This document shows positions 1 to 64,000 of a stretch of 64,000 nucleotides of DNA, in pieces. A program made the translations under genes and the position numbers. Location of the stretch: contig NZ_QDKQ01000065.1 in assembly GCF_003116815.1 (NCBI RefSeq), positions 1 through 64,000 on the forward strand, read 5' to 3'. The first letter of the stretch is position 1. Every line of letters starts with the position of its first letter. Under the pieces are notes generated by a model, which saw only the letters and a program-made list of their open reading frames with translations, was not told where the DNA came from and did no database searches. This DNA comes from Caulobacter endophyticus. GTDB lineage: Bacteria; Pseudomonadota; Alphaproteobacteria; Caulobacterales; Caulobacteraceae.

Positions 1-106
1 CGGCCGACTTGGCCCCTTCGGCGTCCAGGAACTGGTTGCATCCCCAGCCGACGAGGATCCCCAGCACCATCGCGCCGATGATCAGATAGGCGAAGCGTTT
101 GTTCAT
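1..106 (-). CDS. Dicarboxylate/amino acid:cation symporter, N-terminal fragment
   Basis: The gene runs off the left edge and only about 35 N-terminal residues are visible. They begin MNKRFAYLIIGAMVLGILVG and form one hydrophobic segment followed by an acidic loop. From memory this resembles the start of DAACS-family (DctA/GltP-type) sodium or proton symporters, inner-membrane carriers of dicarboxylates or acidic amino acids. The ATG lies at 104-106 on the minus strand. The gene is divergent from the AMP nucleosidase, with about 220 bases between them. The family call rests on one membrane segment, so any other inner-membrane protein remains possible. Confidence 0.5.
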   Translation of the reverse strand, partial: MNKRFAYLIIGAMVLGILVGWGCNQFLDAEGAKSA

Positions 107-326
107 CGAGCGTCTTCCGTTCCCCCTCGGCCGCGGGGCGGCCGGGTCCTGCTCAGCGCCCTCCCAGCAGGCGCATTCGTTTCATGGACGCCCCGGAAGG
201 GGGCATGTGGCGCCCCTTTTGGCGGAGCGGGAGGCCTTCGTCCATGCCTGCGGCGTCACAAAGGCGCAGCCTGGGGGGTCTATGCCCCGGTCTGGTCAGG
301 CTGTGGGAAGGCTGATATAGGACGCC

Positions 327-1781
327 ATGTCTAACCAAGAAAAAGCGATCGCCGTCGTCGAACGGCTCAACTCCGAATACGAACGCGCCGTCGAGGCGCT
401 GCGCACCGCCCTCAGGGCCTATCTCGAAAATGGAACCCGCCCCGATCCGCAGATGCGGTTCGACGGTTCGTTCACCTATCCCGAGCTGCGCCTCACCTAC
501 GATCCCGAAGCCCTGCCGCCGAAACTGGCGCGCGCCTTCGCCCGGGTCAGCCGTCCCGGCGTCTATTCGACGACCGTCACCAAGCCGGCCCAGTTCAAGG
601 ACTATCTGGTCGAGCAGCTGACCCTGCTGATGGACGATTTCGACGTTGAGATCGAGGTCGCCCGCTCCAACCAGGAGATCCCCTATCCCTACGTGCTGGA
701 CGCCAGCATCGACCTGAACCAGGCCGATGTGCGCAGCGAGGATATCGCCCGCTTCTTCCCGACCACGGACCTGGCCTTCATCGGCGACGAGATCGCCGAC
801 GGCGTCTGGAGCCCGGTGCTGGAAGACACCCGGCCGCTGGCCTTGTTCGACGGCCTGCGCACCGATTTCTCGCTGGCCCGCCTGCGCCACTACACCGGCG
901 CTCCGGCCGAGCACGTGCAGCCGTTCATCCTGTTCACGAACTACCATCGCTACGTGGACGAGTTCGTCCGCTGGGGCGTGGAGCAGCTGAAGAAGCCAGA
1001 TAGTCCCTATACGGCGCTGTCGTGCTCGGGCGGCGTGGTGGTGACCGCCGAGACGCCGAACGCCGAGCAGGCCATTTCCGACGGCGCCTGGCGCAAGCAC
1101 CAGATGCCGGCCTACCACCTGATCGCCCCCAATGGTCAGGGCGTCAGCCTGGTCAACATCGGCGTCGGCCCGTCCAACGCCAAGACCATCTGCGACCACC
1201 TGGCGGTGCTGCGTCCGCAGGCCTGGCTGATGATCGGCCACTGCGGCGGCCTGCGCGACACACAGACCATCGGCGACTACGTGCTGGCCCACGCCTATCT
1301 GCGCGACGACCACGTGCTGGACGTGGTGCTGCCGCCGGAGATCCCGGTGCCGTCGATCGCCGAGGTGCAGCGCGCCCTCTACGACGCGGCCAAGGCGATC
1401 AGCGGCGACACCGGCCAGGAACTGAAGAAGCGCCTGCGCACCGGCACCGTGGTCACCACCGACGACCGCAACTGGGAACTGCGCCACAGCCTCTCGGCCC
1501 TGCGCTTCAACCAGAGCCGCGCGGTCGCCATCGACATGGAAAGCGCCACCATCGCCGCCCAGGGCTACCGCTTCCGGGTGCCGTACGGGACGCTGCTGTG
1601 CGTGTCGGACAAGCCGCTGCACGGCGAGATCAAGCTGCCCGGCCAGGCCAACGCCTTCTACGAGCGGGCGATCAGCCAGCACCTGCAGATCGGCATCCTG
1701 ACCTGCAAGCTGCTGCACGAGGAAGGCCCCAACCTGCACTCGCGCAAGCTGCGGGCCTTCGACGAGCCGCCTTTCCGGTAA
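327..1781 (+). CDS. amn: AMP nucleosidase
   Basis: This 484-residue cytoplasmic enzyme should hydrolyse AMP to adenine and ribose 5-phosphate, which limits the AMP pool. The N-terminal third fits the AMP nucleosidase N domain. The remainder is a nucleoside-phosphorylase-like fold with GHCGGLRD near residue 302, AIDMESATIAA near 400 and SDKPLHGEIK near 426, all typical of Amn. Length matches the family (about 480-500). The ATG is preceded by AGGA at a normal distance. The gene stands alone and is followed by a strong terminator at 1809-1842. A very long open frame on the opposite strand has no recognisable protein character. Confidence 0.95.
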   Translation: MSNQEKAIAVVERLNSEYERAVEALRTALRAYLENGTRPDPQMRFDGSFTYPELRLTYDPEALPPKLARAFARVSRPGVYSTTVTKPAQFKDYLVEQLTLLMDDFDVEIEVARSNQEIPYPYVLDASIDLNQADVRSEDIARFFPTTDLAFIGDEIADGVWSPVLEDTRPLALFDGLRTDFSLARLRHYTGAPAEHVQPFILFTNYHRYVDEFVRWGVEQLKKPDSPYTALSCSGGVVVTAETPNAEQAISDGAWRKHQMPAYHLIAPNGQGVSLVNIGVGPSNAKTICDHLAVLRPQAWLMIGHCGGLRDTQTIGDYVLAHAYLRDDHVLDVVLPPEIPVPSIAEVQRALYDAAKAISGDTGQELKKRLRTGTVVTTDDRNWELRHSLSALRFNQSRAVAIDMESATIAAQGYRFRVPYGTLLCVSDKPLHGEIKLPGQANAFYERAISQHLQIGILTCKLLHEEGPNLHSRKLRAFDEPPFR

Positions 1782-1808
1782 GAGCGGCGTCCGTCTGATA
1801 ACGACGAA

Positions 1809-1842
1809 GGGGCGGTGGTCATCCACCGCCCCCTTTTTCTTT
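1809..1842 (+). terminator. Rho-independent terminator after amn
   Basis: A perfect 10-bp stem, GGGGCGGTGG with CCACCGCCCC, closes a TCAT loop and is followed by CTTTTTCTTT. It lies 28 bases after the amn stop and faces the convergent M56 gene. Confidence 0.9.
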
Positions 1843-1877
1843 GCGCCCGGTCGAGCCGGCCTGACTTCGGCCCAGCC

Positions 1878-3089
1878 TTACTTCGGAACTGAAAAGAGGA
1901 TGGGGATCGTCACCTTGCCGCCGGCGGTGGGCTTGCCGTCCAGGGTCTGTGGCTGCATGCGGAAGATCTGGCTGAGCTGGATCGCCGCCTCGCCGAAGGC
2001 GTAGGGCTCTTCGCTCTGCCTCAGGACCCGGCAGTTCTCGAGATTGCCGGCGACGGCGACGGTGCAGCTGATGGTCGCCCGGCCGCCGGCCTTGGCCGCG
2101 GCCGCGTCGGCCGGATAGAAGCGGGCCAGATCGTCGGCGGTGGGCTTCTGCGCCCAGTCCGGGCGGGTGATCACGGCCGGTTCGAGGGCCGGGGCCGGAT
2201 TGGCGGCCCAGACCGCGCCGGCGGCGGCCGAGGCGACCAGTACGACGAGGGCCAGGCCCGCCTTGCGGCGCAGCGGAGTGAGGGAGGCGGCGTTCAGCAT
2301 GGTCAGTCTCTCCTTCAGGGGGGGAGGCCCCGCCGCGGGCCAATGGCAGCCTAGCGGGGCGGTGTTGACCGTCAGCACGGTGCTGAGCAGCGTTTCGGCA
2401 TAGAGGCGGCGGGCGTGCGGATGACGCTCGATCACCGCCGCGTCGCAGGCGATCTCCTGGTCGACGCGCAGGGCCTTGGCGGCCAGATGGACCAGCGGGT
2501 TGAACCAGCACAGGCATTGCAGGGCCACGACCAGGCCGTTGATCGTGGCGTCGCCGCGCCGCAGGTGGACGTCCTCGTGGGCCAGCACCAAGGCGCGGGC
2601 CTCGCCCTCGAAGCGGTCGGCGAAGTCGGCCGGCACGACGATGCGCGGACGCAGCCAGCCCAGCACCAGGGGACCGGCGTCGACATGCTCGCCGCGCAGC
2701 ACGGCGCGGTTGTCGTCCAGCGGCGTCAGCCGGCCGACGGCGCGCACGAAGCGGGCCTGGCGGATGGCGAACAGGGCGAAGGCCAGGGCGACCCCGATCT
2801 CCCACAGTATGAAGACGATGGTTGCCAGGGCCGGGGCCTTGGCGGCGGCCGGCGCGACCGTCCTGGCCGCCGTGGCGGCGAACTCGACGGCCGGGGCCAT
2901 CACCGTGGTCGGGGCGTGGACCGGAACCAGGCTGACCAGGGCGCACAGCGGCGCGGCCAGCCACAGGACGTAGGCGGCCAGCGGGCCGAACCGGCGGCGC
3001 ACGGGCCGGCGCAGCAGCATCACCGCGACGATGGCGAGCGCCAGGGCGAGGTTGGCGCGGATCAGCGCCTCGAGGATCGGACCGCTCAT
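1878..3089 (-). CDS. M56-family BlaR1-like membrane metallopeptidase with TonB-type C-terminus
   Basis: This 403-residue inner-membrane protein pairs with the BlaI-like repressor upstream; in known systems the M56 protease is activated by a signal and leads to repressor inactivation. Hydrophobic segments lie near residues 8-25, 36-57, 88-108 and 268-290. The zinc motif HEDVH is at 171-175, with DQEIACD further on as the likely third ligand region. The last 90 residues, from about 310, resemble a TonB C-terminal domain rather than the penicillin-binding sensor of BlaR1, so the signal is unlikely to be simply a beta-lactam. The ATG overlaps the repressor stop by four bases (3086-3089), so translation is probably coupled. 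Confidence 0.88.
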   Translation of the reverse strand: MSGPILEALIRANLALALAIVAVMLLRRPVRRRFGPLAAYVLWLAAPLCALVSLVPVHAPTTVMAPAVEFAATAARTVAPAAAKAPALATIVFILWEIGVALAFALFAIRQARFVRAVGRLTPLDDNRAVLRGEHVDAGPLVLGWLRPRIVVPADFADRFEGEARALVLAHEDVHLRRGDATINGLVVALQCLCWFNPLVHLAAKALRVDQEIACDAAVIERHPHARRLYAETLLSTVLTVNTAPLGCHWPAAGPPPLKERLTMLNAASLTPLRRKAGLALVVLVASAAAGAVWAANPAPALEPAVITRPDWAQKPTADDLARFYPADAAAAKAGGRATISCTVAVAGNLENCRVLRQSEEPYAFGEAAIQLSQIFRMQPQTLDGKPTAGGKVTIPILFSVPK

Positions 3090-3448
3090 TTGGAGATCCT
3101 CTCGACCAGGGCTTTCAGCTCGGCGATGTCCTGGTCGCTCAGCTTACCGGCGTCGGAGAACTGGGTGACCAGCGGGGCCAGGCGGCCCTCGAACAGCCGG
3201 TCGAGCAGGCCCTGGCTCTCGGCGGCCACGTAGTCGCCCCGGGCGACCAGCGGGGCGTACTGGTAGCGGCGGCCCTCGGGCGTGGCGCCGACAGCCTTCT
3301 TCTTCACCAGGCGGCTGAGCAGCTGCTTGACCGTGCCCTCGGTCCAGCCGTTGGGCTCGCCGACCTCGGCGATGATCACTTCGGAGGTCAGCGGGTTCTT
3401 CCGCCACAGCGCCTCCATGATGACGCTCTCGGCCGAACTGATCTTCAT
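3086..3448 (-). CDS. BlaI/MecI/CopY-family transcriptional repressor
   Basis: This is a 120-residue winged-helix repressor. The sequence MKISSAESVIMEALW followed by TEGTVKQLLSRLVKKK is the typical BlaI/MecI DNA-binding domain, and the C-terminal helix serves dimerisation. I chose the ATG at 3448 because GAGGAAA lies just upstream and because family members start here; an in-frame ATG at 3493 would run through the operators. It is the first gene of a two-gene operon with the M56 peptidase. Two TGAC-N4-GTCA dyads sit directly upstream, so autoregulation is likely. Confidence 0.92.
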   Translation of the reverse strand: MKISSAESVIMEALWRKNPLTSEVIIAEVGEPNGWTEGTVKQLLSRLVKKKAVGATPEGRRYQYAPLVARGDYVAAESQGLLDRLFEGRLAPLVTQFSDAGKLSDQDIAELKALVERISK

Positions 3449-3462
3449 GGACGTTTCCTCGA

Positions 3463-3474
3463 TGACGTTTGTCA
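3463..3474. promoter_or_regulatory. Candidate BlaI-type operator, proximal copy
   Basis: TGACGTTTGTCA is a dyad of TGAC and GTCA around a 4-bp centre, 15 bases upstream of the repressor start. It matches the second copy at 3488-3499 in 9 of 12 positions and resembles known BlaI/MecI sites, which are also short TGTA/TACA-like dyads. Function is inferred from position and duplication. Confidence 0.6.
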
Positions 3475-3487
3475 ACGATGGCGACGT

Positions 3488-3499
3488 TGACACTTGTCA
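3488..3499. promoter_or_regulatory. Candidate BlaI-type operator, distal copy
   Basis: TGACACTTGTCA is a second TGAC-N4-GTCA dyad whose centre is 25 bp from the first, a little over two helical turns. Such spacing would allow two repressor dimers on neighbouring faces of the promoter region. Confidence 0.6.
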
Positions 3500-3531
3500 T
3501 CGTAGTCGTCAACCGACGTTCTCGAAACAGC

Positions 3532-3618
3532 TCAGAGCGCGCTCGCGGTGGTGGCGGCCAGCATCAGGACCGGCAGCGCGACACAGAGGAGAAACCGCAG
3601 ATCGGCCATGAGCGCCAT
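3532..3618 (-). CDS. Possible 28-residue hydrophobic peptide
   Basis: A short frame begins MALMADLRFLLCVALPVLML and ends ATTASAL before a TGA. It has the shape of a signal-anchor or a small membrane peptide. It lies between the alpha/beta hydrolase and the BlaI operators on the same strand as both. No clear ribosome binding site was found, and frames of this length arise by chance in high-GC DNA. It is listed because nothing else occupies this gap. Confidence 0.15.
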   Translation of the reverse strand: MALMADLRFLLCVALPVLMLAATTASAL

Positions 3619-3655
3619 TCAGCGCCCGTAACGGTGTTACGCCAAGCGCCTTCGC

Positions 3656-4414
3656 TCAGCGGGAGACGCGATCCAGGAAGCCGACGATGCCGGCGGCCAG
3701 GGTCGGCTCCATCACCGCGCTCATGTGGTCGCCGGGCACGCGCATGGCGCGGCCGTTGGGCAGCATGCCGGCCAGGGCCTCGGCCGAGCCGTTGTCGTCG
3801 TCGCGCTGGCCGGCGATGACCAGGGTGGGCGTGTCGATGCGGGCGATGGCTTCGGCGTCGGTGGGCACGAAGGCGTTCAGCACGCCCAGCATGGCCTCGG
3901 GCTTGAGGTCGCCGGCGGCCATCATCGCCCGCACCCGGCGCCCGGCGCGGGGATCCCTGGCCAGGTCGCCGTTGCGGATGGCGTCCTCGAACATCGCCGC
4001 CCGCTCGCCCGCGCCCATCAGGCCCGAGGCGCCCATGCCGGCCAGCACCAGCCGTTCGGGCCGCGCGCCGCGCACCATCATCCGCACCGCCGTGCGCGCG
4101 CCCAGCGAATAGCCGACGAGGTCGTAGTCCGTCAGGTGCAGGTGCGTAACCAGCGCCTGCTGGTCCATGGCCAGCACGTCGGCGGGCCAGGCGGCCGGGT
4201 CGGTCGGGGCGTCGGAGCGGCCGTGGCCGCGCAGGTCGGGGGCGATCACCTTGCGGCCGGCGCCGACAAGGGCCTGGGCGACGCCAGGCAGGAACCAGTT
4301 GCTTTCGGCGCTGGCCAGGAAGCCATGCAGCAGCAGGGTCGGCCAGCCCTCGCCCAGGGTGCGGTAGGCGATGGAGACGCCGTCAAAGCTCTGGAATCGC
4401 TGGACCGGAAGCAT
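3656..4414 (-). CDS. Alpha/beta-fold hydrolase
   Basis: This 252-residue protein has the full alpha/beta hydrolase pattern. The oxyanion-hole HGF is at 30-32, DLRGHGRSD is near 60-68, and the nucleophile elbow GYSLGA has Ser103. An acidic residue lies in the GQRDDD stretch near 202, and the catalytic His is in PGDHMSAV near 229. It is probably a cytoplasmic esterase or related enzyme; the substrate cannot be read from sequence. The start at 4414 gives the normal short N-terminus. The open frame continues upstream for hundreds of codons, but that part is antisense to the phosphatase gene and has no family character. The gene is divergent from the phosphatase with 75 bases between starts. Confidence 0.88.
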   Translation of the reverse strand: MLPVQRFQSFDGVSIAYRTLGEGWPTLLLHGFLASAESNWFLPGVAQALVGAGRKVIAPDLRGHGRSDAPTDPAAWPADVLAMDQQALVTHLHLTDYDLVGYSLGARTAVRMMVRGARPERLVLAGMGASGLMGAGERAAMFEDAIRNGDLARDPRAGRRVRAMMAAGDLKPEAMLGVLNAFVPTDAEAIARIDTPTLVIAGQRDDDNGSAEALAGMLPNGRAMRVPGDHMSAVMEPTLAAGIVGFLDRVSR

Positions 4415-4489
4415 GGCGGCACAATCTGCGCAGACGCACGATCCGTCCAGACTCTCGATTTCGTCACACGGTGCGACTACATCGACGCC

Positions 4490-5263
4490 ATGACCCGTCA
4501 TATTCCCCTGCAAGGCGTCGAGAACTTCCGTGATTACGGCGACTATGCCGCCGGGGCGGGACGCCTCAAGAAAGGGCTGCTGTTCCGCGCCGCCCACCAG
4601 GCCGACGCCACCGACGAGGACCTGGCGGCCATGGGCGCGTTGGGCGTGGTCACCGTCGTCGACCTGCGCCGGGCTCCGGAGCGGGCGCGCGAGCCGTCGC
4701 GGCGTTGGACGGGCTTCTCGGCCCAGGTGATCGAAAACGACCTGGGCGGCGAGGGCGACGACCCCTGGCAGACCTTCCTGCGCGGCTGGGACTACGCCGA
4801 GGCCGACCTGCGCGGCTACATGGTCGAGTCCTATCGCCGCAAGCCGTTCACGCCGCGCCACGTGGACCTTTTCACCCGATACTTCGCGGCGCTGGCGGAG
4901 GCGAAGGGTCCGGTGCTGATCCACTGCGCCGCCGGCAAGGATCGCACGGGCCTGCTGGCCGCCCTGACCCACCACCTGGCCGGCGTGTCGCGCGACGACC
5001 TGGTCGAGGACTACCTGGCCACCAACGATCCCGAGCGCTACGCCCGTATCGGCGAGCGGATCGGCCGCTACCTGGCCGGCTACACCGGTTCGGTTCCGCC
5101 CGAGGCGGCGATCCGCGCGGCCCTGGCTGTGGAGGCCGAGTACATCCTGGCCTCGATCGAGGCCATCGAGGCCGCCCACGGCTCGATCGACGCCTATCTG
5201 GAGACGGTGCTGGGCGTCGATGCGATGGCCCGCGAGGCGATCAAGGCGCATATTCTGGCCTGA
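4490..5263 (+). CDS. Tyrosine-protein phosphatase family (Y_phosphatase3 type)
   Basis: The protein of 257 residues starts MTRHIPLQGVENFRDYG, the NFRD motif typical of bacterial Y_phosphatase3 (LipA/PtpB-like) enzymes. The P-loop HCAAGKDRTG places the nucleophile at Cys146 and the phosphate-binding Arg at 152; the KDR variant is usual for enzymes that can also act on phosphoinositides. No signal peptide is visible, so it is probably cytoplasmic. The start is the first ATG after the intergenic gap and fits the family N-terminus. It is divergent from the hydrolase and followed by a small unrecognised gene on the same strand. Confidence 0.9.
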   Translation: MTRHIPLQGVENFRDYGDYAAGAGRLKKGLLFRAAHQADATDEDLAAMGALGVVTVVDLRRAPERAREPSRRWTGFSAQVIENDLGGEGDDPWQTFLRGWDYAEADLRGYMVESYRRKPFTPRHVDLFTRYFAALAEAKGPVLIHCAAGKDRTGLLAALTHHLAGVSRDDLVEDYLATNDPERYARIGERIGRYLAGYTGSVPPEAAIRAALAVEAEYILASIEAIEAAHGSIDAYLETVLGVDAMAREAIKAHILA

Positions 5264-5301
5264 GCCTTGGCGCCCCAAGCGATCTGGGTTTTCGTGCCGC
5301 C

Positions 5302-5739
5302 ATGCACATGGAGACCCTTATTGACGGGCTGATAGCGGCCGCGCCGGAACTGGCGCCGAGGCTGGCCGAGCACTACGCCGACTACGACGAACTGCTGGGC
5401 TACATCTTCTTCTCCTACGACGTCGTTGCGCAGGCCGTCGCCCTGCACCGGGGATCCGACGAGGACCGGGTTCGGCTGGCCGCCATGCTGGCGCTGATGG
5501 AGCAGGCCTGGGCGGAGGAGGGCGTCAGCCACGTCGACGCCGAGACGGTCGCCGTCATCGCGTTGTCTTTCCTGGAAAGCCTGGACCGTGAAGCGCTGCA
5601 GGCCCTGCGGCCGATGCTCGGACCCGAGATGGGACGGGCGGCGGATCGCTATTATCTGCCGCAACCTCCACCCACCCTGGGTCGACGAGGGGCGATGCTC
5701 CTGCGCCGGATCTTTCCAGGCTTCCCCAAGAAGGCGTGA
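5302..5739 (+). CDS. Conserved-looking hypothetical protein, 145 residues
   Basis: I do not recognise this protein. It is predicted to be mostly helical and acidic in its first 115 residues, beginning MHMETLIDGLIAAAPELAPR, and ends in a short basic, hydrophobic tail (RRGAMLLRRIFPGFPKKA). There is no signal peptide or transmembrane segment. It starts 38 bases after the phosphatase stop on the same strand, so the two could be co-transcribed. Two close start codons, at 5302 and 5308, are possible. Codon use matches the neighbours. Confidence 0.65.
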   Translation: MHMETLIDGLIAAAPELAPRLAEHYADYDELLGYIFFSYDVVAQAVALHRGSDEDRVRLAAMLALMEQAWAEEGVSHVDAETVAVIALSFLESLDREALQALRPMLGPEMGRAADRYYLPQPPPTLGRRGAMLLRRIFPGFPKKA

Positions 5740-5808
5740 CAAACCGCTGTTCGCGGGCGAGGCTCCGCTTCAGGGCCGCGTCAGACGGCCCGCTGCAGGG
5801 CGGAGATT

Positions 5809-7239
5809 ATGAGCGAAGTCTTGGACGGCGCGCCCGCGCGCCTGGGCGCCGAGTCGAAACCGGCGCGAAAGCCGATCACCCGGGGCGGGTGGTCGTGGGT
5901 GCTGCACCAGGGCTCGCGCGACGTCTATGTGGTGCTGGTCACCATCTACATCTTCGCCCCCTACTTCTCGGGCGTGCTGGTCGGCGATCCGGTGCGGGGC
6001 CAGGCCATCATGGCCCAGATCGCCACCACCTACGGCCTGATCGTCGCCCTGACCGCCCCGATCCTCGGTGCAGCGGTCGAGAAGTACGGCCCGCGCAAGC
6101 CGCTGGCCGCGACCCTGCTGACCCTCATGCTGCCGATGCTGATCGTCCTGTGGTGGGCGACGCCGGCCGGCGGCCTGCCGCTGGGCGCGACGGCCGGGGC
6201 GCTGATCGTGCTGGGCGTGGCCTATAACTGGGGCGACGTCGCCGCCAACTCCCTGCTGCCGCGCGCCGCCGCCGAGCCGGGGCAGGCCTCGCTGCTGTCG
6301 GGCCTGGGCTATGTGTTCTCCAACGGCCTGTCGGTGCTGATGCTGATCCTCATGCTGTGGGGCTTCGTGCTGCCGGGCCAGGTCGACTGGCCGGGGATCC
6401 CCGAGGCGCCGCTGCTGGGCCTTTCGACCAACCATCATGAGCCGAGCCGGCTGGCCGGGCCGCTGTCGGCCCTGATCATGGCCCTGGGCGCGATCCCGTT
6501 CCTGCTGTGGACGCCCGACGCGCCGCGTACGGGGCAGAGCCTTGGCGGGGCGCTGAAGGCGGGTCTGGCTTTGCTGCGCGACACCTTCGCCAACCTGAGG
6601 GGACACCGCGACGTGGCGACCTTCCTGGCGGCGCGGATGCTCTATTGCGACGGCATGACCGCGCTCCTCGTGTTCGGCGGGCTGTTCGCGGCTGGGGTGA
6701 TGGGCTGGGGCGCGCTGGAGATGCTGGTCTATGGCGTGTCGCTGAGCCTGGTCGGGGCGCTGGGCGGCTTCCTGGCGCCCAAGCTCGACCGCGTAGTGGG
6801 GCCAAGGCGCGCCGTGCAGATCGAGATCGCCGGCTGCCTGGCGGCGCTGATATGCCTGCTGGGCATGCGGCCCGACCGCATCCTCTATGTCTTCGCTTAT
6901 GACCGCGCCGGACCGCCGGTGTGGGACGGGCCGCTCTACCGCACCGCGCCCGAGTTGCTCTATGTGGGCCTGGGCCTGGTCATCGCCGTCTGCGTCACGG
7001 CGCAGTACGCTTCCAGCCGGACCCTGCTGGTGCGCCTGGCGCCGGCGGACCGCACGGCTGCGTTCTTCGGGCTCTACGCCCTGTCGGGCACGGCGACGGT
7101 GTGGCTGGGCTCGGCCCTGGTGGCGGCGGCCACGACGCTGTTCCACAGTCAGGTCGCCGGCTTCGTGCCGATCGTCGCCCTGATGGCGCTGGGCGCGGTC
7201 GGCCTGTTCGCCGTGCGCGGCGGCGGGCGCGAGGCTTGA
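5809..7239 (+). CDS. MFS transporter, UMF1/Atg22-like
   Basis: This 476-residue integral inner-membrane protein has about twelve hydrophobic segments in two halves. The stretch VAYNWGDVAANSLLPRAA after the fourth segment and the general layout fit the UMF1 (Atg22-like) branch of the major facilitator superfamily, whose substrates in bacteria are mostly unknown. The first 25 residues are a basic cytoplasmic tail. The loop after segment six carries NHHEPSRLAG. It is flanked by the hypothetical gene and pabB on the same strand with 69 and 40 bases of spacing. Start choice rests on GGCGGAG upstream of the ATG. Confidence 0.85.
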   Translation: MSEVLDGAPARLGAESKPARKPITRGGWSWVLHQGSRDVYVVLVTIYIFAPYFSGVLVGDPVRGQAIMAQIATTYGLIVALTAPILGAAVEKYGPRKPLAATLLTLMLPMLIVLWWATPAGGLPLGATAGALIVLGVAYNWGDVAANSLLPRAAAEPGQASLLSGLGYVFSNGLSVLMLILMLWGFVLPGQVDWPGIPEAPLLGLSTNHHEPSRLAGPLSALIMALGAIPFLLWTPDAPRTGQSLGGALKAGLALLRDTFANLRGHRDVATFLAARMLYCDGMTALLVFGGLFAAGVMGWGALEMLVYGVSLSLVGALGGFLAPKLDRVVGPRRAVQIEIAGCLAALICLLGMRPDRILYVFAYDRAGPPVWDGPLYRTAPELLYVGLGLVIAVCVTAQYASSRTLLVRLAPADRTAAFFGLYALSGTATVWLGSALVAAATTLFHSQVAGFVPIVALMALGAVGLFAVRGGGREA

Positions 7240-7279
7240 GGCGGTAGCCGCCGGCCGCCCGGAGCGCTATCACCCGCCG

Positions 7280-8611
7280 ATGCGCGACGTCGCCCTCATC
7301 GCCGCTCCCTGGCGCGACCCACTTTGGGCCGCGGCCCCCTTCCGGGACGAGCCCTTCGCCTGCGCCCTGCTGTCGGGCGGTCCGGGCGAGCGGTGGTCGT
7401 ACCTTCTGCGCGCGCCCGACCAGACCCTGGCCCTCGACGCGGCCGACCGCCGCGATCCGTTCCTGGCCCTGGCCGGCATGATCGGTCCCGCCCTGCCGTC
7501 CGATCCGGAAGGCCCGCCGTTCCAGGGCGGCGTCGTCGGCCTGGCCGCCTACGAGCTGGGCGACCGCATCGAGGCGCTGGACCTGGCGCGCGGCGACTGG
7601 CCCGACCTGGTCTGCGCCCGCTATCCGGCTCTGCTGGCCTTCGATCACCTGCAGCGCGCCGTCGTGGCCGTGGGGCGCGGCGAGGGTCGAGCGCAGGCGA
7701 AGAGCCGCGCCCGTGAGGCCCTGGCCTGGCTGGACGCCCCGGCCCGCGATCCCTTCGAGGGCCGGCTGTGCGAGACGCTGGAAGCCGAGCCGCCGGCCGC
7801 CTACGAGGCGGCGGTCGCGCAGGTGGTCGAGCGGATTGTCTCCGGCGAGATCTTCCAGGCCAACATCGCCCGCGCCTGGCGGGGGCGGCTGGCTGGCGCG
7901 GCCGATCCCTTCGACCTCTTCGCGCGCCTGCGCGGCGCCAGCCCCGCGCCGTTCGCCGCCTATCTGCGGCTGGAGGGGCGGGCGATGGTTTCCAACTCGC
8001 CCGAGCGCTTCCTGAAGGTGCGCGGCGGCGAGATCGAGACCCGGCCGATCAAGGGCACCCGGCCGCGCGGCGCTAGCCCCGGCGAGGACCGCGCCCTGGC
8101 CTTCGAGCTGTCGGCAAGCGCCAAGGACCGGGCCGAGAACCTGATGATCGTCGACCTGATGCGCAACGACCTGGCCCGGGTCAGCCCGCCGGGCGGCGTG
8201 CGCACGCCCGAGCTCTTCAAGGTGGAGACCTTCGCCAACGTCCATCACCTGGTCTCCACGGTGGAAGGGCGGCTGAAGCCGGGCCTCGGGGTCGCAGACC
8301 TGCTGCGGGCGACCTTTCCGCCGGGCTCGATCACCGGCGCGCCCAAGGTGCAGGCGATGAAGGTGATCGCCGGCCTGGAGGGGCCGCGTGGTCCCTATTG
8401 CGGCTCGCTGTTCTGGGCCGGCTTCGACGGGGCGTTCGAGTCCAGCGTGCTGATCCGCACCGTGGCCCTGGCGCAGGACGCCGGAGGCTGGACGCTGGAG
8501 GCCAGGGCCGGGGCCGGCATCGTCGCCGACAGCGATCCGCTGGCCGAGCGGCTGGAGACCGAGGCCAAGATCGACGCCCTGCGCCGGGCGCTGACCGGGG
8601 AGGGGGCATGA
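7280..8611 (+). CDS. pabB: Aminodeoxychorismate synthase component I
   Basis: The 443-residue protein carries the chorismate-binding domain from about residue 165 to the end. The motif RPIKGTRPRG near 255 contains the Lys characteristic of aminodeoxychorismate synthase, where anthranilate synthase has PIAGT. SASAKDRAENLMIVDLMRND and the C-terminal GSITGAPK are also present. With glutamine amidotransferase PabA, not seen in this window, it converts chorismate to 4-amino-4-deoxychorismate for folate. The stop overlaps the pabC start (ATGA at 8608-8611), so the two folate steps are translationally coupled. Confidence 0.93.
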   Translation: MRDVALIAAPWRDPLWAAAPFRDEPFACALLSGGPGERWSYLLRAPDQTLALDAADRRDPFLALAGMIGPALPSDPEGPPFQGGVVGLAAYELGDRIEALDLARGDWPDLVCARYPALLAFDHLQRAVVAVGRGEGRAQAKSRAREALAWLDAPARDPFEGRLCETLEAEPPAAYEAAVAQVVERIVSGEIFQANIARAWRGRLAGAADPFDLFARLRGASPAPFAAYLRLEGRAMVSNSPERFLKVRGGEIETRPIKGTRPRGASPGEDRALAFELSASAKDRAENLMIVDLMRNDLARVSPPGGVRTPELFKVETFANVHHLVSTVEGRLKPGLGVADLLRATFPPGSITGAPKVQAMKVIAGLEGPRGPYCGSLFWAGFDGAFESSVLIRTVALAQDAGGWTLEARAGAGIVADSDPLAERLETEAKIDALRRALTGEGA

Positions 8612-9381
8612 CGGCCATTCCGCTCGCAGATCGGGGCCTGCTGCTGGGCGACGGCCTGTTCGAGACCCTGCTGGCGGTGGACGGGCAGGTCCGCCACGTC
8701 GAGGCCCATCTCGACCGCATGGCGGCCGGCTGCGAGGCTTTGGGCCTGCCGCCGCTGGACCGCGACGGGGCCCGGGCGCTGATCACGGCTGCGCCGGGAG
8801 CGGCCGGCCTGGCCACCGGTCGCGCCGCCGTGCGCCTGACCCTGACCGCCGGCTCCGGCGGGCGGGGCCTGGATCGTCCGGAGGCGCCGGTCCCGGAGCT
8901 GTTCGCCGCCTGCGCCCCGGCGCCGCCGGCCGGCGCGCCGGCCCGTGCGGTGGTCGCGACGGTTCGCCGCAACGAAGGCTCGCCGGCCTCGCGTCTGAAG
9001 ACCCTGGCCTACCTCGACAACGTGCTGGCCCGCGCCGAGGCTCGCGCCGCCGGCGCCGACGAGGCCCTGATGCTGAACAACCGTGGCCACCTGGCCTGCG
9101 CTTCGGCTGGCAACCTGTTCTGGCTGGACGGCGAGGGGCTGGCGACGCCGGCCCTGGACTGCGGCGTGCTGGCGGGGTTGGCGCGTGGGCGGGTCATGGC
9201 GGCCGCCGCCGGCCTGGGGATTGCGGTGCGCGAGGCGCGCGCCGGGATCGAGGCGCTGGCGACCGCAAGGGCGGCGTTCCTGACCAACAGCCTGACCGGC
9301 GTGCGGCCCCTGGTTTCCCTGGACGGCCGCGCCCTGGGCGAGGATCCGCGCGTGGCCGCCCTGGCGGCCGCCGCCGGCTAG
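8608..9381 (+). CDS. pabC: Aminodeoxychorismate lyase (class IV aminotransferase family)
   Basis: This 257-residue PLP enzyme of fold type IV would eliminate pyruvate from aminodeoxychorismate to give 4-aminobenzoate. It opens with IPLADRGLLLGDGLFETLLA, the classic substrate-side motif. The PLP Lys is expected at Lys131 in SRLKTLAYLDN, and EALMLN and TNSLTGVRPL complete the family signature. Pairing with pabB supports the PabC assignment over branched-chain or D-amino-acid aminotransferases of the same fold. It ends four bases before the convergent TadF-like gene. Confidence 0.9.
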   Translation: MTAIPLADRGLLLGDGLFETLLAVDGQVRHVEAHLDRMAAGCEALGLPPLDRDGARALITAAPGAAGLATGRAAVRLTLTAGSGGRGLDRPEAPVPELFAACAPAPPAGAPARAVVATVRRNEGSPASRLKTLAYLDNVLARAEARAAGADEALMLNNRGHLACASAGNLFWLDGEGLATPALDCGVLAGLARGRVMAAAAGLGIAVREARAGIEALATARAAFLTNSLTGVRPLVSLDGRALGEDPRVAALAAAAG

Positions 9382-9385
9382 ATCC

Positions 9386-9931
9386 CTACTTCGGCCACTC
9401 CACCGTCTCGGTGCGGCGCGGGCGCAGATAGTAGGTGCGCCTGAAGGTGAACGAGGCTTTGCTGAGGCTCGTGGCCGGCGTGTAGTCGTAGCTGGTGGTG
9501 CTGATGATCACGCTGCTGCTGGCCGGCAGCACGCTTTCGGGCACGTCGGTCCTGACGGTGTTGGCGGCCGGGCAGTTGACCGGGCTGTTCTTGGGCGCGA
9601 CCCAGGCCACGGTGTCCTTGCCGTTGGCGTCGGAGACGACGCTGTAGAGGCACAGGCGCAGCGGCGAGGCCGGAAACGGCTTCATCACCGCCTCGGCGAT
9701 GCCGTAGATCGCATCGACGCGCGCCTGGTCGATCTGGCCGTTCTGGGCGGCCATGTCGCCGATCAGCGAGGTGGTGTGGAACAGGCGGCGCTGGGCCATC
9801 ATGGCCTGGGTCAGCTCGGCCAGGCCGAAATAGAAGATCAGCAGCAGCGGCGCCAGCAGGGCGAATTCGACGGCCACGGCGCCGGCGGCGTCGCGCAGGA
9901 AGCGGCGGGACGGAAGGCGGCGCTGGCTCAT
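9386..9931 (-). CDS. TadE/TadF-family pilus assembly protein (second of pair)
   Basis: The 181-residue protein has a pseudopilin-like N-terminus: a basic stretch, then DAAGAVAVEFALLAPLLLIF as the hydrophobic helix with Glu five residues after the likely Gly-Ala cleavage point. The rest is exported, with Cys residues in LRLCLYS and SPVNCPA. TadE/TadF proteins are minor pseudopilins of the Flp/Tad pilus. It overlaps the TadE-like gene by four bases (9928-9931). The pair lies divergent from pilA and the cpa genes, which supports a pilus role. I cannot say which of the two corresponds to TadE and which to TadF. Confidence 0.82.
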   Translation of the reverse strand: MSQRRLPSRRFLRDAAGAVAVEFALLAPLLLIFYFGLAELTQAMMAQRRLFHTTSLIGDMAAQNGQIDQARVDAIYGIAEAVMKPFPASPLRLCLYSVVSDANGKDTVAWVAPKNSPVNCPAANTVRTDVPESVLPASSSVIISTTSYDYTPATSLSKASFTFRRTYYLRPRRTETVEWPK

Positions 9932-10536
9932 GCGGGGCACGTCACGCTGGCGGCGGTGTCGCTGTTGTAGGGCTCGTTGGCGAAGGCGGTGGTGAAGGTC
10001 AGGGTGCGCTTGCCGTTGGCCGTCTGCATCACCGCCTGCAGCAGCGGGGTGATCAGCGGCCAGTCGTAATAGGCGCGCACCAGGACCAGCGACTCCGCGC
10101 CGCCCGGATCCCAGCAGGTGGCCTTGGGCGTCGCCAGGCCGCTGCTGGCGCTGAAGGTGGCCACGGTGCGCACGTCGACGCGCAGCGCCGCGGCGCAGCC
10201 GCTTTCCATCCAGGTCATGCGCGAGCAGACCGAGGTCTTGAAGCTGGCGGCGTCGCCGCCGTTGGTCTGGACCTGGCCGGTGCGGATCTCGCGGCCGGCG
10301 TCGACGACGGCGTTCTCCAGCGTCATCGAGGCGAAATAGACCAGGGCCAGCTCGATGATGCCGAAGAACAGCAGCAGGAACGGCGCCAGCAGAAGGGCGA
10401 ATTCGACGGCGGTCGCGCCGCCCTCGGCGCGCGCGAAACGGCCCAGCCGGCGGCGGGCGGCCAGCCTCATGCGGGCGTTGAGCAAGATGGACGGCGTCCC
10501 CATACGAAGGTCCGTGACTGCGATGCGGGCGACCAT
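9928..10536 (-). CDS. TadE/TadF-family pilus assembly protein (first of pair)
   Basis: This protein of up to 202 residues has the TadE-like motif EGGATAVEFALLLAPFLLLF near residues 38-57, followed by a periplasmic domain with four Cys. I chose the ATG at 10536 because GGGAG lies about nine bases upstream. Internal starts at 10503 and 10470 would give shorter leaders closer to the usual family length, but no ribosome binding site was seen for them. It would be processed by prepilin peptidase CpaA and act as a minor pseudopilin. It is the first gene of the pair that ends with the 181-residue protein. Confidence 0.82.
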   Translation of the reverse strand: MVARIAVTDLRMGTPSILLNARMRLAARRRLGRFARAEGGATAVEFALLLAPFLLLFFGIIELALVYFASMTLENAVVDAGREIRTGQVQTNGGDAASFKTSVCSRMTWMESGCAAALRVDVRTVATFSASSGLATPKATCWDPGGAESLVLVRAYYDWPLITPLLQAVMQTANGKRTLTFTTAFANEPYNSDTAASVTCPA

Positions 10537-10613
10537 AAAGGCCGCTCCCTAACCGCGCCCTAACCGGCCTCGCGAGCACGCGCGCGGGGCGCGCCCGTCT
10601 TCCTGCTGGAAGA

Positions 10614-11057
10614 TCAGGGCTGGCCGGCGATGGGGGCGGGGGCGACCGCTTCGGTCGGGGTCAGGGCGGTGCAGCGGCCGTCGCACGCGTAGGCCGAGGC
10701 GTTGACGCCGCGCTGGACCGTCACGGCGTCGGCGGCGACGTCGGTGACCAGCACCTGGCCGCCGGTCAGGGTGCGGCCCTGGGCGTCGAAGGCGAACAGG
10801 GTGGTGACGCCCACGCGCTTGCCCAGGATCACCAGGGTGCGGTCGTTGACGACGCTGACGTCGGCGATCTGCGGGTCGCCGACGACGATCTCGCGGGCGG
10901 GGCCGCCGAGGGGAACTGTGGCCGCCTGGCCCGCGGCCACCGTCATGGTGCGGGCAGCGCCCGCGGGCGCGGGGGCGGTCGGAACGGCCGCCTGGGCCGC
11001 CACGGCGGCGCCGCAGAGGCTGAAGAAGGCGGTGATGGCGAGCGAAAGGCGGCGCAT
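10614..11057 (-). CDS. Stand-alone pilus N-terminal domain protein (CpaC N-domain-like)
   Basis: The 147-residue protein has a signal peptide (MRRLSLAITAFFSLCGAAVA) and then one domain with REIVVGDPQIADVSVVNDRT and ILGKRVGVTTLFAFD. This is the same pattern as the N-terminal domain of the secretin CpaC (family T2SS-T3SS_pil_N) without the secretin barrel. A tail contains the pair CDGRC near the C-terminus. It is probably periplasmic and may assist or cap the Flp secretin, but no function is established by sequence alone. I chose the ATG at 11057 because it begins the signal peptide. It lies 77 bases upstream of the TadE-like gene and is divergent from pilA. Confidence 0.78.
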   Translation of the reverse strand: MRRLSLAITAFFSLCGAAVAAQAAVPTAPAPAGAARTMTVAAGQAATVPLGGPAREIVVGDPQIADVSVVNDRTLVILGKRVGVTTLFAFDAQGRTLTGGQVLVTDVAADAVTVQRGVNASAYACDGRCTALTPTEAVAPAPIAGQP

Positions 11058-11111
11058 GGCGGTCCTGTCGGAGCGAAATCTATGACCGCGACACTGCCGA
11101 AGAATGGTCAA

Positions 11112-11371
11112 TAAAAACCTAAGAAAGCTCTTGCTGCGACAAACTCGACTGTTGGAAATCCCTTATGGATCAACGGATTTCGTCGTCGAAAACTCGACAT
11201 AGTTAAGAGTTGATAATGGTAAAATTAAATAAACCAAAAGAAAAATCGGCAAAAAACTTCGACGTTTACTGCGGATTAATCGAGATGGGCGAAATTGATC
11301 GTGTTTTCGGGGGTGAACAAGTCGCCACGGCTTGCAGGCCCAGCCAAGTTTTCTCAGCAGGAGATCAAGTC
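11112..11371. other. AT-rich control region between the divergent pilus operons
   Basis: This 260-bp stretch is clearly richer in A+T than its surroundings, with runs such as TAAAATTAAATAAACC. It separates the minus-strand pilus accessory genes from pilA. It contains a CtrA-like box at 11265-11279 and a poorer one (TTAA-N7-TAAT) at 11203-11217. An open frame runs in phase into pilA from 11210, but it lacks pilin-leader features, so the region is read as noncoding. Confidence 0.6.
11265..11279 (+). promoter_or_regulatory. Candidate CtrA box upstream of pilA
   Basis: TTTA-CTGCGGA-TTAA matches the CtrA consensus TTAA-N7-TTAA at seven of eight defined positions. It lies about 93 bases upstream of the pilA ATG. 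C. crescentus pilA is known to be CtrA-activated. The same variant, TTTA-N7-TTAA, occurs upstream of cpaB. Confidence 0.55.
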
Positions 11372-11545
11372 ATGTCGAAGTTTGTCACGCGCTTCCTGAA
11401 GGACGAGTCGGGCGCCACGGCCATCGAATACGGCCTCATCATCGCCCTGATCGCCGTCGTCATCGTGGCCGCGTTCGCCACCCTGAAGCCCGCCCTGACC
11501 GGCGCCTTCACCCGCACCAGCACCGCCCTCGACAACGCGAAGTAA
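11372..11545 (+). CDS. pilA: Flp-type major pilin
   Basis: This 57-residue prepilin begins MSKFVTRFLKDESG followed by ATAIEYGLIIALIAV. CpaA should cut after Gly14, leaving Ala+1 and Glu+5 with the EY pair, the hallmark of Flp pilins. The hydrophobic helix continues to about residue 35 and the C-terminus is short and polar. AGGAGA lies eight bases before the ATG, which decides this start over upstream in-frame ATGs. Length and sequence agree with Caulobacter PilA, the subunit of the polar pili used for surface sensing and as a phage receptor. A second pilin follows 28 bases downstream. Confidence 0.95.
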   Translation: MSKFVTRFLKDESGATAIEYGLIIALIAVVIVAAFATLKPALTGAFTRTSTALDNAK

Positions 11546-11573
11546 GACGCGACGTCAGGAGAGGAGACGGCCG

Positions 11574-11750
11574 ATGGGCACGCTTTTCGATCGCTTCCTT
11601 AAGGACGAACGAGGCGCCACCGTCGTGGAGTACGGCCTGATCGCTTGCTTCGTGAGCATCATGGTCGTGGCCGCCGTCCCTCTGCTCGGGCCGTCCATTC
11701 AGGGCGCGTTCGAGCGGGTAAGGGACCACCTCAACGCCGCTGGCAAATAG
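11574..11750 (+). CDS. Second Flp-type pilin
   Basis: This 58-residue prepilin begins MGTLFDRFLKDERG followed by ATVVEYGLIACFVSIM, with the cleavage site after Gly14 and Glu+5 as in PilA. It differs in having Cys and Ser inside the membrane helix and a more charged C-terminus (FERVRDHLNAAGK). GAGGAGA lies upstream of the ATG. It sits between pilA and a strong terminator, so it is probably on the pilA transcript. It may be a minor or alternative pilin. It is too similar to be anything other than a pilin, but its expression is unproven. Confidence 0.88.
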   Translation: MGTLFDRFLKDERGATVVEYGLIACFVSIMVVAAVPLLGPSIQGAFERVRDHLNAAGK

Positions 11751-11782
11751 CGACGAGAGGTCGGAACCGACCAAGACAGAAG

Positions 11783-11820
11783 GGGCCGCGACGTTTCGAC
11801 GTCGCGGCCCTTTTCTTTTG
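11783..11820 (+). terminator. Rho-independent terminator after the tandem pilins
   Basis: A perfect 12-bp stem, GGGCCGCGACGT with ACGTCGCGGCCC, closes a TTCG tetraloop and is followed by TTTTCTTTT. It separates the pilin unit from cpaA and would let pilin mRNA accumulate independently. Confidence 0.95.
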
Positions 11821-11911
11821 TTCCCGCCGGTCTTCCAGCCACGCTCCGCTGGAAACGATTGCTTCATCGGCGTCTGGCTAGACTTGTGAAAGTCCAGGTT
11901 CGAGATCCGCC

Positions 11912-12424
11912 ATGCAAACGCTGCAGCTTCTGCCCCTGATCGTCTTCGCCGGCCTGACCGTCGTCGCCGGCCTGAAGGACGCGACCAGCTACACCATTCC
12001 CAACTGGATCTCGCTGGCGCTGATCGCCGCCTTTCCGGTCGCCGCGCTCGTTGGCGGCGTCGGCTGGAGCGCGGCCGGCTGGTCGCTGCTGGTGGGCCTG
12101 GGCCTGCTGGTGGTCGGCATGATCATGTTCGCCCTGCGCTGGGTGGGCGGCGGCGACGCCAAGCTGCTGGCCGCCTGCGCCCTATGGATGGGCGTGCCCG
12201 GCATCGCCCCGTTCCTGTTGACCACGGCCCTGGCCGGCGGCGCCCTGACCATGGGCCTGATGAGCCTGCGTTCGGGCTGGCTGGCGCCGATGATCGCCGG
12301 CGGCCCCGCCTGGGTGCGTCGTCTCGGCGACAAGAACGGCGACATTCCCTACGGCGTGGCCATCGCCGTCGGCGCCCTGGCGGCGCTGCCCCAGAGCATC
12401 ATCGGCCAAGCCCTGCTCAACTGA
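11912..12424 (+). CDS. cpaA: Prepilin peptidase CpaA (A24A type IV leader peptidase)
   Basis: The 170-residue inner-membrane aspartic protease has about six hydrophobic segments. The catalytic aspartates are expected in GLKDATSYTIPNW near residue 23 and in the GGGDAK motif near residue 74. It cleaves the leaders of both pilins and the TadE/F-like proteins. It lacks the N-terminal methyltransferase domain of PilD, as is usual for CpaA/TadV. The ATG at 11912 gives a normal short N-terminus. It follows the pilin terminator and may have its own promoter. The gap to cpaB is 205 bases. Confidence 0.93.
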   Translation: MQTLQLLPLIVFAGLTVVAGLKDATSYTIPNWISLALIAAFPVAALVGGVGWSAAGWSLLVGLGLLVVGMIMFALRWVGGGDAKLLAACALWMGVPGIAPFLLTTALAGGALTMGLMSLRSGWLAPMIAGGPAWVRRLGDKNGDIPYGVAIAVGALAALPQSIIGQALLN

Positions 12425-12432
12425 TCGCCCAC

Positions 12433-12451
12433 ACTCCCCATTTTGGGGAGT
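12433..12451. other. Stem-loop between cpaA and cpaB
   Basis: ACTCCCCA and TGGGGAGT form a perfect 8-bp stem around TTT, eight bases after the cpaA stop. No T-run follows, so it is a weak terminator candidate or an mRNA-end stabiliser. Confidence 0.4.
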
Positions 12452-12497
12452 CCGCGTCAGGCTGTCGCGGCCTTAAGGCCCCGGAAACGCTGCTTCC

Positions 12498-12513
12498 TTT
12501 AGCGGTCGTTAAC
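12498..12513 (+). promoter_or_regulatory. Candidate CtrA box upstream of cpaB
   Basis: TTTA-GCGGTCG-TTAAC matches the CtrA full-box consensus TTAA-N7-TTAAC with one mismatch. It is about 117 bases before the cpaB start. It carries the same TTTA left half as the pilA box. Confidence 0.5.
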
Positions 12514-12629
12514 CATGGGCGCCGCAGTTTGCGATGCGGCCAGAACGGCTGTTCGATCCCTGCGTCCGGAAGTCCGAAGCTCTCCAGTCGCGCCGAACCC
12601 GTCCTGCCGACGCCAGAGCTCCGCCGCGC

Positions 12630-13523
12630 ATGAACCCTGTCAGAATCATCATCGTTCTGGTCGCCGCCGTCTCGGCGATCGGCCTGGCCGTGCTGATGCA
12701 GAAAGCCATGGGCGGCAAGCCCGCGGAAACCCAAGCCGTCGCCTCGGCCCCCGCGCCCACCCTCGACGCCAAGCCGATGACCCTGGTGCTGGTCGCCAAG
12801 CGCGACCTGGCGATCGGCACGCGCCTGACCAAGGACGACGTCGAGTGGAAGGCCTGGCCGGCCGACGCCGTCAGCCCCGTCTATCTCACCAACGGCGCGG
12901 CCCCCGTCGAGCCCCAGACCGGTGCGGCCAAGGCCGTGAAGACCGTCGGCGAGGCTGCCGGCGTCCTGGGCGGCGCGCCGCCCGAAGCCAGCGTCGAGGG
13001 CGCGATCGTTCGCGACCCGCTGCTGGCCGGCGAGCCCATCGTGGCCCGCAAGATCGTTCGCGGCGGCGAGGGCGGCTACCTGTCGGTGGTGCTTTCGCCC
13101 GGCGCCCGCGCCATGGCCGTTCCCGTCACCTCCGAGACCGCGGCCGGCGGCTTCATCCTGCCCGGCGACCGCGTCGACGTGCTGATGAGCCGCGATGCGC
13201 CCAACAGCGACAGCAACGGCGGCGGCGGCAAGCAGGTGGTCGCCGAGACCGTGCTGCAGAACATCCGCGTCCTCGCCCTCGACCAGGCCACCGCCGCCGA
13301 GAAGGACGCCAAGACCATCGTCGCCGCCACCGCCACCCTCGAGGTGCGTCCCGCCGAGGCCGAGGCTCTGACCCGCGCCAAGGCCAGCGGCCCCGTCACC
13401 CTGGCGCTTCGCGCCTACACCGACCTGGGCGGCCCCTCCGGCGTCTCCGCCCCGTCCCAGGACTCCACGGTCATCCGCATCAATCGCGGCGGACAGACTT
13501 CCAGCATCGCGGTGCGCCAATGA
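12630..13523 (+). CDS. cpaB: Flp pilus assembly protein CpaB (RcpC/SAF domain)
   Basis: The 297-residue protein is anchored by one N-terminal membrane helix (residues 4-21). An SAF domain follows, with TLVLVAKRDLAIGTRLT near 48-65, and then the RcpC region with AMAVPVTSETAAGGFILPGDRVDVL. CpaB is periplasmic and works with the secretin CpaC. I chose the ATG at 12630 because the preceding in-frame residues are polar and lack family similarity. The linker at 100-125 is Ala/Gly-rich. The stop overlaps the cpaC start (ATGA at 13520-13523). Confidence 0.93.
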   Translation: MNPVRIIIVLVAAVSAIGLAVLMQKAMGGKPAETQAVASAPAPTLDAKPMTLVLVAKRDLAIGTRLTKDDVEWKAWPADAVSPVYLTNGAAPVEPQTGAAKAVKTVGEAAGVLGGAPPEASVEGAIVRDPLLAGEPIVARKIVRGGEGGYLSVVLSPGARAMAVPVTSETAAGGFILPGDRVDVLMSRDAPNSDSNGGGGKQVVAETVLQNIRVLALDQATAAEKDAKTIVAATATLEVRPAEAEALTRAKASGPVTLALRAYTDLGGPSGVSAPSQDSTVIRINRGGQTSSIAVRQ

Positions 13524-15262
13524 TCGGCCGGTTCGCCTCTCTCTCGCTTTCGGCCTCGCTCGTCGTCCTGACGGCGCTGGCCCCGGCCGCCCCGGCCCTG
13601 GCCGACGGCTACGCCGGCAACCGGGTCTACCGCCCGGCCCGCGCCGTGACGCGCGCGCCCGCGCCGGTCGTCACCTATGCCTCGCAGCCGGTCGCCGACC
13701 AGGTGCTGCGCGTCGACCTGACCGCCGGCCCCGACGCCCGTGTGCTGAACCTGCCGCGCGGCAAGTCGGCGATCATCGAGCTGCCGGTCGACGTGCGCGA
13801 CATGCTGGTGACCAACCCGCAGGTGGCCGACGCGGTGCTGCGCAATCCGCGCCGGATCTACGTGCTGGGCGTGGGCAAGGGCTCGACGGACGCGGTGTTC
13901 TTCGACGCCGCCGGCCGCAAGCTGCTGTCGCTGGCCATCCGCGTCGACGAGGACTCCGGCCTGCTGCAGGATACGCTGCGCAAGGTGCTGCCCGACTCCC
14001 GCATCGAGGTGCAGCCGGTGCGCGACAGCGTGATCCTGACCGGCACGGTGGCCAACGCCGCCGACTCCAGCAAGGCCGCCCTGGTCGCCGCCCAGTTCGT
14101 GGCCAGGCCCGAGCAGGTGGTCAACATGCTGAGCATCGCCGGCAAGGACCAGGTGATGCTCAAGGTGCGGATCGTCGAGGTCCAGCGCGACATCATCAAG
14201 CAGCTGGGCGTTTCGACCAACAACCTGCTCAACGACGGCTTCAAGACCTACAGCCTGGGTCGCGACAACACCTTCGCGGTCAACGGCGGCATGGTCGGCG
14301 GCGGCGGCGCCTGCTACGGCCGCAACAACGTCCGCACGACGAACTACACCAACAACGCCTCGGTCACCAACCAGGGCAGCGTGACCAGCGGCGCCACGAC
14401 CTCCAACGGCAGCTCGGTCTCCACGACCGTGGAAGCGACCGATCCGGTGACCGGCACCGTGACCACCACGACCACCACGACCGCGGGTCCGACGTCGTCG
14501 AGCGGTACGAGCAACTCCCTGACGGGGCTGGTCTCCAGCGCCGCCAGCACCGCCTACAGCATGGCCACCGGCAACAACCTCAACGCCTGCCTGCAGGCGT
14601 TCGAGCGCGTGGGCCTGATCCGCACCCTGGCCGAACCGAACCTGACCGTCGTGTCGGGCGAGGCGGGCAAGTTCCTGGCCGGCGGCGAGTTCCCGGTGCC
14701 AACCGGCTCCGACGAGGACGGCCGGGTGACCATCGAGTTCAAGCCCTACGGCGTGGGCCTCGGCTACACGCCGGTGGTGCTGTCGGGCGGCCGCATCTCG
14801 CTGAAGCTGTCGACCGAGGTGTCGGAGCTGTCGAGCCTGGGCGCCTTCACGGTCTCTTCGGGCACGAGCTCGACCCTGGTGATCCCCGGCCTGTCGGTCC
14901 GCCGCGCCGAGACCACCGTGGAGCTGCCCTCGGGCGGCGCCCTGATGATCGCCGGCCTGCTGCACCAGCAGACCAAGCAGAACATCGATTCCCTGCCGGG
15001 CATGACGTCGCTGCCGGTCCTGGGCTCGCTGTTCCGCTCGCGCGACTACCTGAACGGCGAAACCGAACTGGTGGTGATCATCACCCCCTACATCGTCGAC
15101 CCGACCCGCCCGCAGGACCAGCAGACGCCGGCCGACGGCCTGCAGATCGCCGGCGACATGAGCACCGTGCTGCTGGGGCGCCTGAACAAGGTGGTCAAGG
15201 CCCCGGCGGGCGCCAACTCCGGACGGACCTACCAGGGTCCGGTCGGCTACGTGATCGAATGA
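13520..15262 (+). CDS. cpaC: Flp pilus secretin CpaC
   Basis: This 580-residue outer-membrane secretin has a signal peptide ending near LADG, then the pilus N-domain (DMLVTNPQVADAVLRNPRRI, residues 92-115). A BON-like segment precedes the C-terminal secretin domain, which has VPTGSDEDGRVTIEFKPYGV and VVIITPYIV. An unusual Thr/Ser-rich insertion occupies about residues 266-345 (TTTTTTTAGPTSSSGTS), flanked by single Cys residues at 265 and 357. The secretin forms the pilus exit pore. The start overlaps cpaB by four bases and the stop overlaps the cpaD start by four. Confidence 0.95.
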   Translation: MIGRFASLSLSASLVVLTALAPAAPALADGYAGNRVYRPARAVTRAPAPVVTYASQPVADQVLRVDLTAGPDARVLNLPRGKSAIIELPVDVRDMLVTNPQVADAVLRNPRRIYVLGVGKGSTDAVFFDAAGRKLLSLAIRVDEDSGLLQDTLRKVLPDSRIEVQPVRDSVILTGTVANAADSSKAALVAAQFVARPEQVVNMLSIAGKDQVMLKVRIVEVQRDIIKQLGVSTNNLLNDGFKTYSLGRDNTFAVNGGMVGGGGACYGRNNVRTTNYTNNASVTNQGSVTSGATTSNGSSVSTTVEATDPVTGTVTTTTTTTAGPTSSSGTSNSLTGLVSSAASTAYSMATGNNLNACLQAFERVGLIRTLAEPNLTVVSGEAGKFLAGGEFPVPTGSDEDGRVTIEFKPYGVGLGYTPVVLSGGRISLKLSTEVSELSSLGAFTVSSGTSSTLVIPGLSVRRAETTVELPSGGALMIAGLLHQQTKQNIDSLPGMTSLPVLGSLFRSRDYLNGETELVVIITPYIVDPTRPQDQQTPADGLQIAGDMSTVLLGRLNKVVKAPAGANSGRTYQGPVGYVIE

Positions 15263-15972
15263 GGACGCGGACCATGACGCGAGCCAAGACCTTCCGCGTG
15301 ATCCTCGCCGGCGCCGGCCTTCTGGCCCTGGCCGCCTGCGCTTCGGCCGGCGTCTCGCCTTCGGGCCAGGCCGCCGCGCCGACCACGTCGACCGAGCAGT
15401 GGGCCGACAAGGTCAAGGTCACCGCCGCGCCCGACGAGGTGCTGCTGGCCGTGCATGCCGAGGGGCTGTCGCCCCGCCAGGTCCAGGCGCTGGACGCCCT
15501 CCTGGCCCGGTTCACCGAGGCCGAGGCGCGCGAGCTGGTGGTGCTGGCGCCCGTCGGCGGTCCCGAGGCCCCGGCCGCCGGCCGCATGGCCGCCGCCGCC
15601 CGCGCCTACCTGATCGACGCCGGCGCGCCGCGCTTCGCCGTCCGCATCGACTCCTATCCGGCCGAGGGCGACAAGGCGCCGCCGCTGCGGGTGGGCTATC
15701 TGCGCCACGAGGTCGAGACCCCGCGCTGCGGCGCCTGGGAGAACCTGACCGCCACGCGCGCCAACGACGCCTACGGCAACTTCGGCTGCGCGGTGACCGC
15801 CAACATGGCCGCCCAGGTGGCCAATCCCGCCGACCTGCAAGGGCCCCGGCGCGAGGATCCGGCCGACGCCATGCGCCGTGGCGTGGTGCTGGGCAAGTAC
15901 CGCGCGGGCGAGCCGACCGCCTCGCAGAAGGACGCACAGTCCGACGGCGCCGTTTCTCGGGTGGTGAAATGA
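15259..15972 (+). CDS. cpaD: Flp pilus lipoprotein CpaD
   Basis: The 237-residue protein has a lipoprotein signal with lipobox LAAC and Cys27 as the acylated residue. The CpaD domain continues to residue ~215 and includes RVGYLRHEVETPRCGAWENL and NFGCAVTANMAAQVANPADL, which is diagnostic for the family. It probably helps place the secretin in the outer membrane. Two starts are possible: ATG 15259, which overlaps the cpaC stop, or ATG 15274, which follows GAGGACGCGGACC. Both keep the lipobox. The stop overlaps cpaE by four bases. Confidence 0.94.
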   Translation: MRTRTMTRAKTFRVILAGAGLLALAACASAGVSPSGQAAAPTTSTEQWADKVKVTAAPDEVLLAVHAEGLSPRQVQALDALLARFTEAEARELVVLAPVGGPEAPAAGRMAAAARAYLIDAGAPRFAVRIDSYPAEGDKAPPLRVGYLRHEVETPRCGAWENLTATRANDAYGNFGCAVTANMAAQVANPADLQGPRREDPADAMRRGVVLGKYRAGEPTASQKDAQSDGAVSRVVK

Positions 15973-17534
15973 CGACCTTCAGGACGACCGACACCGATCC
16001 CTTCGACCTGGGCTTCGAGGCCGACGACGAGTTCGCCGCGCCCGCCGGCGGCGATCCCTGGCGCACGGCCCCCGCGCCGGCGCCGGCCCCCGCGCTCGCG
16101 CAGGGCGTCGACCCCTTCGCGGACTTCGCCGACTTCCCGCCGGCCCGTCCGCGCCCGGAGGTCCGGGCCGAGCCCGCGCCGGGCCTGGCCAGCCTGGCCG
16201 TCAACCCGTTCGCCGAGCTGGCGCCGTCGCCGATCCCCGAGGCTCCGCGCCCGGCCCCGATCGCCGCGCCCGAGCCGCCGGCCATGGACTGGGGCGTCTC
16301 GGCTCATGACGAGATCCTGCCTGACGCCGGCGTCGGCGAGGCCAGCGTGCCGCGCATCGCCATCCACGCCTTCGGCGTCCGCGCCGAGACCCTGGCGGTG
16401 ATCGAGGCCGCCGCGGCCGATCGCCGGATGACGCGCGCCTCGGTGGTGACCCGTCCGGGCGGCCTGGAGGCGGCGGTCGACTTCTACCAGAACCAGCCGA
16501 CCCCCTCGCTGGTGATGGTCGAGACCATGGACTCGGCCCAGCGCATGCTGGCCCTGCTGGACGGCCTGGCCCAGGTCTGCGACCCGGGCACCAAGGTCGT
16601 GGTCATCGGCCAGACCAACGACATCGCCCTCTATCGCGAGCTGATGCGCCGCGGGGTCAGCGAGTACCTGACCCAGCCCAAGAGCCCGCTGCAGGTGATC
16701 CGCGCGGTCACCGCGCTCTATTCCGATCCGTCCGCGCCGTTCATCGGCCGCCAGGTGTCGTTCGTCGGCGCCAAGGGCGGGGTGGGGGCCTCGACCTTGG
16801 CCCACAACTTCGCCTGGTCGATGGCCGAGCGGATGGAGGCGGCCACGGTCATCGTCGACCTCGACCTGCCGTTCGGCACCGCCGGCCTCGACTTCAACCA
16901 GGATCCGCTGCAGGGCGTGCTCGACGCGCTGAGCCAGCCCGAGCGCCTGGACCCGGTGCTGATGGACCGGATGATGGTCCGCTGCGGCGACCGCCTGTCG
17001 CTGCTGGCCGCGCCGGCCACCCTGGAGCAGGACTACGACATCGGCGCCGACGCCTACGAGGAGGTGACGCAGAAGATGCGCGGCGCCGCCCCGTTCGTGG
17101 TGCTGGACCTGCCCCATACCTGGGCGCCGTGGACCCGCAAGGTGCTGGTCGGCAGCGATGATCTGGTCATCGTCGCCACGCCGGACCTGGCCTCCCTGCG
17201 CAACGCCAAGAACATCGTCGACCTGGTGCGCCAGGCGCGCCCCAATGACGTGCCCCCGCGCCTGGTGCTGAACCAGGTGGGCGTGCCTGGCCGTCCGGAG
17301 ATCCCGGTCAAGGACTTCGGCGAGGCCCTGGGCGTGACGCCGTCGTTGGTGCTGCCGTTCGATCCGAAGCTGTTCGGCCAGGCGGCCAACAACGGCCAGA
17401 TGGTCGCCGAGGTGGCGCCGAAGTCGAAGGCGGCCGAGGGCATCGATCACCTGGCGCGGCTGATCAGCCGCCGCGAGGCGCCGCCGGCGGCCAAGTCGGC
17501 GTCGATCCTGTCGGGCCTGTTCAGGAAGAAGTAG
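15969..17534 (+). CDS. cpaE: Pilus localisation ATPase CpaE (TadZ)
   Basis: The 521-residue protein has a Pro/Ala-rich N-terminal 110 residues and a receiver-like domain (about 120-240) lacking a full phospho-acceptor pocket. A ParA/MinD-like ATPase domain follows from about 255, with FVGAKGGVGASTLAHN and VIVDLDLPFGTAGLDFN. The Walker A motif is KGGVGAST rather than KGGVGKT, which is usual for CpaE. In Caulobacter, CpaE places the pilus machine at the new pole. The C-terminal DHLARLISRRE is conserved. The gene lies six bases upstream of cpaF. Confidence 0.95.
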   Translation: MTTFRTTDTDPFDLGFEADDEFAAPAGGDPWRTAPAPAPAPALAQGVDPFADFADFPPARPRPEVRAEPAPGLASLAVNPFAELAPSPIPEAPRPAPIAAPEPPAMDWGVSAHDEILPDAGVGEASVPRIAIHAFGVRAETLAVIEAAAADRRMTRASVVTRPGGLEAAVDFYQNQPTPSLVMVETMDSAQRMLALLDGLAQVCDPGTKVVVIGQTNDIALYRELMRRGVSEYLTQPKSPLQVIRAVTALYSDPSAPFIGRQVSFVGAKGGVGASTLAHNFAWSMAERMEAATVIVDLDLPFGTAGLDFNQDPLQGVLDALSQPERLDPVLMDRMMVRCGDRLSLLAAPATLEQDYDIGADAYEEVTQKMRGAAPFVVLDLPHTWAPWTRKVLVGSDDLVIVATPDLASLRNAKNIVDLVRQARPNDVPPRLVLNQVGVPGRPEIPVKDFGEALGVTPSLVLPFDPKLFGQAANNGQMVAEVAPKSKAAEGIDHLARLISRREAPPAAKSASILSGLFRKK

Positions 17535-17540
17535 GGGCGA

Positions 17541-19040
<1,500 letters not shown>

Positions 19041-19049
19041 GGCGGCGCC

Positions 19050-20027
19050 ATGTTCATCCTGATCGCGGTTCTGGGCTTCATCACCATCGCCGGCCTCGGC
19101 TTCGTCCTGACGGGCGGCGGCGAGAGCGCGGGCGCCAAGGCCAGCAAGCGCGCCCAGGTGATCGTCGGCGGCGGCGAGCGCCAGGCCGCTGCGCGGGCCA
19201 AGGTCGCGGCCAACACCCCCGACGCCCGCCGCAAGCAGATCCTCAAGACCCTCAAGGAACAGGATCGCCAGCAGAAGAAGGCCACCCTGACCATCGCCGC
19301 CCGGCTGCGCGCCGCGGGCCTGGGCGAGAACGTCAGGATGTTCTGGATCATCAGCGGCGTGCTCGGCGTGGTCGTGACCCTGATCCTGCTGGTCGTGCAG
19401 CAGATCCCGCTGGTCGCCCTGGGGGGCGGCTTCGCGGCCGGCTTTGGCCTGCCGCGCTGGGTGATCGGCTTCATGGGCAAGCAGCGCACCAAGAAGTTCA
19501 TCGAGGCCTTCGCCGACGCCATCGACATCATCGTGCGCGGCATCAAGTCGGGCCTGCCGGTCCACGACTGCCTGAAGATCATCGGCAAGGAGAGCCCCGA
19601 GCCCCTGGCCGGCGAGTTCCGCACCCTGACCGAGAACATCGCCATGGGCATGCCGCTGGATACGGCGCTGGAGCGCCTGTACGAGCGGATGCCGACCGCC
19701 GAGGTGCGGTTCTTCTCGATCGTGCTCAACATCCAGCAGAAGACCGGCGGCAACCTGGCCGAGGCGCTGGGCAACCTGTCGACCGTGCTGCGCTCGCGCA
19801 AGCTGATGGCCGAGAAGATCAAGGCGCTGTCGGCCGAAGCCGTGGCCTCGGCCTTCATCATTGGCTGCCTGCCGCCGGGCGTGATGATCCTGATCACCGT
19901 GATCGCCCCCGACTACATGGCGACCCTGTTCTCCGACCTGCGCGGCCGCCTGCTGCTGCTGGTGGCCGCGTTCTGGATGGGCACGGGCATCTTCATCATG
20001 CGCCGCATGATCAACTTCAAGTTCTAG
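19050..20027 (+). CDS. cpaG: Pilus platform protein TadB (CpaG)
   Basis: The 325-residue inner-membrane protein has an N-terminal helix, a cytoplasmic basic stretch, and two central membrane helices near 105-145. The T2SSF domain (about 155-285) contains FADAIDIIVRGIKSGLPVHD and QQKTGGNLAEALGNLSTVLR, and a final membrane pair follows. Together with TadC it forms the asymmetric inner-membrane platform turned by CpaF. It lies nine bases after cpaF and ten before tadC. Confidence 0.94.
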   Translation: MFILIAVLGFITIAGLGFVLTGGGESAGAKASKRAQVIVGGGERQAAARAKVAANTPDARRKQILKTLKEQDRQQKKATLTIAARLRAAGLGENVRMFWIISGVLGVVVTLILLVVQQIPLVALGGGFAAGFGLPRWVIGFMGKQRTKKFIEAFADAIDIIVRGIKSGLPVHDCLKIIGKESPEPLAGEFRTLTENIAMGMPLDTALERLYERMPTAEVRFFSIVLNIQQKTGGNLAEALGNLSTVLRSRKLMAEKIKALSAEAVASAFIIGCLPPGVMILITVIAPDYMATLFSDLRGRLLLLVAAFWMGTGIFIMRRMINFKF

Positions 20028-20037
20028 GGAGGCGCGC

Positions 20038-21024
20038 ATGGTCCAGATGCTCACCGATCCCTCGAACCTGCTGACCGCCTTCGTCGCGGTGGTGGTGTTC
20101 GCCACCATCATCACGCTGGCCGCGCCGGTGATGAGCAACGACGGGCTGGAAAGCCGCCTGAAGTCGGTGGCCAATCGCCGCGAGGAGCTGCGCCGCCGTT
20201 CGCGCGCGGCCATGGCCCAGAAGGGCGGCGGCGGGTCCAGCCTCCGCCACAACGACGAGGGCGTCTACAAGACCATCGTCGACCGCCTGCAGCTGTCGAA
20301 GCTGCTGGAGGATCCCAAGGTCGTCGACAAGCTGGCCCAGGCCGGCTTCCGCGGCCCCAAGCCGGTGTCGACCTTCTACTTCTTCCGCTTCGTGATGCCG
20401 TTCGTCTTCGCGGTTCTGGCGGCGATCTACCTTTTCGGCATCAACGATTTCGGCCTGCAGATGGTGCAGAGGTTGGCGCTGTGCGTCGTGGCCCTGACCA
20501 TCGGCTACTACGCTCCCAACCTCTACATCGAGAACGCCGCCCAGAAGCGCCGCGAGTCGATCGTCGCGGCCTTTCCCGACGCGCTCGACCTGCTGCTGAT
20601 CTGCGTCGAGAGCGGCATGTCGATCGAGGCGGCGATCCAGAAGGTCAGCACCGAGGTGGGCGCGAGCTCGATGGAGCTGGCCGAGGAACTGTCCCTGCTC
20701 ACCGCCGAGCTCTCCTATCTCCCCGACCGCCGCCTGGCCTATGAGGGCCTGGCGAGGCGCACCAACCATCCCGGCATCAAGTCGGTGGCCACGGCCATGA
20801 TCCAGGCCGAGCGCTACGGCACGCCGCTGGGCGCGGCCCTGCGGGTCATGGCCAAGGAAAACCGCGAGCTGCGCCTGTCGGCGGCCGAGAAGAAGGCGGC
20901 CAGCCTGCCGCCCAAGCTGACCGTGCCGATGATCGTGTTCTTCCTGCCGGTGCTGTTCATCGTCATCCTCGGCCCGGCGATCCTGAAGATCATGGACATG
21001 ATGGCCAAGAAGCCGATCGGCTGA
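20038..21024 (+). CDS. cpaH: Pilus platform protein TadC (CpaH)
   Basis: The 328-residue partner of TadB begins with a membrane helix and a basic segment. The T2SSF domain from about 180 contains FPDALDLLLICVESGMSIEA and ERYGTPLGAALRVMAKE, and the end is a hydrophobic helix (LPVLFIVILGPAILKIMD). The six-gene run cpaB to cpaF plus tadB, tadC ends here. GGAGG precedes the ATG. No TPR protein such as TadD follows; the next gene is the convergent halogenase. Confidence 0.94.
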   Translation: MVQMLTDPSNLLTAFVAVVVFATIITLAAPVMSNDGLESRLKSVANRREELRRRSRAAMAQKGGGGSSLRHNDEGVYKTIVDRLQLSKLLEDPKVVDKLAQAGFRGPKPVSTFYFFRFVMPFVFAVLAAIYLFGINDFGLQMVQRLALCVVALTIGYYAPNLYIENAAQKRRESIVAAFPDALDLLLICVESGMSIEAAIQKVSTEVGASSMELAEELSLLTAELSYLPDRRLAYEGLARRTNHPGIKSVATAMIQAERYGTPLGAALRVMAKENRELRLSAAEKKAASLPPKLTVPMIVFFLPVLFIVILGPAILKIMDMMAKKPIG

Positions 21025-21033
21025 GGCGTCCCT

Positions 21034-21073
21034 GAAAAATCGACCCCCGCCGGCGCAGGTTCCGGCGAGGGTC
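21034..21073 (-). terminator. Terminator downstream of the halogenase gene
   Basis: On the minus strand GACCCTCGCCGG pairs with CCGGCGGGGGTC with one mismatch and is followed by GATTTTTC. It sits between convergent cpaH and the halogenase and favours the minus strand. Confidence 0.7.
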
Positions 21074-21088
21074 AGTCAGGGGAAGGGG

Positions 21089-22606
21089 TCAGCCGGCCAG
21101 GCGGGTCTCGGCGCGGCCGAGAAACGCGGCGTGGCTCGGCAGGGCGGCGGCCGTGCGGGCGGTGATGCGCGACAGGTCGTCCAGCCAGCCGTCGATCTGG
21201 TCGTCGGCGACCACGCCGGTCATCGGGTGCGTCGCGGCGGGGGTCACGCCCTGGCCCAGCAGCACCTGCACCCAGCTGCTTTCCTTGAAGAGATCGTCGT
21301 CGCGGCTGAACACGCGGCCCGAGCTGGCGAACAGCGCCATGCGCTCGGCCAGGGTGTCGGGGATCTCCATGGTCCGCCGGCTGGCCCAGAACGGCGTGTC
21401 CTCGCGCTCGGTGGCCTTGTAGTGCAGCACCAGGAAGTCGCGGATGCGGGCGTACTCGTCGGCGGTCTGGCGGTTGAACTCGGCCGCCAGAAGCGGGTCG
21501 AAGCCTTTGTCGGGGAATAGCGCCAGCAGGCGGGCCAGGCCCGATTGCACCAGGTGAATGCTGGTCGATTCCAGCGGCTCCATGAAGCCGGCGGCCAGGC
21601 CCAGGGCCACGACGTTGCGGTTCCAGCTCCGCTTGCGGCGTCCGGTGACGAAGGTCAGCAGGCGCGGCTCGGCCAGGGCCTCGCCTTCCAGGTTATCCAT
21701 CAGCACGCGGGCGGCGGCGTCCTTGTCGGTCCAGGCGCTGGAGAAGACATGGCCGTTGCCGGTGCGGTGCCGCAGCGGGATACGCCACTGCCAGCCGGCG
21801 TCGCGGGCCCAGGCGCGGGTGTAGGGAACCGGCGGAGCCTCGTCGCGGCTGGGAACGGCCCAGGCGCTGTCCATCGGCAGCCACTCGCGCCAGTCCTCGT
21901 AGCCGGTCTCGAGGGCTTCCTGGATCAGCAGGCCCCGGAAGCCCGAGCAGTCGATGAAGAGGTCGCCCTCGACACGGCGCTCGCCTTCCAGCGTCACGGC
22001 GCGCAGGAAGCCGGTCTCGCCGTCCTGGTCGACGCCGACGATGCGCCCCTCGACGCGCGCGACGCCCCGGGCCTCGGCGCGGGTCCGCAGGTGGCGGGCG
22101 TAGAGGGCGGCGTCGAAGTGGAAAGCCCAGGTCAGGGGCTCGGCCCCGCCCGCTTGGGCCGGGCTGGTGGGAACGCGGCCGAACCGGCCCGCGCGCGCCG
22201 CCAGGGCGTTGGCCGACCAGGCCCAGAAGTCGTCCCCGGCCGTTCCGCGCCTGCGGGCGTCCAGCCAGTAGTGGTGGAAGGGCGTCACGCCCAGCGGCCG
22301 GCCCACGGGTCCGAAGGCGTGCATGTAGCGGTGGCCGGGGCGCAGCCAGTCGACGAATTCGATGCCCAGCTTGATCGTGCCTTCCGTGGCCCGCAGGAAG
22401 GCGTCCTCGTCGAGGCCGATGAAGGCGTTGAAGTTGCGCAGCTGGGGGATCGAGGCCTCGCCGACCCCGACCGTGCCGATCGCCTCGGACTCCACCAGGC
22501 TGATGGCGACGCCAGGTCCAAGGGCGCGGGCCAGCATGGCCGCGCTCATCCATCCGGCCGTACCGCCGCCGACGATGACGATCCTGCCGATACGGTTGTC
22601 CGTCAT
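21089..22606 (-). CDS. Flavin-dependent tryptophan halogenase-family protein
   Basis: This 505-residue cytoplasmic flavoprotein shows all three halogenase signatures: FAD motif VIVGGGTAGW at 10-19, WQWRIP at 272-277 and PLESTSIHLV with Glu346. The catalytic Lys is at 79 in EGTIKLGIEF. Lys79 and Glu346 fall at the same numbers as in PrnA. Such halogenases are common next to TonB-dependent receptors in Caulobacteraceae and Xanthomonas; BrvH of Brevundimonas, found in that setting, halogenates indole, but natural substrates are unknown. A flavin reductase partner is not encoded nearby. I chose the ATG at 22606. It lies downstream of the receptor on the same strand but after a terminator. Confidence 0.93.
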   Translation of the reverse strand: MTDNRIGRIVIVGGGTAGWMSAAMLARALGPGVAISLVESEAIGTVGVGEASIPQLRNFNAFIGLDEDAFLRATEGTIKLGIEFVDWLRPGHRYMHAFGPVGRPLGVTPFHHYWLDARRRGTAGDDFWAWSANALAARAGRFGRVPTSPAQAGGAEPLTWAFHFDAALYARHLRTRAEARGVARVEGRIVGVDQDGETGFLRAVTLEGERRVEGDLFIDCSGFRGLLIQEALETGYEDWREWLPMDSAWAVPSRDEAPPVPYTRAWARDAGWQWRIPLRHRTGNGHVFSSAWTDKDAAARVLMDNLEGEALAEPRLLTFVTGRRKRSWNRNVVALGLAAGFMEPLESTSIHLVQSGLARLLALFPDKGFDPLLAAEFNRQTADEYARIRDFLVLHYKATEREDTPFWASRRTMEIPDTLAERMALFASSGRVFSRDDDLFKESSWVQVLLGQGVTPAATHPMTGVVADDQIDGWLDDLSRITARTAAALPSHAAFLGRAETRLAG

Positions 22607-22632
22607 GGCCCTGCGTCCTTCTCTCCCCAAAG

Positions 22633-22667
22633 AAAGCAAAAAGCCCCGCCGGTGGACCGGCGGGGCT
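22633..22667 (-). terminator. Terminator between the receptor and the halogenase
   Basis: On the minus strand AGCCCCGCCGG and CCGGCGGGGCT form a perfect 11-bp stem around a 4-base loop, followed by TTTTTGCTTTC. It would end most receptor transcripts before the halogenase. Confidence 0.85.
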
Positions 22668-22680
22668 CTTCGAAGCGGCC

Positions 22681-25485
22681 TTAGAACTTGTAGGCCAGGC
22701 CGAACATGTAGGTGGTGCCGTACTTCTGGTAGTCGATGGTCCGGCGGGGATCGCCGTTCTCGTAGGTCTTGAACGGCTCGTCGGTGATGTTGTTGGCTTG
22801 CAGCATCAGCGACAGGCCCTCGAAGCGGCCTTCGCGGAATTCGTAGCCGATCTGGGCGTCGAGCACCGACTCGGCGTCCACCGTGCGGTAGATGCGCGAG
22901 GCCGACAGGCCCGAGACCTCGCCCAGGAACTTGCCGCGATAACGGTTGCTGATCCGGGCGTTGAAGCCGTTGTTCTCGTAGTAGAACGTGGTGTTGACCA
23001 CCTTCTTCGACAGGCCGGGCATGTCGATCGGGTCCTGGCCGTCCTCAAGCTTCACTTCGCTGTCGGTCAGCGAGGCGCTGAACTGCAGGCCGAAGTGGCG
23101 CAGGGGCTCCCAGAGGATGTCGCCCTGGATCGAGGTGGAGAACTCGACGCCGCGGATGTAGCCGCCCTTGCCGTTGTCGGGGCCCGTGACCAGGCCGACC
23201 GTGGTGCCCAGTTGCTGCTGCTGGGCGGGCGAGAGCAGGTAGGTGAAGGCCGCGAAGTCCTTGTAGCTCGACGAGTTCGAGTTCACGTAGTTGGACAGCT
23301 TCTTGTAGTAGGCGGCCACCGAGACGTAGGCCGAGCGGCCGAAGTACTTCTCCAGAGACACGTCGACGCCGTCGGCGATGTAGGGACGAAGCTTCGGGTT
23401 GCCGCCGTTGGCGCTGAAGAACGACTGGTTGGGGTTGGTCGAGGTCAGGTAGGCCGGGTTGGTGGTGAACGACTGGCTGGCGCGCAGTTCGTCCATCCGG
23501 GCGCGGGCCAGGGTCCGGGCCGCGCCGACCCGCAGCAGGGTCTCGTTGCTGAGGTCGAAGGTCAGGTTGATGCTGGGCAGCACGTAGGTGAACTTGTCGC
23601 CGTCGTCGGTCGACATCGGTTGGGAAACGTTGTTCGGATCGACGGCCACGCCGGTCGAGAACTGGTCGGTGTGCACCACCTGCAGGCCGGCGTTGCCCTT
23701 GACCGGGATCGAGCCGAGCGTGCTGTCGATGCCGAACTTCACATAGCCCAGGTGCACCTCTTCACGGACCGACCAGTTGCGGGTCTGAACCGCGGGGTTC
23801 TGGTCGGCGATCAGGGTGTAGACGCCGTTGTTCAGCAGGTAGGTCGGATCGTAGGCCAGCATGCCCTCGATGCCGATCAGGCCCAGGCTGACGTCGCCGA
23901 TCAGGGCCGCGGTCGGGATGGCGCGGCTGGTCGGAGCGCCCTGGGCGATGCGGCCGCCGAAGGTCAGGAAGCTCTCGTGCACTTCCTTGGACTTCTCGCG
24001 CAGGCTGCCGTTGTAGGCGAACTCGACGCTGCTGATCGGACCCCACGACAGGTCGTGCTTGGCCGACAGCTTGATGGCCTCCAGCTCGTCCTTGATCTGC
24101 GGCGTATTGTAGAAGCCGGCCTGGGTCAGGGCGCCGCCTGCCGCGCCCGCGCCCCACCCTTGCGGGTCGGTCAGGACGATCTGGGCGGCGTTGGTGTAGT
24201 CCAGCGTCGACTTGAACAGGGTGCCGCCGCCCGGCGTGGTGGTGAAGCCCATGGTGTCGGTGGCGCCGACGCCCTGCGGGCCGGTGCCCGAATAGGACTC
24301 GAAGATCACGTCCTTGCGCTTGGCGTGCGAGTAGGAGAGGTCGGCCGTCGCCGTCCAGCCGTTGTCGAATTCGTACGACGTGTTCCAGCCCACCGAGCCC
24401 AGCTTGGCGTGGCGGGTGTTGAGGTCGTTGCGCATCACGCCCTTCACGTTGCTGTACGTGCCGCTCGTGATGATGCCGTCGGTGACCGTGTAGCCGGGCT
24501 GCAGCACGGCGCCGCCCCAGAACAGCGGGATCTCGATGCCGCGCAGGATCTGCTTCTCCTTGAAGTCGGAGTAGTAGAGGTCGAGCGCGGTGTGGAACTT
24601 GTCGGTCGGCTTATATTCGAGCACGCCGATGACGCCGGTGCGCTTGAGGTTGTTGGACTGGTTGTACGGCTTGGCGCCGCCGATGATCAGCGCGCCGTCG
24701 GCTGCGGTGTAGGCCGGATTGCCGGCATAGGGCGCGGCGTCGGCGTCGAAGGTGGCGTAGCCCCAGGCGTTGAAGCGGCGGCTCTGGGTTGGCGACTGGA
24801 TGTGCGAGACCGACAAGGCCACGCCCACGGTGTCGTCGGCGAACTGGTCGACGAAGGTGGCGCTGATCCGGCGGCCGGTGTCCTTGGCGTCGGGGTTCAG
24901 CTTCTTCTCGCCGTTCATCTCGTAGCGGGCGTTGGCCGAGATGACCGTCTTGCCGTAGTCGAGCGGGCGGATGGTGCGCAGGTCGACCGTGGCGGCCAGG
25001 CCCTGGCCCACCAGGCTGGCGTCGGGGGTCTTGTAGACCACCACGCCGCTGAGGATTTCAGACGGATACTGGTCGAACTCAACGCCGCGGTTGTCGCTGG
25101 TCGAGACCTGCTCGCGGCCGTTCAGCAGCACGGTGTTGAAATCGGGACCCAGGCCCCGGACCGAGATCGACTGCGCGCGGCCGTCGAGGCGCTGGGCGGT
25201 CAGGCCGGGCAGGCGGGCCAGGGATTCGGCGATCGAGGTGTCGGGCAGCTTGCCGATGTCTTCGGCCGAGACCGTCTCGACGATCGAGCTGGAGGCTTTC
25301 TTCAGTGCGATCGAGTTCTCGATCGAGGCCCGGATGCCGGTGACGGTGATTTCCTCGACGGCGTTGTCTTCGGTCGTCTGGCCGGCGGCCTGGGCCTGGG
25401 CGGCTCCGGCGGCGATCAGCAGCGCCAGGCCAGTGGCGGCCCCGCTCATCAGCGCCGCGCGGCGCGGCTTGAATCGGATGTCCAT
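22681..25485 (-). CDS. malA: TonB-dependent outer-membrane receptor, MalA-like
   Basis: The 934-residue receptor has a signal peptide (ending AGAAQAQA) and then a plug domain with EEITVTGIRASIENSIALKK, SAEDIGKLPD and SVRGLGPDFNTVLLNGR. The 22-strand barrel follows and ends in the aromatic terminal strand MFGLAYKF. In C. crescentus the receptor MalA takes up maltodextrins; the flanking amylase, glucosidases, LacI gene and symporter make that the likely substrate here. The assignment to MalA rests on context. It is divergent from the amylase with about 300 bases between, containing TTGC/GCAA boxes. Confidence 0.9.
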   Translation of the reverse strand: MDIRFKPRRAALMSGAATGLALLIAAGAAQAQAAGQTTEDNAVEEITVTGIRASIENSIALKKASSSIVETVSAEDIGKLPDTSIAESLARLPGLTAQRLDGRAQSISVRGLGPDFNTVLLNGREQVSTSDNRGVEFDQYPSEILSGVVVYKTPDASLVGQGLAATVDLRTIRPLDYGKTVISANARYEMNGEKKLNPDAKDTGRRISATFVDQFADDTVGVALSVSHIQSPTQSRRFNAWGYATFDADAAPYAGNPAYTAADGALIIGGAKPYNQSNNLKRTGVIGVLEYKPTDKFHTALDLYYSDFKEKQILRGIEIPLFWGGAVLQPGYTVTDGIITSGTYSNVKGVMRNDLNTRHAKLGSVGWNTSYEFDNGWTATADLSYSHAKRKDVIFESYSGTGPQGVGATDTMGFTTTPGGGTLFKSTLDYTNAAQIVLTDPQGWGAGAAGGALTQAGFYNTPQIKDELEAIKLSAKHDLSWGPISSVEFAYNGSLREKSKEVHESFLTFGGRIAQGAPTSRAIPTAALIGDVSLGLIGIEGMLAYDPTYLLNNGVYTLIADQNPAVQTRNWSVREEVHLGYVKFGIDSTLGSIPVKGNAGLQVVHTDQFSTGVAVDPNNVSQPMSTDDGDKFTYVLPSINLTFDLSNETLLRVGAARTLARARMDELRASQSFTTNPAYLTSTNPNQSFFSANGGNPKLRPYIADGVDVSLEKYFGRSAYVSVAAYYKKLSNYVNSNSSSYKDFAAFTYLLSPAQQQQLGTTVGLVTGPDNGKGGYIRGVEFSTSIQGDILWEPLRHFGLQFSASLTDSEVKLEDGQDPIDMPGLSKKVVNTTFYYENNGFNARISNRYRGKFLGEVSGLSASRIYRTVDAESVLDAQIGYEFREGRFEGLSLMLQANNITDEPFKTYENGDPRRTIDYQKYGTTYMFGLAYKF

Positions 25486-25530
25486 GTGTTCCCTCCCGCA
25501 AGTTGGTCCGCGCGGTTCTCCCGCGCCGTG

Positions 25531-25567
25531 TTGCGCAAATTACTGCAAATGACCGGCGGTATTTGCA
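25531..25567. promoter_or_regulatory. malA: Candidate LacI-family operator cluster near malA
   Basis: TTGCGCAA has the central CpG expected for LacI-family sites and lies 46 bases upstream of the malA start. TGCAAAT at 25544 and ATTTGCA at 25561 form a second inverted pair. Similar boxes occur upstream of the symporter and beside the LacI gene. Confidence 0.5.
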
Positions 25568-25704
25568 ACTGAAAAATGGATGGATTGTCATGTTACGCGA
25601 CGGCGAGGCGTGCGAAGTCCACGTTTAAAAGGGTTTTTGCGGCTTTCTCGCCACAGTGCGGCCCGGTTCCCGGCGCTGCTCGCGAGGCGAATGGATTGAC
25701 AGGC

Positions 25705-25733
25705 TGCAAACGGCTTTGCAAATCTATGCAAAA
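25705..25733. promoter_or_regulatory. Candidate operator cluster upstream of the amylase gene
   Basis: TGCAAA occurs at 25705, 25717 and 25727; the middle copy is inside the palindrome TTTGCAAA. The last copy ends 57 bases before the amylase ATG, suitable for repression of the amylase promoter. Confidence 0.5.
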
Positions 25734-25789
25734 TTGACCTGGGCGACGCATCGTTCAGGATCGCGACGCTAGGGATGGAGGGGCAGGGG

Positions 25790-27619
25790 ATGGACACCCG
25801 CAATCGGTGGGGGCGGCTGGCGGCCGCGCTCGGCTGCGCCGGCATGACCCTGGCGGCCTCTCCGGCCCTTTCGGCGCCCTCGTCGCAGGCCTTTCGCGAC
25901 CGGCTTCCGCAGGACGAGGTGATCTATTTCGTGCTGGCCGACCGCTTCGCCAACGGCGATCCTTCCAACGATCGCGGCGGCCACTCGGGCGATCGCCTGG
26001 CCACCGGCTATGACCCTGCCGACAAGGGGTTCTTCCACGGCGGCGACTTCAAGGGCCTGACGGGCAAGCTCGACTATGTGCAGGGTCTGGGCGCGACGGC
26101 GATCTGGCTGGCGCCGATCTTCGTCAACAAGCCGGTGCAGGGACCCCGGGGCCAGGAAAGCGCCGCCTACCACGGCTACTGGATCACCGACTTCACCGAC
26201 GTCGACCCGCATCTGGGAACCAAGGCCGACTTCAAGGCCCTGGTCGACGCCGCCCATGCGCGGGGGATGAAGGTCTATCTCGACATCGTCATCAACCACA
26301 CCGCCGACGTCATCAAGCTGAGGGAGTGCGAGGGCCGGCGCTGCGAATACCGGAGCAAGGCCGACTATCCGGTCTCGCGCCGAGGCGGCGTGTCGGGCGC
26401 GGCGATCAACGCCGGCTTCGCGGGCGATGACGACGGCTCGGAAGGCAATTTCGCAAAGCTGAACCGGCCGGACTTCGCCTACACGCCCTATGTCCCGGCC
26501 GCCGAGGCCGGGATCAAGAAGCCCGACTGGCTGAACGATCCCATCTACTATCATAACCGCGGCGAGAGCGATTTCGTCGGCGAGAGCTCGCTCTATGGCG
26601 ACTTCGCCGGGCTCGACGACCTCTATACCGAGCATCCGCGCGTGGTGGCCGGCTTCATCGACATCTATGGTAAGTGGATCGACGATTTCGGGATCGACGG
26701 CTTTCGCGTCGACACTGCCCGGCATGTGAACCCGCAGTTCTGGCGGGCCTTCGTGCCGGCCATGCGGGAGCGGGCTGCAAAGCGCGGCATCCCCAACTTC
26801 CACATCTTCGCCGAGATCGCCGATCCCGATCCGGTGGCCCTGGCCCGCTCGACCGTGGTCGACGGCTTTCCGGCCGCGCTGGACTTCGCCTTCCAGCAGG
26901 CGGCGACCGAGACCGTCGCGGGCAAGGCCGGGACCGATCGCTTCGCCCGGCTCTATGCCGCCGACGCGCTCTATCGCGGCGGCGAGGCGGCGGGGCCGCA
27001 GATCCCGACCTTCCTGGGCAACCACGACATGGGGCGCTTCGGCCGCCGGCTGCTGGCCGGCCATCCGGAAGCGTCCGATGCAGAGCTGGTCCAGCGCAAC
27101 GTGCTGGCCCACGCCATGCTGATGTTCCTGCGCGGCGCCCCGACCCTCTACTACGGCGACGAGCAGGGCTTCACCGGCGACGGCGACGACAAGGACGCCC
27201 GCGAGGACATGTTCGCCAGCAAGGTCGCCGTCTACAACGACAACCGGCTGATCGGCGGCAAGGGCGGCTCGGCCGACCGCTATGACGCCGGCGCGCCGCT
27301 CTATCGCGCCATTTCCGGCATGGCCAAGGTCCGCGCCGCCGAGCCCGCTCTGCGGTCCGGCCGCCAGGTGATCCGCGCCGCCGGCGACAAGCCCGGCCTG
27401 CTGGCCGTCTCCCGCATCCTCCAGGGCCGCGAGGTCCTGGTCCTGTTCAACACCGGCGCGGCGCCGGTGGACGCCCAGGTCGAGGTCGAGACGACCTCGG
27501 CGGCCTGGCGCTCGGCCGTCGGCGCCTGCGCGCCGGCCGCCGCCGCGCCCGGCAGCTATCGCGTGACCATCGCGCCGCTCGACTACAAGATCTGCGTCTC
27601 GGAGGGCGCGCACCAGTGA
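25790..27619 (+). CDS. GH13 alpha-amylase, exported
   Basis: This 609-residue enzyme has a signal peptide ending near ALSAPSS, then a GH13 barrel. Catalytic residues fit Asp308 in GFRVDTARH, Glu342 in IFAEIAD and Asp413 in LGNHDM; DIVINH is the region-I motif. It should cut alpha-1,4 links of starch or dextrins in the periplasm or outside the cell. A C-terminal beta domain covers the last 100 residues. The ATG at 25790 follows GGAGGGG; an upstream ATG at 25775 is possible. The stop overlaps the alpha-glucosidase GTG start. Confidence 0.92.
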   Translation: MDTRNRWGRLAAALGCAGMTLAASPALSAPSSQAFRDRLPQDEVIYFVLADRFANGDPSNDRGGHSGDRLATGYDPADKGFFHGGDFKGLTGKLDYVQGLGATAIWLAPIFVNKPVQGPRGQESAAYHGYWITDFTDVDPHLGTKADFKALVDAAHARGMKVYLDIVINHTADVIKLRECEGRRCEYRSKADYPVSRRGGVSGAAINAGFAGDDDGSEGNFAKLNRPDFAYTPYVPAAEAGIKKPDWLNDPIYYHNRGESDFVGESSLYGDFAGLDDLYTEHPRVVAGFIDIYGKWIDDFGIDGFRVDTARHVNPQFWRAFVPAMRERAAKRGIPNFHIFAEIADPDPVALARSTVVDGFPAALDFAFQQAATETVAGKAGTDRFARLYAADALYRGGEAAGPQIPTFLGNHDMGRFGRRLLAGHPEASDAELVQRNVLAHAMLMFLRGAPTLYYGDEQGFTGDGDDKDAREDMFASKVAVYNDNRLIGGKGGSADRYDAGAPLYRAISGMAKVRAAEPALRSGRQVIRAAGDKPGLLAVSRILQGREVLVLFNTGAAPVDAQVEVETTSAAWRSAVGACAPAAAAPGSYRVTIAPLDYKICVSEGAHQ

Positions 27620-29250
27620 CCATCGACAGTCTGGCCAACACCGCCGCGTATCCCGTTTCCGCAAGCAGCGCCGAATGGTGGCGCGGGGCGGTGATCTATC
27701 AGGTCTATCCGCGCAGCTACGCCGACTCCAACGACGACGGGGTGGGCGATCTGCGAGGCGTCGCCGCGCGTCTCGAGCACATCGCCTCGCTGGGCGTGCA
27801 GGCGATCTGGCTGTCGCCGTTCTTCGCCTCGCCGATGAAGGACTTCGGCTACGACGTTTCGGACTATCGCGACGTCGACCCGATCTTCGGAACCCTGGCC
27901 GACTTCGACGTCCTGATCGAAAAGGCCCACCGCCTGGGCGTGAAGATCATCATCGATCTGGTGTTCTCGCACACCAGCGACGAGCACGCCTGGTTCGCCC
28001 AGAGCCGCGAAAGCCGAGATAATCCGTATACGGATTGGTACGTCTGGGCCGACGCCAAGCCCGACGGCTCGCCGCCGTCGAACTGGCAGTCGGTGTTCGG
28101 TGGTCCGGCCTGGACCTGGGACGCACGGCGCGGCCAGTACTACATGCACAACTTCCTGGCCTCGCAGCCGCAGCTGAACCTGCACAATCCGAAAGTGCAG
28201 GAGGCCCTGCTCGACATCACCCGCTTCTGGCTGGAGCGCGGGGTGGACGGCTTCCGCTTCGACGCCATCAACTTCTCGATGCACGACCCGGCCCTGCGGG
28301 ACAATCCGCCCCTGCCGCCGGGCGGCAAGCGCACGCGGCCGTTCGACTTTCAGGACAAGGTCTTCAACCAGGGCCATCCGGACATTCCGCAGTTCCTCTC
28401 CCGCCTGCGAGCCCTGACCGACCAGTACGAAGGCCGGTTCTCGGTGGCCGAGATCGGCGGCGACCGGGCCGACGAGGAGATGAAGCTGTTCACGGCTGGC
28501 GAGGACCGGCTGAACAGCGCCTACAGCTTTCTCTACCTCTATGCCGACGAGCTGAAGGACGAACTGGTGCGCTTCGGCGCGACCTCGTGGCCGGGCCATG
28601 AGGGCGAGGGCTGGCCGTCCTGGACCTTCTCCAACCACGACGCCCCGCGCGCGGTGTCGCGCTGGGCGCGCGGCCGCGACCGCAAGGCCTTCGCCGAGAT
28701 GGGCCTGCTGCTGCTGATGACCCTGCGCGGCAACGTCTTCGTCTACCAGGGCGAGGAGTTGGGCCTGCCGCAGGCCCACGTGCCGTTCGAGCGCCTGGTC
28801 GACCCCGAGGCCATCGCCAACTGGCCCCAGACCCTGGGCCGCGACGGGGCCCGCACGCCGATGCCGTGGACGGCCGGGGCTGTGAACGCCGGCTTCTCCA
28901 CCGTCGAGCCGTGGCTGCCGGTCGATCCGGAGCACCTGCCCCTGGCGGTCGACGCCCAGGAGGCCGATCCCGCCTCGACCCTGCACGTCGCCCGCCGGCT
29001 GATCGGCCTGCGCGCGAAGTGGCCGGCGCTGCGCACCGGCGGCATGCACCTCGTGGACACCAACACCCCGCTGCTGGTGTTCGAGCGCGGCGAGGGCGAG
29101 GCCGCGATGCTGTGCGTGTTCAACATCGGCTTCGAGGCCGTGGCCTGGGACCTGCCGGAAGGCTGGGCGGTGGTCGACAGCGTCAACCTCGGCGCGCCGG
29201 GCTCGGTGCCGCCGCTGGGCGGCCTGCTGGCGAAGCGGGGCGCTGCGTGA
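27616..29250 (+). CDS. GH13 alpha-glucosidase, cytoplasmic
   Basis: The 544-residue enzyme has no signal peptide and begins WWRGAVIYQVYPRSYADSND after a short leader, the typical start of GH13 subfamily 23 or similar oligo-glucosidases. Catalytic residues are Asp216 in GFRFDAINF, Glu279 in VAEIGGD and Asp342 in FSNHDAPR. It would hydrolyse maltose and short maltodextrins to glucose in the cytoplasm. The GTG at 27616 overlaps the amylase stop TGA, a sign of coupling. The gene is followed by a palindromic repeat at 29254-29367 and the convergent LacI gene. Confidence 0.92.
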   Translation: MTIDSLANTAAYPVSASSAEWWRGAVIYQVYPRSYADSNDDGVGDLRGVAARLEHIASLGVQAIWLSPFFASPMKDFGYDVSDYRDVDPIFGTLADFDVLIEKAHRLGVKIIIDLVFSHTSDEHAWFAQSRESRDNPYTDWYVWADAKPDGSPPSNWQSVFGGPAWTWDARRGQYYMHNFLASQPQLNLHNPKVQEALLDITRFWLERGVDGFRFDAINFSMHDPALRDNPPLPPGGKRTRPFDFQDKVFNQGHPDIPQFLSRLRALTDQYEGRFSVAEIGGDRADEEMKLFTAGEDRLNSAYSFLYLYADELKDELVRFGATSWPGHEGEGWPSWTFSNHDAPRAVSRWARGRDRKAFAEMGLLLLMTLRGNVFVYQGEELGLPQAHVPFERLVDPEAIANWPQTLGRDGARTPMPWTAGAVNAGFSTVEPWLPVDPEHLPLAVDAQEADPASTLHVARRLIGLRAKWPALRTGGMHLVDTNTPLLVFERGEGEAAMLCVFNIGFEAVAWDLPEGWAVVDSVNLGAPGSVPPLGGLLAKRGAA

Positions 29251-29253
29251 AAG

Positions 29254-29367
29254 CCCTCCCCCTCGATGGGGGAGGGTTGGGTGGGGGTGAACCCACGCAG
29301 GCCGCTTGGCTTGGCCAGCGCCGCGTCACCCCCATCCCCGACCCTTGCCCCATCAGGGGGGAAGAGG
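29254..29367. repeat. Dispersed palindromic repeat between the glucosidase and LacI genes
   Basis: CCCTCCCCC and GGGGGAGGG form an inner hairpin at 29254-29276. TTGGGTGGGGGTGA at 29277-29290 faces TCACCCCCATCCCCG about 35 bases later, and the end is CCCCATCAGGGGGG. The layout is that of intergenic palindromic elements common in Caulobacterales. Confidence 0.75.
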
Positions 29368-29372
29368 GATTT

Positions 29373-30386
29373 CTAACCCCCGCAGCTTTCCCGGACGATC
29401 AGGTCCGTCGGCACCCGCTCGCTCCGGCTGGCCCCCTGGCCGCTGGCGTCCAGCAGCTTCGACACCATCAGCCGACCGGCCTTGGCCGTGTCCTGCGAAA
29501 TGGTCGACAGGGCCGGGCTGGAGTAGCGGGCGAAGGGGACGTCGTCGTAGCCGATCACCGACACGTCGCCGGGGACCGACAGGCCCGCATGCTGCAGGGC
29601 CCTGATGGCGCCCAAGGCGATCAGGTCGGAGGCGGCCACGACGCCGTCGAACTTCACGCCGCGCTGAATGAGGGAGTCGATGCTGGCCTCGGCCGACTCG
29701 ACCTCGAAGTGGGCCGGCACGATCAGGTCGGGATCGACGCCCAGGCCGAACTGCTCGACCGCGTCGAGATAGCCGCGGTGGCGCTGCATGGCCTCGGGCG
29801 CCTCGGTGTCGCCCAGGAAGACGATGCGCTTGCGGCCCAGGCGCGCCAGGTGCAGCGTCGCGCGCCTGGCGCCCAGGGGGTTGTCCGAACCCACAGAGCA
29901 ATAGGCCTGGTCGGGCAACTGCGCGCCCCAGACCACGAAGCGGGCTTCGGTCTCGGCCAGGCGGTTGAAGGCGGTGTGCAGCCAGGATTGGCCGAGGAAA
30001 ATCACCCCGTCGGCACGGCTGGTGGTCATGGCCGCCGACAGGTCCTCGAAGCTGCCCGGGGCCACGTGGCTGACCAGGATATCGCAGCCACGCTCGCGCG
30101 CGGCCTCGCCGACGCCGGCGAACAGTTCGAGGAAGAACGGGTCCGACAGCCGGCCCTCGCGGTGCTGGGGACGCGGCACGACGATGGCGATCGTGCCCTC
30201 GGCGCCGATCGGCCCGGCGGGCATGTAGCGGCGGAACGGATAGTCCATCTCCCGCGCCAGCTTCCAGATCAGCTGCTTGGTGCGCTGGTTGACGGCGGGG
30301 CTGTCGTTCAGCGCCCGCGAGGCGGTGGAGATCGAGACGCCGGCCATCCTGGCCAGGTCTTCCAGACGCGTCGCCCCCTTGCTCAC
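29373..30386 (-). CDS. malR: LacI-family transcriptional regulator, MalR-like
   Basis: The 337-residue regulator has the LacI helix-turn-helix at its N-terminus (LEDLARMAGVSISTASRALN) and hinge, then a periplasmic-binding-like effector domain with SRADGVIFLG and DVSVIGYDDVPFARYSSPAL. The GTG at 30386 gives the standard short N-terminus; the open frame continues upstream for 45 codons without family character. It is divergent from the GH97 gene and probably represses the mal genes in the absence of a maltodextrin-derived inducer. TTGC-N-GCAA lies in the shared upstream region. Confidence 0.9.
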   Translation of the reverse strand: MSKGATRLEDLARMAGVSISTASRALNDSPAVNQRTKQLIWKLAREMDYPFRRYMPAGPIGAEGTIAIVVPRPQHREGRLSDPFFLELFAGVGEAARERGCDILVSHVAPGSFEDLSAAMTTSRADGVIFLGQSWLHTAFNRLAETEARFVVWGAQLPDQAYCSVGSDNPLGARRATLHLARLGRKRIVFLGDTEAPEAMQRHRGYLDAVEQFGLGVDPDLIVPAHFEVESAEASIDSLIQRGVKFDGVVAASDLIALGAIRALQHAGLSVPGDVSVIGYDDVPFARYSSPALSTISQDTAKAGRLMVSKLLDASGQGASRSERVPTDLIVRESCGG

Positions 30387-30427
30387 GGTGTCCCGTCCCC
30401 GTCGGCTCTGGCGCCAAGGATTGCTGA

Positions 30428-30446
30428 TGCAAAACTTGCCGCAAAA
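30428..30446. promoter_or_regulatory. Candidate operator between malR and the GH97 gene
   Basis: TTGCCGCAA at 30436-30444 is a TTGC-N-GCAA dyad. TGCAAAA at 30428 and CGCAAAA at 30440 are half-sites 12 bases apart. The cluster is 41 bases from the LacI start and about 80 from the GH97 start, so it could control both. Confidence 0.5.
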
Positions 30447-30523
30447 TTTTTCACTGACCTGTTTAACACATCGCCCGTCGCGCTTGGCAAGTGCGGCGAG
30501 GCGAGGATTTGGGGAGTTCAAGC

Positions 30524-32557
30524 ATGATCCTGCGCCTTCTCGCCGTGGCCGTCCTGGCCCTGGCGGCTTCGCCCGCGCTCGCGGCCGTCACGGCGACCGC
30601 GGCCTCGCCCGACAAGGTGCTGAGCGTGACGGTGACCACCGACAACGACGGCCAGCCAATCTATTCGGTCAGCCGCCTGGGGCGGCCGGTGGTGGCCCCG
30701 TCGAAGCTGGGTTTCATCCTGGTCGACGCCCCCAAGCTGCAGCGCAATTTCGAGGTTGCGGACCAGCAGACCCGCAGCGTCGACGAGACCTGGGACCTGC
30801 CCTGGGGCGAGCGCAAGAGCGTGCGCAACCGCTTCAACGAGTTGCGCGTGAGCCTGGTCGAGAAGACCCCGCTGCACCGCCGCCTGGACGTGGTGTTCCG
30901 GCTCTATGACGACGGCCTGGGCTTCCGCTACGAGTTCCCAGAGCAGCCGAACCTGCAGGCCGCCCGCATCGGCGAGGAACTGACCGAGTTTTCCCTGGTC
31001 GACGAGGCCACGGCCTGGTGGATCCCGGCCTATGAGTGGAACCGCGAGGAATATCTCTACAACACCACGCCGGTCGAAGAGGTCAGCGTCGCCCAGACGC
31101 CGATGACCCTGCGCACCAAGGATGGTTTGCACGTCTCGATCCACGAGGCCTCGCTCGTGGATTACGCCGGCATGAACCTGGCCCGCGCTCAGGATCGCCG
31201 CTTCCGCGCCAGCCTGACGCCGGGGATCGGCGAGGCCAAGGTCGAGCGCGCCCTGCCGTTCCCGACGCCCTGGCGCACCCTGCAGATCGCCGACAGCGCC
31301 GGCGGCCTGGTGACCTCCAGCCTGATCCTGAATCTCAACGAGCCCAACAGGCTGGGCGACGTCTCGTGGATCAAGCCGATGAAATATGTCGGCGTCTGGT
31401 GGGAGATGCATCTGGACCACAAGACCTGGGGCTCGGGTCCCAAGCACGGCGCGACCAATAACAACGTCATGCGCCACATCGACTTCGCCGCGAAACACGG
31501 CCTGGGCGGGGTGCTGGTCGAGGGCTGGAACAAGGGCTGGGACGGCGCCTGGTTCGCCGACGGCTCGGAGTTCAGCTTCACGCAGTCCTATCCCGACTTC
31601 GATCTTGCGAAGCTGACCGACTACGCCCGCAAGAAGGGCGTCGTCCTGATCGGCCACCACGAGACGGCCGGCAACACCGTCGTCTACGAGCGCCAGATGG
31701 AGGCCGCCTTCGATCTCTACAAGTCGGTGGGCGTGCCGGCCGTGAAGACCGGATATGTGGCCGACGCCGGCGGCGCCCAGGTGCTGGGTGCGGACGGCAA
31801 GACCCATTTCGCCTGGCATGAGAGCCAGCCGATGGCGCGGCATCACCTGCGGGTGCTCGAGGCGGCCGCCAGGCGCCAGATCGCCATCAACGCCCACGAG
31901 CCGATCAAGGACACGGGCCTGCGCCGCACCTATCCCAACTGGATCAGCCGCGAGGGCGCGCGGGGCATGGAGTTCAGCGCCTGGGGCCAGCCGGGCAATC
32001 CGCCCGAGCACGAGGCCAACCTCGTCTTCACCCGCCTGCTGGCCGGACCGATGGACTATACGCCGGGCATCTTCGGCATGAAGACCAAGGCCCCCGACGG
32101 CGTGGCCACCACCTGGGCCAAGCAACTGGCGCTGTACGTGGTGATCTACAGCCCGATCCAGATGGCCGCCGACCTGCTCGAGAACTACGAGGCCAATCCC
32201 AAGCCGTTCAAGTTCATCGAGGACGTGCCTGTCGACTGGGCCGACACCAAGGTCGTCAACGGCGAGATCGGCGACTTCGTCACCATCGCCCGCAAGGACC
32301 GCAAGAGCGACGACTGGTACCTGGGCGCGATCAGCGACGAGCAGGGCCGGGTGCTTTCGGCGCCTCTGTCGTTCCTGGATCCGGGCCGCAAGTACCGCGC
32401 CGAGATCTATCGCGACGGTGAGGCGGCCGACTGGAAGACCGCCCCGCAGGACATCGTCATCGAGGCCCGCGAGGTCACGGCGGCCGATGTGCTGGAGCTG
32501 AAACTGGCTCCCGGCGGCGGCCAGGCGATCCGGTTCGTGGCGCTCGGGAAGCGCTAG
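30524..32557 (+). CDS. GH97 glycoside hydrolase (alpha-glucosidase type)
   Basis: The 677-residue exported enzyme has a signal peptide (MILRLLAVAVLALAASPALA). The N-terminal beta-supersandwich (DKVLSVTVTTDNDG to about residue 280) is followed by the GH97 barrel with VGVWWEMHLDHKTW, VLVEGWNKGWD, GHHETAGNT and INAHEPIKDTG, and a C-terminal domain. Family members are calcium-dependent and include inverting alpha-glucosidases (SusB type) and retaining alpha-galactosidases; context favours alpha-glucosidase. GGGGAG lies upstream of the chosen ATG. A terminator at 32566-32602 follows. Confidence 0.92.
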   Translation: MILRLLAVAVLALAASPALAAVTATAASPDKVLSVTVTTDNDGQPIYSVSRLGRPVVAPSKLGFILVDAPKLQRNFEVADQQTRSVDETWDLPWGERKSVRNRFNELRVSLVEKTPLHRRLDVVFRLYDDGLGFRYEFPEQPNLQAARIGEELTEFSLVDEATAWWIPAYEWNREEYLYNTTPVEEVSVAQTPMTLRTKDGLHVSIHEASLVDYAGMNLARAQDRRFRASLTPGIGEAKVERALPFPTPWRTLQIADSAGGLVTSSLILNLNEPNRLGDVSWIKPMKYVGVWWEMHLDHKTWGSGPKHGATNNNVMRHIDFAAKHGLGGVLVEGWNKGWDGAWFADGSEFSFTQSYPDFDLAKLTDYARKKGVVLIGHHETAGNTVVYERQMEAAFDLYKSVGVPAVKTGYVADAGGAQVLGADGKTHFAWHESQPMARHHLRVLEAAARRQIAINAHEPIKDTGLRRTYPNWISREGARGMEFSAWGQPGNPPEHEANLVFTRLLAGPMDYTPGIFGMKTKAPDGVATTWAKQLALYVVIYSPIQMAADLLENYEANPKPFKFIEDVPVDWADTKVVNGEIGDFVTIARKDRKSDDWYLGAISDEQGRVLSAPLSFLDPGRKYRAEIYRDGEAADWKTAPQDIVIEAREVTAADVLELKLAPGGGQAIRFVALGKR

Positions 32558-32565
32558 GTCTCTCC

Positions 32566-32602
32566 CCCGTAAAATCCCCGCTTCCGCGGGGGTTTTTACG
32601 GG
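32566..32602. terminator. Bidirectional terminator between GH97 and the reductase gene
   Basis: CCCGTAAAA-TCCCCGC pairs with GCGGGGG-TTTTTACGGG around a TTCC loop. A/T tracts on both sides make it usable by both convergent genes. Confidence 0.85.
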
Positions 32603-32609
32603 TAGGGGA

Positions 32610-33503
32610 TCACCCGAACACCAGCGACCGATGGGCGCCCACGCCCGCCAGCACGCCGTCGGCCGAGGCCAGGGTGGCGTTGTGGTTGGCCCGCGCGGCG
32701 TCGCCGGCGGCGAAGACGCCCGGCACGCTGGTGGCCTTCCAGTCGTCGACGCTGATCATCGGTCCCAGCGGGCCGTCCTCCAGCGCGCAGCCCAGGCGCT
32801 CGGCCAGGGGGCTGGCCATGCGCACGGTGGGCGAGGCGAAGATCGCCTCGATGGCCACGATGCGGCCATCGGCGAGGCGCGCGCCCGACAGGTCCGGCTC
32901 GTCGCCCAGCAGCTCGACCACCGGAACCTCCTCGATCGCCACGCCGCGCGCGGCCAGCTGGCCTCGTATGTCGGCGTCGATCGGCAGGCCCTGGCTGAAC
33001 AGGGTGGTGGGGCCCCAGTCGGGGATCATCAGGGCCTTGTGCAGATCCATCGCGCCGCTGGCCAGCACGCCCAACCTGCGGTCGCGGGCCTCGTAGCCGT
33101 GGCAGTAGGGGCAGTGCAGCACGGTCGCGCCCCAGCGGGGTTTCAGGCCCGGTATCTCGGGCAGCTGGTCTGCGACGCCGGTGGCCAGCACCAGGCGCTT
33201 GCTCCGCAGGGTGCGGCCATCGCCCAGCGCCACGGCGAAACCGTCGCTGTCCGTCCCGGCGTCGCGCGCCTCGCCCTCGACGAACGCGACGGTGGGGTAG
33301 CCGGCCAGCTGGCGGCGGGCCTCGCGCAGGATGTCGAACGGCGCCTTGCCGTCCTGGCCGAGGAAGCCGTGCGAGGCGTCGGCGAAGCGGTTGCGCGGCA
33401 GGCCGGCGTCGACCACCAGCACGTCGCGGCGGGCGCGGGCCAGCTGCATGGCGGCGGACAAGCCAGCGAAGCTGCCGCCGACGACGATGACGTCATGACT
33501 CAT
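32610..33503 (-). CDS. Thioredoxin-reductase-like FAD/NAD(P) oxidoreductase
   Basis: This 297-residue flavoprotein has an N-terminal FAD motif VIVVGGSFAGLSAA and a redox-type CPYC in LHCPYCHGYE near residue 132. The second nucleotide site has the form RLGVLASGAMDLHK, without a clear GxGxxA core. The final AAGDAARANHNATLASADG contacts FAD. Enzymes of this branch resemble thioredoxin reductase but their acceptor is unknown. Its start overlaps the stop of the Rrf2 gene by 11 bases, so the two form an operon, probably one redox-responsive unit inserted in the mal island. Confidence 0.88.
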   Translation of the reverse strand: MSHDVIVVGGSFAGLSAAMQLARARRDVLVVDAGLPRNRFADASHGFLGQDGKAPFDILREARRQLAGYPTVAFVEGEARDAGTDSDGFAVALGDGRTLRSKRLVLATGVADQLPEIPGLKPRWGATVLHCPYCHGYEARDRRLGVLASGAMDLHKALMIPDWGPTTLFSQGLPIDADIRGQLAARGVAIEEVPVVELLGDEPDLSGARLADGRIVAIEAIFASPTVRMASPLAERLGCALEDGPLGPMISVDDWKATSVPGVFAAGDAARANHNATLASADGVLAGVGAHRSLVFG

Positions 33504-33957
33504 GATGGGGATCCTTGCAGCCGGCCGCCTGCAGCACGACGCGGCGCGGGCCGATCTGGGCGGCCAGGTCCGCCAGGGTGATCCTGGAGAGGCACTCGTC
33601 CAGCAGGCGGCGCGCTTCGGCCACGGCGTCGTCCAGGGCGGCGTTGACCGCCCGCTCGACCATGCAGCCGGGGCTTTCCTCGGCCTTGCCCAGCGCCAGC
33701 AGCGGTTCGTCCAGCGCCGCCTGGATGTCGGCCAGGGTGACGGCGTCCAGCGGCCTCAGCAGGGTCCAGCCGCCGCCGTGGCCCTTGGTCGAGCCCACGA
33801 TGCCGGCATCGCGCAGGCCCGCGAAGGTGCGGCGGATGACCACCGGATTGGTCGCGGCCCACGAGGCCAGGACGTCCGAAGTCAGGGCCTTGTCGGCCTG
33901 TTCGGCCATGTGCAGCAGCACGTGCAGGGCGACGGAGAGGCGGCTGTTCCGTTTCAT
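33493..33957 (-). CDS. Rrf2-family transcriptional regulator
   Basis: The 154-residue winged-helix regulator begins MKRNSRLSVALHVLLHMAEQ and contains TSDVLASWAATNPVVIRRTF and STKGHGGGWTLLRPL, the typical Rrf2 pattern. It lacks the three-Cys cluster of IscR/NsrR and has only two Cys (ESPGCMV and AAGCKD), which might sense redox state as a pair. I chose the ATG at 33957; upstream in-frame codons cover its own operator. It overlaps the reductase gene, and a palindrome at 33958-33974 touches the start codon. Confidence 0.9.
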   Translation of the reverse strand: MKRNSRLSVALHVLLHMAEQADKALTSDVLASWAATNPVVIRRTFAGLRDAGIVGSTKGHGGGWTLLRPLDAVTLADIQAALDEPLLALGKAEESPGCMVERAVNAALDDAVAEARRLLDECLSRITLADLAAQIGPRRVVLQAAGCKDPHHES

Positions 33958-33974
33958 GTAATCATATATGTTAC
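33958..33974. promoter_or_regulatory. Candidate Rrf2 operator
   Basis: GTAATCATATATGTTAC is a near-perfect dyad with arms GTAA/TTAC and the core CATATATG. It abuts the Rrf2 start codon. Autorepression is inferred from position and from the AT-rich dyads recognised by Rrf2 proteins. Confidence 0.6.
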
Positions 33975-34046
33975 GTGATGGGGCGAGGTGCAAGGGGACG
34001 AGTTTCCCGTTGGGCGCTTGGTTTCCCTCAGGTCGCCTTCCTGGGG

Positions 34047-34141
34047 CTTGCGCCCAGGATCCATCGCGCCGCCGCTCAGACATGGATGGCTGGTGGGGCT
34101 TCGCGGCTGAACCATGGACCCTGGGCGCAAGGACCGGGGAG
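34047..34141. repeat. Inverted repeat, intergenic palindromic element
   Basis: CTTGCGCCCAGGATCCAT at 34047-34064 is the reverse complement of 34124-34141 with one mismatch; 59 bases separate the arms. The layout resembles small dispersed repeats, and no other copy was found in this window. Confidence 0.6.
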
Positions 34142-34305
34142 GCGATTCTGGTGATGCAAATTTATGAGAATTATTGCTGCGACATAGATTGGCCGAAGGC
34201 GGTGGCATCGCGGGGTGCGGGGCCATGGATGTTCGGTTTGTCGTCCATATGACCCGATGGGCGGGCCAAAATGCCCACTTCCTCATTGCATCCCCCGTCG
34301 CCCCA

Positions 34306-34350
34306 TGCGCAAATGCGCCTCGCAAAGCGCATTGCAAATATTTGCGCAAG
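34306..34350. promoter_or_regulatory. Candidate LacI-family operator cluster upstream of the symporter
   Basis: YGCAAA half-sites start at 34308, 34321 and 34333. GCAAATATTTGC at 34334-34345 is a perfect dyad and TTGCGCAA follows at 34342-34349, the same palindrome as near malA. The cluster ends 38 bases before the symporter start. Confidence 0.5.
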
Positions 34351-34387
34351 CGGCCGGGCCAACCGGCGGCGTCAAGGCGGGGAAGCG

Positions 34388-35920
34388 ATGATCAAAGCCA
34401 GGCTGAGCCTCTTCCAGATCTGGAACATGTGCTTCGGGTTCTTCGGGATCCAGATCGGCTTTGGCCTGCAGAACGCCAACACCAGCCGCATCTTCCAGAC
34501 CCTCGGCGTCGAGATCGACCACCTGGCCATTCTTTGGATCGCCGCGCCGGCCACGGGCCTCCTGGTGCAGCCGATCATCGGCCACCTGTCCGACAAGACC
34601 TGGGGCCGGCTGGGGCGTCGGCGACCCTACTTCTTCTGGGGCGCGATCCTGACCACGGCCGCCCTGATCCTGATGCCCAATTCGCCGACCCTGTGGATGG
34701 CGGCCTCGGCGCTGTGGATCATGGACGCCTCTATCAACATCACCATGGAGCCGTTCCGGGCCTTCGTCGGCGACAACCTGCCCGACGAGCAGCGCGCGAC
34801 CGGTTACGCCATGCAGAGCTTCTTCATCGGGATCGGGGCGGTGCTTGCCTCGTGCCTGCCGTGGATCCTGACCAACTGGCTGGACGTGGCCAACACCGCC
34901 CCAGCCGGCCAGATCCCGCCGTCGGTGCGCATCGCCTTCTATGTCGGGGGCGCGGCGCTGCTGGCCTCGGTGCTGTGGACGGTCTTCTCCACCCGCGAAT
35001 ATTCGCCCGAACAGATGGCCGCCTTCGAAGCCGCCGAGGCTGGGGCCAAGGGCGAGGCCGTGGCGGTCGAAGCCGGTTCCGGGCGCGCTGTCGCCGCTTA
35101 TCTGACCGGCGGCGCGATCTGGACGATCGCCGGCCTCGCCGTCGCGGCGGGCGTCTATGCCGCCAAGCTGGAGAAGGAGCTCTACGTCCTGGCCGCCCTG
35201 GTCGCCGGCTTCGGCCTAGCGCAGCTGGTCGCCGGCCAGCTGAAGCGGGCGGGGCGCGCGGCCAACGGCTTTTCCGAAGTGGTCGAGGACCTCTTCGCCA
35301 TGCCCGCCACCATGAAGCAGCTGGCGGTGGTGCAGTTTTTCTCGTGGTTCGGCCTCTTCGCCATGTGGATCTACACCACCCCGGCCGTGGCCGCCTTCCA
35401 CTACGGCGCGGCCAATGCGGCCTCGGCCGCCTACAACGCCGGGGCCGACTGGGTGGGCGTGCTGTTCGGCGTCTATAATGGCGTGGCGGCCCTGGCGGCG
35501 CTGCTGATCCCGGTGATCGCGCGGGCCTTCAGCCGCCGTGTGGCCCACGCCCTGTGCCTTGTTCTGGGCGGGCTTGGCCTGCTGTCGTTCCTCGTGATCC
35601 GCGATCCGAAGCTGCTGGTGATCGGCATGGTCGGCGTCGGCTTCGCCTGGAGCTCGATCCTGTCGTCGCCCTACTCGATCCTGTCGGGCTCGGTGCCGGG
35701 GCGGAAGATGGGCGTCTACATGGGCATCTTCAATTTCTTCATCGTCATCCCGCAGCTCTTGGCCGCCACGGTGCTGGGCCTGCTGCTCAAGACCTTCTTC
35801 GGCGGCCAGGCGATCTATGCGCTCGTGCTGGGCGCGGCCTCGTTCCTGATCGCCGCGGTTTCCGTCTTCGCCGTCAACGACCCGGGCGAGCCCAAGCGGC
35901 TGGCCAAGTCTGCTTCGTGA
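34388..35920 (+). CDS. malY: Sugar:cation symporter (GPH/SLC45-like), MalY-like
   Basis: The 510-residue inner-membrane transporter has about twelve hydrophobic segments. The motif DKTWGRLGRRRPYFFWG after the second segment and ALWIMDASINITMEPFRAFV are typical of GPH/SLC45-type sugar transporters. In C. crescentus, MalY is the proposed cytoplasmic-membrane transporter for maltose, and this gene has the same context. Residues 225-250 form an Ala/Glu-rich cytoplasmic loop. The ATG at 34388 follows GGGGAAG. It is followed after eight bases by the glucoamylase, so they are probably co-transcribed. Confidence 0.88.
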   Translation: MIKARLSLFQIWNMCFGFFGIQIGFGLQNANTSRIFQTLGVEIDHLAILWIAAPATGLLVQPIIGHLSDKTWGRLGRRRPYFFWGAILTTAALILMPNSPTLWMAASALWIMDASINITMEPFRAFVGDNLPDEQRATGYAMQSFFIGIGAVLASCLPWILTNWLDVANTAPAGQIPPSVRIAFYVGGAALLASVLWTVFSTREYSPEQMAAFEAAEAGAKGEAVAVEAGSGRAVAAYLTGGAIWTIAGLAVAAGVYAAKLEKELYVLAALVAGFGLAQLVAGQLKRAGRAANGFSEVVEDLFAMPATMKQLAVVQFFSWFGLFAMWIYTTPAVAAFHYGAANAASAAYNAGADWVGVLFGVYNGVAALAALLIPVIARAFSRRVAHALCLVLGGLGLLSFLVIRDPKLLVIGMVGVGFAWSSILSSPYSILSGSVPGRKMGVYMGIFNFFIVIPQLLAATVLGLLLKTFFGGQAIYALVLGAASFLIAAVSVFAVNDPGEPKRLAKSAS

Positions 35921-35928
35921 GGTCCCTC

Positions 35929-38268
35929 ATGCGCACCCTCAAGACCCTGATCCTGGCCGCCTCGGCCCTCACCGGCGCCTCGGCCGCCTGCGCCGCCGAA
36001 CCGGCGACCACCTGGGCCTATTCGGCCAAGACCGCCGTCGGCGCCTCGTACGAGGCCTATGTCGATGGCGCCTACAGGGACGGCGGCCCCACCGGCGCGG
36101 TGTCGAAGGTGTGGTTCTCGGTCGCCGACGGCGTGCTGACCGAAACCATGTACGGCCTGATCCACGAGGCCCAGATCAAGCAGATGCGGATCGCCGTGAA
36201 GACCGCCGACGGCGTCGCCGTCGAGGGCCGCGATACGACCGCCAGAACGGAATATCTGTACACGGACAAAAAGGGCCGCCCGCTGTCGCCGGCCTACAAG
36301 ATCACCACGACCGACAAGGCCGGCCGCTTCGTCATCGAGAAGCGGATCTTCACCGATCCCGACCGCCACGCCCTGTTCCTGCGGGTGACCATCAAGGCGC
36401 TGAAGGGCCCGGTGACGCCGTTCCTGGTGCTGGAGCCGCACATGGCCAACACCGGCGGAAATGACGTCGGCTCGGCCGGCGCCCAGGCCCTGACGGCCGG
36501 CGAGGGCAAGGTCTACCTGACCCTGCGCGGCGACCGCCCCTTCGCCAAGGCCGCCGCCGCCAGGCTGGAAGGCAACGACGCCCTGAAGATCCTCGGCGAC
36601 GACGGCGTGCTGGCCGGCGGTTCGGAAGCCAAGGGCGCGATCGTGCTGGCCGCCCAGCTGCCGACGCAGGGTTCGGGCAGCGCCACCTACGATTTCGCCA
36701 TCGGCTTCGGCGCCGATCCGGGCGCCTCGGCCCAGACGGCCATGGACAGCCTGAAGACCGGCTATGACGAGGTGCTGGCCCGCTACAACGGCGAGGGCGA
36801 GCGCGTCGGCTGGAGCGACTACATCGCCTCGCTGACCGAGCTGCCGCGAGTGGCCGCCCAGAGCGCCGACGGCGGCAAGCTGGCCTATGCCAGCGCCCTG
36901 ATGCTGAAGGTGCAGGAAGACCGCACCCATGCCGGCGCCCTGATCGCCTCGCTGTCCAACCCGTGGGGCGACACGGTGGACGCCGCCAAGCCCTCGACCG
37001 GCTACAAGGCCGTCTGGCCGCGCGACTTCTACCAGTGCGCCATGGCCCTCGCGGCCCTGGGCGACATGGAGACGCCGCTGGCGGCTTTCCACTACCTGCC
37101 CACCGTGCAGGTCGGCGAGAAGACCCCGGGCAACAAGGGCGCTGGCGGCTGGTTCCTGCAGAAGTCGGAGGTGGACGGCACGCCCGAGTGGGTCGGCGTC
37201 CAGCTCGACCAGACGGCCATGCCGATCATGCTGGGCTGGAAGCTGTGGAAGCTGGGCTGGCTGAGCGAGCCTGACCTTGCTGCCTATTACGCCCGCATGA
37301 TCAAGCCGGCCGCCGACTTCCTGGTCGACGGCGGCAAGGTCAATATCGGCTGGAACAAGGAGACGATCGTCCCGCCCTTCACCCAGCAGGAGCGCTGGGA
37401 GGAGCAGGCCGGCCACTCGCCCTCGACCACGGCCGCGGTGATCGCGGGCCTGGTCACGGCCGGCGAGATCGCCGACCTGGCCGGCGATGCCAAGTCGGGC
37501 GACCGCTATCGCGCCGCCGCCGACGCCTATTCGGCCAAGATCGAGGCGCGGATGTTCACCACCGGCGGCAAGTTCGGCGACGGCAGCTACTTCATGCGCC
37601 TGAACAAGAACGAAGACCCCAACGACAAGGCCCCGATCGGGGCCGCCAACGGCCAGATCGCCCCGCCCGAGGACGAGGTCGTGGACGGCGGGTTCCTGGA
37701 ACTCGTCCGCTACGGCGTGCGCCGGGCCGACGACAGCCGCATCGTCGGCAGCCTGCCCGAGCTGGACGACACGGCCCGCGAGGACATGTACCGCGTGCGC
37801 TACGACTTCAGCTTCCCGGGCGTGAAGGGCAGCTTCCCCGGCTGGCGGCGCTACGACGTCGACGGCTATGGCGAGGACGCCAGGACCGGCGCCAACTACG
37901 GCGAGGGCGGGGAGATGTCGCCCGGCCAGCGCGGCCGGGTGTGGCCGATCTTCACCGGCGAGCGCGGCCACTACGAGCTGGCCCTGGCCGCTGAAAAGGG
38001 CAAGGTCGGCAAGGGTCAGATCGACGCTATCCGCGCCCGCTACGTCAAGGGCATCGAGCTGTTCGCCAATGACGGCCTGCTGATCCCCGAGCAGGTGTGG
38101 GACGGCGTCGGCGCCAAGACCCGCCACCCCTACGTGACCGGCGAAGGCACGGACTCGGCCACGCCGCTGGCCTGGTCGCACGCCGAATACCTCAAGCTGC
38201 TGCGCTCGCTGGCCGACAGGCAGGTATGGGACCGCTACGAGCCGGTCGCCGCCCGCTACGCCAGGTAG
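35929..38268 (+). CDS. GH15 glucan 1,4-alpha-glucosidase (glucoamylase)
   Basis: This 779-residue exported enzyme has a signal peptide ending near ACAAEPA. The N-terminal beta-sandwich covers about residues 30-290 and the (alpha/alpha)6 domain begins near 300. VWPRDFYQCAMALAALGD, ERWEEQAGHSPSTTAAV and ATPLAWSHAEYLKLLRSLAD mark the two catalytic-acid regions of GH15. It should release glucose from non-reducing ends of dextrins in the periplasm. It starts eight bases after the symporter stop and is probably in the same operon. Confidence 0.93.
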   Translation: MRTLKTLILAASALTGASAACAAEPATTWAYSAKTAVGASYEAYVDGAYRDGGPTGAVSKVWFSVADGVLTETMYGLIHEAQIKQMRIAVKTADGVAVEGRDTTARTEYLYTDKKGRPLSPAYKITTTDKAGRFVIEKRIFTDPDRHALFLRVTIKALKGPVTPFLVLEPHMANTGGNDVGSAGAQALTAGEGKVYLTLRGDRPFAKAAAARLEGNDALKILGDDGVLAGGSEAKGAIVLAAQLPTQGSGSATYDFAIGFGADPGASAQTAMDSLKTGYDEVLARYNGEGERVGWSDYIASLTELPRVAAQSADGGKLAYASALMLKVQEDRTHAGALIASLSNPWGDTVDAAKPSTGYKAVWPRDFYQCAMALAALGDMETPLAAFHYLPTVQVGEKTPGNKGAGGWFLQKSEVDGTPEWVGVQLDQTAMPIMLGWKLWKLGWLSEPDLAAYYARMIKPAADFLVDGGKVNIGWNKETIVPPFTQQERWEEQAGHSPSTTAAVIAGLVTAGEIADLAGDAKSGDRYRAAADAYSAKIEARMFTTGGKFGDGSYFMRLNKNEDPNDKAPIGAANGQIAPPEDEVVDGGFLELVRYGVRRADDSRIVGSLPELDDTAREDMYRVRYDFSFPGVKGSFPGWRRYDVDGYGEDARTGANYGEGGEMSPGQRGRVWPIFTGERGHYELALAAEKGKVGKGQIDAIRARYVKGIELFANDGLLIPEQVWDGVGAKTRHPYVTGEGTDSATPLAWSHAEYLKLLRSLADRQVWDRYEPVAARYAR

Positions 38269-38329
38269 GCGGGGAGGAACCCGTCCGGGATCCGGGGCGT
38301 ACTTCCTGCCGAGTGCGAGGAGTACCGCC

Positions 38330-38899
38330 ATGCCCCGATCCCGGCCCCTTTTCCTTTTCGGCGCGGCCGCCCTGGCGACGCTGGCCCTGGCCGGCTGCTC
38401 GGATCCCAAGCCCAAGGACGCCTCGAACCAGGCGGCCTCCGCGCCATCGCCCGACGCGCCGCCGACCACCCTGACCCCGCCGCCCGAGGTCGGACCGCCG
38501 GTCGAGCCGCGCACGGTGGGCGGCGACGGCTCCGAAATCCGGCTGTCGCCCCTGTCGGAAGGCGATCTCAAGGGCCAGCCGCTGGCGGGCGAACTAGCCT
38601 GCGGGTTCTCGGCAGAGCAGGGCTCGCTGCTGCTGGCTAAGGGAAATGTCGGCTCGCGCGAGCCCGCCCAGGGCCTGGTCAAGGTCGGCGACTATGTGGA
38701 ACGGATCGCCGCGCCCGGCGGCTTCGACGGCATGACGGGCGGCGCGACCTTCAGCGGCCAGGGCAAGACCATCCGCATCGCCCTGACCGGGCCGGCCATA
38801 GGCGGCGGCGAGTCTCCGCCGCGCCCGGCGACCCTGACCTACATGCGCGCCGACGGCGCCAGCCTGACCCTGCCGGGTCGCTGGACCTGCGGGCCTTAG
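38330..38899 (+). CDS. Putative lipoprotein, 189 residues
   Basis: I do not recognise the family. The signal peptide ends in the lipobox LAGC with Cys23 acylated. A Pro/Ala-rich linker of about 30 residues follows, and then a compact domain with SEIRLSPLSEGDLKGQPL, CGFSAEQGSLLLAKG and a final WTCGP. Two Cys in the domain could form a disulfide. With Ser at +2 it is probably sorted to the outer membrane. The gene follows the glucoamylase after 61 bases, but its codon pattern and position do not tie it to sugar use. Confidence 0.75.
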   Translation: MPRSRPLFLFGAAALATLALAGCSDPKPKDASNQAASAPSPDAPPTTLTPPPEVGPPVEPRTVGGDGSEIRLSPLSEGDLKGQPLAGELACGFSAEQGSLLLAKGNVGSREPAQGLVKVGDYVERIAAPGGFDGMTGGATFSGQGKTIRIALTGPAIGGGESPPRPATLTYMRADGASLTLPGRWTCGP

Positions 38900-38962
38900 G
38901 CTCCAGACGGCTGTTTCGCCTGGGCGCGGGGGCGGCTACGATTTCCTCCTGGGAGGAGCGCC

Positions 38963-39379
38963 ATGACCGGTCGGCCGATCACGCTGAGGCTGCGCATCCA
39001 GGATCCGGTTCCTGGCGTGACTTACAGCCTGCAGGACAAGAAGAACCACCCCGTGGGGCCGGTGGTCTCTGGTGACGGGCCGCTGGCCTTCGACGTGCCG
39101 TTGAGCGTCGCGCCCGGTCCCCGGTTCCTGGGCGAGTTCGTCCGCAGCGAAGGCCCCACCCGGCGGTTCGTCTATATCGCCATCGGAACCTCGGCGGGCG
39201 ATTATGGCTCGACCTGGACGCGGCGCGCCAAGATCGACATCCACACCCTCCCGGCCGAGCTGCTGGCGCTGGCCCTGGAGGGCGCGGTGCTTGAGGTCCT
39301 GCTGCCCGGCCGCGCCAGGGACGGCGGCCCGGCCTGCGCCACCGTGGTCCCGCTGGAGGGCTGGCGCCTCGCGGACTAG
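38963..39379 (+). CDS. DUF5990-family protein
   Basis: The 138-residue protein has LRIQDPVPGVTYSLQDKKNH near its start and RFVYIAIGTSAGDYGSTWTR in the middle, which fits the uncharacterised DUF5990 family. No signal peptide or membrane segment is visible, so it is cytoplasmic and predicted to be mostly beta. GGGAGGAG precedes the ATG by seven bases. It stands alone between the lipoprotein and rmuC. No function is known. Confidence 0.75.
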   Translation: MTGRPITLRLRIQDPVPGVTYSLQDKKNHPVGPVVSGDGPLAFDVPLSVAPGPRFLGEFVRSEGPTRRFVYIAIGTSAGDYGSTWTRRAKIDIHTLPAELLALALEGAVLEVLLPGRARDGGPACATVVPLEGWRLAD

Positions 39380-39435
39380 CGTAGCGGCGCGCAGGCCGCC
39401 TTCCTCTGGCCGTCGACTCCGGCTAAGAACGGAGC

Positions 39436-40746
39436 ATGAACGACGCCGTCGACCCCTACCTGATCCTCGCCCTGGTGTTTCTGCTCGCCGCCGCCGGCGC
39501 GGTGGTCTGGGCGATCATGGCCCAGCGCAAGGCGGCCGGCGCCGAGCAGGAGGTGTGGCGGCTCTCCGCACAGCTGGAGCAGGCGCTGGAGAAGCATCGG
39601 CACCTGGAAGAGCAGTCGGCGACCCAGATCGAGCTGATTCGCGCCCAGGCCGAAAAGAGCGCCCATGCCGTGGCCGAGCAACTGATCAAGCGGGCCGACG
39701 AGAACGCCAAGAGCCGCGACCAGCTGACCCACGCCCGTCTGGAGGCCCAGCTCAAGCCGGTGGCCGAGACGCTCGCCAAGTTCGAGGCTCAGGTCACCGC
39801 CGTCGAGAAGGTGCGCGCCGAGGAGACCGGCGGCCTGAAAGCCCAGATCGCCGCCCTGATGGAGGCCTCGACCGCCACCCAGGCCGAGGCCCGCAAGCTG
39901 TCGGCCGCCCTGCGCCGCGGGGCCGGCGTGCAGGGCCGCTGGGGCGAGCAGATGCTGCGCAACGTGCTGGAGATGGCTGGCCTCAAGCATGGCGTCGACT
40001 TCACCGAGCAGGTGCAGCTGGACGGCGGCCGCGTCCGCCCCGACGTGGTGGTGCGCATGCCGCGCAACGCCGCCTTCGTCATCGACGCCAAGTGCTCGCT
40101 GACCGCCTATCTCGAAGCCCAGGACGCGCCCGACGACGTCACCCGCGAGGCGGCCTATCTGCGCCACGCCGCGTCCTTGCGCGCCCACATCCAGTCGCTG
40201 TCGGCCAAGGCCTATTGGGACGCGCTGGAGGTCTCGCCCGATTTCGTGGCGATGTTCGTGCCCGGCGACGGCATCCTGGCCGCCGCCCTGGAACGTGCGC
40301 CCGAGCTGATGACCGAGGCGATGGAGAAGCGGGTGATCATCGCCACCCCCTCGACCCTCTTCGCCCTCTGCAAGGCGGTGTCCTACGGCTGGCGCGTCGA
40401 GGAGCAGGCCAAGAACGCCGTCGAGGTCGCCGCCCTGGGCCGCGAGCTCTACAAGCGGGTGGCCGACATGGGCGGCCACGTGGCCGGCATGGGCCGCTCG
40501 CTGTCGGCCGCCGTCGACAAGTACAACGCCTTCGTCGGCTCGCTGGAGAGCCGGGTGCTGCCCAAGGCCCGCGAGTTCGAGAAGCTGAAGGTCGAGCACG
40601 GCGGCAAGGGCATCGAGGAGCTGGCCGGGGTCGACACCGCCGTCCGGCCGGTCACCAAGCTGGAAATTACGGCTCCCGGGGCGCAAACTGATGACGGGGT
40701 GGGACAATCCCCCGCCTTGACCCTCGGAAACGGGACGCCTACCTGA
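39436..40746 (+). CDS. rmuC: DNA recombination protein RmuC
   Basis: This 436-residue protein has one N-terminal membrane helix (residues 10-28), a long Glu/Gln-rich coiled coil to about residue 150, and the RmuC nuclease-like domain with [40 protein letters not shown] and [19 protein letters not shown]. RmuC limits inversions at repeats and helps process blocked replication forks. It ends eight bases before def on the same strand. A polar tail of about 30 residues follows the domain. Confidence 0.93.
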
Positions 40747-40754
40747 GTTTCGTT

Positions 40755-41276
40755 ATGGCCATCCGTCGCATCCTCACCATCGATAACGCCGCCGACCTGG
40801 CGACGCTGAAGAAGATCTCCACGCCCGTCGAGGCCGTCACCGACGAGGTGCGCGCCCTGATGGACGACATGCTGGAGACCATGTACGACGCGCCCGGCAT
40901 CGGCCTGGCCGCGGTGCAGATCGGCGAGCCCGTGCGCATCATCGTCATGGACCTGGCCCGCGAGGGCGAGGAGCCGGCGCCGCGCTACTTCGTCAATCCC
41001 GAGCTGTTCGATCCCTCCGAAGAGCTGTTCGTCTACGAAGAGGGCTGCCTTTCGGTGCCGGAATATTTCGACGCCGTCGAGCGTCCGGCCCGCATCAAGG
41101 TGCGTTACCTGAACTATCAGGGCGAGCAGGTCGTCGAGGAGGCCGAGGGCCTGTTCGCCGTCTGCATCCAGCACGAGATGGACCACCTGGAAGGCGTGCT
41201 GTTCATCGACCACCTGTCGCGCCTGCGCCGCGACCGGGCGATGGCCAAGGTCAAGAAGGTTCGCCGGGTCGCCTGA
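40755..41276 (+). CDS. def: Peptide deformylase
   Basis: The 173-residue metalloenzyme removes the formyl group from nascent N-formylmethionyl proteins. All three motifs are present: [15 protein letters not shown] with the metal Cys, and QHEMDHLEG with two His and the catalytic Glu. Length is typical. No methionyl-tRNA formyltransferase (fmt) gene follows, although the two are often adjacent; here a terminator at 41302-41333 ends the unit. Confidence 0.97.
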
Positions 41277-41301
41277 TCGCCCGACGCTTGAGTTTCAAAA
41301 G

Positions 41302-41333
41302 AGCCCCGGCCCGAAAGGCCGGGGCTTTTTTTG
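41302..41333 (+). terminator. Rho-independent terminator after def
   Basis: AGCCCCGGCC and GGCCGGGGCT form a perfect 10-bp stem around CGAAA and are followed by TTTTTT. It ends the rmuC-def unit. Confidence 0.95.
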
Positions 41334-41334
41334 A

Positions 41335-41475
41335 TCCTCCCCCTCTGGGGGAGGTGGCGCGAAGCGCCGGAGGGGGCCGTTTTCAGCTGCCGCTGAACCT
41401 GCCGATCATCGCTCCACACCCCTCTGCGTCGGCTTCGCCAGCACCTCTGCCTTCAGGGAGAGGGTTCCCCCGCCG
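41335..41475. repeat. Dispersed GC-rich palindromic repeat, copy 1
   Basis: CCTCCCCCTCTGGGGGAGGTG with GGCGCGAAGCGCC and GGAGGGGGCCGTTTTCAGC matches the copy at 59354. The second arm, ACCCCTCTGC to AGGGAGAGGG, is degenerate. The spacer between def and zapE is made almost entirely of this element. Confidence 0.75.
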
Positions 41476-41502
41476 CCCTTCACGCGCTAACCCGCATCCC
41501 CG

Positions 41503-42621
41503 ATGCCCCAGTCCGTACGCACCGCCTATCGGGAGCGTCTCGCCGCCGGCGAGATCCGTCCCGACGTCGCCCAGGCCGCCGCCATCGACGCCCTGGCCCG
41601 CCTGGAATCCGATCTCGACAGCGCCGGCGAGCCCAGCTTCTCGTTCTTCGGCCGCAAGCCCAAGAGCCAGCGCGGGCTCTACATCTGGGGGCCGGTCGGG
41701 CGCGGCAAGTCGATGGTCATGGACCTGTTCTTCGACAGCGCCCCGGTGCACCGAAAGCGGCGCGTCCACTTCCATGTGTTCATGGCCGAGGTGCACGCCC
41801 ACATCGACGCCTGGCGAAAGGGCGATGCTTCCGAGCGCAAAGCCCGCTTTGGACGTCACAAGGGCGACGATCCGATCGCGCCGACGGCAGAACTGATCGC
41901 CGGCGAAGCCCGCCTGCTGTGCTTCGACGAACTGCAGGTCACCGACATCGCCGACGCCATGATCCTGGGCCGGCTGTTCGAGGCGCTGTTCGCAGAAGGG
42001 GTCACGCTGGTGGCCACCTCCAACCGTCCGCCCGACGACCTCTACAAGGACGGCCTCAACCGCCAGCTCTTCACGCCCTTCATCGCCATGCTGAAGGAGA
42101 AGATGGAGGTGGTGGCCGTGCGCGGGCCGGTGGACTTCCGCCTGGACCGCCTGCGGGCTGGCCGCACCTGGCTCTCGCCGGTCGACAAGACCACCGAGGC
42201 CGAGTTCGACACGCTGTGGGCCGACATGCTGGACGGCGCCGAGGAGACCGGCGCGACGCTGGAGGTGATGGGGCGGAAACTGCGCCTGCCGCGCGCCGCC
42301 GGCGGCCTGGTGCGCAGCTCGTTCGCCAGCCTGTGCCAGCAGGCGCTGGGACCGCAGGATTATCTGGCCCTGGCCGAGCGCTTCCACACCATCTTCCTGG
42401 AACATATTCCGCTGCTGGTCCCCGAGAAGCGCGACGCAGCCAAACGCTTCAACACCTTGATCGACGCCCTCTACGAGGCCGACGCCAAGCTGGTGGCCCT
42501 GGCCGCCGGCGAGCCCGAGGCGCTTTATCCGGCCGGCGACGGCTCGTTCGAGTTCGAGCGGACCGTGTCGCGCCTGCAGGAGATGCGTTCGGCGGACTAT
42601 GTGGGGCGGGTGCGGGACTGA
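41503..42621 (+). CDS. zapE: Cell division ATPase ZapE (AFG1-like)
   Basis: The 372-residue P-loop ATPase has GPVGRGKSMVMDLFF as Walker A near 66-80, HFHVFMAEVHAHI, LLCFDELQVTDIADAM as Walker B, and TSNRPPDDLYKDGLNRQLF, all diagnostic of AFG1/ZapE. The protein associates with the divisome and, in mitochondria, Afg1 handles inner-membrane proteins. ATG 41503 is the first start after the repeat. It is followed by a palindromic repeat and the convergent kinase gene. Confidence 0.93.
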   Translation: MPQSVRTAYRERLAAGEIRPDVAQAAAIDALARLESDLDSAGEPSFSFFGRKPKSQRGLYIWGPVGRGKSMVMDLFFDSAPVHRKRRVHFHVFMAEVHAHIDAWRKGDASERKARFGRHKGDDPIAPTAELIAGEARLLCFDELQVTDIADAMILGRLFEALFAEGVTLVATSNRPPDDLYKDGLNRQLFTPFIAMLKEKMEVVAVRGPVDFRLDRLRAGRTWLSPVDKTTEAEFDTLWADMLDGAEETGATLEVMGRKLRLPRAAGGLVRSSFASLCQQALGPQDYLALAERFHTIFLEHIPLLVPEKRDAAKRFNTLIDALYEADAKLVALAAGEPEALYPAGDGSFEFERTVSRLQEMRSADYVGRVRD

Positions 42622-42624
42622 GCT

Positions 42625-42734
42625 CCCTGCGTCCCTCAAGGCTCGCCTGCGGCTCGCACCTCAGGATGAGGATCTCCTTGCATTGAATTCCTCGTCCTGA
42701 GGCGCCCGCGCAGCGGGCCTCGAAGGACGCAGGG
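42625..42734. repeat. 110-bp palindromic repeat with terminal inverted repeats
   Basis: The element begins CCCTGCGTCC and ends GGACGCAGGG. Inner arms CTCGCCTGCGGCTCG/CACCTCAGGATGAGGA face TCCTCGTCCTGAGGC and CCCGCGCAGCGGG. Positions 42699-42731 recur at 63007-63039 with one mismatch. It lies between convergent zapE and the kinase gene. Confidence 0.85.
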
Positions 42735-42739
42735 CCTCT

Positions 42740-44173
42740 TCAGAACACCCGGTCCAGCGACACCGTGAACCGGCAGGCCAGCCCTGTCGGCTCGTAGTCG
42801 ATGGCCACCTGGCCGCGCAGCTCGCCGCCGATGCTGCGTTCGATCAGGCGCGAGCCGAAGCCCCGACGGCTGGGGACGGTCACCCCAGGGCCGCCGGCTT
42901 CGCGCCATTCGAAGCTCAGCATGCCCGGCGCGTCGACGCGCCAGGTCAGCAGCAGGCGGCCGCTCTCGCTGCTCAGCGCCCCATACTTGGCGGCGTTGGT
43001 GGCCAGTTCGTGGAACACCATGCCCAGCGACAGGGCCACCCGGGCGGGCAGGTTAAGGTCGGGGCCGTCCATGACGATGCGGGCCGGGTCGTAGGGCGCC
43101 AGTTCCTGCCCGAGAATCTGCCGCAGGCCCGCGCCTGCCCATTGGCTGTCGGTCAGGGCGTTGTGGGTCTGCGACAGGGCCAGCAGCCGGGCCTCGAAGG
43201 CGCGGGCGAAGGCTTCGGGCGTCAGGGCGCCGCGCAGGGTCTGGCGGGCGATGGCCTGGACCGTGGCCAGGGTGTTCTTCACGCGATGGTTCAGCTCGTC
43301 GAGCAGCAGCCGCTGCTGCTCGCCGGCCAGCACCTTGTCGGTGACGTCCGAGCCCTCGACCAGCACGCCGGAGACCGATCCGTCCGGCTCGATGATCGGC
43401 TGGTAGATGAAGTCGAGGAAGCGGTCCTCCAGCGGCCCGTCCGGCGTGCGTTGCAGCGCGACCTTGATCTCGCGGCCGACGAAGGCCTCGGCGCTGGCGG
43501 TCACCCGGTCGAGCAAGGTCACGAAGCCCTGCTCGACGACCTCGGGCAGGGCCTCGCGCAGGGGCAGGCCGACCACGTCGCGCCAGCCGATCAGCTGGCT
43601 ATAGGCGTTGTTGACCAGGTCGAACCGGTGTTCTGGCCCCCGCAGCACGGCCATGAAGCTGGGCGCCTGCATGAAGAGACGCCGCAGGTCTTCGTTCTGG
43701 GCGCCGGCGGCTCCGGCCCGCAGCAGAACGTCGTCCTGCAGCATCGCCATCTCGCCCCGGCCGAAGGCGACCTCCTTCAGCCTCTGAATGGCGGTGACGT
43801 CCTGAGTGTGCTGGACAATGTAGGCGGTCTTGCCGTCGGGGCAGGGAATCGGGGTGTTGGTGGCGCTCCAGATCCGGTCCTCGAAGCCGCCGCCCAGATG
43901 GGCCGGCCGCTCGATGGCGTAGGGGATCAGCGGCAGGTGGTCGGGCTTGCCGCCGTCGCGGGCGCGGAGGAACGACGCCTCCAGCCGTTCGCGCGACTCG
44001 CCCTCGCTGGGGAAGGCGTCGAAGACATAGGCGCCGGCGATCTCGTCCCAGGCGCGGCCCAGGGTGTCCAGATAGGACTGGTTGGCGGCCACGTACCGCA
44101 GATCGCGGTCGAGCATCATGTAGGGGGTCGGCAGACGATCGAACACCGCCGCGAAGTCGATCGGCCCGGTCAT
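42740..44173 (-). CDS. PAS-domain HWE-type sensor histidine kinase
   Basis: The 477-residue soluble kinase has two PAS domains, about residues 8-130 (FDRLPTPYMMLDRDLRYVAA) and 165-290 (FMAVLRGPEHRFDLVNNAYS). The dimerisation helix LLLDELNHRVKNTLATVQAI carries the phospho-His near 307. The ATPase domain has MVFHELATNAAKYGALS and RRGFGSRLIERSIGGEL, the HWE/HisKA_2 pattern. There is no membrane segment, so the signal is cytosolic. A GGAAC-N17-CGTT promoter upstream suggests general-stress control. No response regulator is adjacent. I chose the ATG at 44173; the open frame continues upstream through the promoter. Confidence 0.9.
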   Translation of the reverse strand: MTGPIDFAAVFDRLPTPYMMLDRDLRYVAANQSYLDTLGRAWDEIAGAYVFDAFPSEGESRERLEASFLRARDGGKPDHLPLIPYAIERPAHLGGGFEDRIWSATNTPIPCPDGKTAYIVQHTQDVTAIQRLKEVAFGRGEMAMLQDDVLLRAGAAGAQNEDLRRLFMQAPSFMAVLRGPEHRFDLVNNAYSQLIGWRDVVGLPLREALPEVVEQGFVTLLDRVTASAEAFVGREIKVALQRTPDGPLEDRFLDFIYQPIIEPDGSVSGVLVEGSDVTDKVLAGEQQRLLLDELNHRVKNTLATVQAIARQTLRGALTPEAFARAFEARLLALSQTHNALTDSQWAGAGLRQILGQELAPYDPARIVMDGPDLNLPARVALSLGMVFHELATNAAKYGALSSESGRLLLTWRVDAPGMLSFEWREAGGPGVTVPSRRGFGSRLIERSIGGELRGQVAIDYEPTGLACRFTVSLDRVF

Positions 44174-44207
44174 CGTCGCAACGTCGTCCCCCACAATAGC
44201 CTGCGAT

Positions 44208-44233
44208 AACGCAAGCTTGGCTAGAGAGGTTCC
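44208..44233 (-). promoter_or_regulatory. Candidate SigT/EcfG general-stress promoter of the kinase gene
   Basis: On the minus strand GGAAC (44233-44229) and CGTT (44211-44208) are separated by 17 bases, exactly the EcfG/SigT consensus GGAAC-N16/17-CGTT. Transcription would start near 44200, about 27 bases before the kinase ATG. Confidence 0.65.
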
Positions 44234-44286
44234 TTCATTCCCCTGACGAGTGAAATGCGAACGTATCTCAAGTAACGGCCGTTTCG

Positions 44287-44313
44287 TTGACACCCCGGCG
44301 CTCGCGCTTAAAA
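44287..44313 (+). promoter_or_regulatory. Candidate housekeeping promoter of sdhC
   Basis: TTGACA at 44287-44292 and GCTTAAAA at 44306-44313 are separated by 13 bases and fit the Caulobacter sigma-73 pattern TTGAC-N10/14-GCTANAW. The start would be near 44320, about 33 bases before sdhC. Confidence 0.55.
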
Positions 44314-44352
44314 GCGTCCCGCAACGCACAAATCCACAGGTTGGACGTAAAA

Positions 44353-44760
44353 ATGACCGAGACGAGCCGGGGGCTCCCTGAGCGTCCGCTGTCGCCGCAC
44401 CTCCAGGTCTGGCGCTGGCACATCACCATGGCGTGCTCGATCCTGCACCGCGCCAGCCTGTTCGCCCTCTATGTCGGCGTCCTGCTGCTGGCCGGCTGGG
44501 CCCTGGCCCTGGCCTCGGGTCCCGAGCACTACGCCTGCTACACCGGCGTGCTGGGCTCGCTGCTGGGCAAGCTGGTGCTGTTCGGCATCACGGTCGCGGT
44601 CTTCTACAACGTCGCCTACATCGTTCGTCAGAGCTTCTGGGACCTGGGCAAGGGCTTCAACCCCAAGACCGCCGACGCCACGGGCCTGGCCGTGATCGCC
44701 TTCGCGATCGTCGCCGCCGTCGTCACCTGGATCATCGCCTTCGCCACCGGAGCGATCTGA
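44353..44760 (+). CDS. sdhC: Succinate dehydrogenase cytochrome b556 subunit
   Basis: The 135-residue inner-membrane subunit has [19 protein letters not shown] (quinone-site Ser and Arg) and three hydrophobic segments. At the usual haem-ligand motif, which in E. coli SdhC reads YHVVVGIRH, this protein has YNVAYIVRQ at about 80-88: His is replaced by Asn and the second His by Gln. The rest of the subunit is normal. It anchors SdhAB to the membrane and passes electrons to ubiquinone. The ATG at 44353 is followed by sdhD after two bases. Confidence 0.9.
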
Positions 44761-44762
44761 CC

Positions 44763-45164
44763 ATGAGCACCTCCAACAGCCAATTCCGCACCCCGCTGTC
44801 GCGCGCTCGCGGCCTGGGCGCGTCGCACCACGGCGTGGGCCACTTCATCGCCGAGCGCGTCTCGGGCCTGGCCCTGATCCCGCTGTTCCTGTGGGGCGCT
44901 TTCGCCGGCATCCGCCTGGCCGGCAGCGACTTCGACACGGTCGCCGCCTGGGTGGCGATCCCGATCAACGCCGTCCTGCTGTCGCTGCTCTTCATCGCGC
45001 TGCTGGTGCACCTGAAGAACGCCATCCAGGTGGTCATCGAGGACTATGTCGTGGCGTTCGCCCCGAAGGCCGCCCTCGTCATCGGCAACCTGTTCCTCTG
45101 CATGCTCGCCGGCGCCGCCGGGATCGTCTCGATCCTGAAGATCGCCTTCACCGGAGCCCTTTGA
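44763..45164 (+). CDS. sdhD: Succinate dehydrogenase membrane anchor subunit
   Basis: The 133-residue protein has three membrane helices and the family motif [17 protein letters not shown], which retains the His that ligates haem b and the conserved Asp-Tyr of the quinone site. The N-terminal [16 protein letters not shown] is typical of alphaproteobacterial SdhD. The sequence after IEDY lacks the usual following His. Its TGA overlaps the ATG of sdhA by one base. Confidence 0.92.
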
Positions 45165-46951
45165 TGTCGGCCTACACGTTCATCGACCACAAGTTCGACG
45201 TCGTCGTCGTGGGCGCCGGCGGCTCGGGCCTCCGCGCCGCGCTGGGCGCCGCGCAAGCCGGCCTCAAGACCGCCTGCATCACAAAGGTGTTCCCGACCCG
45301 CAGCCACACCGTGGCGGCCCAGGGCGGCATCTCGGCCTCGCTCGGCAACATGGGCCAGGACGACTGGCGCTGGCACATGTTCGACACCGTCAAGGGTTCG
45401 GACTGGCTGGGCGACCAGGACGCCATCGAATACCTGACTCGCAACGCTCCGGCGGCGGTCTATGAACTCGAGCACTGGGGCGTGCCGTTCTCGCGCACGG
45501 CCGAGGGCAAGATCTACCAGCGCGCCTTCGGCGGCATGACCAAGAACTTCGGCGAAGGCCCGATCCAGCGTACCTGCGCGGCGGCCGACCGCACCGGTCA
45601 CGCCATGCTGCACACGATGTACGGCCAGTCGCTGGCCCACGACACCGAGTTCTTCATCGAGTACTTCGCCCTCGACCTGATCATGGAAGACGGCGCCTGC
45701 CGCGGCGTGACCGCGTGGAAGCTCGACGACGGCACCCTGCACCGCTTCCAGGCCCAGACCGTGATCCTGGCCACCGGCGGCTACGGCCGGGCCTACTTCT
45801 CGGCCACCTCGGCCCACACCTGCACGGGCGACGGCAACGCCATGGCGCTGCGCGCCGGCCTGCCGCTGCAGGACATGGAATTCGTGCAGTTCCACCCCAC
45901 CGGCATCTACGGCGCCGGCTGCCTGATCACCGAGGGCGCCCGCGGCGAAGGCGGCTACCTGACCAACTCGGAGGGCGAGCGCTTCATGGAGCGCTACGCC
46001 CCGTCGGTTAAGGACCTGGCGCCCCGCGACATGGTCAGCCGCGCGATGACCATCGAGATCCGCGAAGGCCGCGGCGTTGGTCCCAACAAGGACCACATCT
46101 TCCTGCACCTCGACCACCTGGATCCCAAGATCCTGGCCGAGCGCCTGCCGGGCATCTCGGAAACCGCCAAGGTGTTCGCCGGCGTCGACGTGACCAAGGC
46201 GCCGATCCCGGTGCTGCCGACCGTCCACTACAACATGGGCGGCATCCCGACGAACTACCACGGCGAAGTCGTCACCAAGTCGGGCGACAATCCCGACCAG
46301 GTGATCCCGGGCCTGATGGCCGTGGGCGAAGCCGCCTGCGTGTCGGTGCACGGCGCCAACCGCCTGGGCTCGAACTCGCTGATCGACCTGGTGGTGTTCG
46401 GCCGCGCGGCCGGCCTGCGCTGCGCCGAGGTCCTGACCCCCGGCGCCAAGCAGCCGGAGCTGAAGCCGGCCCAGACCGAAGCCCACATCGAGCGCTTCGA
46501 CCGCATGCGCAACGCCAACGGCTCGATCCCGACCGCCGAACTGCGCCTCGAAATGCAGAAGGCGATGCAGGAAGACGCCGCCGTGTTCCGCACCGGCGAG
46601 AGCCTGGACAGCGGCGTGGCCCGTCTGCAGGCCGTCTGGGACAAGAAGGGCGACGTGAAGGTCTCCGACCGCGGTCTGGTGTGGAACACCGACCTGATGG
46701 AGACCCTCGAGTTCGACAACCTCATCGGCCAGGCGGTCGTGACGGTGAACGGCGCGGCCAACCGCACCGAGAGCCGCGGCGCCCACGCCCGCGAGGACTT
46801 CTCCGAGCGTAACGACACCGAATGGATGAAGCACACCCTGGCCTGGCTCGACAACGAGACCGGCAAGGTGAGCATCGATTTCCGCCCGGTGCACAACTAC
46901 ACCATGTCGACCGACATCGACTACATCCCGCCGAAGCAACGGGTCTACTAG
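45164..46951 (+). CDS. sdhA: Succinate dehydrogenase flavoprotein subunit
   Basis: The 595-residue catalytic subunit has an FAD motif [18 protein letters not shown], the covalent-flavin His48 in [10 protein letters not shown], and the substrate region [37 protein letters not shown] binds the flavin ring. The C-terminus ends [10 protein letters not shown]. It oxidises succinate to fumarate and passes electrons to SdhB. Length is standard. It is followed by sdhB after ten bases. Confidence 0.97.
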
Positions 46952-46961
46952 GGGAACGCAG

Positions 46962-47744
46962 ATGGTCCAGCTCTCTCTTCCCAAGAACTCCCGCGTTCAG
47001 AGCGGCAAGCACTGGCCCGCTCCGGCCGGCGCCAAGAACGTGCGCTCGTTCAAGATCTACCGCTACGATCCCGAGACCGGGATGAACCCGCGGTGGGACA
47101 CCTATGACGTCGATGTCGACGCCTGCGGTCCCATGGTCCTGGACGCGCTGCTCTACATCAAGAACACCATCGACCCGACCCTGGCGTTCCGCCGGTCGTG
47201 CCGCGAGGGCGTCTGCGGTTCGTGCGCGATGAACATCGGCGGCCGCAACACCCTGGCCTGCACGCACGGCCACGGCGAGGTGCCCGGCAAGGCCGTTCAG
47301 ATCAGCCCGTTGCCGCACGCGCCGGTGGTCAAGGACCTGATCCCGGACCTGACGCTGTTCTACGCCCAGTACGCCTCGATCGAGCCGTGGCTGCACACCA
47401 CGACCCCCGAGCCGCAGAAGGAATGGCGCCAGGCCCCGGAAGACCGCGAGAAGCTCGACGGCCTCTACGAGTGCATCCTGTGCGCCTGCTGCTCGACCTC
47501 GTGCCCTAGCTACTGGTGGAACGGCGAGAAGTACCTGGGTCCCGCCGCGCTGCTGCACGCCTACCGCTGGCTGATCGACAGCCGCGATGAAGCCACCGGC
47601 GAGCGCCTCGACGACCTCGAGGACCCGTTCAAGCTCTATCGCTGCCACACGATCATGAACTGCGCCCAGGTCTGCCCGAAGGGCCTGAACCCGGCCAAGG
47701 CCATCGCCTCGATCAAGAAGATGCTGGTGGAGCGGGTGGTCTGA
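46962..47744 (+). CDS. sdhB: Succinate dehydrogenase iron-sulphur subunit
   Basis: The 260-residue subunit carries three clusters: CREGVCGSC with the later Cys of NTLACTHG for 2Fe-2[13 protein letters not shown] for 4Fe-4S, and [18 protein letters not shown] for 3Fe-4S and the last ligand. It conducts electrons from the flavin to the quinone site in SdhCD. The stop TGA at 47742-47744 overlaps a CTG that appears to start the next gene. GGAG at 47729-47732 inside its last codons is the probable ribosome binding site for that gene. Confidence 0.97.
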
Positions 47745-48298
47745 GGACTGCCCGGGCCTTCGGTCTCGCCGCATTCCTGTGGGGCGCGGCCGAGGGCTTC
47801 CTGTTCTTCGTCGTTCCGGACGTGCTCATAAGCCTCGTCGCTCTGCGGCGAGGCTTTCGCATGGGGGCCATGGCCAGTCTGGCCGCGGGGCTGGGAGCGA
47901 TGGTCGGCGGGGCGTTGATGTGGCTGTGGAGCGCCAGCGCGCCGGATGCGGCGCTGAAGGCGGTGGCGGCCGTGCCGTCGGTCTCCGACGCCATGATCGA
48001 CAAGGCCAGGGGCGACATGGCCCGAGAGGGCTGGCTCCTCGCCAGCCTGAAGGGACCGCTGACCTCGACGCCCTACAAGGTCTATGCAGCCCTGGCTCCG
48101 CAGGCGGGCGCCGGCCTGCCGGCCTTCGCCGCGGCGGCCCTGCCTGTTCGCCTGCCGCGCTTTCTGCTCGTGGCGGCGGCGTTTTCGCTGATCGGCGCCA
48201 TCATGCGCGGGCGAGCAGGGCCAAAGACCACGCTGGCCGTCTTCACGGCGGGATGGTTGCTGTTCTATGGCTGGTTCTGGATGACCCGTCCGGGCTAG
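47741..48298 (+). CDS. Small membrane protein coupled to sdhB, CTG start proposed
   Basis: I do not recognise the family. Read from CTG 47741, the protein is 185 residues and starts [20 protein letters not shown], a hydrophobic helix lost if the GTG at 47822 is used. About five helices are predicted, with a soluble stretch near 70-115. The CTG overlaps the sdhB stop as CTGA, and GGAG lies eight bases before it. No ATG, GTG or TTG occurs in frame between the upstream coding region and 47822. It may be a polytopic membrane protein; no catalytic motif was seen. The alternative is the shorter protein from 47822. Confidence 0.7.
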
Positions 48299-48356
48299 CC
48301 CGGCTTGCAAAAGATGACGGGGTCGTCAATTTTGTTCCGTGCGGGAGACAAAGGCG

Positions 48357-49601
48357 TTGAGTGAAGCGGTCGTGAGCGATCCGAAGGCCAAGGTGGTGAT
48401 CGTCGGCGCCGGCCATGCCGGCGGCTCGGCCGCCGCCTTCCTGCGCCAGTACGGCCACGAGGGCCCGATCGTGCTGATCGGCGAGGAGCCGCTGCTGCCC
48501 TATCAACGCCCGCCGCTCAGCAAGGCCTGGCTGAAGGGCGAGGCCGACGCCGACAGCCTCGCTCTGAAGCCCCAGGAATGGTACGCCGAGGCCAATGTCG
48601 CGCTTCGCCTGCAGGGCGTGGCGACCAGCCTCAACCGCGGCGCCCGCACCGTCAGCCTCGCTTCGGGCGAGGTGATCACCTACGATTTCCTGATCCTGGC
48701 CACCGGCGCCCGCGCCCGCGAGCTGCCGATCCCCGGCGCCGATCTTGCCGGCGTGCTGGCGCTGCGCACCGCGGCCGACGCGGAAGGGCTGAAGGCCGCC
48801 CTGGGTGCGGGCAAGCGCCTGGCCGTGGTCGGCGGCGGCTATGTTGGGCTCGAAGCGGCCGCCTCGGCCCGCGCCCTAGGCGCGCAGGCTATCGTCATCG
48901 AGCGCGAGAGCCGGGTGCTGGCCCGCGTGGCCTGCGAGACCCTGTCGACCTTCTTCCAGGACTATCACGGCGCCCGCGGCGTGACGTTCGAGCTGAACGC
49001 CAATGTCGAGGCCTTCGAGGGCGAGAATGGTCGCGTCACCGGCGTGCGCCTGAAGGGCGGCGAGATCGTCGCGTGCGACGCCGCGCTCGTGGGCGTCGGC
49101 GCCCATCCCAATGTCGAGCTGGCCCAGGACGCGGGCCTGGAGTGCGCGGGCGGCATCGTCGTCGACCTGGAAGCCCGCACCAGCGACCCGCGCGTCTTCG
49201 CCATCGGCGATGTCGCCCACCGGCCGCTGCCGCTGTACGAGCGCCAGTTCCGCCTCGAAAGCGTGCCCAACGCCCTGGAGCAGGCCAAGCAGGCCGCCGC
49301 CGCCATCGTCGGCCGCGCCGGGCCTTCACCGGAAGTGCCGTGGTTCTGGTCCGACCAGTACGACCTCAAGCTCCAGATCGCCGGCCTGCCGTTCGACGCC
49401 GACAGCACGATCGTGCGCGGCGACGTCGCCGCCGCCAAGTTCGCCGTCTTCCACCTCAAGGGCGATCTCGTCCAGGCCGTGGAAGCCGTCAACGCGCCGC
49501 CCGAGTTCATGGCCGGCAAACAATTGATCGCCAAGCGGACGCCCGTGTCTAAGACAAAGCTGTCCGATCCGGCGATATCCATGAAGGAAGTGGCGGCCTG
49601 A
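48357..49601 (+). CDS. FAD-dependent ferredoxin reductase
   Basis: This protein of about 414 residues has an N-terminal FAD motif VVIVGAGHAGGSAAAFLRQY, a PYQRPPLSK flavin motif, the NAD motif LAVVGGGYVGLEAAASARAL and VFAIGDVAHRPLP. The C-terminal reductase domain has PWFWSDQYDLKLQIAG. It fits the NADH:ferredoxin reductases that feed 2Fe-2S ferredoxins for P450s and dioxygenases. Starts at GTG 48339, TTG 48357 and GTG 48372 are all possible; TTG 48357 has GGGAG at ten bases and is favoured. A ferredoxin follows after 29 bases, the likely partner. Confidence 0.92.
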   Translation: MSEAVVSDPKAKVVIVGAGHAGGSAAAFLRQYGHEGPIVLIGEEPLLPYQRPPLSKAWLKGEADADSLALKPQEWYAEANVALRLQGVATSLNRGARTVSLASGEVITYDFLILATGARARELPIPGADLAGVLALRTAADAEGLKAALGAGKRLAVVGGGYVGLEAAASARALGAQAIVIERESRVLARVACETLSTFFQDYHGARGVTFELNANVEAFEGENGRVTGVRLKGGEIVACDAALVGVGAHPNVELAQDAGLECAGGIVVDLEARTSDPRVFAIGDVAHRPLPLYERQFRLESVPNALEQAKQAAAAIVGRAGPSPEVPWFWSDQYDLKLQIAGLPFDADSTIVRGDVAAAKFAVFHLKGDLVQAVEAVNAPPEFMAGKQLIAKRTPVSKTKLSDPAISMKEVAA

Positions 49602-49615
49602 AAGCCGCCCGCTAG

Positions 49616-49951
<336 letters not shown>

Positions 49952-49971
49952 TACGCGCAGGCGAGGGGATC

Positions 49972-50607
49972 TCAGCGCCTCGGGACGAGGCGCCGGATCC
50001 CTTCTTCCATTTCCAGGAGCGCCTCCACGACGTGCTCGTCGCGGATCACCGCGCGCGCATAGGCCTCCACGCGCGGCAGGGCCTCGATCGGATCGATCCC
50101 GAAACGTCCGCCCGTGACCCGGGCCGCCAGCAGCGCTGGCGCGATCGCGCAGTCGGCATGCGACAGCGATCCGCCGACGGCGTAGGGGCCGTCTTCCAGA
50201 AGGTCGTCGAGCATGGCCAGGGCGTCGGCTAGCTGATCGAGCAGCCGTCGGTTCTCGGTCGGGCTTTGGGGCGTGGCCAGCGCGACCATCGGCGGCATCA
50301 GGTAGAGATCGGCCACGCGCACCAGCTGCCGCGTCCGAGCGCGTTCCAGGACGCCGGCGGGAAGCAGCGGGCGCGCCTGGGGAAAGAGCTCTTCCAGCAG
50401 CTCCAGGATGACGGCCGATTCCCAGACCGCCACGCCATCGTCGAGGATCAGCACCGGCACGCGGCCGGTCGGGCTGATGTCGCGAAATCGCCGGTCGTGC
50501 GGCCAGCCCGAGGGCGGCGGGACGATCTCGACGTCCAGGCCCTTGGCGCGGACCGCGATCCTGGCCCGCGCCGCGAACGGCGAGGCCGGGAGGCTGATCA
50601 GCTGCAT
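49972..50607 (-). CDS. Glutathione S-transferase family protein
   Basis: The 211-residue protein has a thioredoxin-like N-domain with LPASPFAARARIAVRAKG and the GSH-binding GRVPVLILDD and WESAVILELLEE, followed by an all-helical C-domain with GSLSHADCAIAPAL. The candidate catalytic Ser is in SPF at residues 9-11. It is convergent with the ferredoxin, with 20 bases between stops. The substrate cannot be told from sequence; zeta or unclassified GST-like roles in detoxification or isomerisation are possible. Confidence 0.88.
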   Translation of the reverse strand: MQLISLPASPFAARARIAVRAKGLDVEIVPPPSGWPHDRRFRDISPTGRVPVLILDDGVAVWESAVILELLEELFPQARPLLPAGVLERARTRQLVRVADLYLMPPMVALATPQSPTENRRLLDQLADALAMLDDLLEDGPYAVGGSLSHADCAIAPALLAARVTGGRFGIDPIEALPRVEAYARAVIRDEHVVEALLEMEEGIRRLVPRR

Positions 50608-50671
50608 GGTTCACCCCTCTGAACACGGGGGCGACCTTCGCGTGACGGGCGGCCGCGCGCAACCGCGCCGA

Positions 50672-52594
50672 TCAGGCCCCCTTGGCGTTCGTCGTCGCCG
50701 GCGCGGCGGCGATCGGGCCCTGGCTCAGGCCTGGATCCTTGGCCACCACCCGTCTGGCCAGGATCTCCGAGCCGCTGCCGGTCAGGTGGCCGTAGTCGAA
50801 CTGCACGGGATAGCCCTTGCCGTCGACCTCCAGGCAGTGGCCGGCGGGGCACATGGCCGAAGCCAGCGACACGTAGCGGGCGCCCTTCTGGCGGGCCAGC
50901 TTGCCGACCGCGCGGTCGACGGCGCTGACGTCCACCCGCTGCTCGTCGACGAAGTCGGGGTCGTGCATGCGGTCGGAGACGGCCAGCAGGCGAGGCAGGG
51001 GCGAGCGGTACTCGATGATCGGGCCGAACACGATGACGTCCAGGCCCTGGGCGCGCAGCTTGGTCAGGGTGGCTTCCAGGCGCGGCAGGTCGTCCCGCTT
51101 CCAGCGCGCAGCCAGCACCACGGTGTCGACCTTGTGGCTGGGCAGGTAGCCGTCGAACATCCGGTCCATCAGCGCCACGCAGCGCTCCTCGGCCGAGCCG
51201 GGATGGGTCAGGGTGGGCTTGCAGCCCGAGGCGGTGGCCTGCATCACGTTGACGGTCGGCATGGCCTTGGCCAGGCCGTACCACAGGTGGGCGGCGTGGC
51301 TGTCGCCGATCAGCAGGTAGTCGCGGCGCTGGGGGTCCTGCTTCACGCAGGCCATGTCGAAGTCGTCGACCGTGGAGCCCGACGGCAGGAAGCAGCTGCC
51401 CTCGCGCATCTGGCGGTGGCTCTTGTCGGTCAGCAGGTCGGCGATCTGCTGGACGCGCGGCGAGTAGCGGTAGGCCAGGCCCTGGTCGAACTGGCCGGCC
51501 ACGCCGACGGCCACAAGCACGGCGGCGGCGACGCCGGCCAGCTGGAACAGCGGCTTCTGGGCCAGCTTCAGCGGGCCGTTGCGGAACGGTCGCTCGATGA
51601 ACCACCAGGAGATCGTCGCCAGCACGATCGAGACCAGCACCGTGCCGATCTTGATGGCCATGGCCGGGGCGCCGCCGAACAGGAAGCTGTTCATCTGGGC
51701 GCCCACCATCACCGGCCAGTGCCACAGGTACAGCGAGTACGAGATCAGGCCGATGAACACCACCGGCCGCCACGACAGCAGGCGGCCCATCAGGGTGGGG
51801 CCGGTCTCGCCGGCGGCGATGACCAGGCCAGCGCCCAGGCAGGGCAGGATCGCGGCCGCGCCGGGGAAGGGCATCTGCTCGCGGTAGAACAGCACCGCCG
51901 CGCCGATCATGGCCAGGCCCGAGAGGGCGGCGGTCTCGCGCAGCCAGGCGCTGCGGATCTTGGGAACCATGCCGAGCGCCAGCACCGAGCCGACCATCAG
52001 TTCCCAGGCGCGGTTGTGCGGCAGGTAGAAGGCGGCGCTGGGCGCCAGGGCCACGCTGGCGACGGCGCTGGCGAACGAGACGGCCATCAGCACCCAGATG
52101 ATCGGCTTAAGCCGGGTGGGGAACGCCCGCAGCACGAACGACAGCAGCAGCGGGAAGACGATGTAGAATTGCTCCTCCACCGACAGCGACCAGGTGTGCA
52201 GCAGGAGCTTGGTCGAGGAGTCGGAGTCGAAATAGCCGGCCTGGGTCCAGAAGAAGACGTTCGAGGCCGAGAACACCGAGGCGATCAGGCTGCGGGCGTA
52301 TTCCAGCATCTCGCCGGGCAGCAGGGTGAAATAGGCCAGGGCCGTGGTGGCGGCCAGCACGGCCAGCAGGGCCGGGGCGATCCGCCGGACCCGGCGCTCG
52401 TAGAACCGCACCAGCGAGAAGTCGCCCCGGCTCAGCTCGGCGAAGATGTTGGCGGTGATCAGGTAGCCGGAGATGACGAAGAACACGTCCACCCCGACGA
52501 AGCCGCCCGGCAGCTGGTTGAAGCCGGCGTGGAAGGCGACGACGGGCAAGACGGCCACGGCGCGCAGTCCGTCGATGTCCCTGCGGTACTGCAT
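50672..52594 (-). CDS. Acyltransferase 3 with SGNH domain (OafA/YrhL type)
   Basis: The 640-residue protein has an AT3 membrane domain of about ten helices at residues 1-370: DIDGLRAVAVLPVVAFHAGF, GFVGVDVFFVISGYLIT, RRVRRIAPALL. A linker leads to a periplasmic SGNH hydrolase-like domain with DYLLIGDSHAAHLWYGL near 425. Such enzymes O-acetylate lipopolysaccharide, exopolysaccharide or peptidoglycan sugars. I chose ATG 52594, which gives the standard MQYRRDIDGLRA start. The gene stands alone. Regulation is not visible. Confidence 0.92.
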   Translation of the reverse strand: MQYRRDIDGLRAVAVLPVVAFHAGFNQLPGGFVGVDVFFVISGYLITANIFAELSRGDFSLVRFYERRVRRIAPALLAVLAATTALAYFTLLPGEMLEYARSLIASVFSASNVFFWTQAGYFDSDSSTKLLLHTWSLSVEEQFYIVFPLLLSFVLRAFPTRLKPIIWVLMAVSFASAVASVALAPSAAFYLPHNRAWELMVGSVLALGMVPKIRSAWLRETAALSGLAMIGAAVLFYREQMPFPGAAAILPCLGAGLVIAAGETGPTLMGRLLSWRPVVFIGLISYSLYLWHWPVMVGAQMNSFLFGGAPAMAIKIGTVLVSIVLATISWWFIERPFRNGPLKLAQKPLFQLAGVAAAVLVAVGVAGQFDQGLAYRYSPRVQQIADLLTDKSHRQMREGSCFLPSGSTVDDFDMACVKQDPQRRDYLLIGDSHAAHLWYGLAKAMPTVNVMQATASGCKPTLTHPGSAEERCVALMDRMFDGYLPSHKVDTVVLAARWKRDDLPRLEATLTKLRAQGLDVIVFGPIIEYRSPLPRLLAVSDRMHDPDFVDEQRVDVSAVDRAVGKLARQKGARYVSLASAMCPAGHCLEVDGKGYPVQFDYGHLTGSGSEILARRVVAKDPGLSQGPIAAAPATTNAKGA

Positions 52595-52856
52595 GTCGAT
52601 CCCCCGAGTTACGAACACTCAGCCGATCGCGCGCGCCCCGCCCCGGCGCGTCAACGTCAACCTTGGATCGAGAGCGTTAGGGCCGGCTTGTGACCGTTGA
52701 TTGTTCGTCCCGCGCGGAAGCTGTGGAAAGGTTGTGCAGCACAAGCTTGACCATTGAGGGTTGCGCGCCGGACGCGCAGAACGCGCGTTCCTCCCGCCTC
52801 GCGGGCACATGGGCGCGGCCCGGACGGGCAGGCTGGATATCAAGAGAAGGAAGTGG
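52595..52856. other. Spacer between the acyltransferase gene and tRNA-Thr
   Basis: This 262-bp stretch has no gene I can support. It contains a 13-bp dyad TTGTGCAGCACAA at 52732-52744, but no terminator-like hairpin with a T-run was found for the minus-strand tRNA. Confidence 0.5.
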
Positions 52857-52932
52857 TGGTGCCGCCTAGGTGACTCGAACACCTGACCTACGCATTACGA
52901 ATGCGCCGCTCTACCGGCTGAGCTAAGGCGGC
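52857..52932 (-). tRNA. tRNA-Thr (anticodon CGT)
   Basis: The minus strand gives a complete 76-base cloverleaf. The acceptor GCCGCCT pairs with AGGCGGC, the D arm is GCTC/GAGC, the anticodon stem is GCGCA/TGCGT around TTCGTAA, and the T arm is AGGTG-TTCGAGT-CACCT. Anticodon CGT decodes ACG. The 3' CCA is encoded. Confidence 0.97.
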
Positions 52933-52972
52933 CCACGGCGCGCCGGCGAGATTCGCCGGGCGGAGGGAGCGC

Positions 52973-54541
52973 CTATTTAGCGGGGCGCGGGCCGCTTGCC
53001 AAGCGTCGTCGTGCGCCTGTGTTGCGACGGGGCGCCGGAGCGGGTCCGGGGGCGTCGGGCGAGGGCGGATCGTCGAGGGCGCCGGGGTCGTCCAGGCCCG
53101 GGTGGTCGAGGAAGGGGATCAGGGCCCCGCCGGTCTCGGCCGCGTGCACGAAGGCGGTGGATTCGGCCAAGGTCGACTGGGCGTAGGCCGAAGGCAGCTG
53201 CGGCAGGTCGCTCATCGTGCGCTCGCGCCGCTCGAAGCGCGGATGGATCAGTTCGCCGGTCTCGGCGTAGCTGGCGGCCAGGCGGGCCCAGTCCTCGCGG
53301 CCGTAGGCGAAGGCCTGGCCCTCGGGGTCGAGGTCGCTCCAGTCGGGCTCCTGCGGGGCGGCGACGCCCCGGGCGACCCAGGCGCGGGCCTCGTCGGGCT
53401 CGGCGTTGGCGAAGGCGACGCGGGCCATCAGGCCGGCCAGGCGCGCGGTGGGCGCGGCCTCTTCGGGCAGCAGGCGGGCGGCGGCGCGGGCGGCGACCGG
53501 GTCGCCGGCGATCAGGGCGCTCTCGACCTTGAGGATGCGGCTCTCGCGAGCCTCGGGCTTCAGCTGGGCCAGGGCCGCCAGGCGCGCGGCGCGGGTCTTG
53601 GGGGTCTCGCTGGTCTTGAGGTCGCGATAGGCCAGCCACAGGGCCGGGTGGGGCGCGCCCTTCCAGGCGGCCTCGATCAGGGTTCCAGCCCTTGCGGCCT
53701 TGCCGTCGGCGGCCAGCAGGCGGGCGGCCATGACCACGCCGGGAGCGAAGTCGGGCTTCAGCTTCACCGACTGCAGGGCGAAGTCGAGAGCCTGGTCCAG
53801 CGCCTTGGGGGCGTCGCTTTCCTCAAGGTTCGCCGCGGAGGCGGCGAGGAGAGCGGCGCGGGCGCGCTCGGCCACCACGGGCGAGACAATCTTGCGCTCC
53901 TGGCCGCCCTGGACGAGCTGCAGGGCCGCGGCCCAGTCGCCAGCCTCCAGGCGGGCTTCCAGCAGGGCGCGCCAGGCCCACAGGGCCGAGCGGGCCAGAC
54001 CATAGGCGGTCTCGGCGTGCCTCAGGGCCAGCTGGCGGTCGCCTTCTGCCAGGGCCAGCTGCATCAGGCCGCGCAGGCCGGCCAGGCGCATCTCGGGAAA
54101 GCCCAGCATGGCGTTCCAGGCCTGGCGGGCGGCGAGGGCGTCGCCGGCCGCCTCGGCGGCCTGGGCGGTGAGCACGCGGACGAGGCCCGGGGCGTCGTCG
54201 GTCAGGTCGGCGGCCTTCTGGGCCAGGCGCCGGGCCTCGGAGCCGTCGCCCGCCGCCACGGCGAGAAAGCCGCGCGACAGGGCCTCGGTCGCCTGCTTGC
54301 GGCGGGCCTCGGCGCGGGCGCGGGCGGCGCGCTTGGGCGCTTCGATGATCCACAGCAGGCCCCGCCACAGGGCGGCGGCCAGCAGCGCCAGCAGCAGGGT
54401 CAGCAGGGCGGCGGCGGCGGCCGTCATCTCGACGCGCCAGCCCAGCCATTCCAGGCTGGCCGCGCCCGGCTCGCCGGTCAGCGACACGACGATCACGGCG
54501 ATGACCGCGATCAGGACCAGGGCGAGGAGGGCGCGGATCAT
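52973..54541 (-). CDS. hemY: HemY-domain protein
   Basis: The 522-residue protein starts with two membrane helices (about 4-22 and 38-64) and continues as tetratricopeptide-like repeats (AEAAGDALAARQAWNAML, GDRQLALRHAETAYGLARSA), the HemY_N layout. A Pro-rich tail of about 60 residues ends it. In proteobacteria this HemY lies in the hemCDXY cluster and its role is not well defined; it is not the protoporphyrinogen oxidase of the same name in Bacillus. Its ATG overlaps the upstream stop by four bases. Confidence 0.9.
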   Translation of the reverse strand: MIRALLALVLIAVIAVIVVSLTGEPGAASLEWLGWRVEMTAAAAALLTLLLALLAAALWRGLLWIIEAPKRAARARAEARRKQATEALSRGFLAVAAGDGSEARRLAQKAADLTDDAPGLVRVLTAQAAEAAGDALAARQAWNAMLGFPEMRLAGLRGLMQLALAEGDRQLALRHAETAYGLARSALWAWRALLEARLEAGDWAAALQLVQGGQERKIVSPVVAERARAALLAASAANLEESDAPKALDQALDFALQSVKLKPDFAPGVVMAARLLAADGKAARAGTLIEAAWKGAPHPALWLAYRDLKTSETPKTRAARLAALAQLKPEARESRILKVESALIAGDPVAARAAARLLPEEAAPTARLAGLMARVAFANAEPDEARAWVARGVAAPQEPDWSDLDPEGQAFAYGREDWARLAASYAETGELIHPRFERRERTMSDLPQLPSAYAQSTLAESTAFVHAAETGGALIPFLDHPGLDDPGALDDPPSPDAPGPAPAPRRNTGARRRLASGPRPAK

Positions 54542-55449
54542 GGGATGGCAACCGGCGCGACGCCGGCCAGGCGGGCGTCGGCCTGGGCCCGCGAGACCTG
54601 CATCAGGCCGGCCAGGGCTTCGTCGCGGACGGCGGCGACCAGGCGGTCGATCTCGGCGCGGCGCTCGGCCTCGGCCCGCCAGGCGGCCAGCACTGGCCGG
54701 GCGCCGGGCGGCAGGGCGTCGAGGGCGCGCAGGGCGCCGGTCAGGTCGCCCGCGTCGAGCCTGACCTCGGCGCGGGCCAGCACGGCGTCGGGACCGTTTC
54801 CGGCCGTCGAGCCGACCTGGCGGATGGTGACGACGCGCGAGAGGGCGTGCTGCAGCTTGGCCAGGGCGCCGGCGTCGGGACCCGGTTCATGGGCGGCCAC
54901 CGAGGCGCGGCCGGCCAGGTCGTCGAAGCTGGCGGCGAGGCCCGCGACGGTGGGGGCGCCCTGGCGGGCCAGGCGTTCGAGGGCGCGCACCTCCGACGAT
55001 GGCGGCAGGACGCGTTCGAGGGCGGCGACGGCGTCGGCGAAGGGTTCGCCGCTCTGGGCGGCCTCGGCGAGGCTGGCGGCGGCCAGGGCGCCGGCGGCGG
55101 CGTCCAGCGTGCGGCGCTGGCCCGATTCGAGCAGGGCGATGCGGGCCTCCAGCCGGTCGACCTCGGCGGAGGGCGGCGGGGCGGGCGGGGCGGCGACCGC
55201 CGGCGTGTCGGCCAGGGGCGCGGCGAAGCCGGCGGCGACGGGCTGCTGGGTCGGCGGCGGCGCCTCGGGAGCGCCGCCCTTTTTCATGAACCAGGTCGGG
55301 CCGAAACGAGCGATGGCGACGCCTGCGCCGACGCAGGCGACGCACAGCACGATCATCACCCAGAACATGGGTCCCAGCAGGGGCTTTCTGGCATAGAGGG
55401 CCGGGTCGCTGGGGGCGGCGATTTCGGCGGGATCGGGGGCGGCGCTCAT
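54538..55449 (-). CDS. Mitofilin/HemX-like inner-membrane protein
   Basis: The 303-residue protein has one membrane helix (LGPMFWVMIVLCVACVGAGV), a Pro/Ala-rich periplasmic linker and then a helical, coiled-coil-prone domain (DRLEARIALLESGQRRTL onward). Position between hemD and hemY and this layout match the mitofilin-like/HemX proteins of alphaproteobacteria, distant relatives of the crista protein Mic60. The ATG could be 55449 or 55458. Sequence identity to mitofilin is low and a role in membrane shape is an inference. Confidence 0.78.
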   Translation of the reverse strand: MSAAPDPAEIAAPSDPALYARKPLLGPMFWVMIVLCVACVGAGVAIARFGPTWFMKKGGAPEAPPPTQQPVAAGFAAPLADTPAVAAPPAPPPSAEVDRLEARIALLESGQRRTLDAAAGALAAASLAEAAQSGEPFADAVAALERVLPPSSEVRALERLARQGAPTVAGLAASFDDLAGRASVAAHEPGPDAGALAKLQHALSRVVTIRQVGSTAGNGPDAVLARAEVRLDAGDLTGALRALDALPPGARPVLAAWRAEAERRAEIDRLVAAVRDEALAGLMQVSRAQADARLAGVAPVAIP

Positions 55450-55493
55450 GATCCCCATTCGTGCCCCACGCGCGATTTGGGTGCAACTTCGCC

Positions 55494-56201
55494 TTAAGGC
55501 GAGAGCAGGTCGAACAACGCTGTTTCGCGAGGGCGCGGCGCGGCGGCCACAGGCCCCAGCCGTCCGTCGGCGGAAAGCACGGCCAGCGGCGCGGCGACGG
55601 CGGGCGACAGGCACAGGGCCCTCAGTCCCGGTGCGGGGCGCTGGCCCAGCAGCGCGGCCAGGGCGCGGGCGGCCTTGGGCGAGTGCAGCAGCACGGCGAA
55701 AAGGTGATCGAGCGCGGCCAGGGTCTCGCGCGCCGGCGCGCGGGCGAGGCTTTCGTAGACGGCGACCGACGAGGCCTCGATCCCGGCGCGCAGCAGGGGC
55801 GAGACGAGGTCGCCGGCCGGCTCGGCGGCGGCGGGATGCAGCAGGGCGCCGCCGAAGGCGCCGCGCCGGGCGGCGATCAGGCCGGCCAGGCCGGCGACGT
55901 CGCCTTGCGCCGATTCGATACGGGTGAAGCCAGCCTCGGCGGCGAGGTCTGCGGTGGCCGCGCCGACCGCGAACACCGGCAGGCCGCGCTCGTCGCTGGC
56001 CCGGGCGAAGGCGGCCACGCCGTTGCGGCTGGTGAAGGCCAGGGCCCCGACGCCGGCCAGGTCCGCCGTCCACGGCAGGTCGCGGATCTCCAGCAGCGGG
56101 TCGATCAGCGGAACATGGCCGAGCGCTTCGAGACGCGCGGCGGTGGCCTCGGCGCCGGGCCGGGCGCGGGTGATCCAGACGCGAGGCGCGCCTTCCGTCA
56201 T
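55494..56201 (-). CDS. hemD: Uroporphyrinogen-III synthase
   Basis: The 235-residue enzyme closes and inverts hydroxymethylbilane to uroporphyrinogen III. It has two-domain HemD architecture with VWITRARPGAEATAARLEAL near the start and LAFTSRNGVAAFARA in the first domain; AVLLHSPKAARALAALL marks the second. Conservation of HemD is low, so the call rests partly on the hemC neighbour. Its start overlaps the hemC stop by four bases. Confidence 0.92.
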   Translation of the reverse strand: MTEGAPRVWITRARPGAEATAARLEALGHVPLIDPLLEIRDLPWTADLAGVGALAFTSRNGVAAFARASDERGLPVFAVGAATADLAAEAGFTRIESAQGDVAGLAGLIAARRGAFGGALLHPAAAEPAGDLVSPLLRAGIEASSVAVYESLARAPARETLAALDHLFAVLLHSPKAARALAALLGQRPAPGLRALCLSPAVAAPLAVLSADGRLGPVAAAPRPRETALFDLLSP

Positions 56202-57166
56202 TCGGTCGGCGCGATGATGGCGTCGCCGCCTTCGGCCTTGACCTCGGCGCCGAGCGAGAGGCCCAGGGCCAGCGCCTGGCCGGCGTCGTCATCGCCGGTC
56301 AGCACCACCTGCCCCTCGCGGCGCACCCGCAGGACGCCGTCGGGGCTCAGCGCCTCGACCAGCAGGGAGAGGCGCGAGCCGTTCAGGCGTCCGTAGGCGC
56401 CGACAGCCGTGCGGCACGAGCCTTCCAGGGCGTAGAGAGCGCCGCGCTCGGCGGCGACGGCGATGGTGGTCGGCCAGCAGCGGATCGCGGCCAGCCAGGG
56501 GGCGTCGACGTCCTCGGCGCGGCTCTCGATGGCCAGGGCGCCCTGGCCCGGGGCGGGCGGGGCGGCGAGCGGGTCGAGCCAGCTCTGGGGAATGTGGCCC
56601 ATGCCCAGGCGGTTCAGGCCCGACTGGGCCAGCAGGATGGCGTCGGCCTCGCCGCGCTCCAGCTTGGCCAGGCGGGTGTCGACATTGCCGCGGAGCATGA
56701 CGACGTCGAGGTCGGGGCGGATGTGCAGGGCCTGGGCCTGCCTGCGGAGCGAGGCCGTGCCCAGGCGCGCGCCGTGGGGCAGGTCTTCCAGCCGCTGGGC
56801 GACCTTGCTGATGAAGGCGTCGCGAGGATCCTCGCGCTCGGGCGTGGCGGCCAGCACCAGGCCCGGCGGCAGTTCGGCCGGCATGTCCTTGAGCGAATGC
56901 ACCGCGCAGTCGATGCGGCCGTCGAGCAGGGCCTCCTCGATCTCCTTGGTGAACAGGCCCTTGCCGCCGATCTCCATCAGCCGGCGGTCCTGGATGCGGT
57001 CGCCGCTGGTGACGATGGGGATCAGCTGGGCGTAGCTCGCGATCTCTTCCGGGCCAGCGTCGAGCGGCGCGCCGAGGGCGTGGGCGATCCGCGCCTGCAT
57101 GTGGCCGGACTGGGCGAGCGAGAGCTTGGAGCCGCGCGCGCCGATGCGGATGGGTTGCCGGGACAC
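56198..57166 (-). CDS. hemC: Hydroxymethylbilane synthase (porphobilinogen deaminase)
   Basis: The 322-residue enzyme joins four porphobilinogens. Motifs are RIGARGSKLSLAQSGHMQ, HSLKDMPAELPPGL, LRGNVDTRLAKLERGEADA and the cofactor Cys in ALEGSCRTAVGAYG. The start is GTG 57166, giving VSRQPIRIGARG; the open frame extends upstream over tsaD antisense without homology. It is the first gene of the haem operon hemC-hemD-mitofilin-like-hemY and is divergent from tsaD with 73 bases between. Confidence 0.95.
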   Translation of the reverse strand: MSRQPIRIGARGSKLSLAQSGHMQARIAHALGAPLDAGPEEIASYAQLIPIVTSGDRIQDRRLMEIGGKGLFTKEIEEALLDGRIDCAVHSLKDMPAELPPGLVLAATPEREDPRDAFISKVAQRLEDLPHGARLGTASLRRQAQALHIRPDLDVVMLRGNVDTRLAKLERGEADAILLAQSGLNRLGMGHIPQSWLDPLAAPPAPGQGALAIESRAEDVDAPWLAAIRCWPTTIAVAAERGALYALEGSCRTAVGAYGRLNGSRLSLLVEALSPDGVLRVRREGQVVLTGDDDAGQALALGLSLGAEVKAEGGDAIIAPTE

Positions 57167-57184
57167 GGTCGGAACGTTACCTGC

Positions 57185-57198
57185 TACGAAACTTCGTA
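57185..57198. promoter_or_regulatory. Dyad between hemC and tsaD
   Basis: TACGAA-AC-TTCGTA is a perfect 6+6 dyad with a 2-bp centre. It lies 19 bases upstream of the hemC start and about 42 bases upstream of tsaD. It could be an operator or promoter element; no matching regulator was identified. Confidence 0.4.
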
Positions 57199-57239
57199 AG
57201 CCGATGCTGCTACAGGAGCTGCGGGACCCCCGCAACCGG

Positions 57240-58355
57240 ATGACAACCCTTAAGAACTCGGGCCTGGAGAAGGGTCTCACGATCCTTGGTCTGGAGACCA
57301 GCTGCGACGAGACCGCCGCCTCGGTGGTGCGCCGCAGCCCGGACGGCCGCGTCGAGGTGCTGTCGTCGATCGTCGGCACCCAGTTCGAGCAGCACGCCCC
57401 GTTCGGCGGCGTGGTGCCCGAGATCGCCGCACGCGCCCATGTGGAGGTCATCGACAGCGTCGCCGCCCAGGCCATGCGCGCGGCCGGCGTCGGCTATGAC
57501 GCGCTGGACGGCGTGGCGGCCACGGCCGGTCCCGGCCTGGTCGGCGGGGTGATGGTCGGCCTGGCGTTCGGCAAGGCCGTCGCGCTTGCCCGCGACCTGC
57601 CGCTGGTGGCGGTCAACCATCTGGAGGGCCACGCGGTCTCGGCCCGCCTGGGCGCCGAGGTGGCCTATCCCTTCCTGCTGCTGCTGGTCTCCGGCGGCCA
57701 CTGCCAGCTCCTGGACGTCGGCGGGGTGGGCGCCTGCAAGCGCCTGGGCACCACCATCGACGATGCGGCCGGCGAGGCCTTCGACAAGATCGCCAAGAGC
57801 CTTGGTCTGCCCTATCCGGGCGGTCCGGCGCTGGAGAAGCTGGCCAAGGCCGGTGATCCTTCGAAGTACGAGCTGCCGCGCGCCCTGCTGGGCCGCAAGG
57901 ATTGCGACTTCTCGTTCTCTGGCCTGAAGACCGCCGCCGCCCGCATCGCCGCGACGCTGACGACGGACCAGGAGCGCGCGGACCTGGCCGCCGCCGTGCA
58001 GTTCGCCATCGCCCGCCAGCTTTCCGAGCGCACCGACCGGGCCATGAAGCTCTATGCCGAGGGCCACGCGCCCGGCGAGCGCCGCTTCGTCGTCGCCGGC
58101 GGGGTGGCGGCCAACGGCGCGGTGCGCGCGGCGCTGCTGAAGGTCTGCGAAGACAACGGTTTCAGCTTCGACGCCCCGCCGCTGGCTTACTGCACCGACA
58201 ACGCCGCCATGATCGCCCTGGCCGGGGCCGAGCGCCTGGCGGCGGGCATTTCAGACGATCTGGACGCCGTGGCGCGTCCGCGCTGGCCCCTCGACGAGGC
58301 CGCGGCGTTATCCAATCCGAGCAACAGTTTCGGTCGCAAGGGAGCCAAGGCATGA
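57240..58355 (+). CDS. tsaD: tRNA N6-adenosine threonylcarbamoyltransferase
   Basis: The 371-residue protein transfers threonylcarbamate to A37 of ANN-decoding tRNAs. [16 protein letters not shown], the metal ligands in [12 protein letters not shown] and the ATP region [10 protein letters not shown] are present, as are [14 protein letters not shown] and [13 protein letters not shown]. The ATG at 57240 gives a slightly long N-terminus; an upstream ATG at 57204 is possible. The stop overlaps gpsA by four bases. Confidence 0.96.
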
Positions 58356-59344
58356 CCTTCAAGCACGCGGGCGTGGTGGGCGCCGGCGCCTGGGGCACGG
58401 CCCTGGCGCAGGTCGCGGCGCGAGCCGGTCTCAAGGTGACGCTGCAGGCCCGCGAGCCGGAGGTCGTCGCCTCGATCGCCGACAAGCGCGAGAACACGAT
58501 GTTCCTGCCCGGCGTGACGCTGGAGCCGGCGATCACCGCCGTGTCCGACATGGCCGACCTGGCGCCTTGCGACCTGATCCTGGCCGTGCCGCCGGCCCAG
58601 CACCTGCGCTCGGCCATGGCGGCCCTGGCGCCGCACCTGAAGCCCGGGGCGCCGGTGGTGCTGTGCTCCAAGGGGGTCGAGCAGGGCTCGCTGAAGCTGA
58701 TGACCGAGGTGGCGGCCGAGGTCCTGCCGGGCGTCGCCATCGCCGTGCTGTCGGGTCCCAGCTTCGCCGGCGAGGTCGCCCGCGGCCTGCCCGCCGCCGC
58801 CACCCTGGCCTGCGAGGACGAGGCGCTGGGCAAGGCGATCGTCGAGGCTGTCGCCATCCCCGCCTTCCGCCCCTACTGGGCCGCCGACGTGATCGGCGCC
58901 GAGGCCGGCGGGGCGGTCAAGAACGTCCTGGCCATCGCCTGCGGCATCTCCGAGGGCAAGGGGCTGGGCCGCAACGCCCACGCCGCCCTGATCACCCGGG
59001 GCTTCGCCGAGCTGACCCGCCTGGCCGTGGCCGCCGGCGGCAAGGCCGAAACCGTCGCGGGCCTTTGCGGTCTGGGCGACCTCGTCTTGACCTGCTCGTC
59101 CAGCCAGTCGCGCAACATGAGCGTCGGCCTGGCGCTGGGCGCGGGCCAGACGCTGGAACAGGCCCTGGCCGGCAAGGTCAGCGTCGCCGAAGGCGTCGCC
59201 TCGGCCCCGGCCGTCCGCGCGCTCGCCCGCAAGCTGGGCGTCGAGACCCCGATCTGCGAGGCCGTCGCCGCCATCCTGGCCGGCGAGGTCGACGTCGACA
59301 GCGCCATCCTGGGCCTGCTCTCGCGCCCGCTGAAGGCGGAGTAA
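58352..59344 (+). CDS. gpsA: Glycerol-3-phosphate dehydrogenase, NAD(P)+
   Basis: The 330-residue enzyme reduces dihydroxyacetone phosphate to glycerol 3-phosphate for phospholipid synthesis. The N-terminal [20 protein letters not shown] binds NAD(P)[32 protein letters not shown] and the catalytic Lys in [15 protein letters not shown] follow. [13 protein letters not shown] is typical. Coupling with tsaD by ATGA is seen. Confidence 0.96.
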
Positions 59345-59353
59345 GCAAGCCAG

Positions 59354-59485
59354 ATCCTCCCCCTCTGGGGGAGGTGTCGGCATAGCCGACGGAGGGGGGC
59401 CGTTTTCAGCTTCCCTCGACTTGGCCGCTCTCGCAGCGACACCCCCCTCCGGCGCTTCGCGCCACCTCCCCCAGAGGGGGAGGAT
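59354..59485. repeat. Dispersed GC-rich palindromic repeat, copy 2
   Basis: ATCCTCCCCCTCTGGGGGAGGTG at 59354-59376 and its exact reverse complement at 59463-59485 form a 23-bp perfect inverted repeat with 86 bases between. GGAGGGGGGCCGTTTTCAGC matches copy 1 near 41335. It fills the gpsA/YciI gap and could terminate gpsA. Confidence 0.9.
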
Positions 59486-59505
59486 TTCTAGGAAGGAACC
59501 CGCCC

Positions 59506-59787
59506 ATGCCGCTCTACGCCATCGTCTGCAAGGACAAGCCCGGCGCGCTCGAAACCCGCCTGGCCGTGCGCCCCAAGCACCTGGAATACCTGGCCCAATC
59601 GGCCAACCTGAAGCTGGCCGGCGCCCTGCTGGACGACGACGGCAATCCGATCGGCTCGATCCTGGTCGTCGAGGCCGACGACAAATCGGTCGCCCAGGCC
59701 CAGGCCGACAACGATCCCTACACCGCCGCCGGCATCTTCGAGAGCGTCGAGATCAACCCCTGGCGCCTGGCCGTCGGCGCGGTCTGA
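59506..59787 (+). CDS. YciI-like protein
   Basis: The 93-residue protein is a small dimeric alpha+beta domain of the YCII family. It starts MPLYAIVCKDKPGALETRLA, has the conserved His in RPKHLEYL and the Asp-Pro-Tyr of ADNDPYTAAG. Family members are proposed to be enzymes related to ABM or muconolactone-isomerase-like folds, with unclear substrates. It starts about 20 bases after the repeat, with AAGGA upstream, and is followed by the Rieske gene after eight bases. Confidence 0.88.
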   Translation: MPLYAIVCKDKPGALETRLAVRPKHLEYLAQSANLKLAGALLDDDGNPIGSILVVEADDKSVAQAQADNDPYTAAGIFESVEINPWRLAVGAV

Positions 59788-59795
59788 CGCCCCTG

Positions 59796-60152
59796 ATGGA
59801 CGACAATCCCGCCCGCCCCGCGCCCGGCCAGGCGATCTGCGCCCTGGCCGACATCCCCGAGCCGGGCGCGGCGGGCTTCCGGTATCGCGAGGGCGAGGCG
59901 ATGTTCGCCGGCTTCGTCGTCCGCAAGGACGGCGGGGTGTTCGGCTATGTCGACAGCTGCCCGCACGCCGGCTGGCCGCTGGCCGGGTTCAACGGCCGCT
60001 TTCTCACCCGCGAGAACGACCTGATCCTGTGCGCCGGCCACGCGGCCCTGTTCCGCATCGCCGACGGGGCCTGCGTGGCGGGGCCGTGCGGCGGAAAGTT
60101 CCTGACCGTCTGGCCGATCCGGGTCGAGGGCGGGCAGGTCTTCGCGGCCTGA
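59796..60152 (+). CDS. Rieske 2Fe-2S domain protein
   Basis: The 118-residue protein is a stand-alone Rieske domain with CPHAGWPL and CAGHAALF as the Cys-His pairs (CxH and CxxH). The first pair is spaced as usual; in the second, GHAALF replaces the common WHGWxF-type pattern. It is probably an electron-transfer component or a nitrite-reductase-small-subunit-like protein. No oxygenase partner lies nearby. It follows the YciI-like gene closely. Confidence 0.88.
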   Translation: MDDNPARPAPGQAICALADIPEPGAAGFRYREGEAMFAGFVVRKDGGVFGYVDSCPHAGWPLAGFNGRFLTRENDLILCAGHAALFRIADGACVAGPCGGKFLTVWPIRVEGGQVFAA

Positions 60153-60208
60153 CCCTTCCTTAACCGATGGTCGCCTAAGCTCCCTCGACCTTGAGAGGAG
60201 CCCTGGGC

Positions 60209-61000
60209 ATGGCCGACGGATCGAACACGGCTTTCGACGCCGAACTGACCGACGCCGTCGACGCGCGCGGCGCGGGCGCGAAGCTGCGCTCGCTGGGCAA
60301 GATCAATCCCCGTCTGGCCCCGCAGCTGGCGCGCACCATGCTGGGCAAGGCGCGCGACAACGACAGCGCCGGCGCCTTTTCCGCCTATTGCGAGACCAAG
60401 GGCTTCGAGTTCACCTCGGCCTGGGCCGCCAACAACATTCCCTTTGTGGCCCCGCTGCTGCGCGACTTCATGGCCAGGCGCCCGGCCAGCGCCCCCAAGA
60501 CGCGCTACATGGAGATCGGCGCCTATGAGGGCCGCAACCTCGCCTTCATGGACTGGATGTTCCCCGACCGCCTCGACGTGACGGTGATCGATCCCTGGTT
60601 CGACGAAGGCCTGAACCCGGAAGAGAAGTACCTGGCCGTCGAGCCGCGCTTCCACCGCAACATGGCCCGCACCACCTTCGGCAAGGTGGCGACCCACAAG
60701 GGCTTCTCGACCTACGAGCTGCCCAGGATGCTGGAGGCGGGCGACAAGTTCGACCTGATCTATGTCGACGGCAGCCATACCGCCCTGGCGGTGATGATCG
60801 ACCTGTGCTGCTGCGCCAGCCTGCTGGAGGTGGGCGGGATGATGGTGCTCGACGACTACTGGCACGACATCAGCGAGATCGGCGGCCCCGGCGTGAAGCA
60901 GGCGGTCGACCACTTCCACGCCGCCTTCGGCCGCTATTTCGAGGTCGCGGCGGTCTATCGCCAGGTGGCGCTGGTCAAGACGGCCGAGATCCCGCGCTAG
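60209..61000 (+). CDS. Class I SAM-dependent methyltransferase-like protein
   Basis: The 263-residue protein has a helical N-domain of about 80 residues followed by a Rossmann-like core: YMEIGAYEGRNLAFMDWMFP as motif I, VTVIDPWFDEG, FDLIYVDGSHTALAV as motif post-III, and GGMMVLDDYWHDISE. The VDGSHTALAV pattern is that of Methyltransf_24, often sugar or small-molecule enzymes. GAGAGGAG lies eight bases before the ATG. The substrate is unknown. Confidence 0.85.
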   Translation: MADGSNTAFDAELTDAVDARGAGAKLRSLGKINPRLAPQLARTMLGKARDNDSAGAFSAYCETKGFEFTSAWAANNIPFVAPLLRDFMARRPASAPKTRYMEIGAYEGRNLAFMDWMFPDRLDVTVIDPWFDEGLNPEEKYLAVEPRFHRNMARTTFGKVATHKGFSTYELPRMLEAGDKFDLIYVDGSHTALAVMIDLCCCASLLEVGGMMVLDDYWHDISEIGGPGVKQAVDHFHAAFGRYFEVAAVYRQVALVKTAEIPR

Positions 61001-61067
61001 GGCCGAGCCCCGCCCTCGCTCAACCGCGCGCGGCCTGATAAGGGCTGCGCACGGAGTTTCTGACCAC

Positions 61068-62030
61068 ATGACCGATACGATTTCGAACGCCGTGGCCGTG
61101 GGCCGCCGGGTGCTGAGCATCGAGGCCCAGGCCCTGACCCAGATGGCCGACGAGCTGGGCGAGGCCTTCGCGCGCGCCGTCCAGGTGATGCACGACGCCA
61201 AGGGCCGCATCGTCTGCACGGGCATGGGCAAGTCGGGCCACGTGGCGCGCAAGATCGCCGCCACCCTGGCCTCGACCGGCAGCCAGGCGATGTTCGTCCA
61301 CCCGGCCGAGGCCAGCCACGGCGACCTTGGCATGATCGGTCCCGATGACGTGGTGCTGGCCCTGTCGAAGTCGGGCGAGGCCCGCGAGCTGGCCGACACC
61401 CTGGCCTACTGCAAGCGCTTCTCCATCCCGCTGATCGCCATCACCGCCGTCGCCACCAGCCAGTTGGGCCAGGCCGGCGACGTGCTGCTGCTGCTGCCCG
61501 ATGCGCCCGAAGCGACGGCCGAGGTCAACGCCCCGACCACCTCGACCACCCTGCAGATCGCCCTGGGCGACGCGCTGGCCGTGGCGCTGCTGGAAAGCCG
61601 CGGCTTCACCGCCAGCGACTTCCGCGTCTTCCACCCTGGCGGCAAGCTCGGCGCGGTGCTGCGCACGGTGGCCGACCTGATGCATGGCCAGGACGAGCTG
61701 CCGCTGATCGGGGAGGGCGCGCCGATGAGCGAAGCCCTGCTGGTCATGAGCCAGAAGCGTTTCGGCGCGGTGGGCGTCACCGACGCGGCCGGCGCCCTGG
61801 TCGGCCTGATCACCGACGGCGACCTTCGCCGCCACATGGACGGCCTGATGGGCCACGCCGCCGGCGAAGTGATGACCAAGGGGCCGCTGGTGATCGGCCC
61901 TCACGCCCTTGCCGCCGAAGCGCTGAAGGTGATGAACGAGCGCCGGATCACCGTGCTGTTCGTCGTCGAGTCCGGCAAGCCGGTGGGCGTGCTGCACGTC
62001 CACGACCTGCTGCGGGCGGGGGTTATTTAG
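61068..62030 (+). CDS. kdsD: Arabinose-5-phosphate isomerase
   Basis: The 320-residue enzyme converts ribulose 5-phosphate to arabinose 5-phosphate for Kdo and lipopolysaccharide synthesis. The N-terminal SIS domain has VCTGMGKSGHVARKIAATLA, HPAEASHGDLGMI and LSKSGEARELADTL. HPGGKLGAVLRTVADLMHG links to two CBS domains (205-318). Length is standard. It stands alone between the methyltransferase and the convergent creatininase-like gene. Confidence 0.95.
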   Translation: MTDTISNAVAVGRRVLSIEAQALTQMADELGEAFARAVQVMHDAKGRIVCTGMGKSGHVARKIAATLASTGSQAMFVHPAEASHGDLGMIGPDDVVLALSKSGEARELADTLAYCKRFSIPLIAITAVATSQLGQAGDVLLLLPDAPEATAEVNAPTTSTTLQIALGDALAVALLESRGFTASDFRVFHPGGKLGAVLRTVADLMHGQDELPLIGEGAPMSEALLVMSQKRFGAVGVTDAAGALVGLITDGDLRRHMDGLMGHAAGEVMTKGPLVIGPHALAAEALKVMNERRITVLFVVESGKPVGVLHVHDLLRAGVI

Positions 62031-62061
62031 AACCCTCTGTCAAAGAGAGAGCGACTTGATG

Positions 62062-62811
62062 TCAAGGTCGCGCCTCGGCCCCGAACGCCGCCAGGTCCTT
62101 GATCAGCGACACGACCGCCTGCTCCACCAGCTCGCCGCCCTTTTCGGGCGTGGCCAGGGCGGGGTCGGAGCCCATGCGGCCATCGGCGTAGCGGGCGCGG
62201 AAATCAAGCGCCTCGCGGATCGGGCCCGTCGGGGCGATCTTGGGCTCGTATTCGGCGGTCTTGATGCTGTCTGGATAGCCCCACTGGGTCACGGCGATCT
62301 CGGACGGGGTGGCGTGGCTGCCGTGGCCGACCGGGAATTGGCGCATGGCCAGGGCGTTGACGCCGTCGAGGTCCCACCAGTTCTTCAGCTTCATGGCGAA
62401 GGGGCAGCGCTCCTTGCGGAAGCTGTATTCGGCGTAGATCTCGGAGAACGCCGCCTCGATGGTGGCGACGTTGCCGCCATGGCCGTTGAGGAAATAGATC
62501 TTCGTAAAGCCGTGAGCGCCTAGCGAGCGCGTCCAGTCGCCGATGGCGGCCATGAAGGTCGAGGGGCGCAGGAAGATGGTGCCCGGGAAGGCCAGGTGAT
62601 GCTGGGCCATGCCGACATTGAAAGTCGGCGCCACCAGCACCTCGTCCGAGCGCTTGCTGGCCTCGTGGGCGATGATCTCGGGGCACAGCCAGTCGGTGCC
62701 CAGAAGACCCGTGGGGCCGTGCTGCTCGTTGGAGCCGATCGGCACCACCACCGTCTTCGACTTGGCGAGGAAGGCCTCGATCTCGGGCCAGGTCGAGAGG
62801 GCGAGCAGCAT
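62062..62811 (-). CDS. Creatininase-family metal-dependent amidohydrolase
   Basis: The 249-residue protein has the family metal-site residues in PIGSNEQHGPTGLLGTD near 24-40 and in the NGHGGN motif near 109-114. A further Glu occurs in VATIEAAF. Family members include creatinine amidohydrolase and mycofactocin protein MftE; no mycofactocin cluster is seen here, so creatininase-like or FAPy-deformylase-like roles are possible. ATG 62811 gives MLLALSTWPEIEAFL. It is convergent with kdsD. Confidence 0.9.
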   Translation of the reverse strand: MLLALSTWPEIEAFLAKSKTVVVPIGSNEQHGPTGLLGTDWLCPEIIAHEASKRSDEVLVAPTFNVGMAQHHLAFPGTIFLRPSTFMAAIGDWTRSLGAHGFTKIYFLNGHGGNVATIEAAFSEIYAEYSFRKERCPFAMKLKNWWDLDGVNALAMRQFPVGHGSHATPSEIAVTQWGYPDSIKTAEYEPKIAPTGPIREALDFRARYADGRMGSDPALATPEKGGELVEQAVVSLIKDLAAFGAEARP

Positions 62812-63006
62812 GGCGGGGTACTCCGGAAAGGCGTCGGCGGCCGGCGTTGCGACCGGCTTTCCAGCGCTTTACGCCCGAAGTCGGGCTTCGCCGACCCCCT
62901 ATTTGCCCGAACGACGTGCGGCGCAGCTGAGGCGCGCTCGACCTGCGCGTGCTTGCCCCTGGGCAGCCTGCCGCGCGCAAGGCGCCTCCCCGTCGAGCAG
63001 AACGCC

Positions 63007-63039
63007 GAGGCGCCCGCGCAGCGGGCTTCGAAGGACGCA
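63007..63039. repeat. Fragment of the 110-bp palindromic repeat
   Basis: GAGGCGCCCGCGCAGCGGGC and the following 13 bases match 42699-42731 with one mismatch. Only one arm is present, so it is a broken copy. Confidence 0.85.
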
Positions 63040-63056
63040 CCACCTCAAAATCGAAC

Positions 63057-63094
63057 AAGACCAGAATTCTGCCGCACGAAACAGAATTGGTCTT
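63057..63094 (+). other. Stem-loop upstream of acs
   Basis: AAGACC-AG-AATTCTG pairs with CAGAATT-GGTCTT around a 10-base loop, leaving a 2-base bulge. No T-run follows. It may lie in the acs leader or be an operator; its 3' end is 113 bases before the acs start. Confidence 0.45.
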
Positions 63095-63207
63095 CTTGCG
63101 CGGGAGGCGGTGCTTCGCATACTCCCGCTCGCAAGACGACGACTGACGCAGCGGCAACATCGCTGACGACGACAAGATCGACTGAAGAGACGTTAGGGAG
63201 ACGCGTG

Positions 63208-64000
63208 GTGAGCGACGGACAGCTGTTTCCGGTTCCGGAAGACTGGGCGGGCAAGGCCCATATCGACGCCGAGGGCTACGAGGCCGCGGTCGCCCGTGTC
63301 GAAAGCGATCCCGAGGGCTACTGGCGCGATCTGGCCGCCCGTCTCGACTGGATCAAGGTCCCCACGAAGATCAAGGACGTCTCCTACGCCAAGGACGACT
63401 TCCGCATCCGCTGGTACGAGGACGGGGTGCTGAACGTCAGCGCCAACTGCATCGACCGCCACCTGCCGCACCGCAAGGACGACGTCGCCCTGATCTTCGA
63501 GGGCGACGAGCCGGGCGTCTCCGACAAGATCACCTATGGCCAGCTGCACGACGACGTCTGCCGCATGGCCAATGTGCTGAAGGACCTGGGCGCCAGGAAG
63601 GGCGACCGGATCACCATCTATCTGCCGATGGTCCCCGTCGCGGCCGTGGCCATGCTGGCCTGCGCCCGCATCGGCGCCATCCACTCCGTCGTGTTCGGCG
63701 GCTTCTCGCCCGACAGCATCGCCGGCCGCATCCAGGACTGCGACTCCCGCCTGGTCATCACCGCCGACCAGGGCTGCCGGGGCGGCAAGAAGGTGCCGCT
63801 GAAGGCCAATATCGACGAGGCGCTGAAACAGTGCCCGCAGGTCGAGAAGGTGCTGATGGTCCGCTGGACCGGCGCCGACGTGCCGGTGGTCGAAGGCCGC
63901 GACGTGGTCTGGGACGACGTGCGCGACGCTGCCTCGAACGTCTGCGAGCCCGAGCCGATGAACGCCGAGGATCCGCTGTTCATCCTCTACACCTCCGGCT
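63208..64000 (+). CDS. acsA: Acetyl-CoA synthetase, N-terminal part
   Basis: About 264 residues are visible before the right edge. The protein starts SDGQLFPVPEDWAGKAHIDA, then YWRDLAARLDWIKVPTKIKD and VSANCIDRHLPHRKDDVALI, CARIGAIHSVVFGGFSPDSI and PLFILYTSG, where the ATP-binding motif begins. These are AMP-forming acetyl-CoA synthetase (ACS) features. The start is GTG 63208, with AGGGAG seven bases upstream; GTG 63205 is the alternative. It makes acetyl-CoA from acetate, ATP and CoA. Confidence 0.95.
   Translation, partial: MSDGQLFPVPEDWAGKAHIDAEGYEAAVARVESDPEGYWRDLAARLDWIKVPTKIKDVSYAKDDFRIRWYEDGVLNVSANCIDRHLPHRKDDVALIFEGDEPGVSDKITYGQLHDDVCRMANVLKDLGARKGDRITIYLPMVPVAAVAMLACARIGAIHSVVFGGFSPDSIAGRIQDCDSRLVITADQGCRGGKKVPLKANIDEALKQCPQVEKVLMVRWTGADVPVVEGRDVVWDDVRDAASNVCEPEPMNAEDPLFILYTSG

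Follow-up and report, generated by a model that had tools for sequence, protein, structure and literature searches.

An intact flavin-dependent halogenase next to a MalA-like receptor in Caulobacter endophyticus, probably an optional accessory of the sugar locus

The window, a 64,000-nucleotide stretch at the start of a Caulobacter endophyticus contig (C65), encodes a FADH2-dependent halogenase that is intact by its sequence and belongs to the BrvH/Xcc4156 group (group C), adjacent to a MalA-like TonB-dependent receptor. We conclude that the halogenase is probably an optional accessory of the sugar locus and that its target is probably a bulky or exposed aromatic group. A fuller account, to which we give slightly less than an even chance, is that this enzyme, encoded behind malA and made by low-level read-through, halogenates an exposed aromatic in that accessory role. 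The protein would be made at a fraction of the receptor level, by read-through of a terminator from the sugar-regulated malA promoter, and would rely for its FADH2 on a flavin reductase of general cellular function. Its substrate in the cytoplasm would be an electron-rich aromatic group, probably an indole, that it brominates or chlorinates; the molecule bearing this group would be bigger than free tryptophan or present the group more openly, as a peptide, a protein or an aromatic compound entering with the glycan might. As an optional accessory of the locus, it would tune uptake or envelope function.

A MalA-like locus with an added halogenase

The span that drew attention to the locus (21089-27619) closes with the first GH13 gene, which is oppositely oriented. 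The features are as follows.

21089..22606, minus strand: BrvH/Xcc4156-type flavin-dependent halogenase (PF04820, catalytic marks and PDB matches)
22607..22680, minus strand: 74-base gap; a terminator-like hairpin with its T run is followed by purine-rich GGGGAGAGAAGGA ahead of the halogenase ATG
22681..25485, minus strand: MalA-like TonB-dependent receptor, 934 amino acids (TIGR01782; Plug and barrel domains by Pfam)
25486..25774: divergent promoter region of the receptor and amylase genes, with six TGCAAA/TTTGCA half-sites
25775..27619, plus strand: GH13 amylase-family enzyme with a likely signal sequence, judged by eye (PF00128, 198.6 bits)
27616..29250, plus strand: GH13 alpha-glucosidase-like enzyme (PF00128, 396.6 bits)
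29373..30386, minus strand: LacI-family regulator (PF00356, PF13377)
30524..32557, plus strand: GH97 glycosidase (PF10566, PF14508, PF14509)
34388..35920, plus strand: MFS sugar transporter (PF07690, PF13347)
35917..38268, plus strand: GH15 glucoamylase-like enzyme (PF00723, PF09137)

The receptor scored 592.6 bits against the TonB-Xanth-Caul model TIGR01782 (cut-off 310), and profile searches placed it in one locus with GH13, LacI, MFS and GH15 genes, the composition expected for a MalA receptor. Together with the second GH13 gene and the GH97 gene, these matches bear out the first-pass annotation of a MalA-like receptor within a maltodextrin island, and maltodextrin uptake is predicted. The MalA protein of C. 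crescentus transports maltodextrins; its six-gene cluster (cc2282-cc2287), as listed in the excerpt of PMC3917699 used here, comprises MalS/glucoamylase, MalY, MalI, two alpha-amylase family proteins and MalA, with no halogenase among them. The matching order GH15-MFS-LacI-GH13-GH13-receptor was found in four surveyed loci (L193, L194, L195 and L198). Relative to the C. crescentus cluster, the window adds a halogenase after the receptor and a GH97 gene. The listing for C. crescentus counts against the fuller account above, though a C. vibrioides control genome has a halogenase family match somewhere.

Counted from its ATG (MTDNRIGR...), the halogenase has 505 residues and matches Pfam Trp_halogenase PF04820 at 630 bits over profile positions 1-457 of 458. 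GGGTAG begins at residue 13, WQWRIP at 272 and GFMEP at 340; the catalytic lysine is residue 79 and the glutamate residue 346 (GFMEP, then LES). The four marks on which the enzyme had been called intact (Lys79, Glu346, WQWRIP and GGGTAG) were thus all located, and the features that define flavin-dependent halogenases (GxGxxG, the catalytic Lys, WxWxIP and Glu beside Ser) are complete; an active enzyme is predicted. Comparison with five orthologues gave dN/dS values of 0.17-0.31, indicating purifying selection, and 184 of 210 scored halogenase relatives keep all three marks tested in them.

The best PDB matches were 6y1w (Xcc4156), 9luq and, in third place, 6frl (BrvH), the nearest solved relatives being Xcc4156, one Pseudoalteromonas enzyme and BrvH. 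Xcc4156 and BrvH matched over nearly full length (514 and 473 bits) and have the catalytic marks in common with the window enzyme, which also carries group C-like motif positions as they do (ASIPQL and HAFGP). PrnA, RebH, Thal and PyrH belong to the same Pfam family and have the same chemistry marks but are less similar, the tryptophan halogenases scoring ∼290 bits or less. The group B form (YYHG type) of the Trp4 motif of tryptophan halogenases was absent from the window enzyme.

The absence of a nearby flavin reductase, remarked on in the first-pass annotation, holds in that no dedicated one was found: PF01613 has six matches in the genome, and none of them lies on contig C65. The only other flavoprotein among the 12 genes called at 20038-38899, all of them Pfam-scanned, is a Pyr_redox_2 protein (32610-33503).

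Known enzymes of the group and their substrates

BrvH and the Xcc halogenases have been characterized as enzymes, and PMC7336383, in the sections available, treats their natural substrates as not established. BrvH and Xcc4156 act on indole and not on tryptophan and have an open active site; for each of them a peptide has been proposed as substrate (PMC7336383; PMC5945002). Peptide halogenation by a flavin enzyme has a precedent in MibH, the lanthipeptide tryptophan halogenase (PMC8269204), to which Xcc4156 is only 26% identical (PMC7336383). No lanthipeptide gene was present among the Pfam-scanned window proteins.

The window enzyme adjoins a receptor; for Xcc4156 and BrvH such a setting is not described in the portions of text examined. 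The available text of PMC5945002 lacks the word "TonB" and names only a second halogenase as neighbor of brvH, and so does not bear out the first-pass statement that BrvH occurs in such a setting. The word "halogenase" is absent from the main text of PMC1790865. The excerpt of PMC11337851 contains a speculation on a halogenase in virus-host receptor interactions. Within the literature collection searched, which covers subscription papers only in part, no paper was recognized, by its title and the opening of its abstract, as a description of the receptor-halogenase pairing or of a degenerate halogenase paralogue. Caulobacterales are reported to be rich in halogenase, rebeccamycin-cluster and pyrrolnitrin-cluster annotations (PMC10919026, in part); the loci seen here suggest that labels of this kind are unsafe on family name alone.

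Receptor-halogenase pairing across genomes

The ten full-length halogenase genes of the genome occupy six places, all six of which adjoin such a TonB-dependent receptor. We surveyed the 80 loci that matched the window halogenase best, a choice that over-represents maltose loci; one (L032) was not scored, leaving 79. A receptor was directly adjacent in 57 of these and separated by one gene in 13 more (70/79 in all). In the other nine, of which three lie at a contig edge, no receptor stands that close, and these loci count against our preferred explanation. Further halogenase places were receptor-linked in 17 of 20 cases, plus one found by Pfam; low-GC loci were unsuited to the gene-calling script, so that L207 was omitted and L216 entered as a miss among the 20. 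We called locus genes with a codon-based script of our own, whose output for the window was inspected by eye; several of the further regions were selected on account of clusters in the survey or of a gap separating listed halogenases. Pairs were found in three proteobacterial classes (Alpha-, Beta- and Gammaproteobacteria) and at sugar loci of several kinds. Such pairs are widespread, as had been proposed, and the random neighborhood that would have spoken against the proposal was not seen. Given this steady place beside TonB-dependent sugar receptors, a search for the substrate can be aimed at the receptor, the glycan taken up or the cell envelope.

The survey also bears on a possible, if rather less probable, alternative, in which the substrate is a small aromatic molecule (free indole or a plant phenol, for example) that the cell scavenges or makes itself. 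Its halogenation would be induced during growth on sugars from plants or algae and would serve detoxification, signaling or an antimicrobial purpose. BrvH brominates free indole at C3 (PMC5945002), and the neighboring genes encode glycosidases of plant-type glycans. However, the authors of that study concluded from the low activity of BrvH that its natural substrate may be something other than indole, and a single soluble enzyme for small molecules would hardly call for some ten paralogues with a separate sugar locus for each. Moreover, the halogenase relatives group by locus type (17 changes, against a shuffled mean of 52).

MalA loci without a halogenase

A halogenase is in place at 13 of 24 MalA loci in the genus Caulobacter and missing from the other 11. 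No remnants were detected by tblastn in those 11 MalA stretches (best E 3.0). Because MalA loci without a halogenase in place exist, the enzyme is probably unnecessary for maltodextrin transport itself; each of the 11 genomes carries between 6 and 16 family matches at other sites, however, and one of these may supply the activity. In one lineage (L023, of which L201 is a duplicate record), the halogenase is 81% identical and the receptor just 53%, and it seems that the receptor was exchanged while the halogenase was retained.

This patchiness and the apparent retention through receptor exchange, together with the co-divergence of the halogenase with the whole locus described below, are what would be expected of a passive passenger of sugar loci with no locus-specific role. 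The purifying selection on the gene and its pairing with receptors in three proteobacterial classes and several kinds of sugar locus argue against this, and we consider it very improbable.

Co-divergence and receptor residues

A first mirror-tree test over 29 loci gave a halogenase-receptor correlation of r = 0.865 (partial 0.68). The test was repeated over 36 loci, excluding the duplicate L201, with control genes picked by best match: halogenase and glucosidase then gave r = 0.87 (partial 0.63), against r = 0.80 (partial 0.31) for halogenase and receptor. With GH97 added (16 loci), the halogenase correlated at 0.93 with GH97, 0.92 with the glucosidase and 0.86 with the receptor. Since the halogenase follows the glucosidase no less closely than it follows the receptor, the claim of receptor-specific coevolution was dropped. 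This result, the missing halogenases at 11 of 24 MalA loci and the apparent receptor exchange lead us to regard the halogenase as an optional accessory of the locus.

We also compared receptor residues. Y545 occurs in 45/69 linked and 0/25 unlinked receptors, and W323 in 43/69 and 3/25; among MalA receptors, however, the two columns are conserved whether or not a halogenase is present, and the two residues were rejected as acceptors. Among Caulobacter MalA receptors, Phe 238 and Phe 489 are present in 13 and 14 of 15 halogenase-linked proteins, against 0 and 2 of 10 in the clade without; no Trp, Tyr or His there passed the same filter. The two Phe are present in just 5/12 distant linked receptors. 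In L188, a recent halogenase loss, both are kept, as is every aromatic common to halogenase-bearing relatives. Each of the 15 W/Y columns conserved in at least 85% of 47 linked receptors is likewise conserved in 11 or all of the 12 unlinked receptors, which include one (L051) that is a second receptor in a halogenase-holding locus.

We therefore consider it improbable that the receptor itself is the substrate, with a Trp or Tyr halogenated before export. The tight gene pairing, the open active site suggested to accommodate peptides (PMC7336383), the first partial correlation and the excess of F238/F489 in linked receptors would fit such a role; the closer glucosidase correlation under better-matched controls, the behavior of the aromatic residues and the apparent receptor exchange in L023 do not. 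The comparison of linked and unlinked receptors thus lends little support to the earlier idea that the enzyme modifies its receptor.

The terminator and expression

The hairpin in the 74-base gap has a calculated energy of -31.2 kcal/mol, with the T run at the end of its 3' arm, and so the terminator proposed after the receptor gene is present. It is not peculiar to the pair. A terminator-like hairpin was found in 34 of 44 receptor-halogenase gaps of 60-200 bases (42/49 by a looser count with no length limit), in 8 of 10 gaps between a receptor and another gene, in 12 of 101 other same-strand pairs and in 6 of 220 shuffled receptor-halogenase gaps. The terminator was consequently rejected as a hallmark of the pairing.

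Half-sites of the TGCAAA/TTTGCA type number 122 across 25 corresponding upstream regions (shuffled mean 2.7). Six lie upstream of the window receptor and none in the gap before the halogenase; those at 25486-25774 are likely LacI-type operators. A gap of 74 bases leaves little space for a separate halogenase promoter. As the conserved terminator is a general property of receptor genes, read-through from the sugar-regulated receptor promoter is the probable route of halogenase expression, a conclusion drawn from sequence features.

Tandem halogenase arrays

In all 30 tandem arrays of at least three halogenases, the second gene lacks catalytic residues; two interrupted arrays were left uncounted, one (L073) with a broken second gene lacking Lys79 and one (L241) whose second gene is an unrecognized 225-residue frame. 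A recognized receptor adjoins 29 of the 30. The regular active-dead-active order suggests that the enzymes act as a complex, toward which these arrays offer a concrete, testable lead. A broader scheme, which we put forward as unlikely but worth stating, is that receptor-linked halogenases form a proteobacterial tailoring system for TonB-dependent sugar uptake. Its full form would be a receptor with three to four halogenases, the dead second member being under selection and presenting the substrate or acting as a scaffold, with DUF6445 and Cupin_8 proteins tailoring further; the single window gene would represent a reduced version, related to the gene that closes the arrays.

In the halogenase tree, the dead clade has long branches that meet. 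2-Oxoglutarate oxygenases (DUF6445, Cupin_8) occur in some halogenase loci.

Organization of the Window Locus

The first-pass annotation had described a flavin halogenase paired with a TonB-dependent receptor in a maltodextrin locus. Gene calls and domain scans bore out this observation, and the four motifs it had named for the enzyme (GGGTAG, Lys79, WQWRIP, and Glu346) were all correct on residue check. The two genes are as follows:

22681-25485, minus strand: MalA-like TonB-dependent receptor, TIGR01782 type, 934 aa
21089-22606, minus strand: halogenase, 505 aa, 74 bases past the receptor gene

The sugar neighbors are two GH13 genes, a LacI regulator, GH97, an MFS transporter, and GH15, and the neighborhood is, judged by sequence, a maltodextrin locus. 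On the opposite flank, a secretion-type gene with a T2SSF domain (Pfam) has its end facing the halogenase. Inside the sugar island, a Pyr_redox_2 flavoprotein gene overlaps an Rrf2-type regulator gene (32610-33957, minus strand).

The nearest solved relatives of the halogenase are Xcc4156 (514 bits), a Pseudoalteromonas enzyme (9luq, 509), and BrvH (473); the solved structures that follow score about 290 bits or less. Xcc4156 has ATIPSL and HSFGH where the window enzyme has ASIPQL and HAFGP, and the YYHG-type motif of group B tryptophan halogenases is absent from the latter. According to excerpts of the published reports (PMC7336383, PMC5945002), BrvH and Xcc4156 accept indole rather than tryptophan, their active sites are open and solvent-accessible, and their native substrates are unknown. 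By sequence comparison, the window halogenase would be a further member of this kind, located in a maltodextrin locus. It is predicted to be cytoplasmic, since its N-terminus begins directly at the nucleotide-binding motif and inspection by eye revealed no signal peptide.

Halogenases Mostly Adjoin TonB-Dependent Receptors

A family search of the C. endophyticus genome returned 12 halogenase matches, 10 of them full length. These 10 lie in six places, each directly adjoined by a TIGR01782-type receptor (same strand in five, divergent in one). With 33 receptor genes of this type scoring above the cut-off in the genome (counted from profile-search output), adjacency at six of six places is far from chance. 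We then scored 79 of 80 related loci drawn from the species collection, a sample of relatives of the window halogenase and hence biased toward them. A receptor directly adjoins the halogenase or its halogenase neighbors in 57 and is separated by one gene in 13; the other nine, three of them at a contig edge, have no receptor or a farther one. The other-type receptors of L049, L064, and L083, loci forming one cluster, were added by hand, with a Pfam scan of L049 only. Among 20 further halogenase places from the family survey, some picked for their cluster-like look, 17 were receptor-adjacent, one more was so by Pfam (L223), one had no receptor, and one was a low-GC locus whose genes were not callable.

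By record titles, hosts of the 80 loci include Caulobacter, Brevundimonas, Maricaulis, Parvularcula, Sphingomonas, Erythrobacter, Massilia, Pseudoxanthomonas, Rheinheimera, and Pseudocolwellia. Homologues of LacI (45), amylase-type GH13 (39), glucosidase-type GH13 (35), and GH97 (26) recur among them, and Pfam scans of selected neighbors also identified GH3, GH10, GH30, GH31, GH35-like, GH43, GH67, and pullulanase genes. One maltose-type locus (L077; GH13, GH97, LacI, MFS) has a halogenase, with no receptor recognized in the fetched stretch.

Expression of the Halogenase

A terminator after the receptor gene, proposed earlier as a means of setting halogenase expression apart, is present: a hairpin of -31.2 kcal/mol lies in the 74-base gap, and a T run closes its 3' arm. 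Among gaps of 60–200 bases, a hairpin/T-run site at -15 kcal/mol or better was found in 34 of the 44 between receptor and halogenase, compared with 12 of 101 other gaps on the same strand and 6 of 220 shuffled receptor-halogenase gaps. Such sites are not special to the pair. They also occur in 8 of 10 gaps where a different gene follows the receptor, so the terminator is a property of the receptor gene. The gap leaves little room for a halogenase promoter, and the simplest reading is that the halogenase would be expressed by read-through from the receptor promoter.

The window receptor promoter region (25486-25774) contains six TGCAAA/TTTGCA half-sites. Across 25 corresponding regions (the window and 24 others, many of them from close relatives) there are 122, against an average of 2.7 in shuffles. 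A window-wide scan gave seven matches elsewhere, including 30428, 34155, and 34333, and none in the receptor-halogenase gap. These half-sites are likely operators of a LacI-type regulator.

The Halogenase Is Optional at the Maltodextrin Locus

MalA-like receptors (E 1e-170 or better) are present in 24 of 37 genus genomes, C. endophyticus included. A halogenase lies directly beside the receptor in 13 and is absent there in 11 (L188-L198), with no halogenase remnant detectable in the 11 fetched stretches. In excerpts of its published description, the C. crescentus malA cluster comprises six genes, no halogenase is listed, and MalA transports maltodextrins (PMC3917699). Since these 11 loci have no halogenase in place and none is listed for the C. 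crescentus cluster, the enzyme is optional at this locus. Between 6 and 16 family matches lie elsewhere in each of the 11 genomes, and a halogenase may be supplied in trans from other loci. The L188 receptor, 78% identical to that of the window, nests among halogenase-bearing receptors, which suggests that the halogenase was probably lost recently in this lineage. In L201/L023 (one record), the halogenase is 81% identical to that of the window and the receptor 53%; the simplest reading, and a probable one, is exchange of the receptor with retention of the halogenase. In L206 (genome G006, contig C104, 53148-55830), a MalA-like receptor occupies two open frames ahead of the halogenase frame, which could reflect either a frameshift or an assembly error.

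The receptor itself finds little support as the halogenase target. Each of the 15 Trp/Tyr columns kept in at least 85% of 47 linked MalA receptors (those beside a halogenase) is also kept in 11 or all 12 of the unlinked receptors compared. Phe 238 and Phe 489 occur more often in Caulobacter receptors that have a halogenase, and L188, which has none beside it, retains both, with all other aromatics common to its linked relatives. An early signal of receptor-specific co-divergence disappeared under better control genes; halogenase divergence appears to track the locus as a whole, not the receptor in particular.

In the most likely reading, the halogenase is an optional tailoring enzyme whose low-level expression is driven by the sugar-controlled receptor promoter, and it would halogenate a bulky or exposed aromatic target.

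A Degenerate Second Gene in Tandem Halogenase Arrays

Lys79, WxWxIP, and Glu346-Ser347 (window numbering) are all kept in 184 of 210 scored halogenases. Nine of the 26 exceptions are slight (Glu-Ser changed to Glu-Ala, or WxWxIP to WxWxIA), and the remaining 17 are degenerate. Arrays of at least three tandem halogenases account for 16 of the degenerate genes, always in second position; the last one (L079) is second in a pair that lies at a contig edge. Examples of degenerate second genes from the arrays counted are:

L016 (C. endophyticus, contig C39), 9088-10605: degenerate second gene
L074, 8481-9986: degenerate second gene
L062, 7147-8466: degenerate second gene

In the first set, the second gene was degenerate in all 22 arrays of three or more, L016 included. 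Sixteen lack Glu346-Ser347, 11 of these also lacking Lys79; the other six were called short, lack Lys79, and have other residues at 346-347 (two) or are unaligned there (four). The remaining array members scored retain Lys79 and Glu346-Ser347, except one fragment in L214. One array (L075) has no recognized receptor. Nineteen new loci were then fetched, several for a survey gap able to hide a dead gene. Eight held arrays, and all eight second genes have Asp-Gly or Asp-Ala at 346-347, with Lys79 absent in seven. Literature searches, judged from titles and the openings of abstracts, turned up no description of this pattern.

Sixteen dead genes form one clade (one change, support 99), a grouping that may be overstated because long branches meet there; a larger, quick tree needed two changes, with one live fragment mislabeled dead. 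In the closest dead-gene trio, dN/dS is 0.25–0.30, versus 0.17–0.31 for live neighbors; in other pairs, dead genes diverge faster than live ones. The structure model of one dead gene predicts a complete halogenase fold (Z 52.8 to 9luq). GH10 or GH43 genes adjoin several arrays and a GH67 gene one, and such arrays sit in what are, by gene content, glucuronoxylan-type loci. In the tree that holds the 16 dead genes, the window singleton belongs to a set of 23 rows together with the last members of the arrays (support 95).

Companion Oxygenase-like Proteins

Cupin_8 (JmjC-like) proteins occur in 9 of the 80 loci (e.g., L027 11541-12572) and DUF6445 proteins in 16 (e.g., L063 9228-9980). The invariant DUF6445 residues in our alignment are H128, D130, H220, and R238, an HxD, H, R pattern that we take to be that of 2-oxoglutarate Fe(II) oxygenases. 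A DUF6445 model matches many such oxygenases with modest TM-scores, and in receptor-linked halogenase loci the protein looks like a member of this class.
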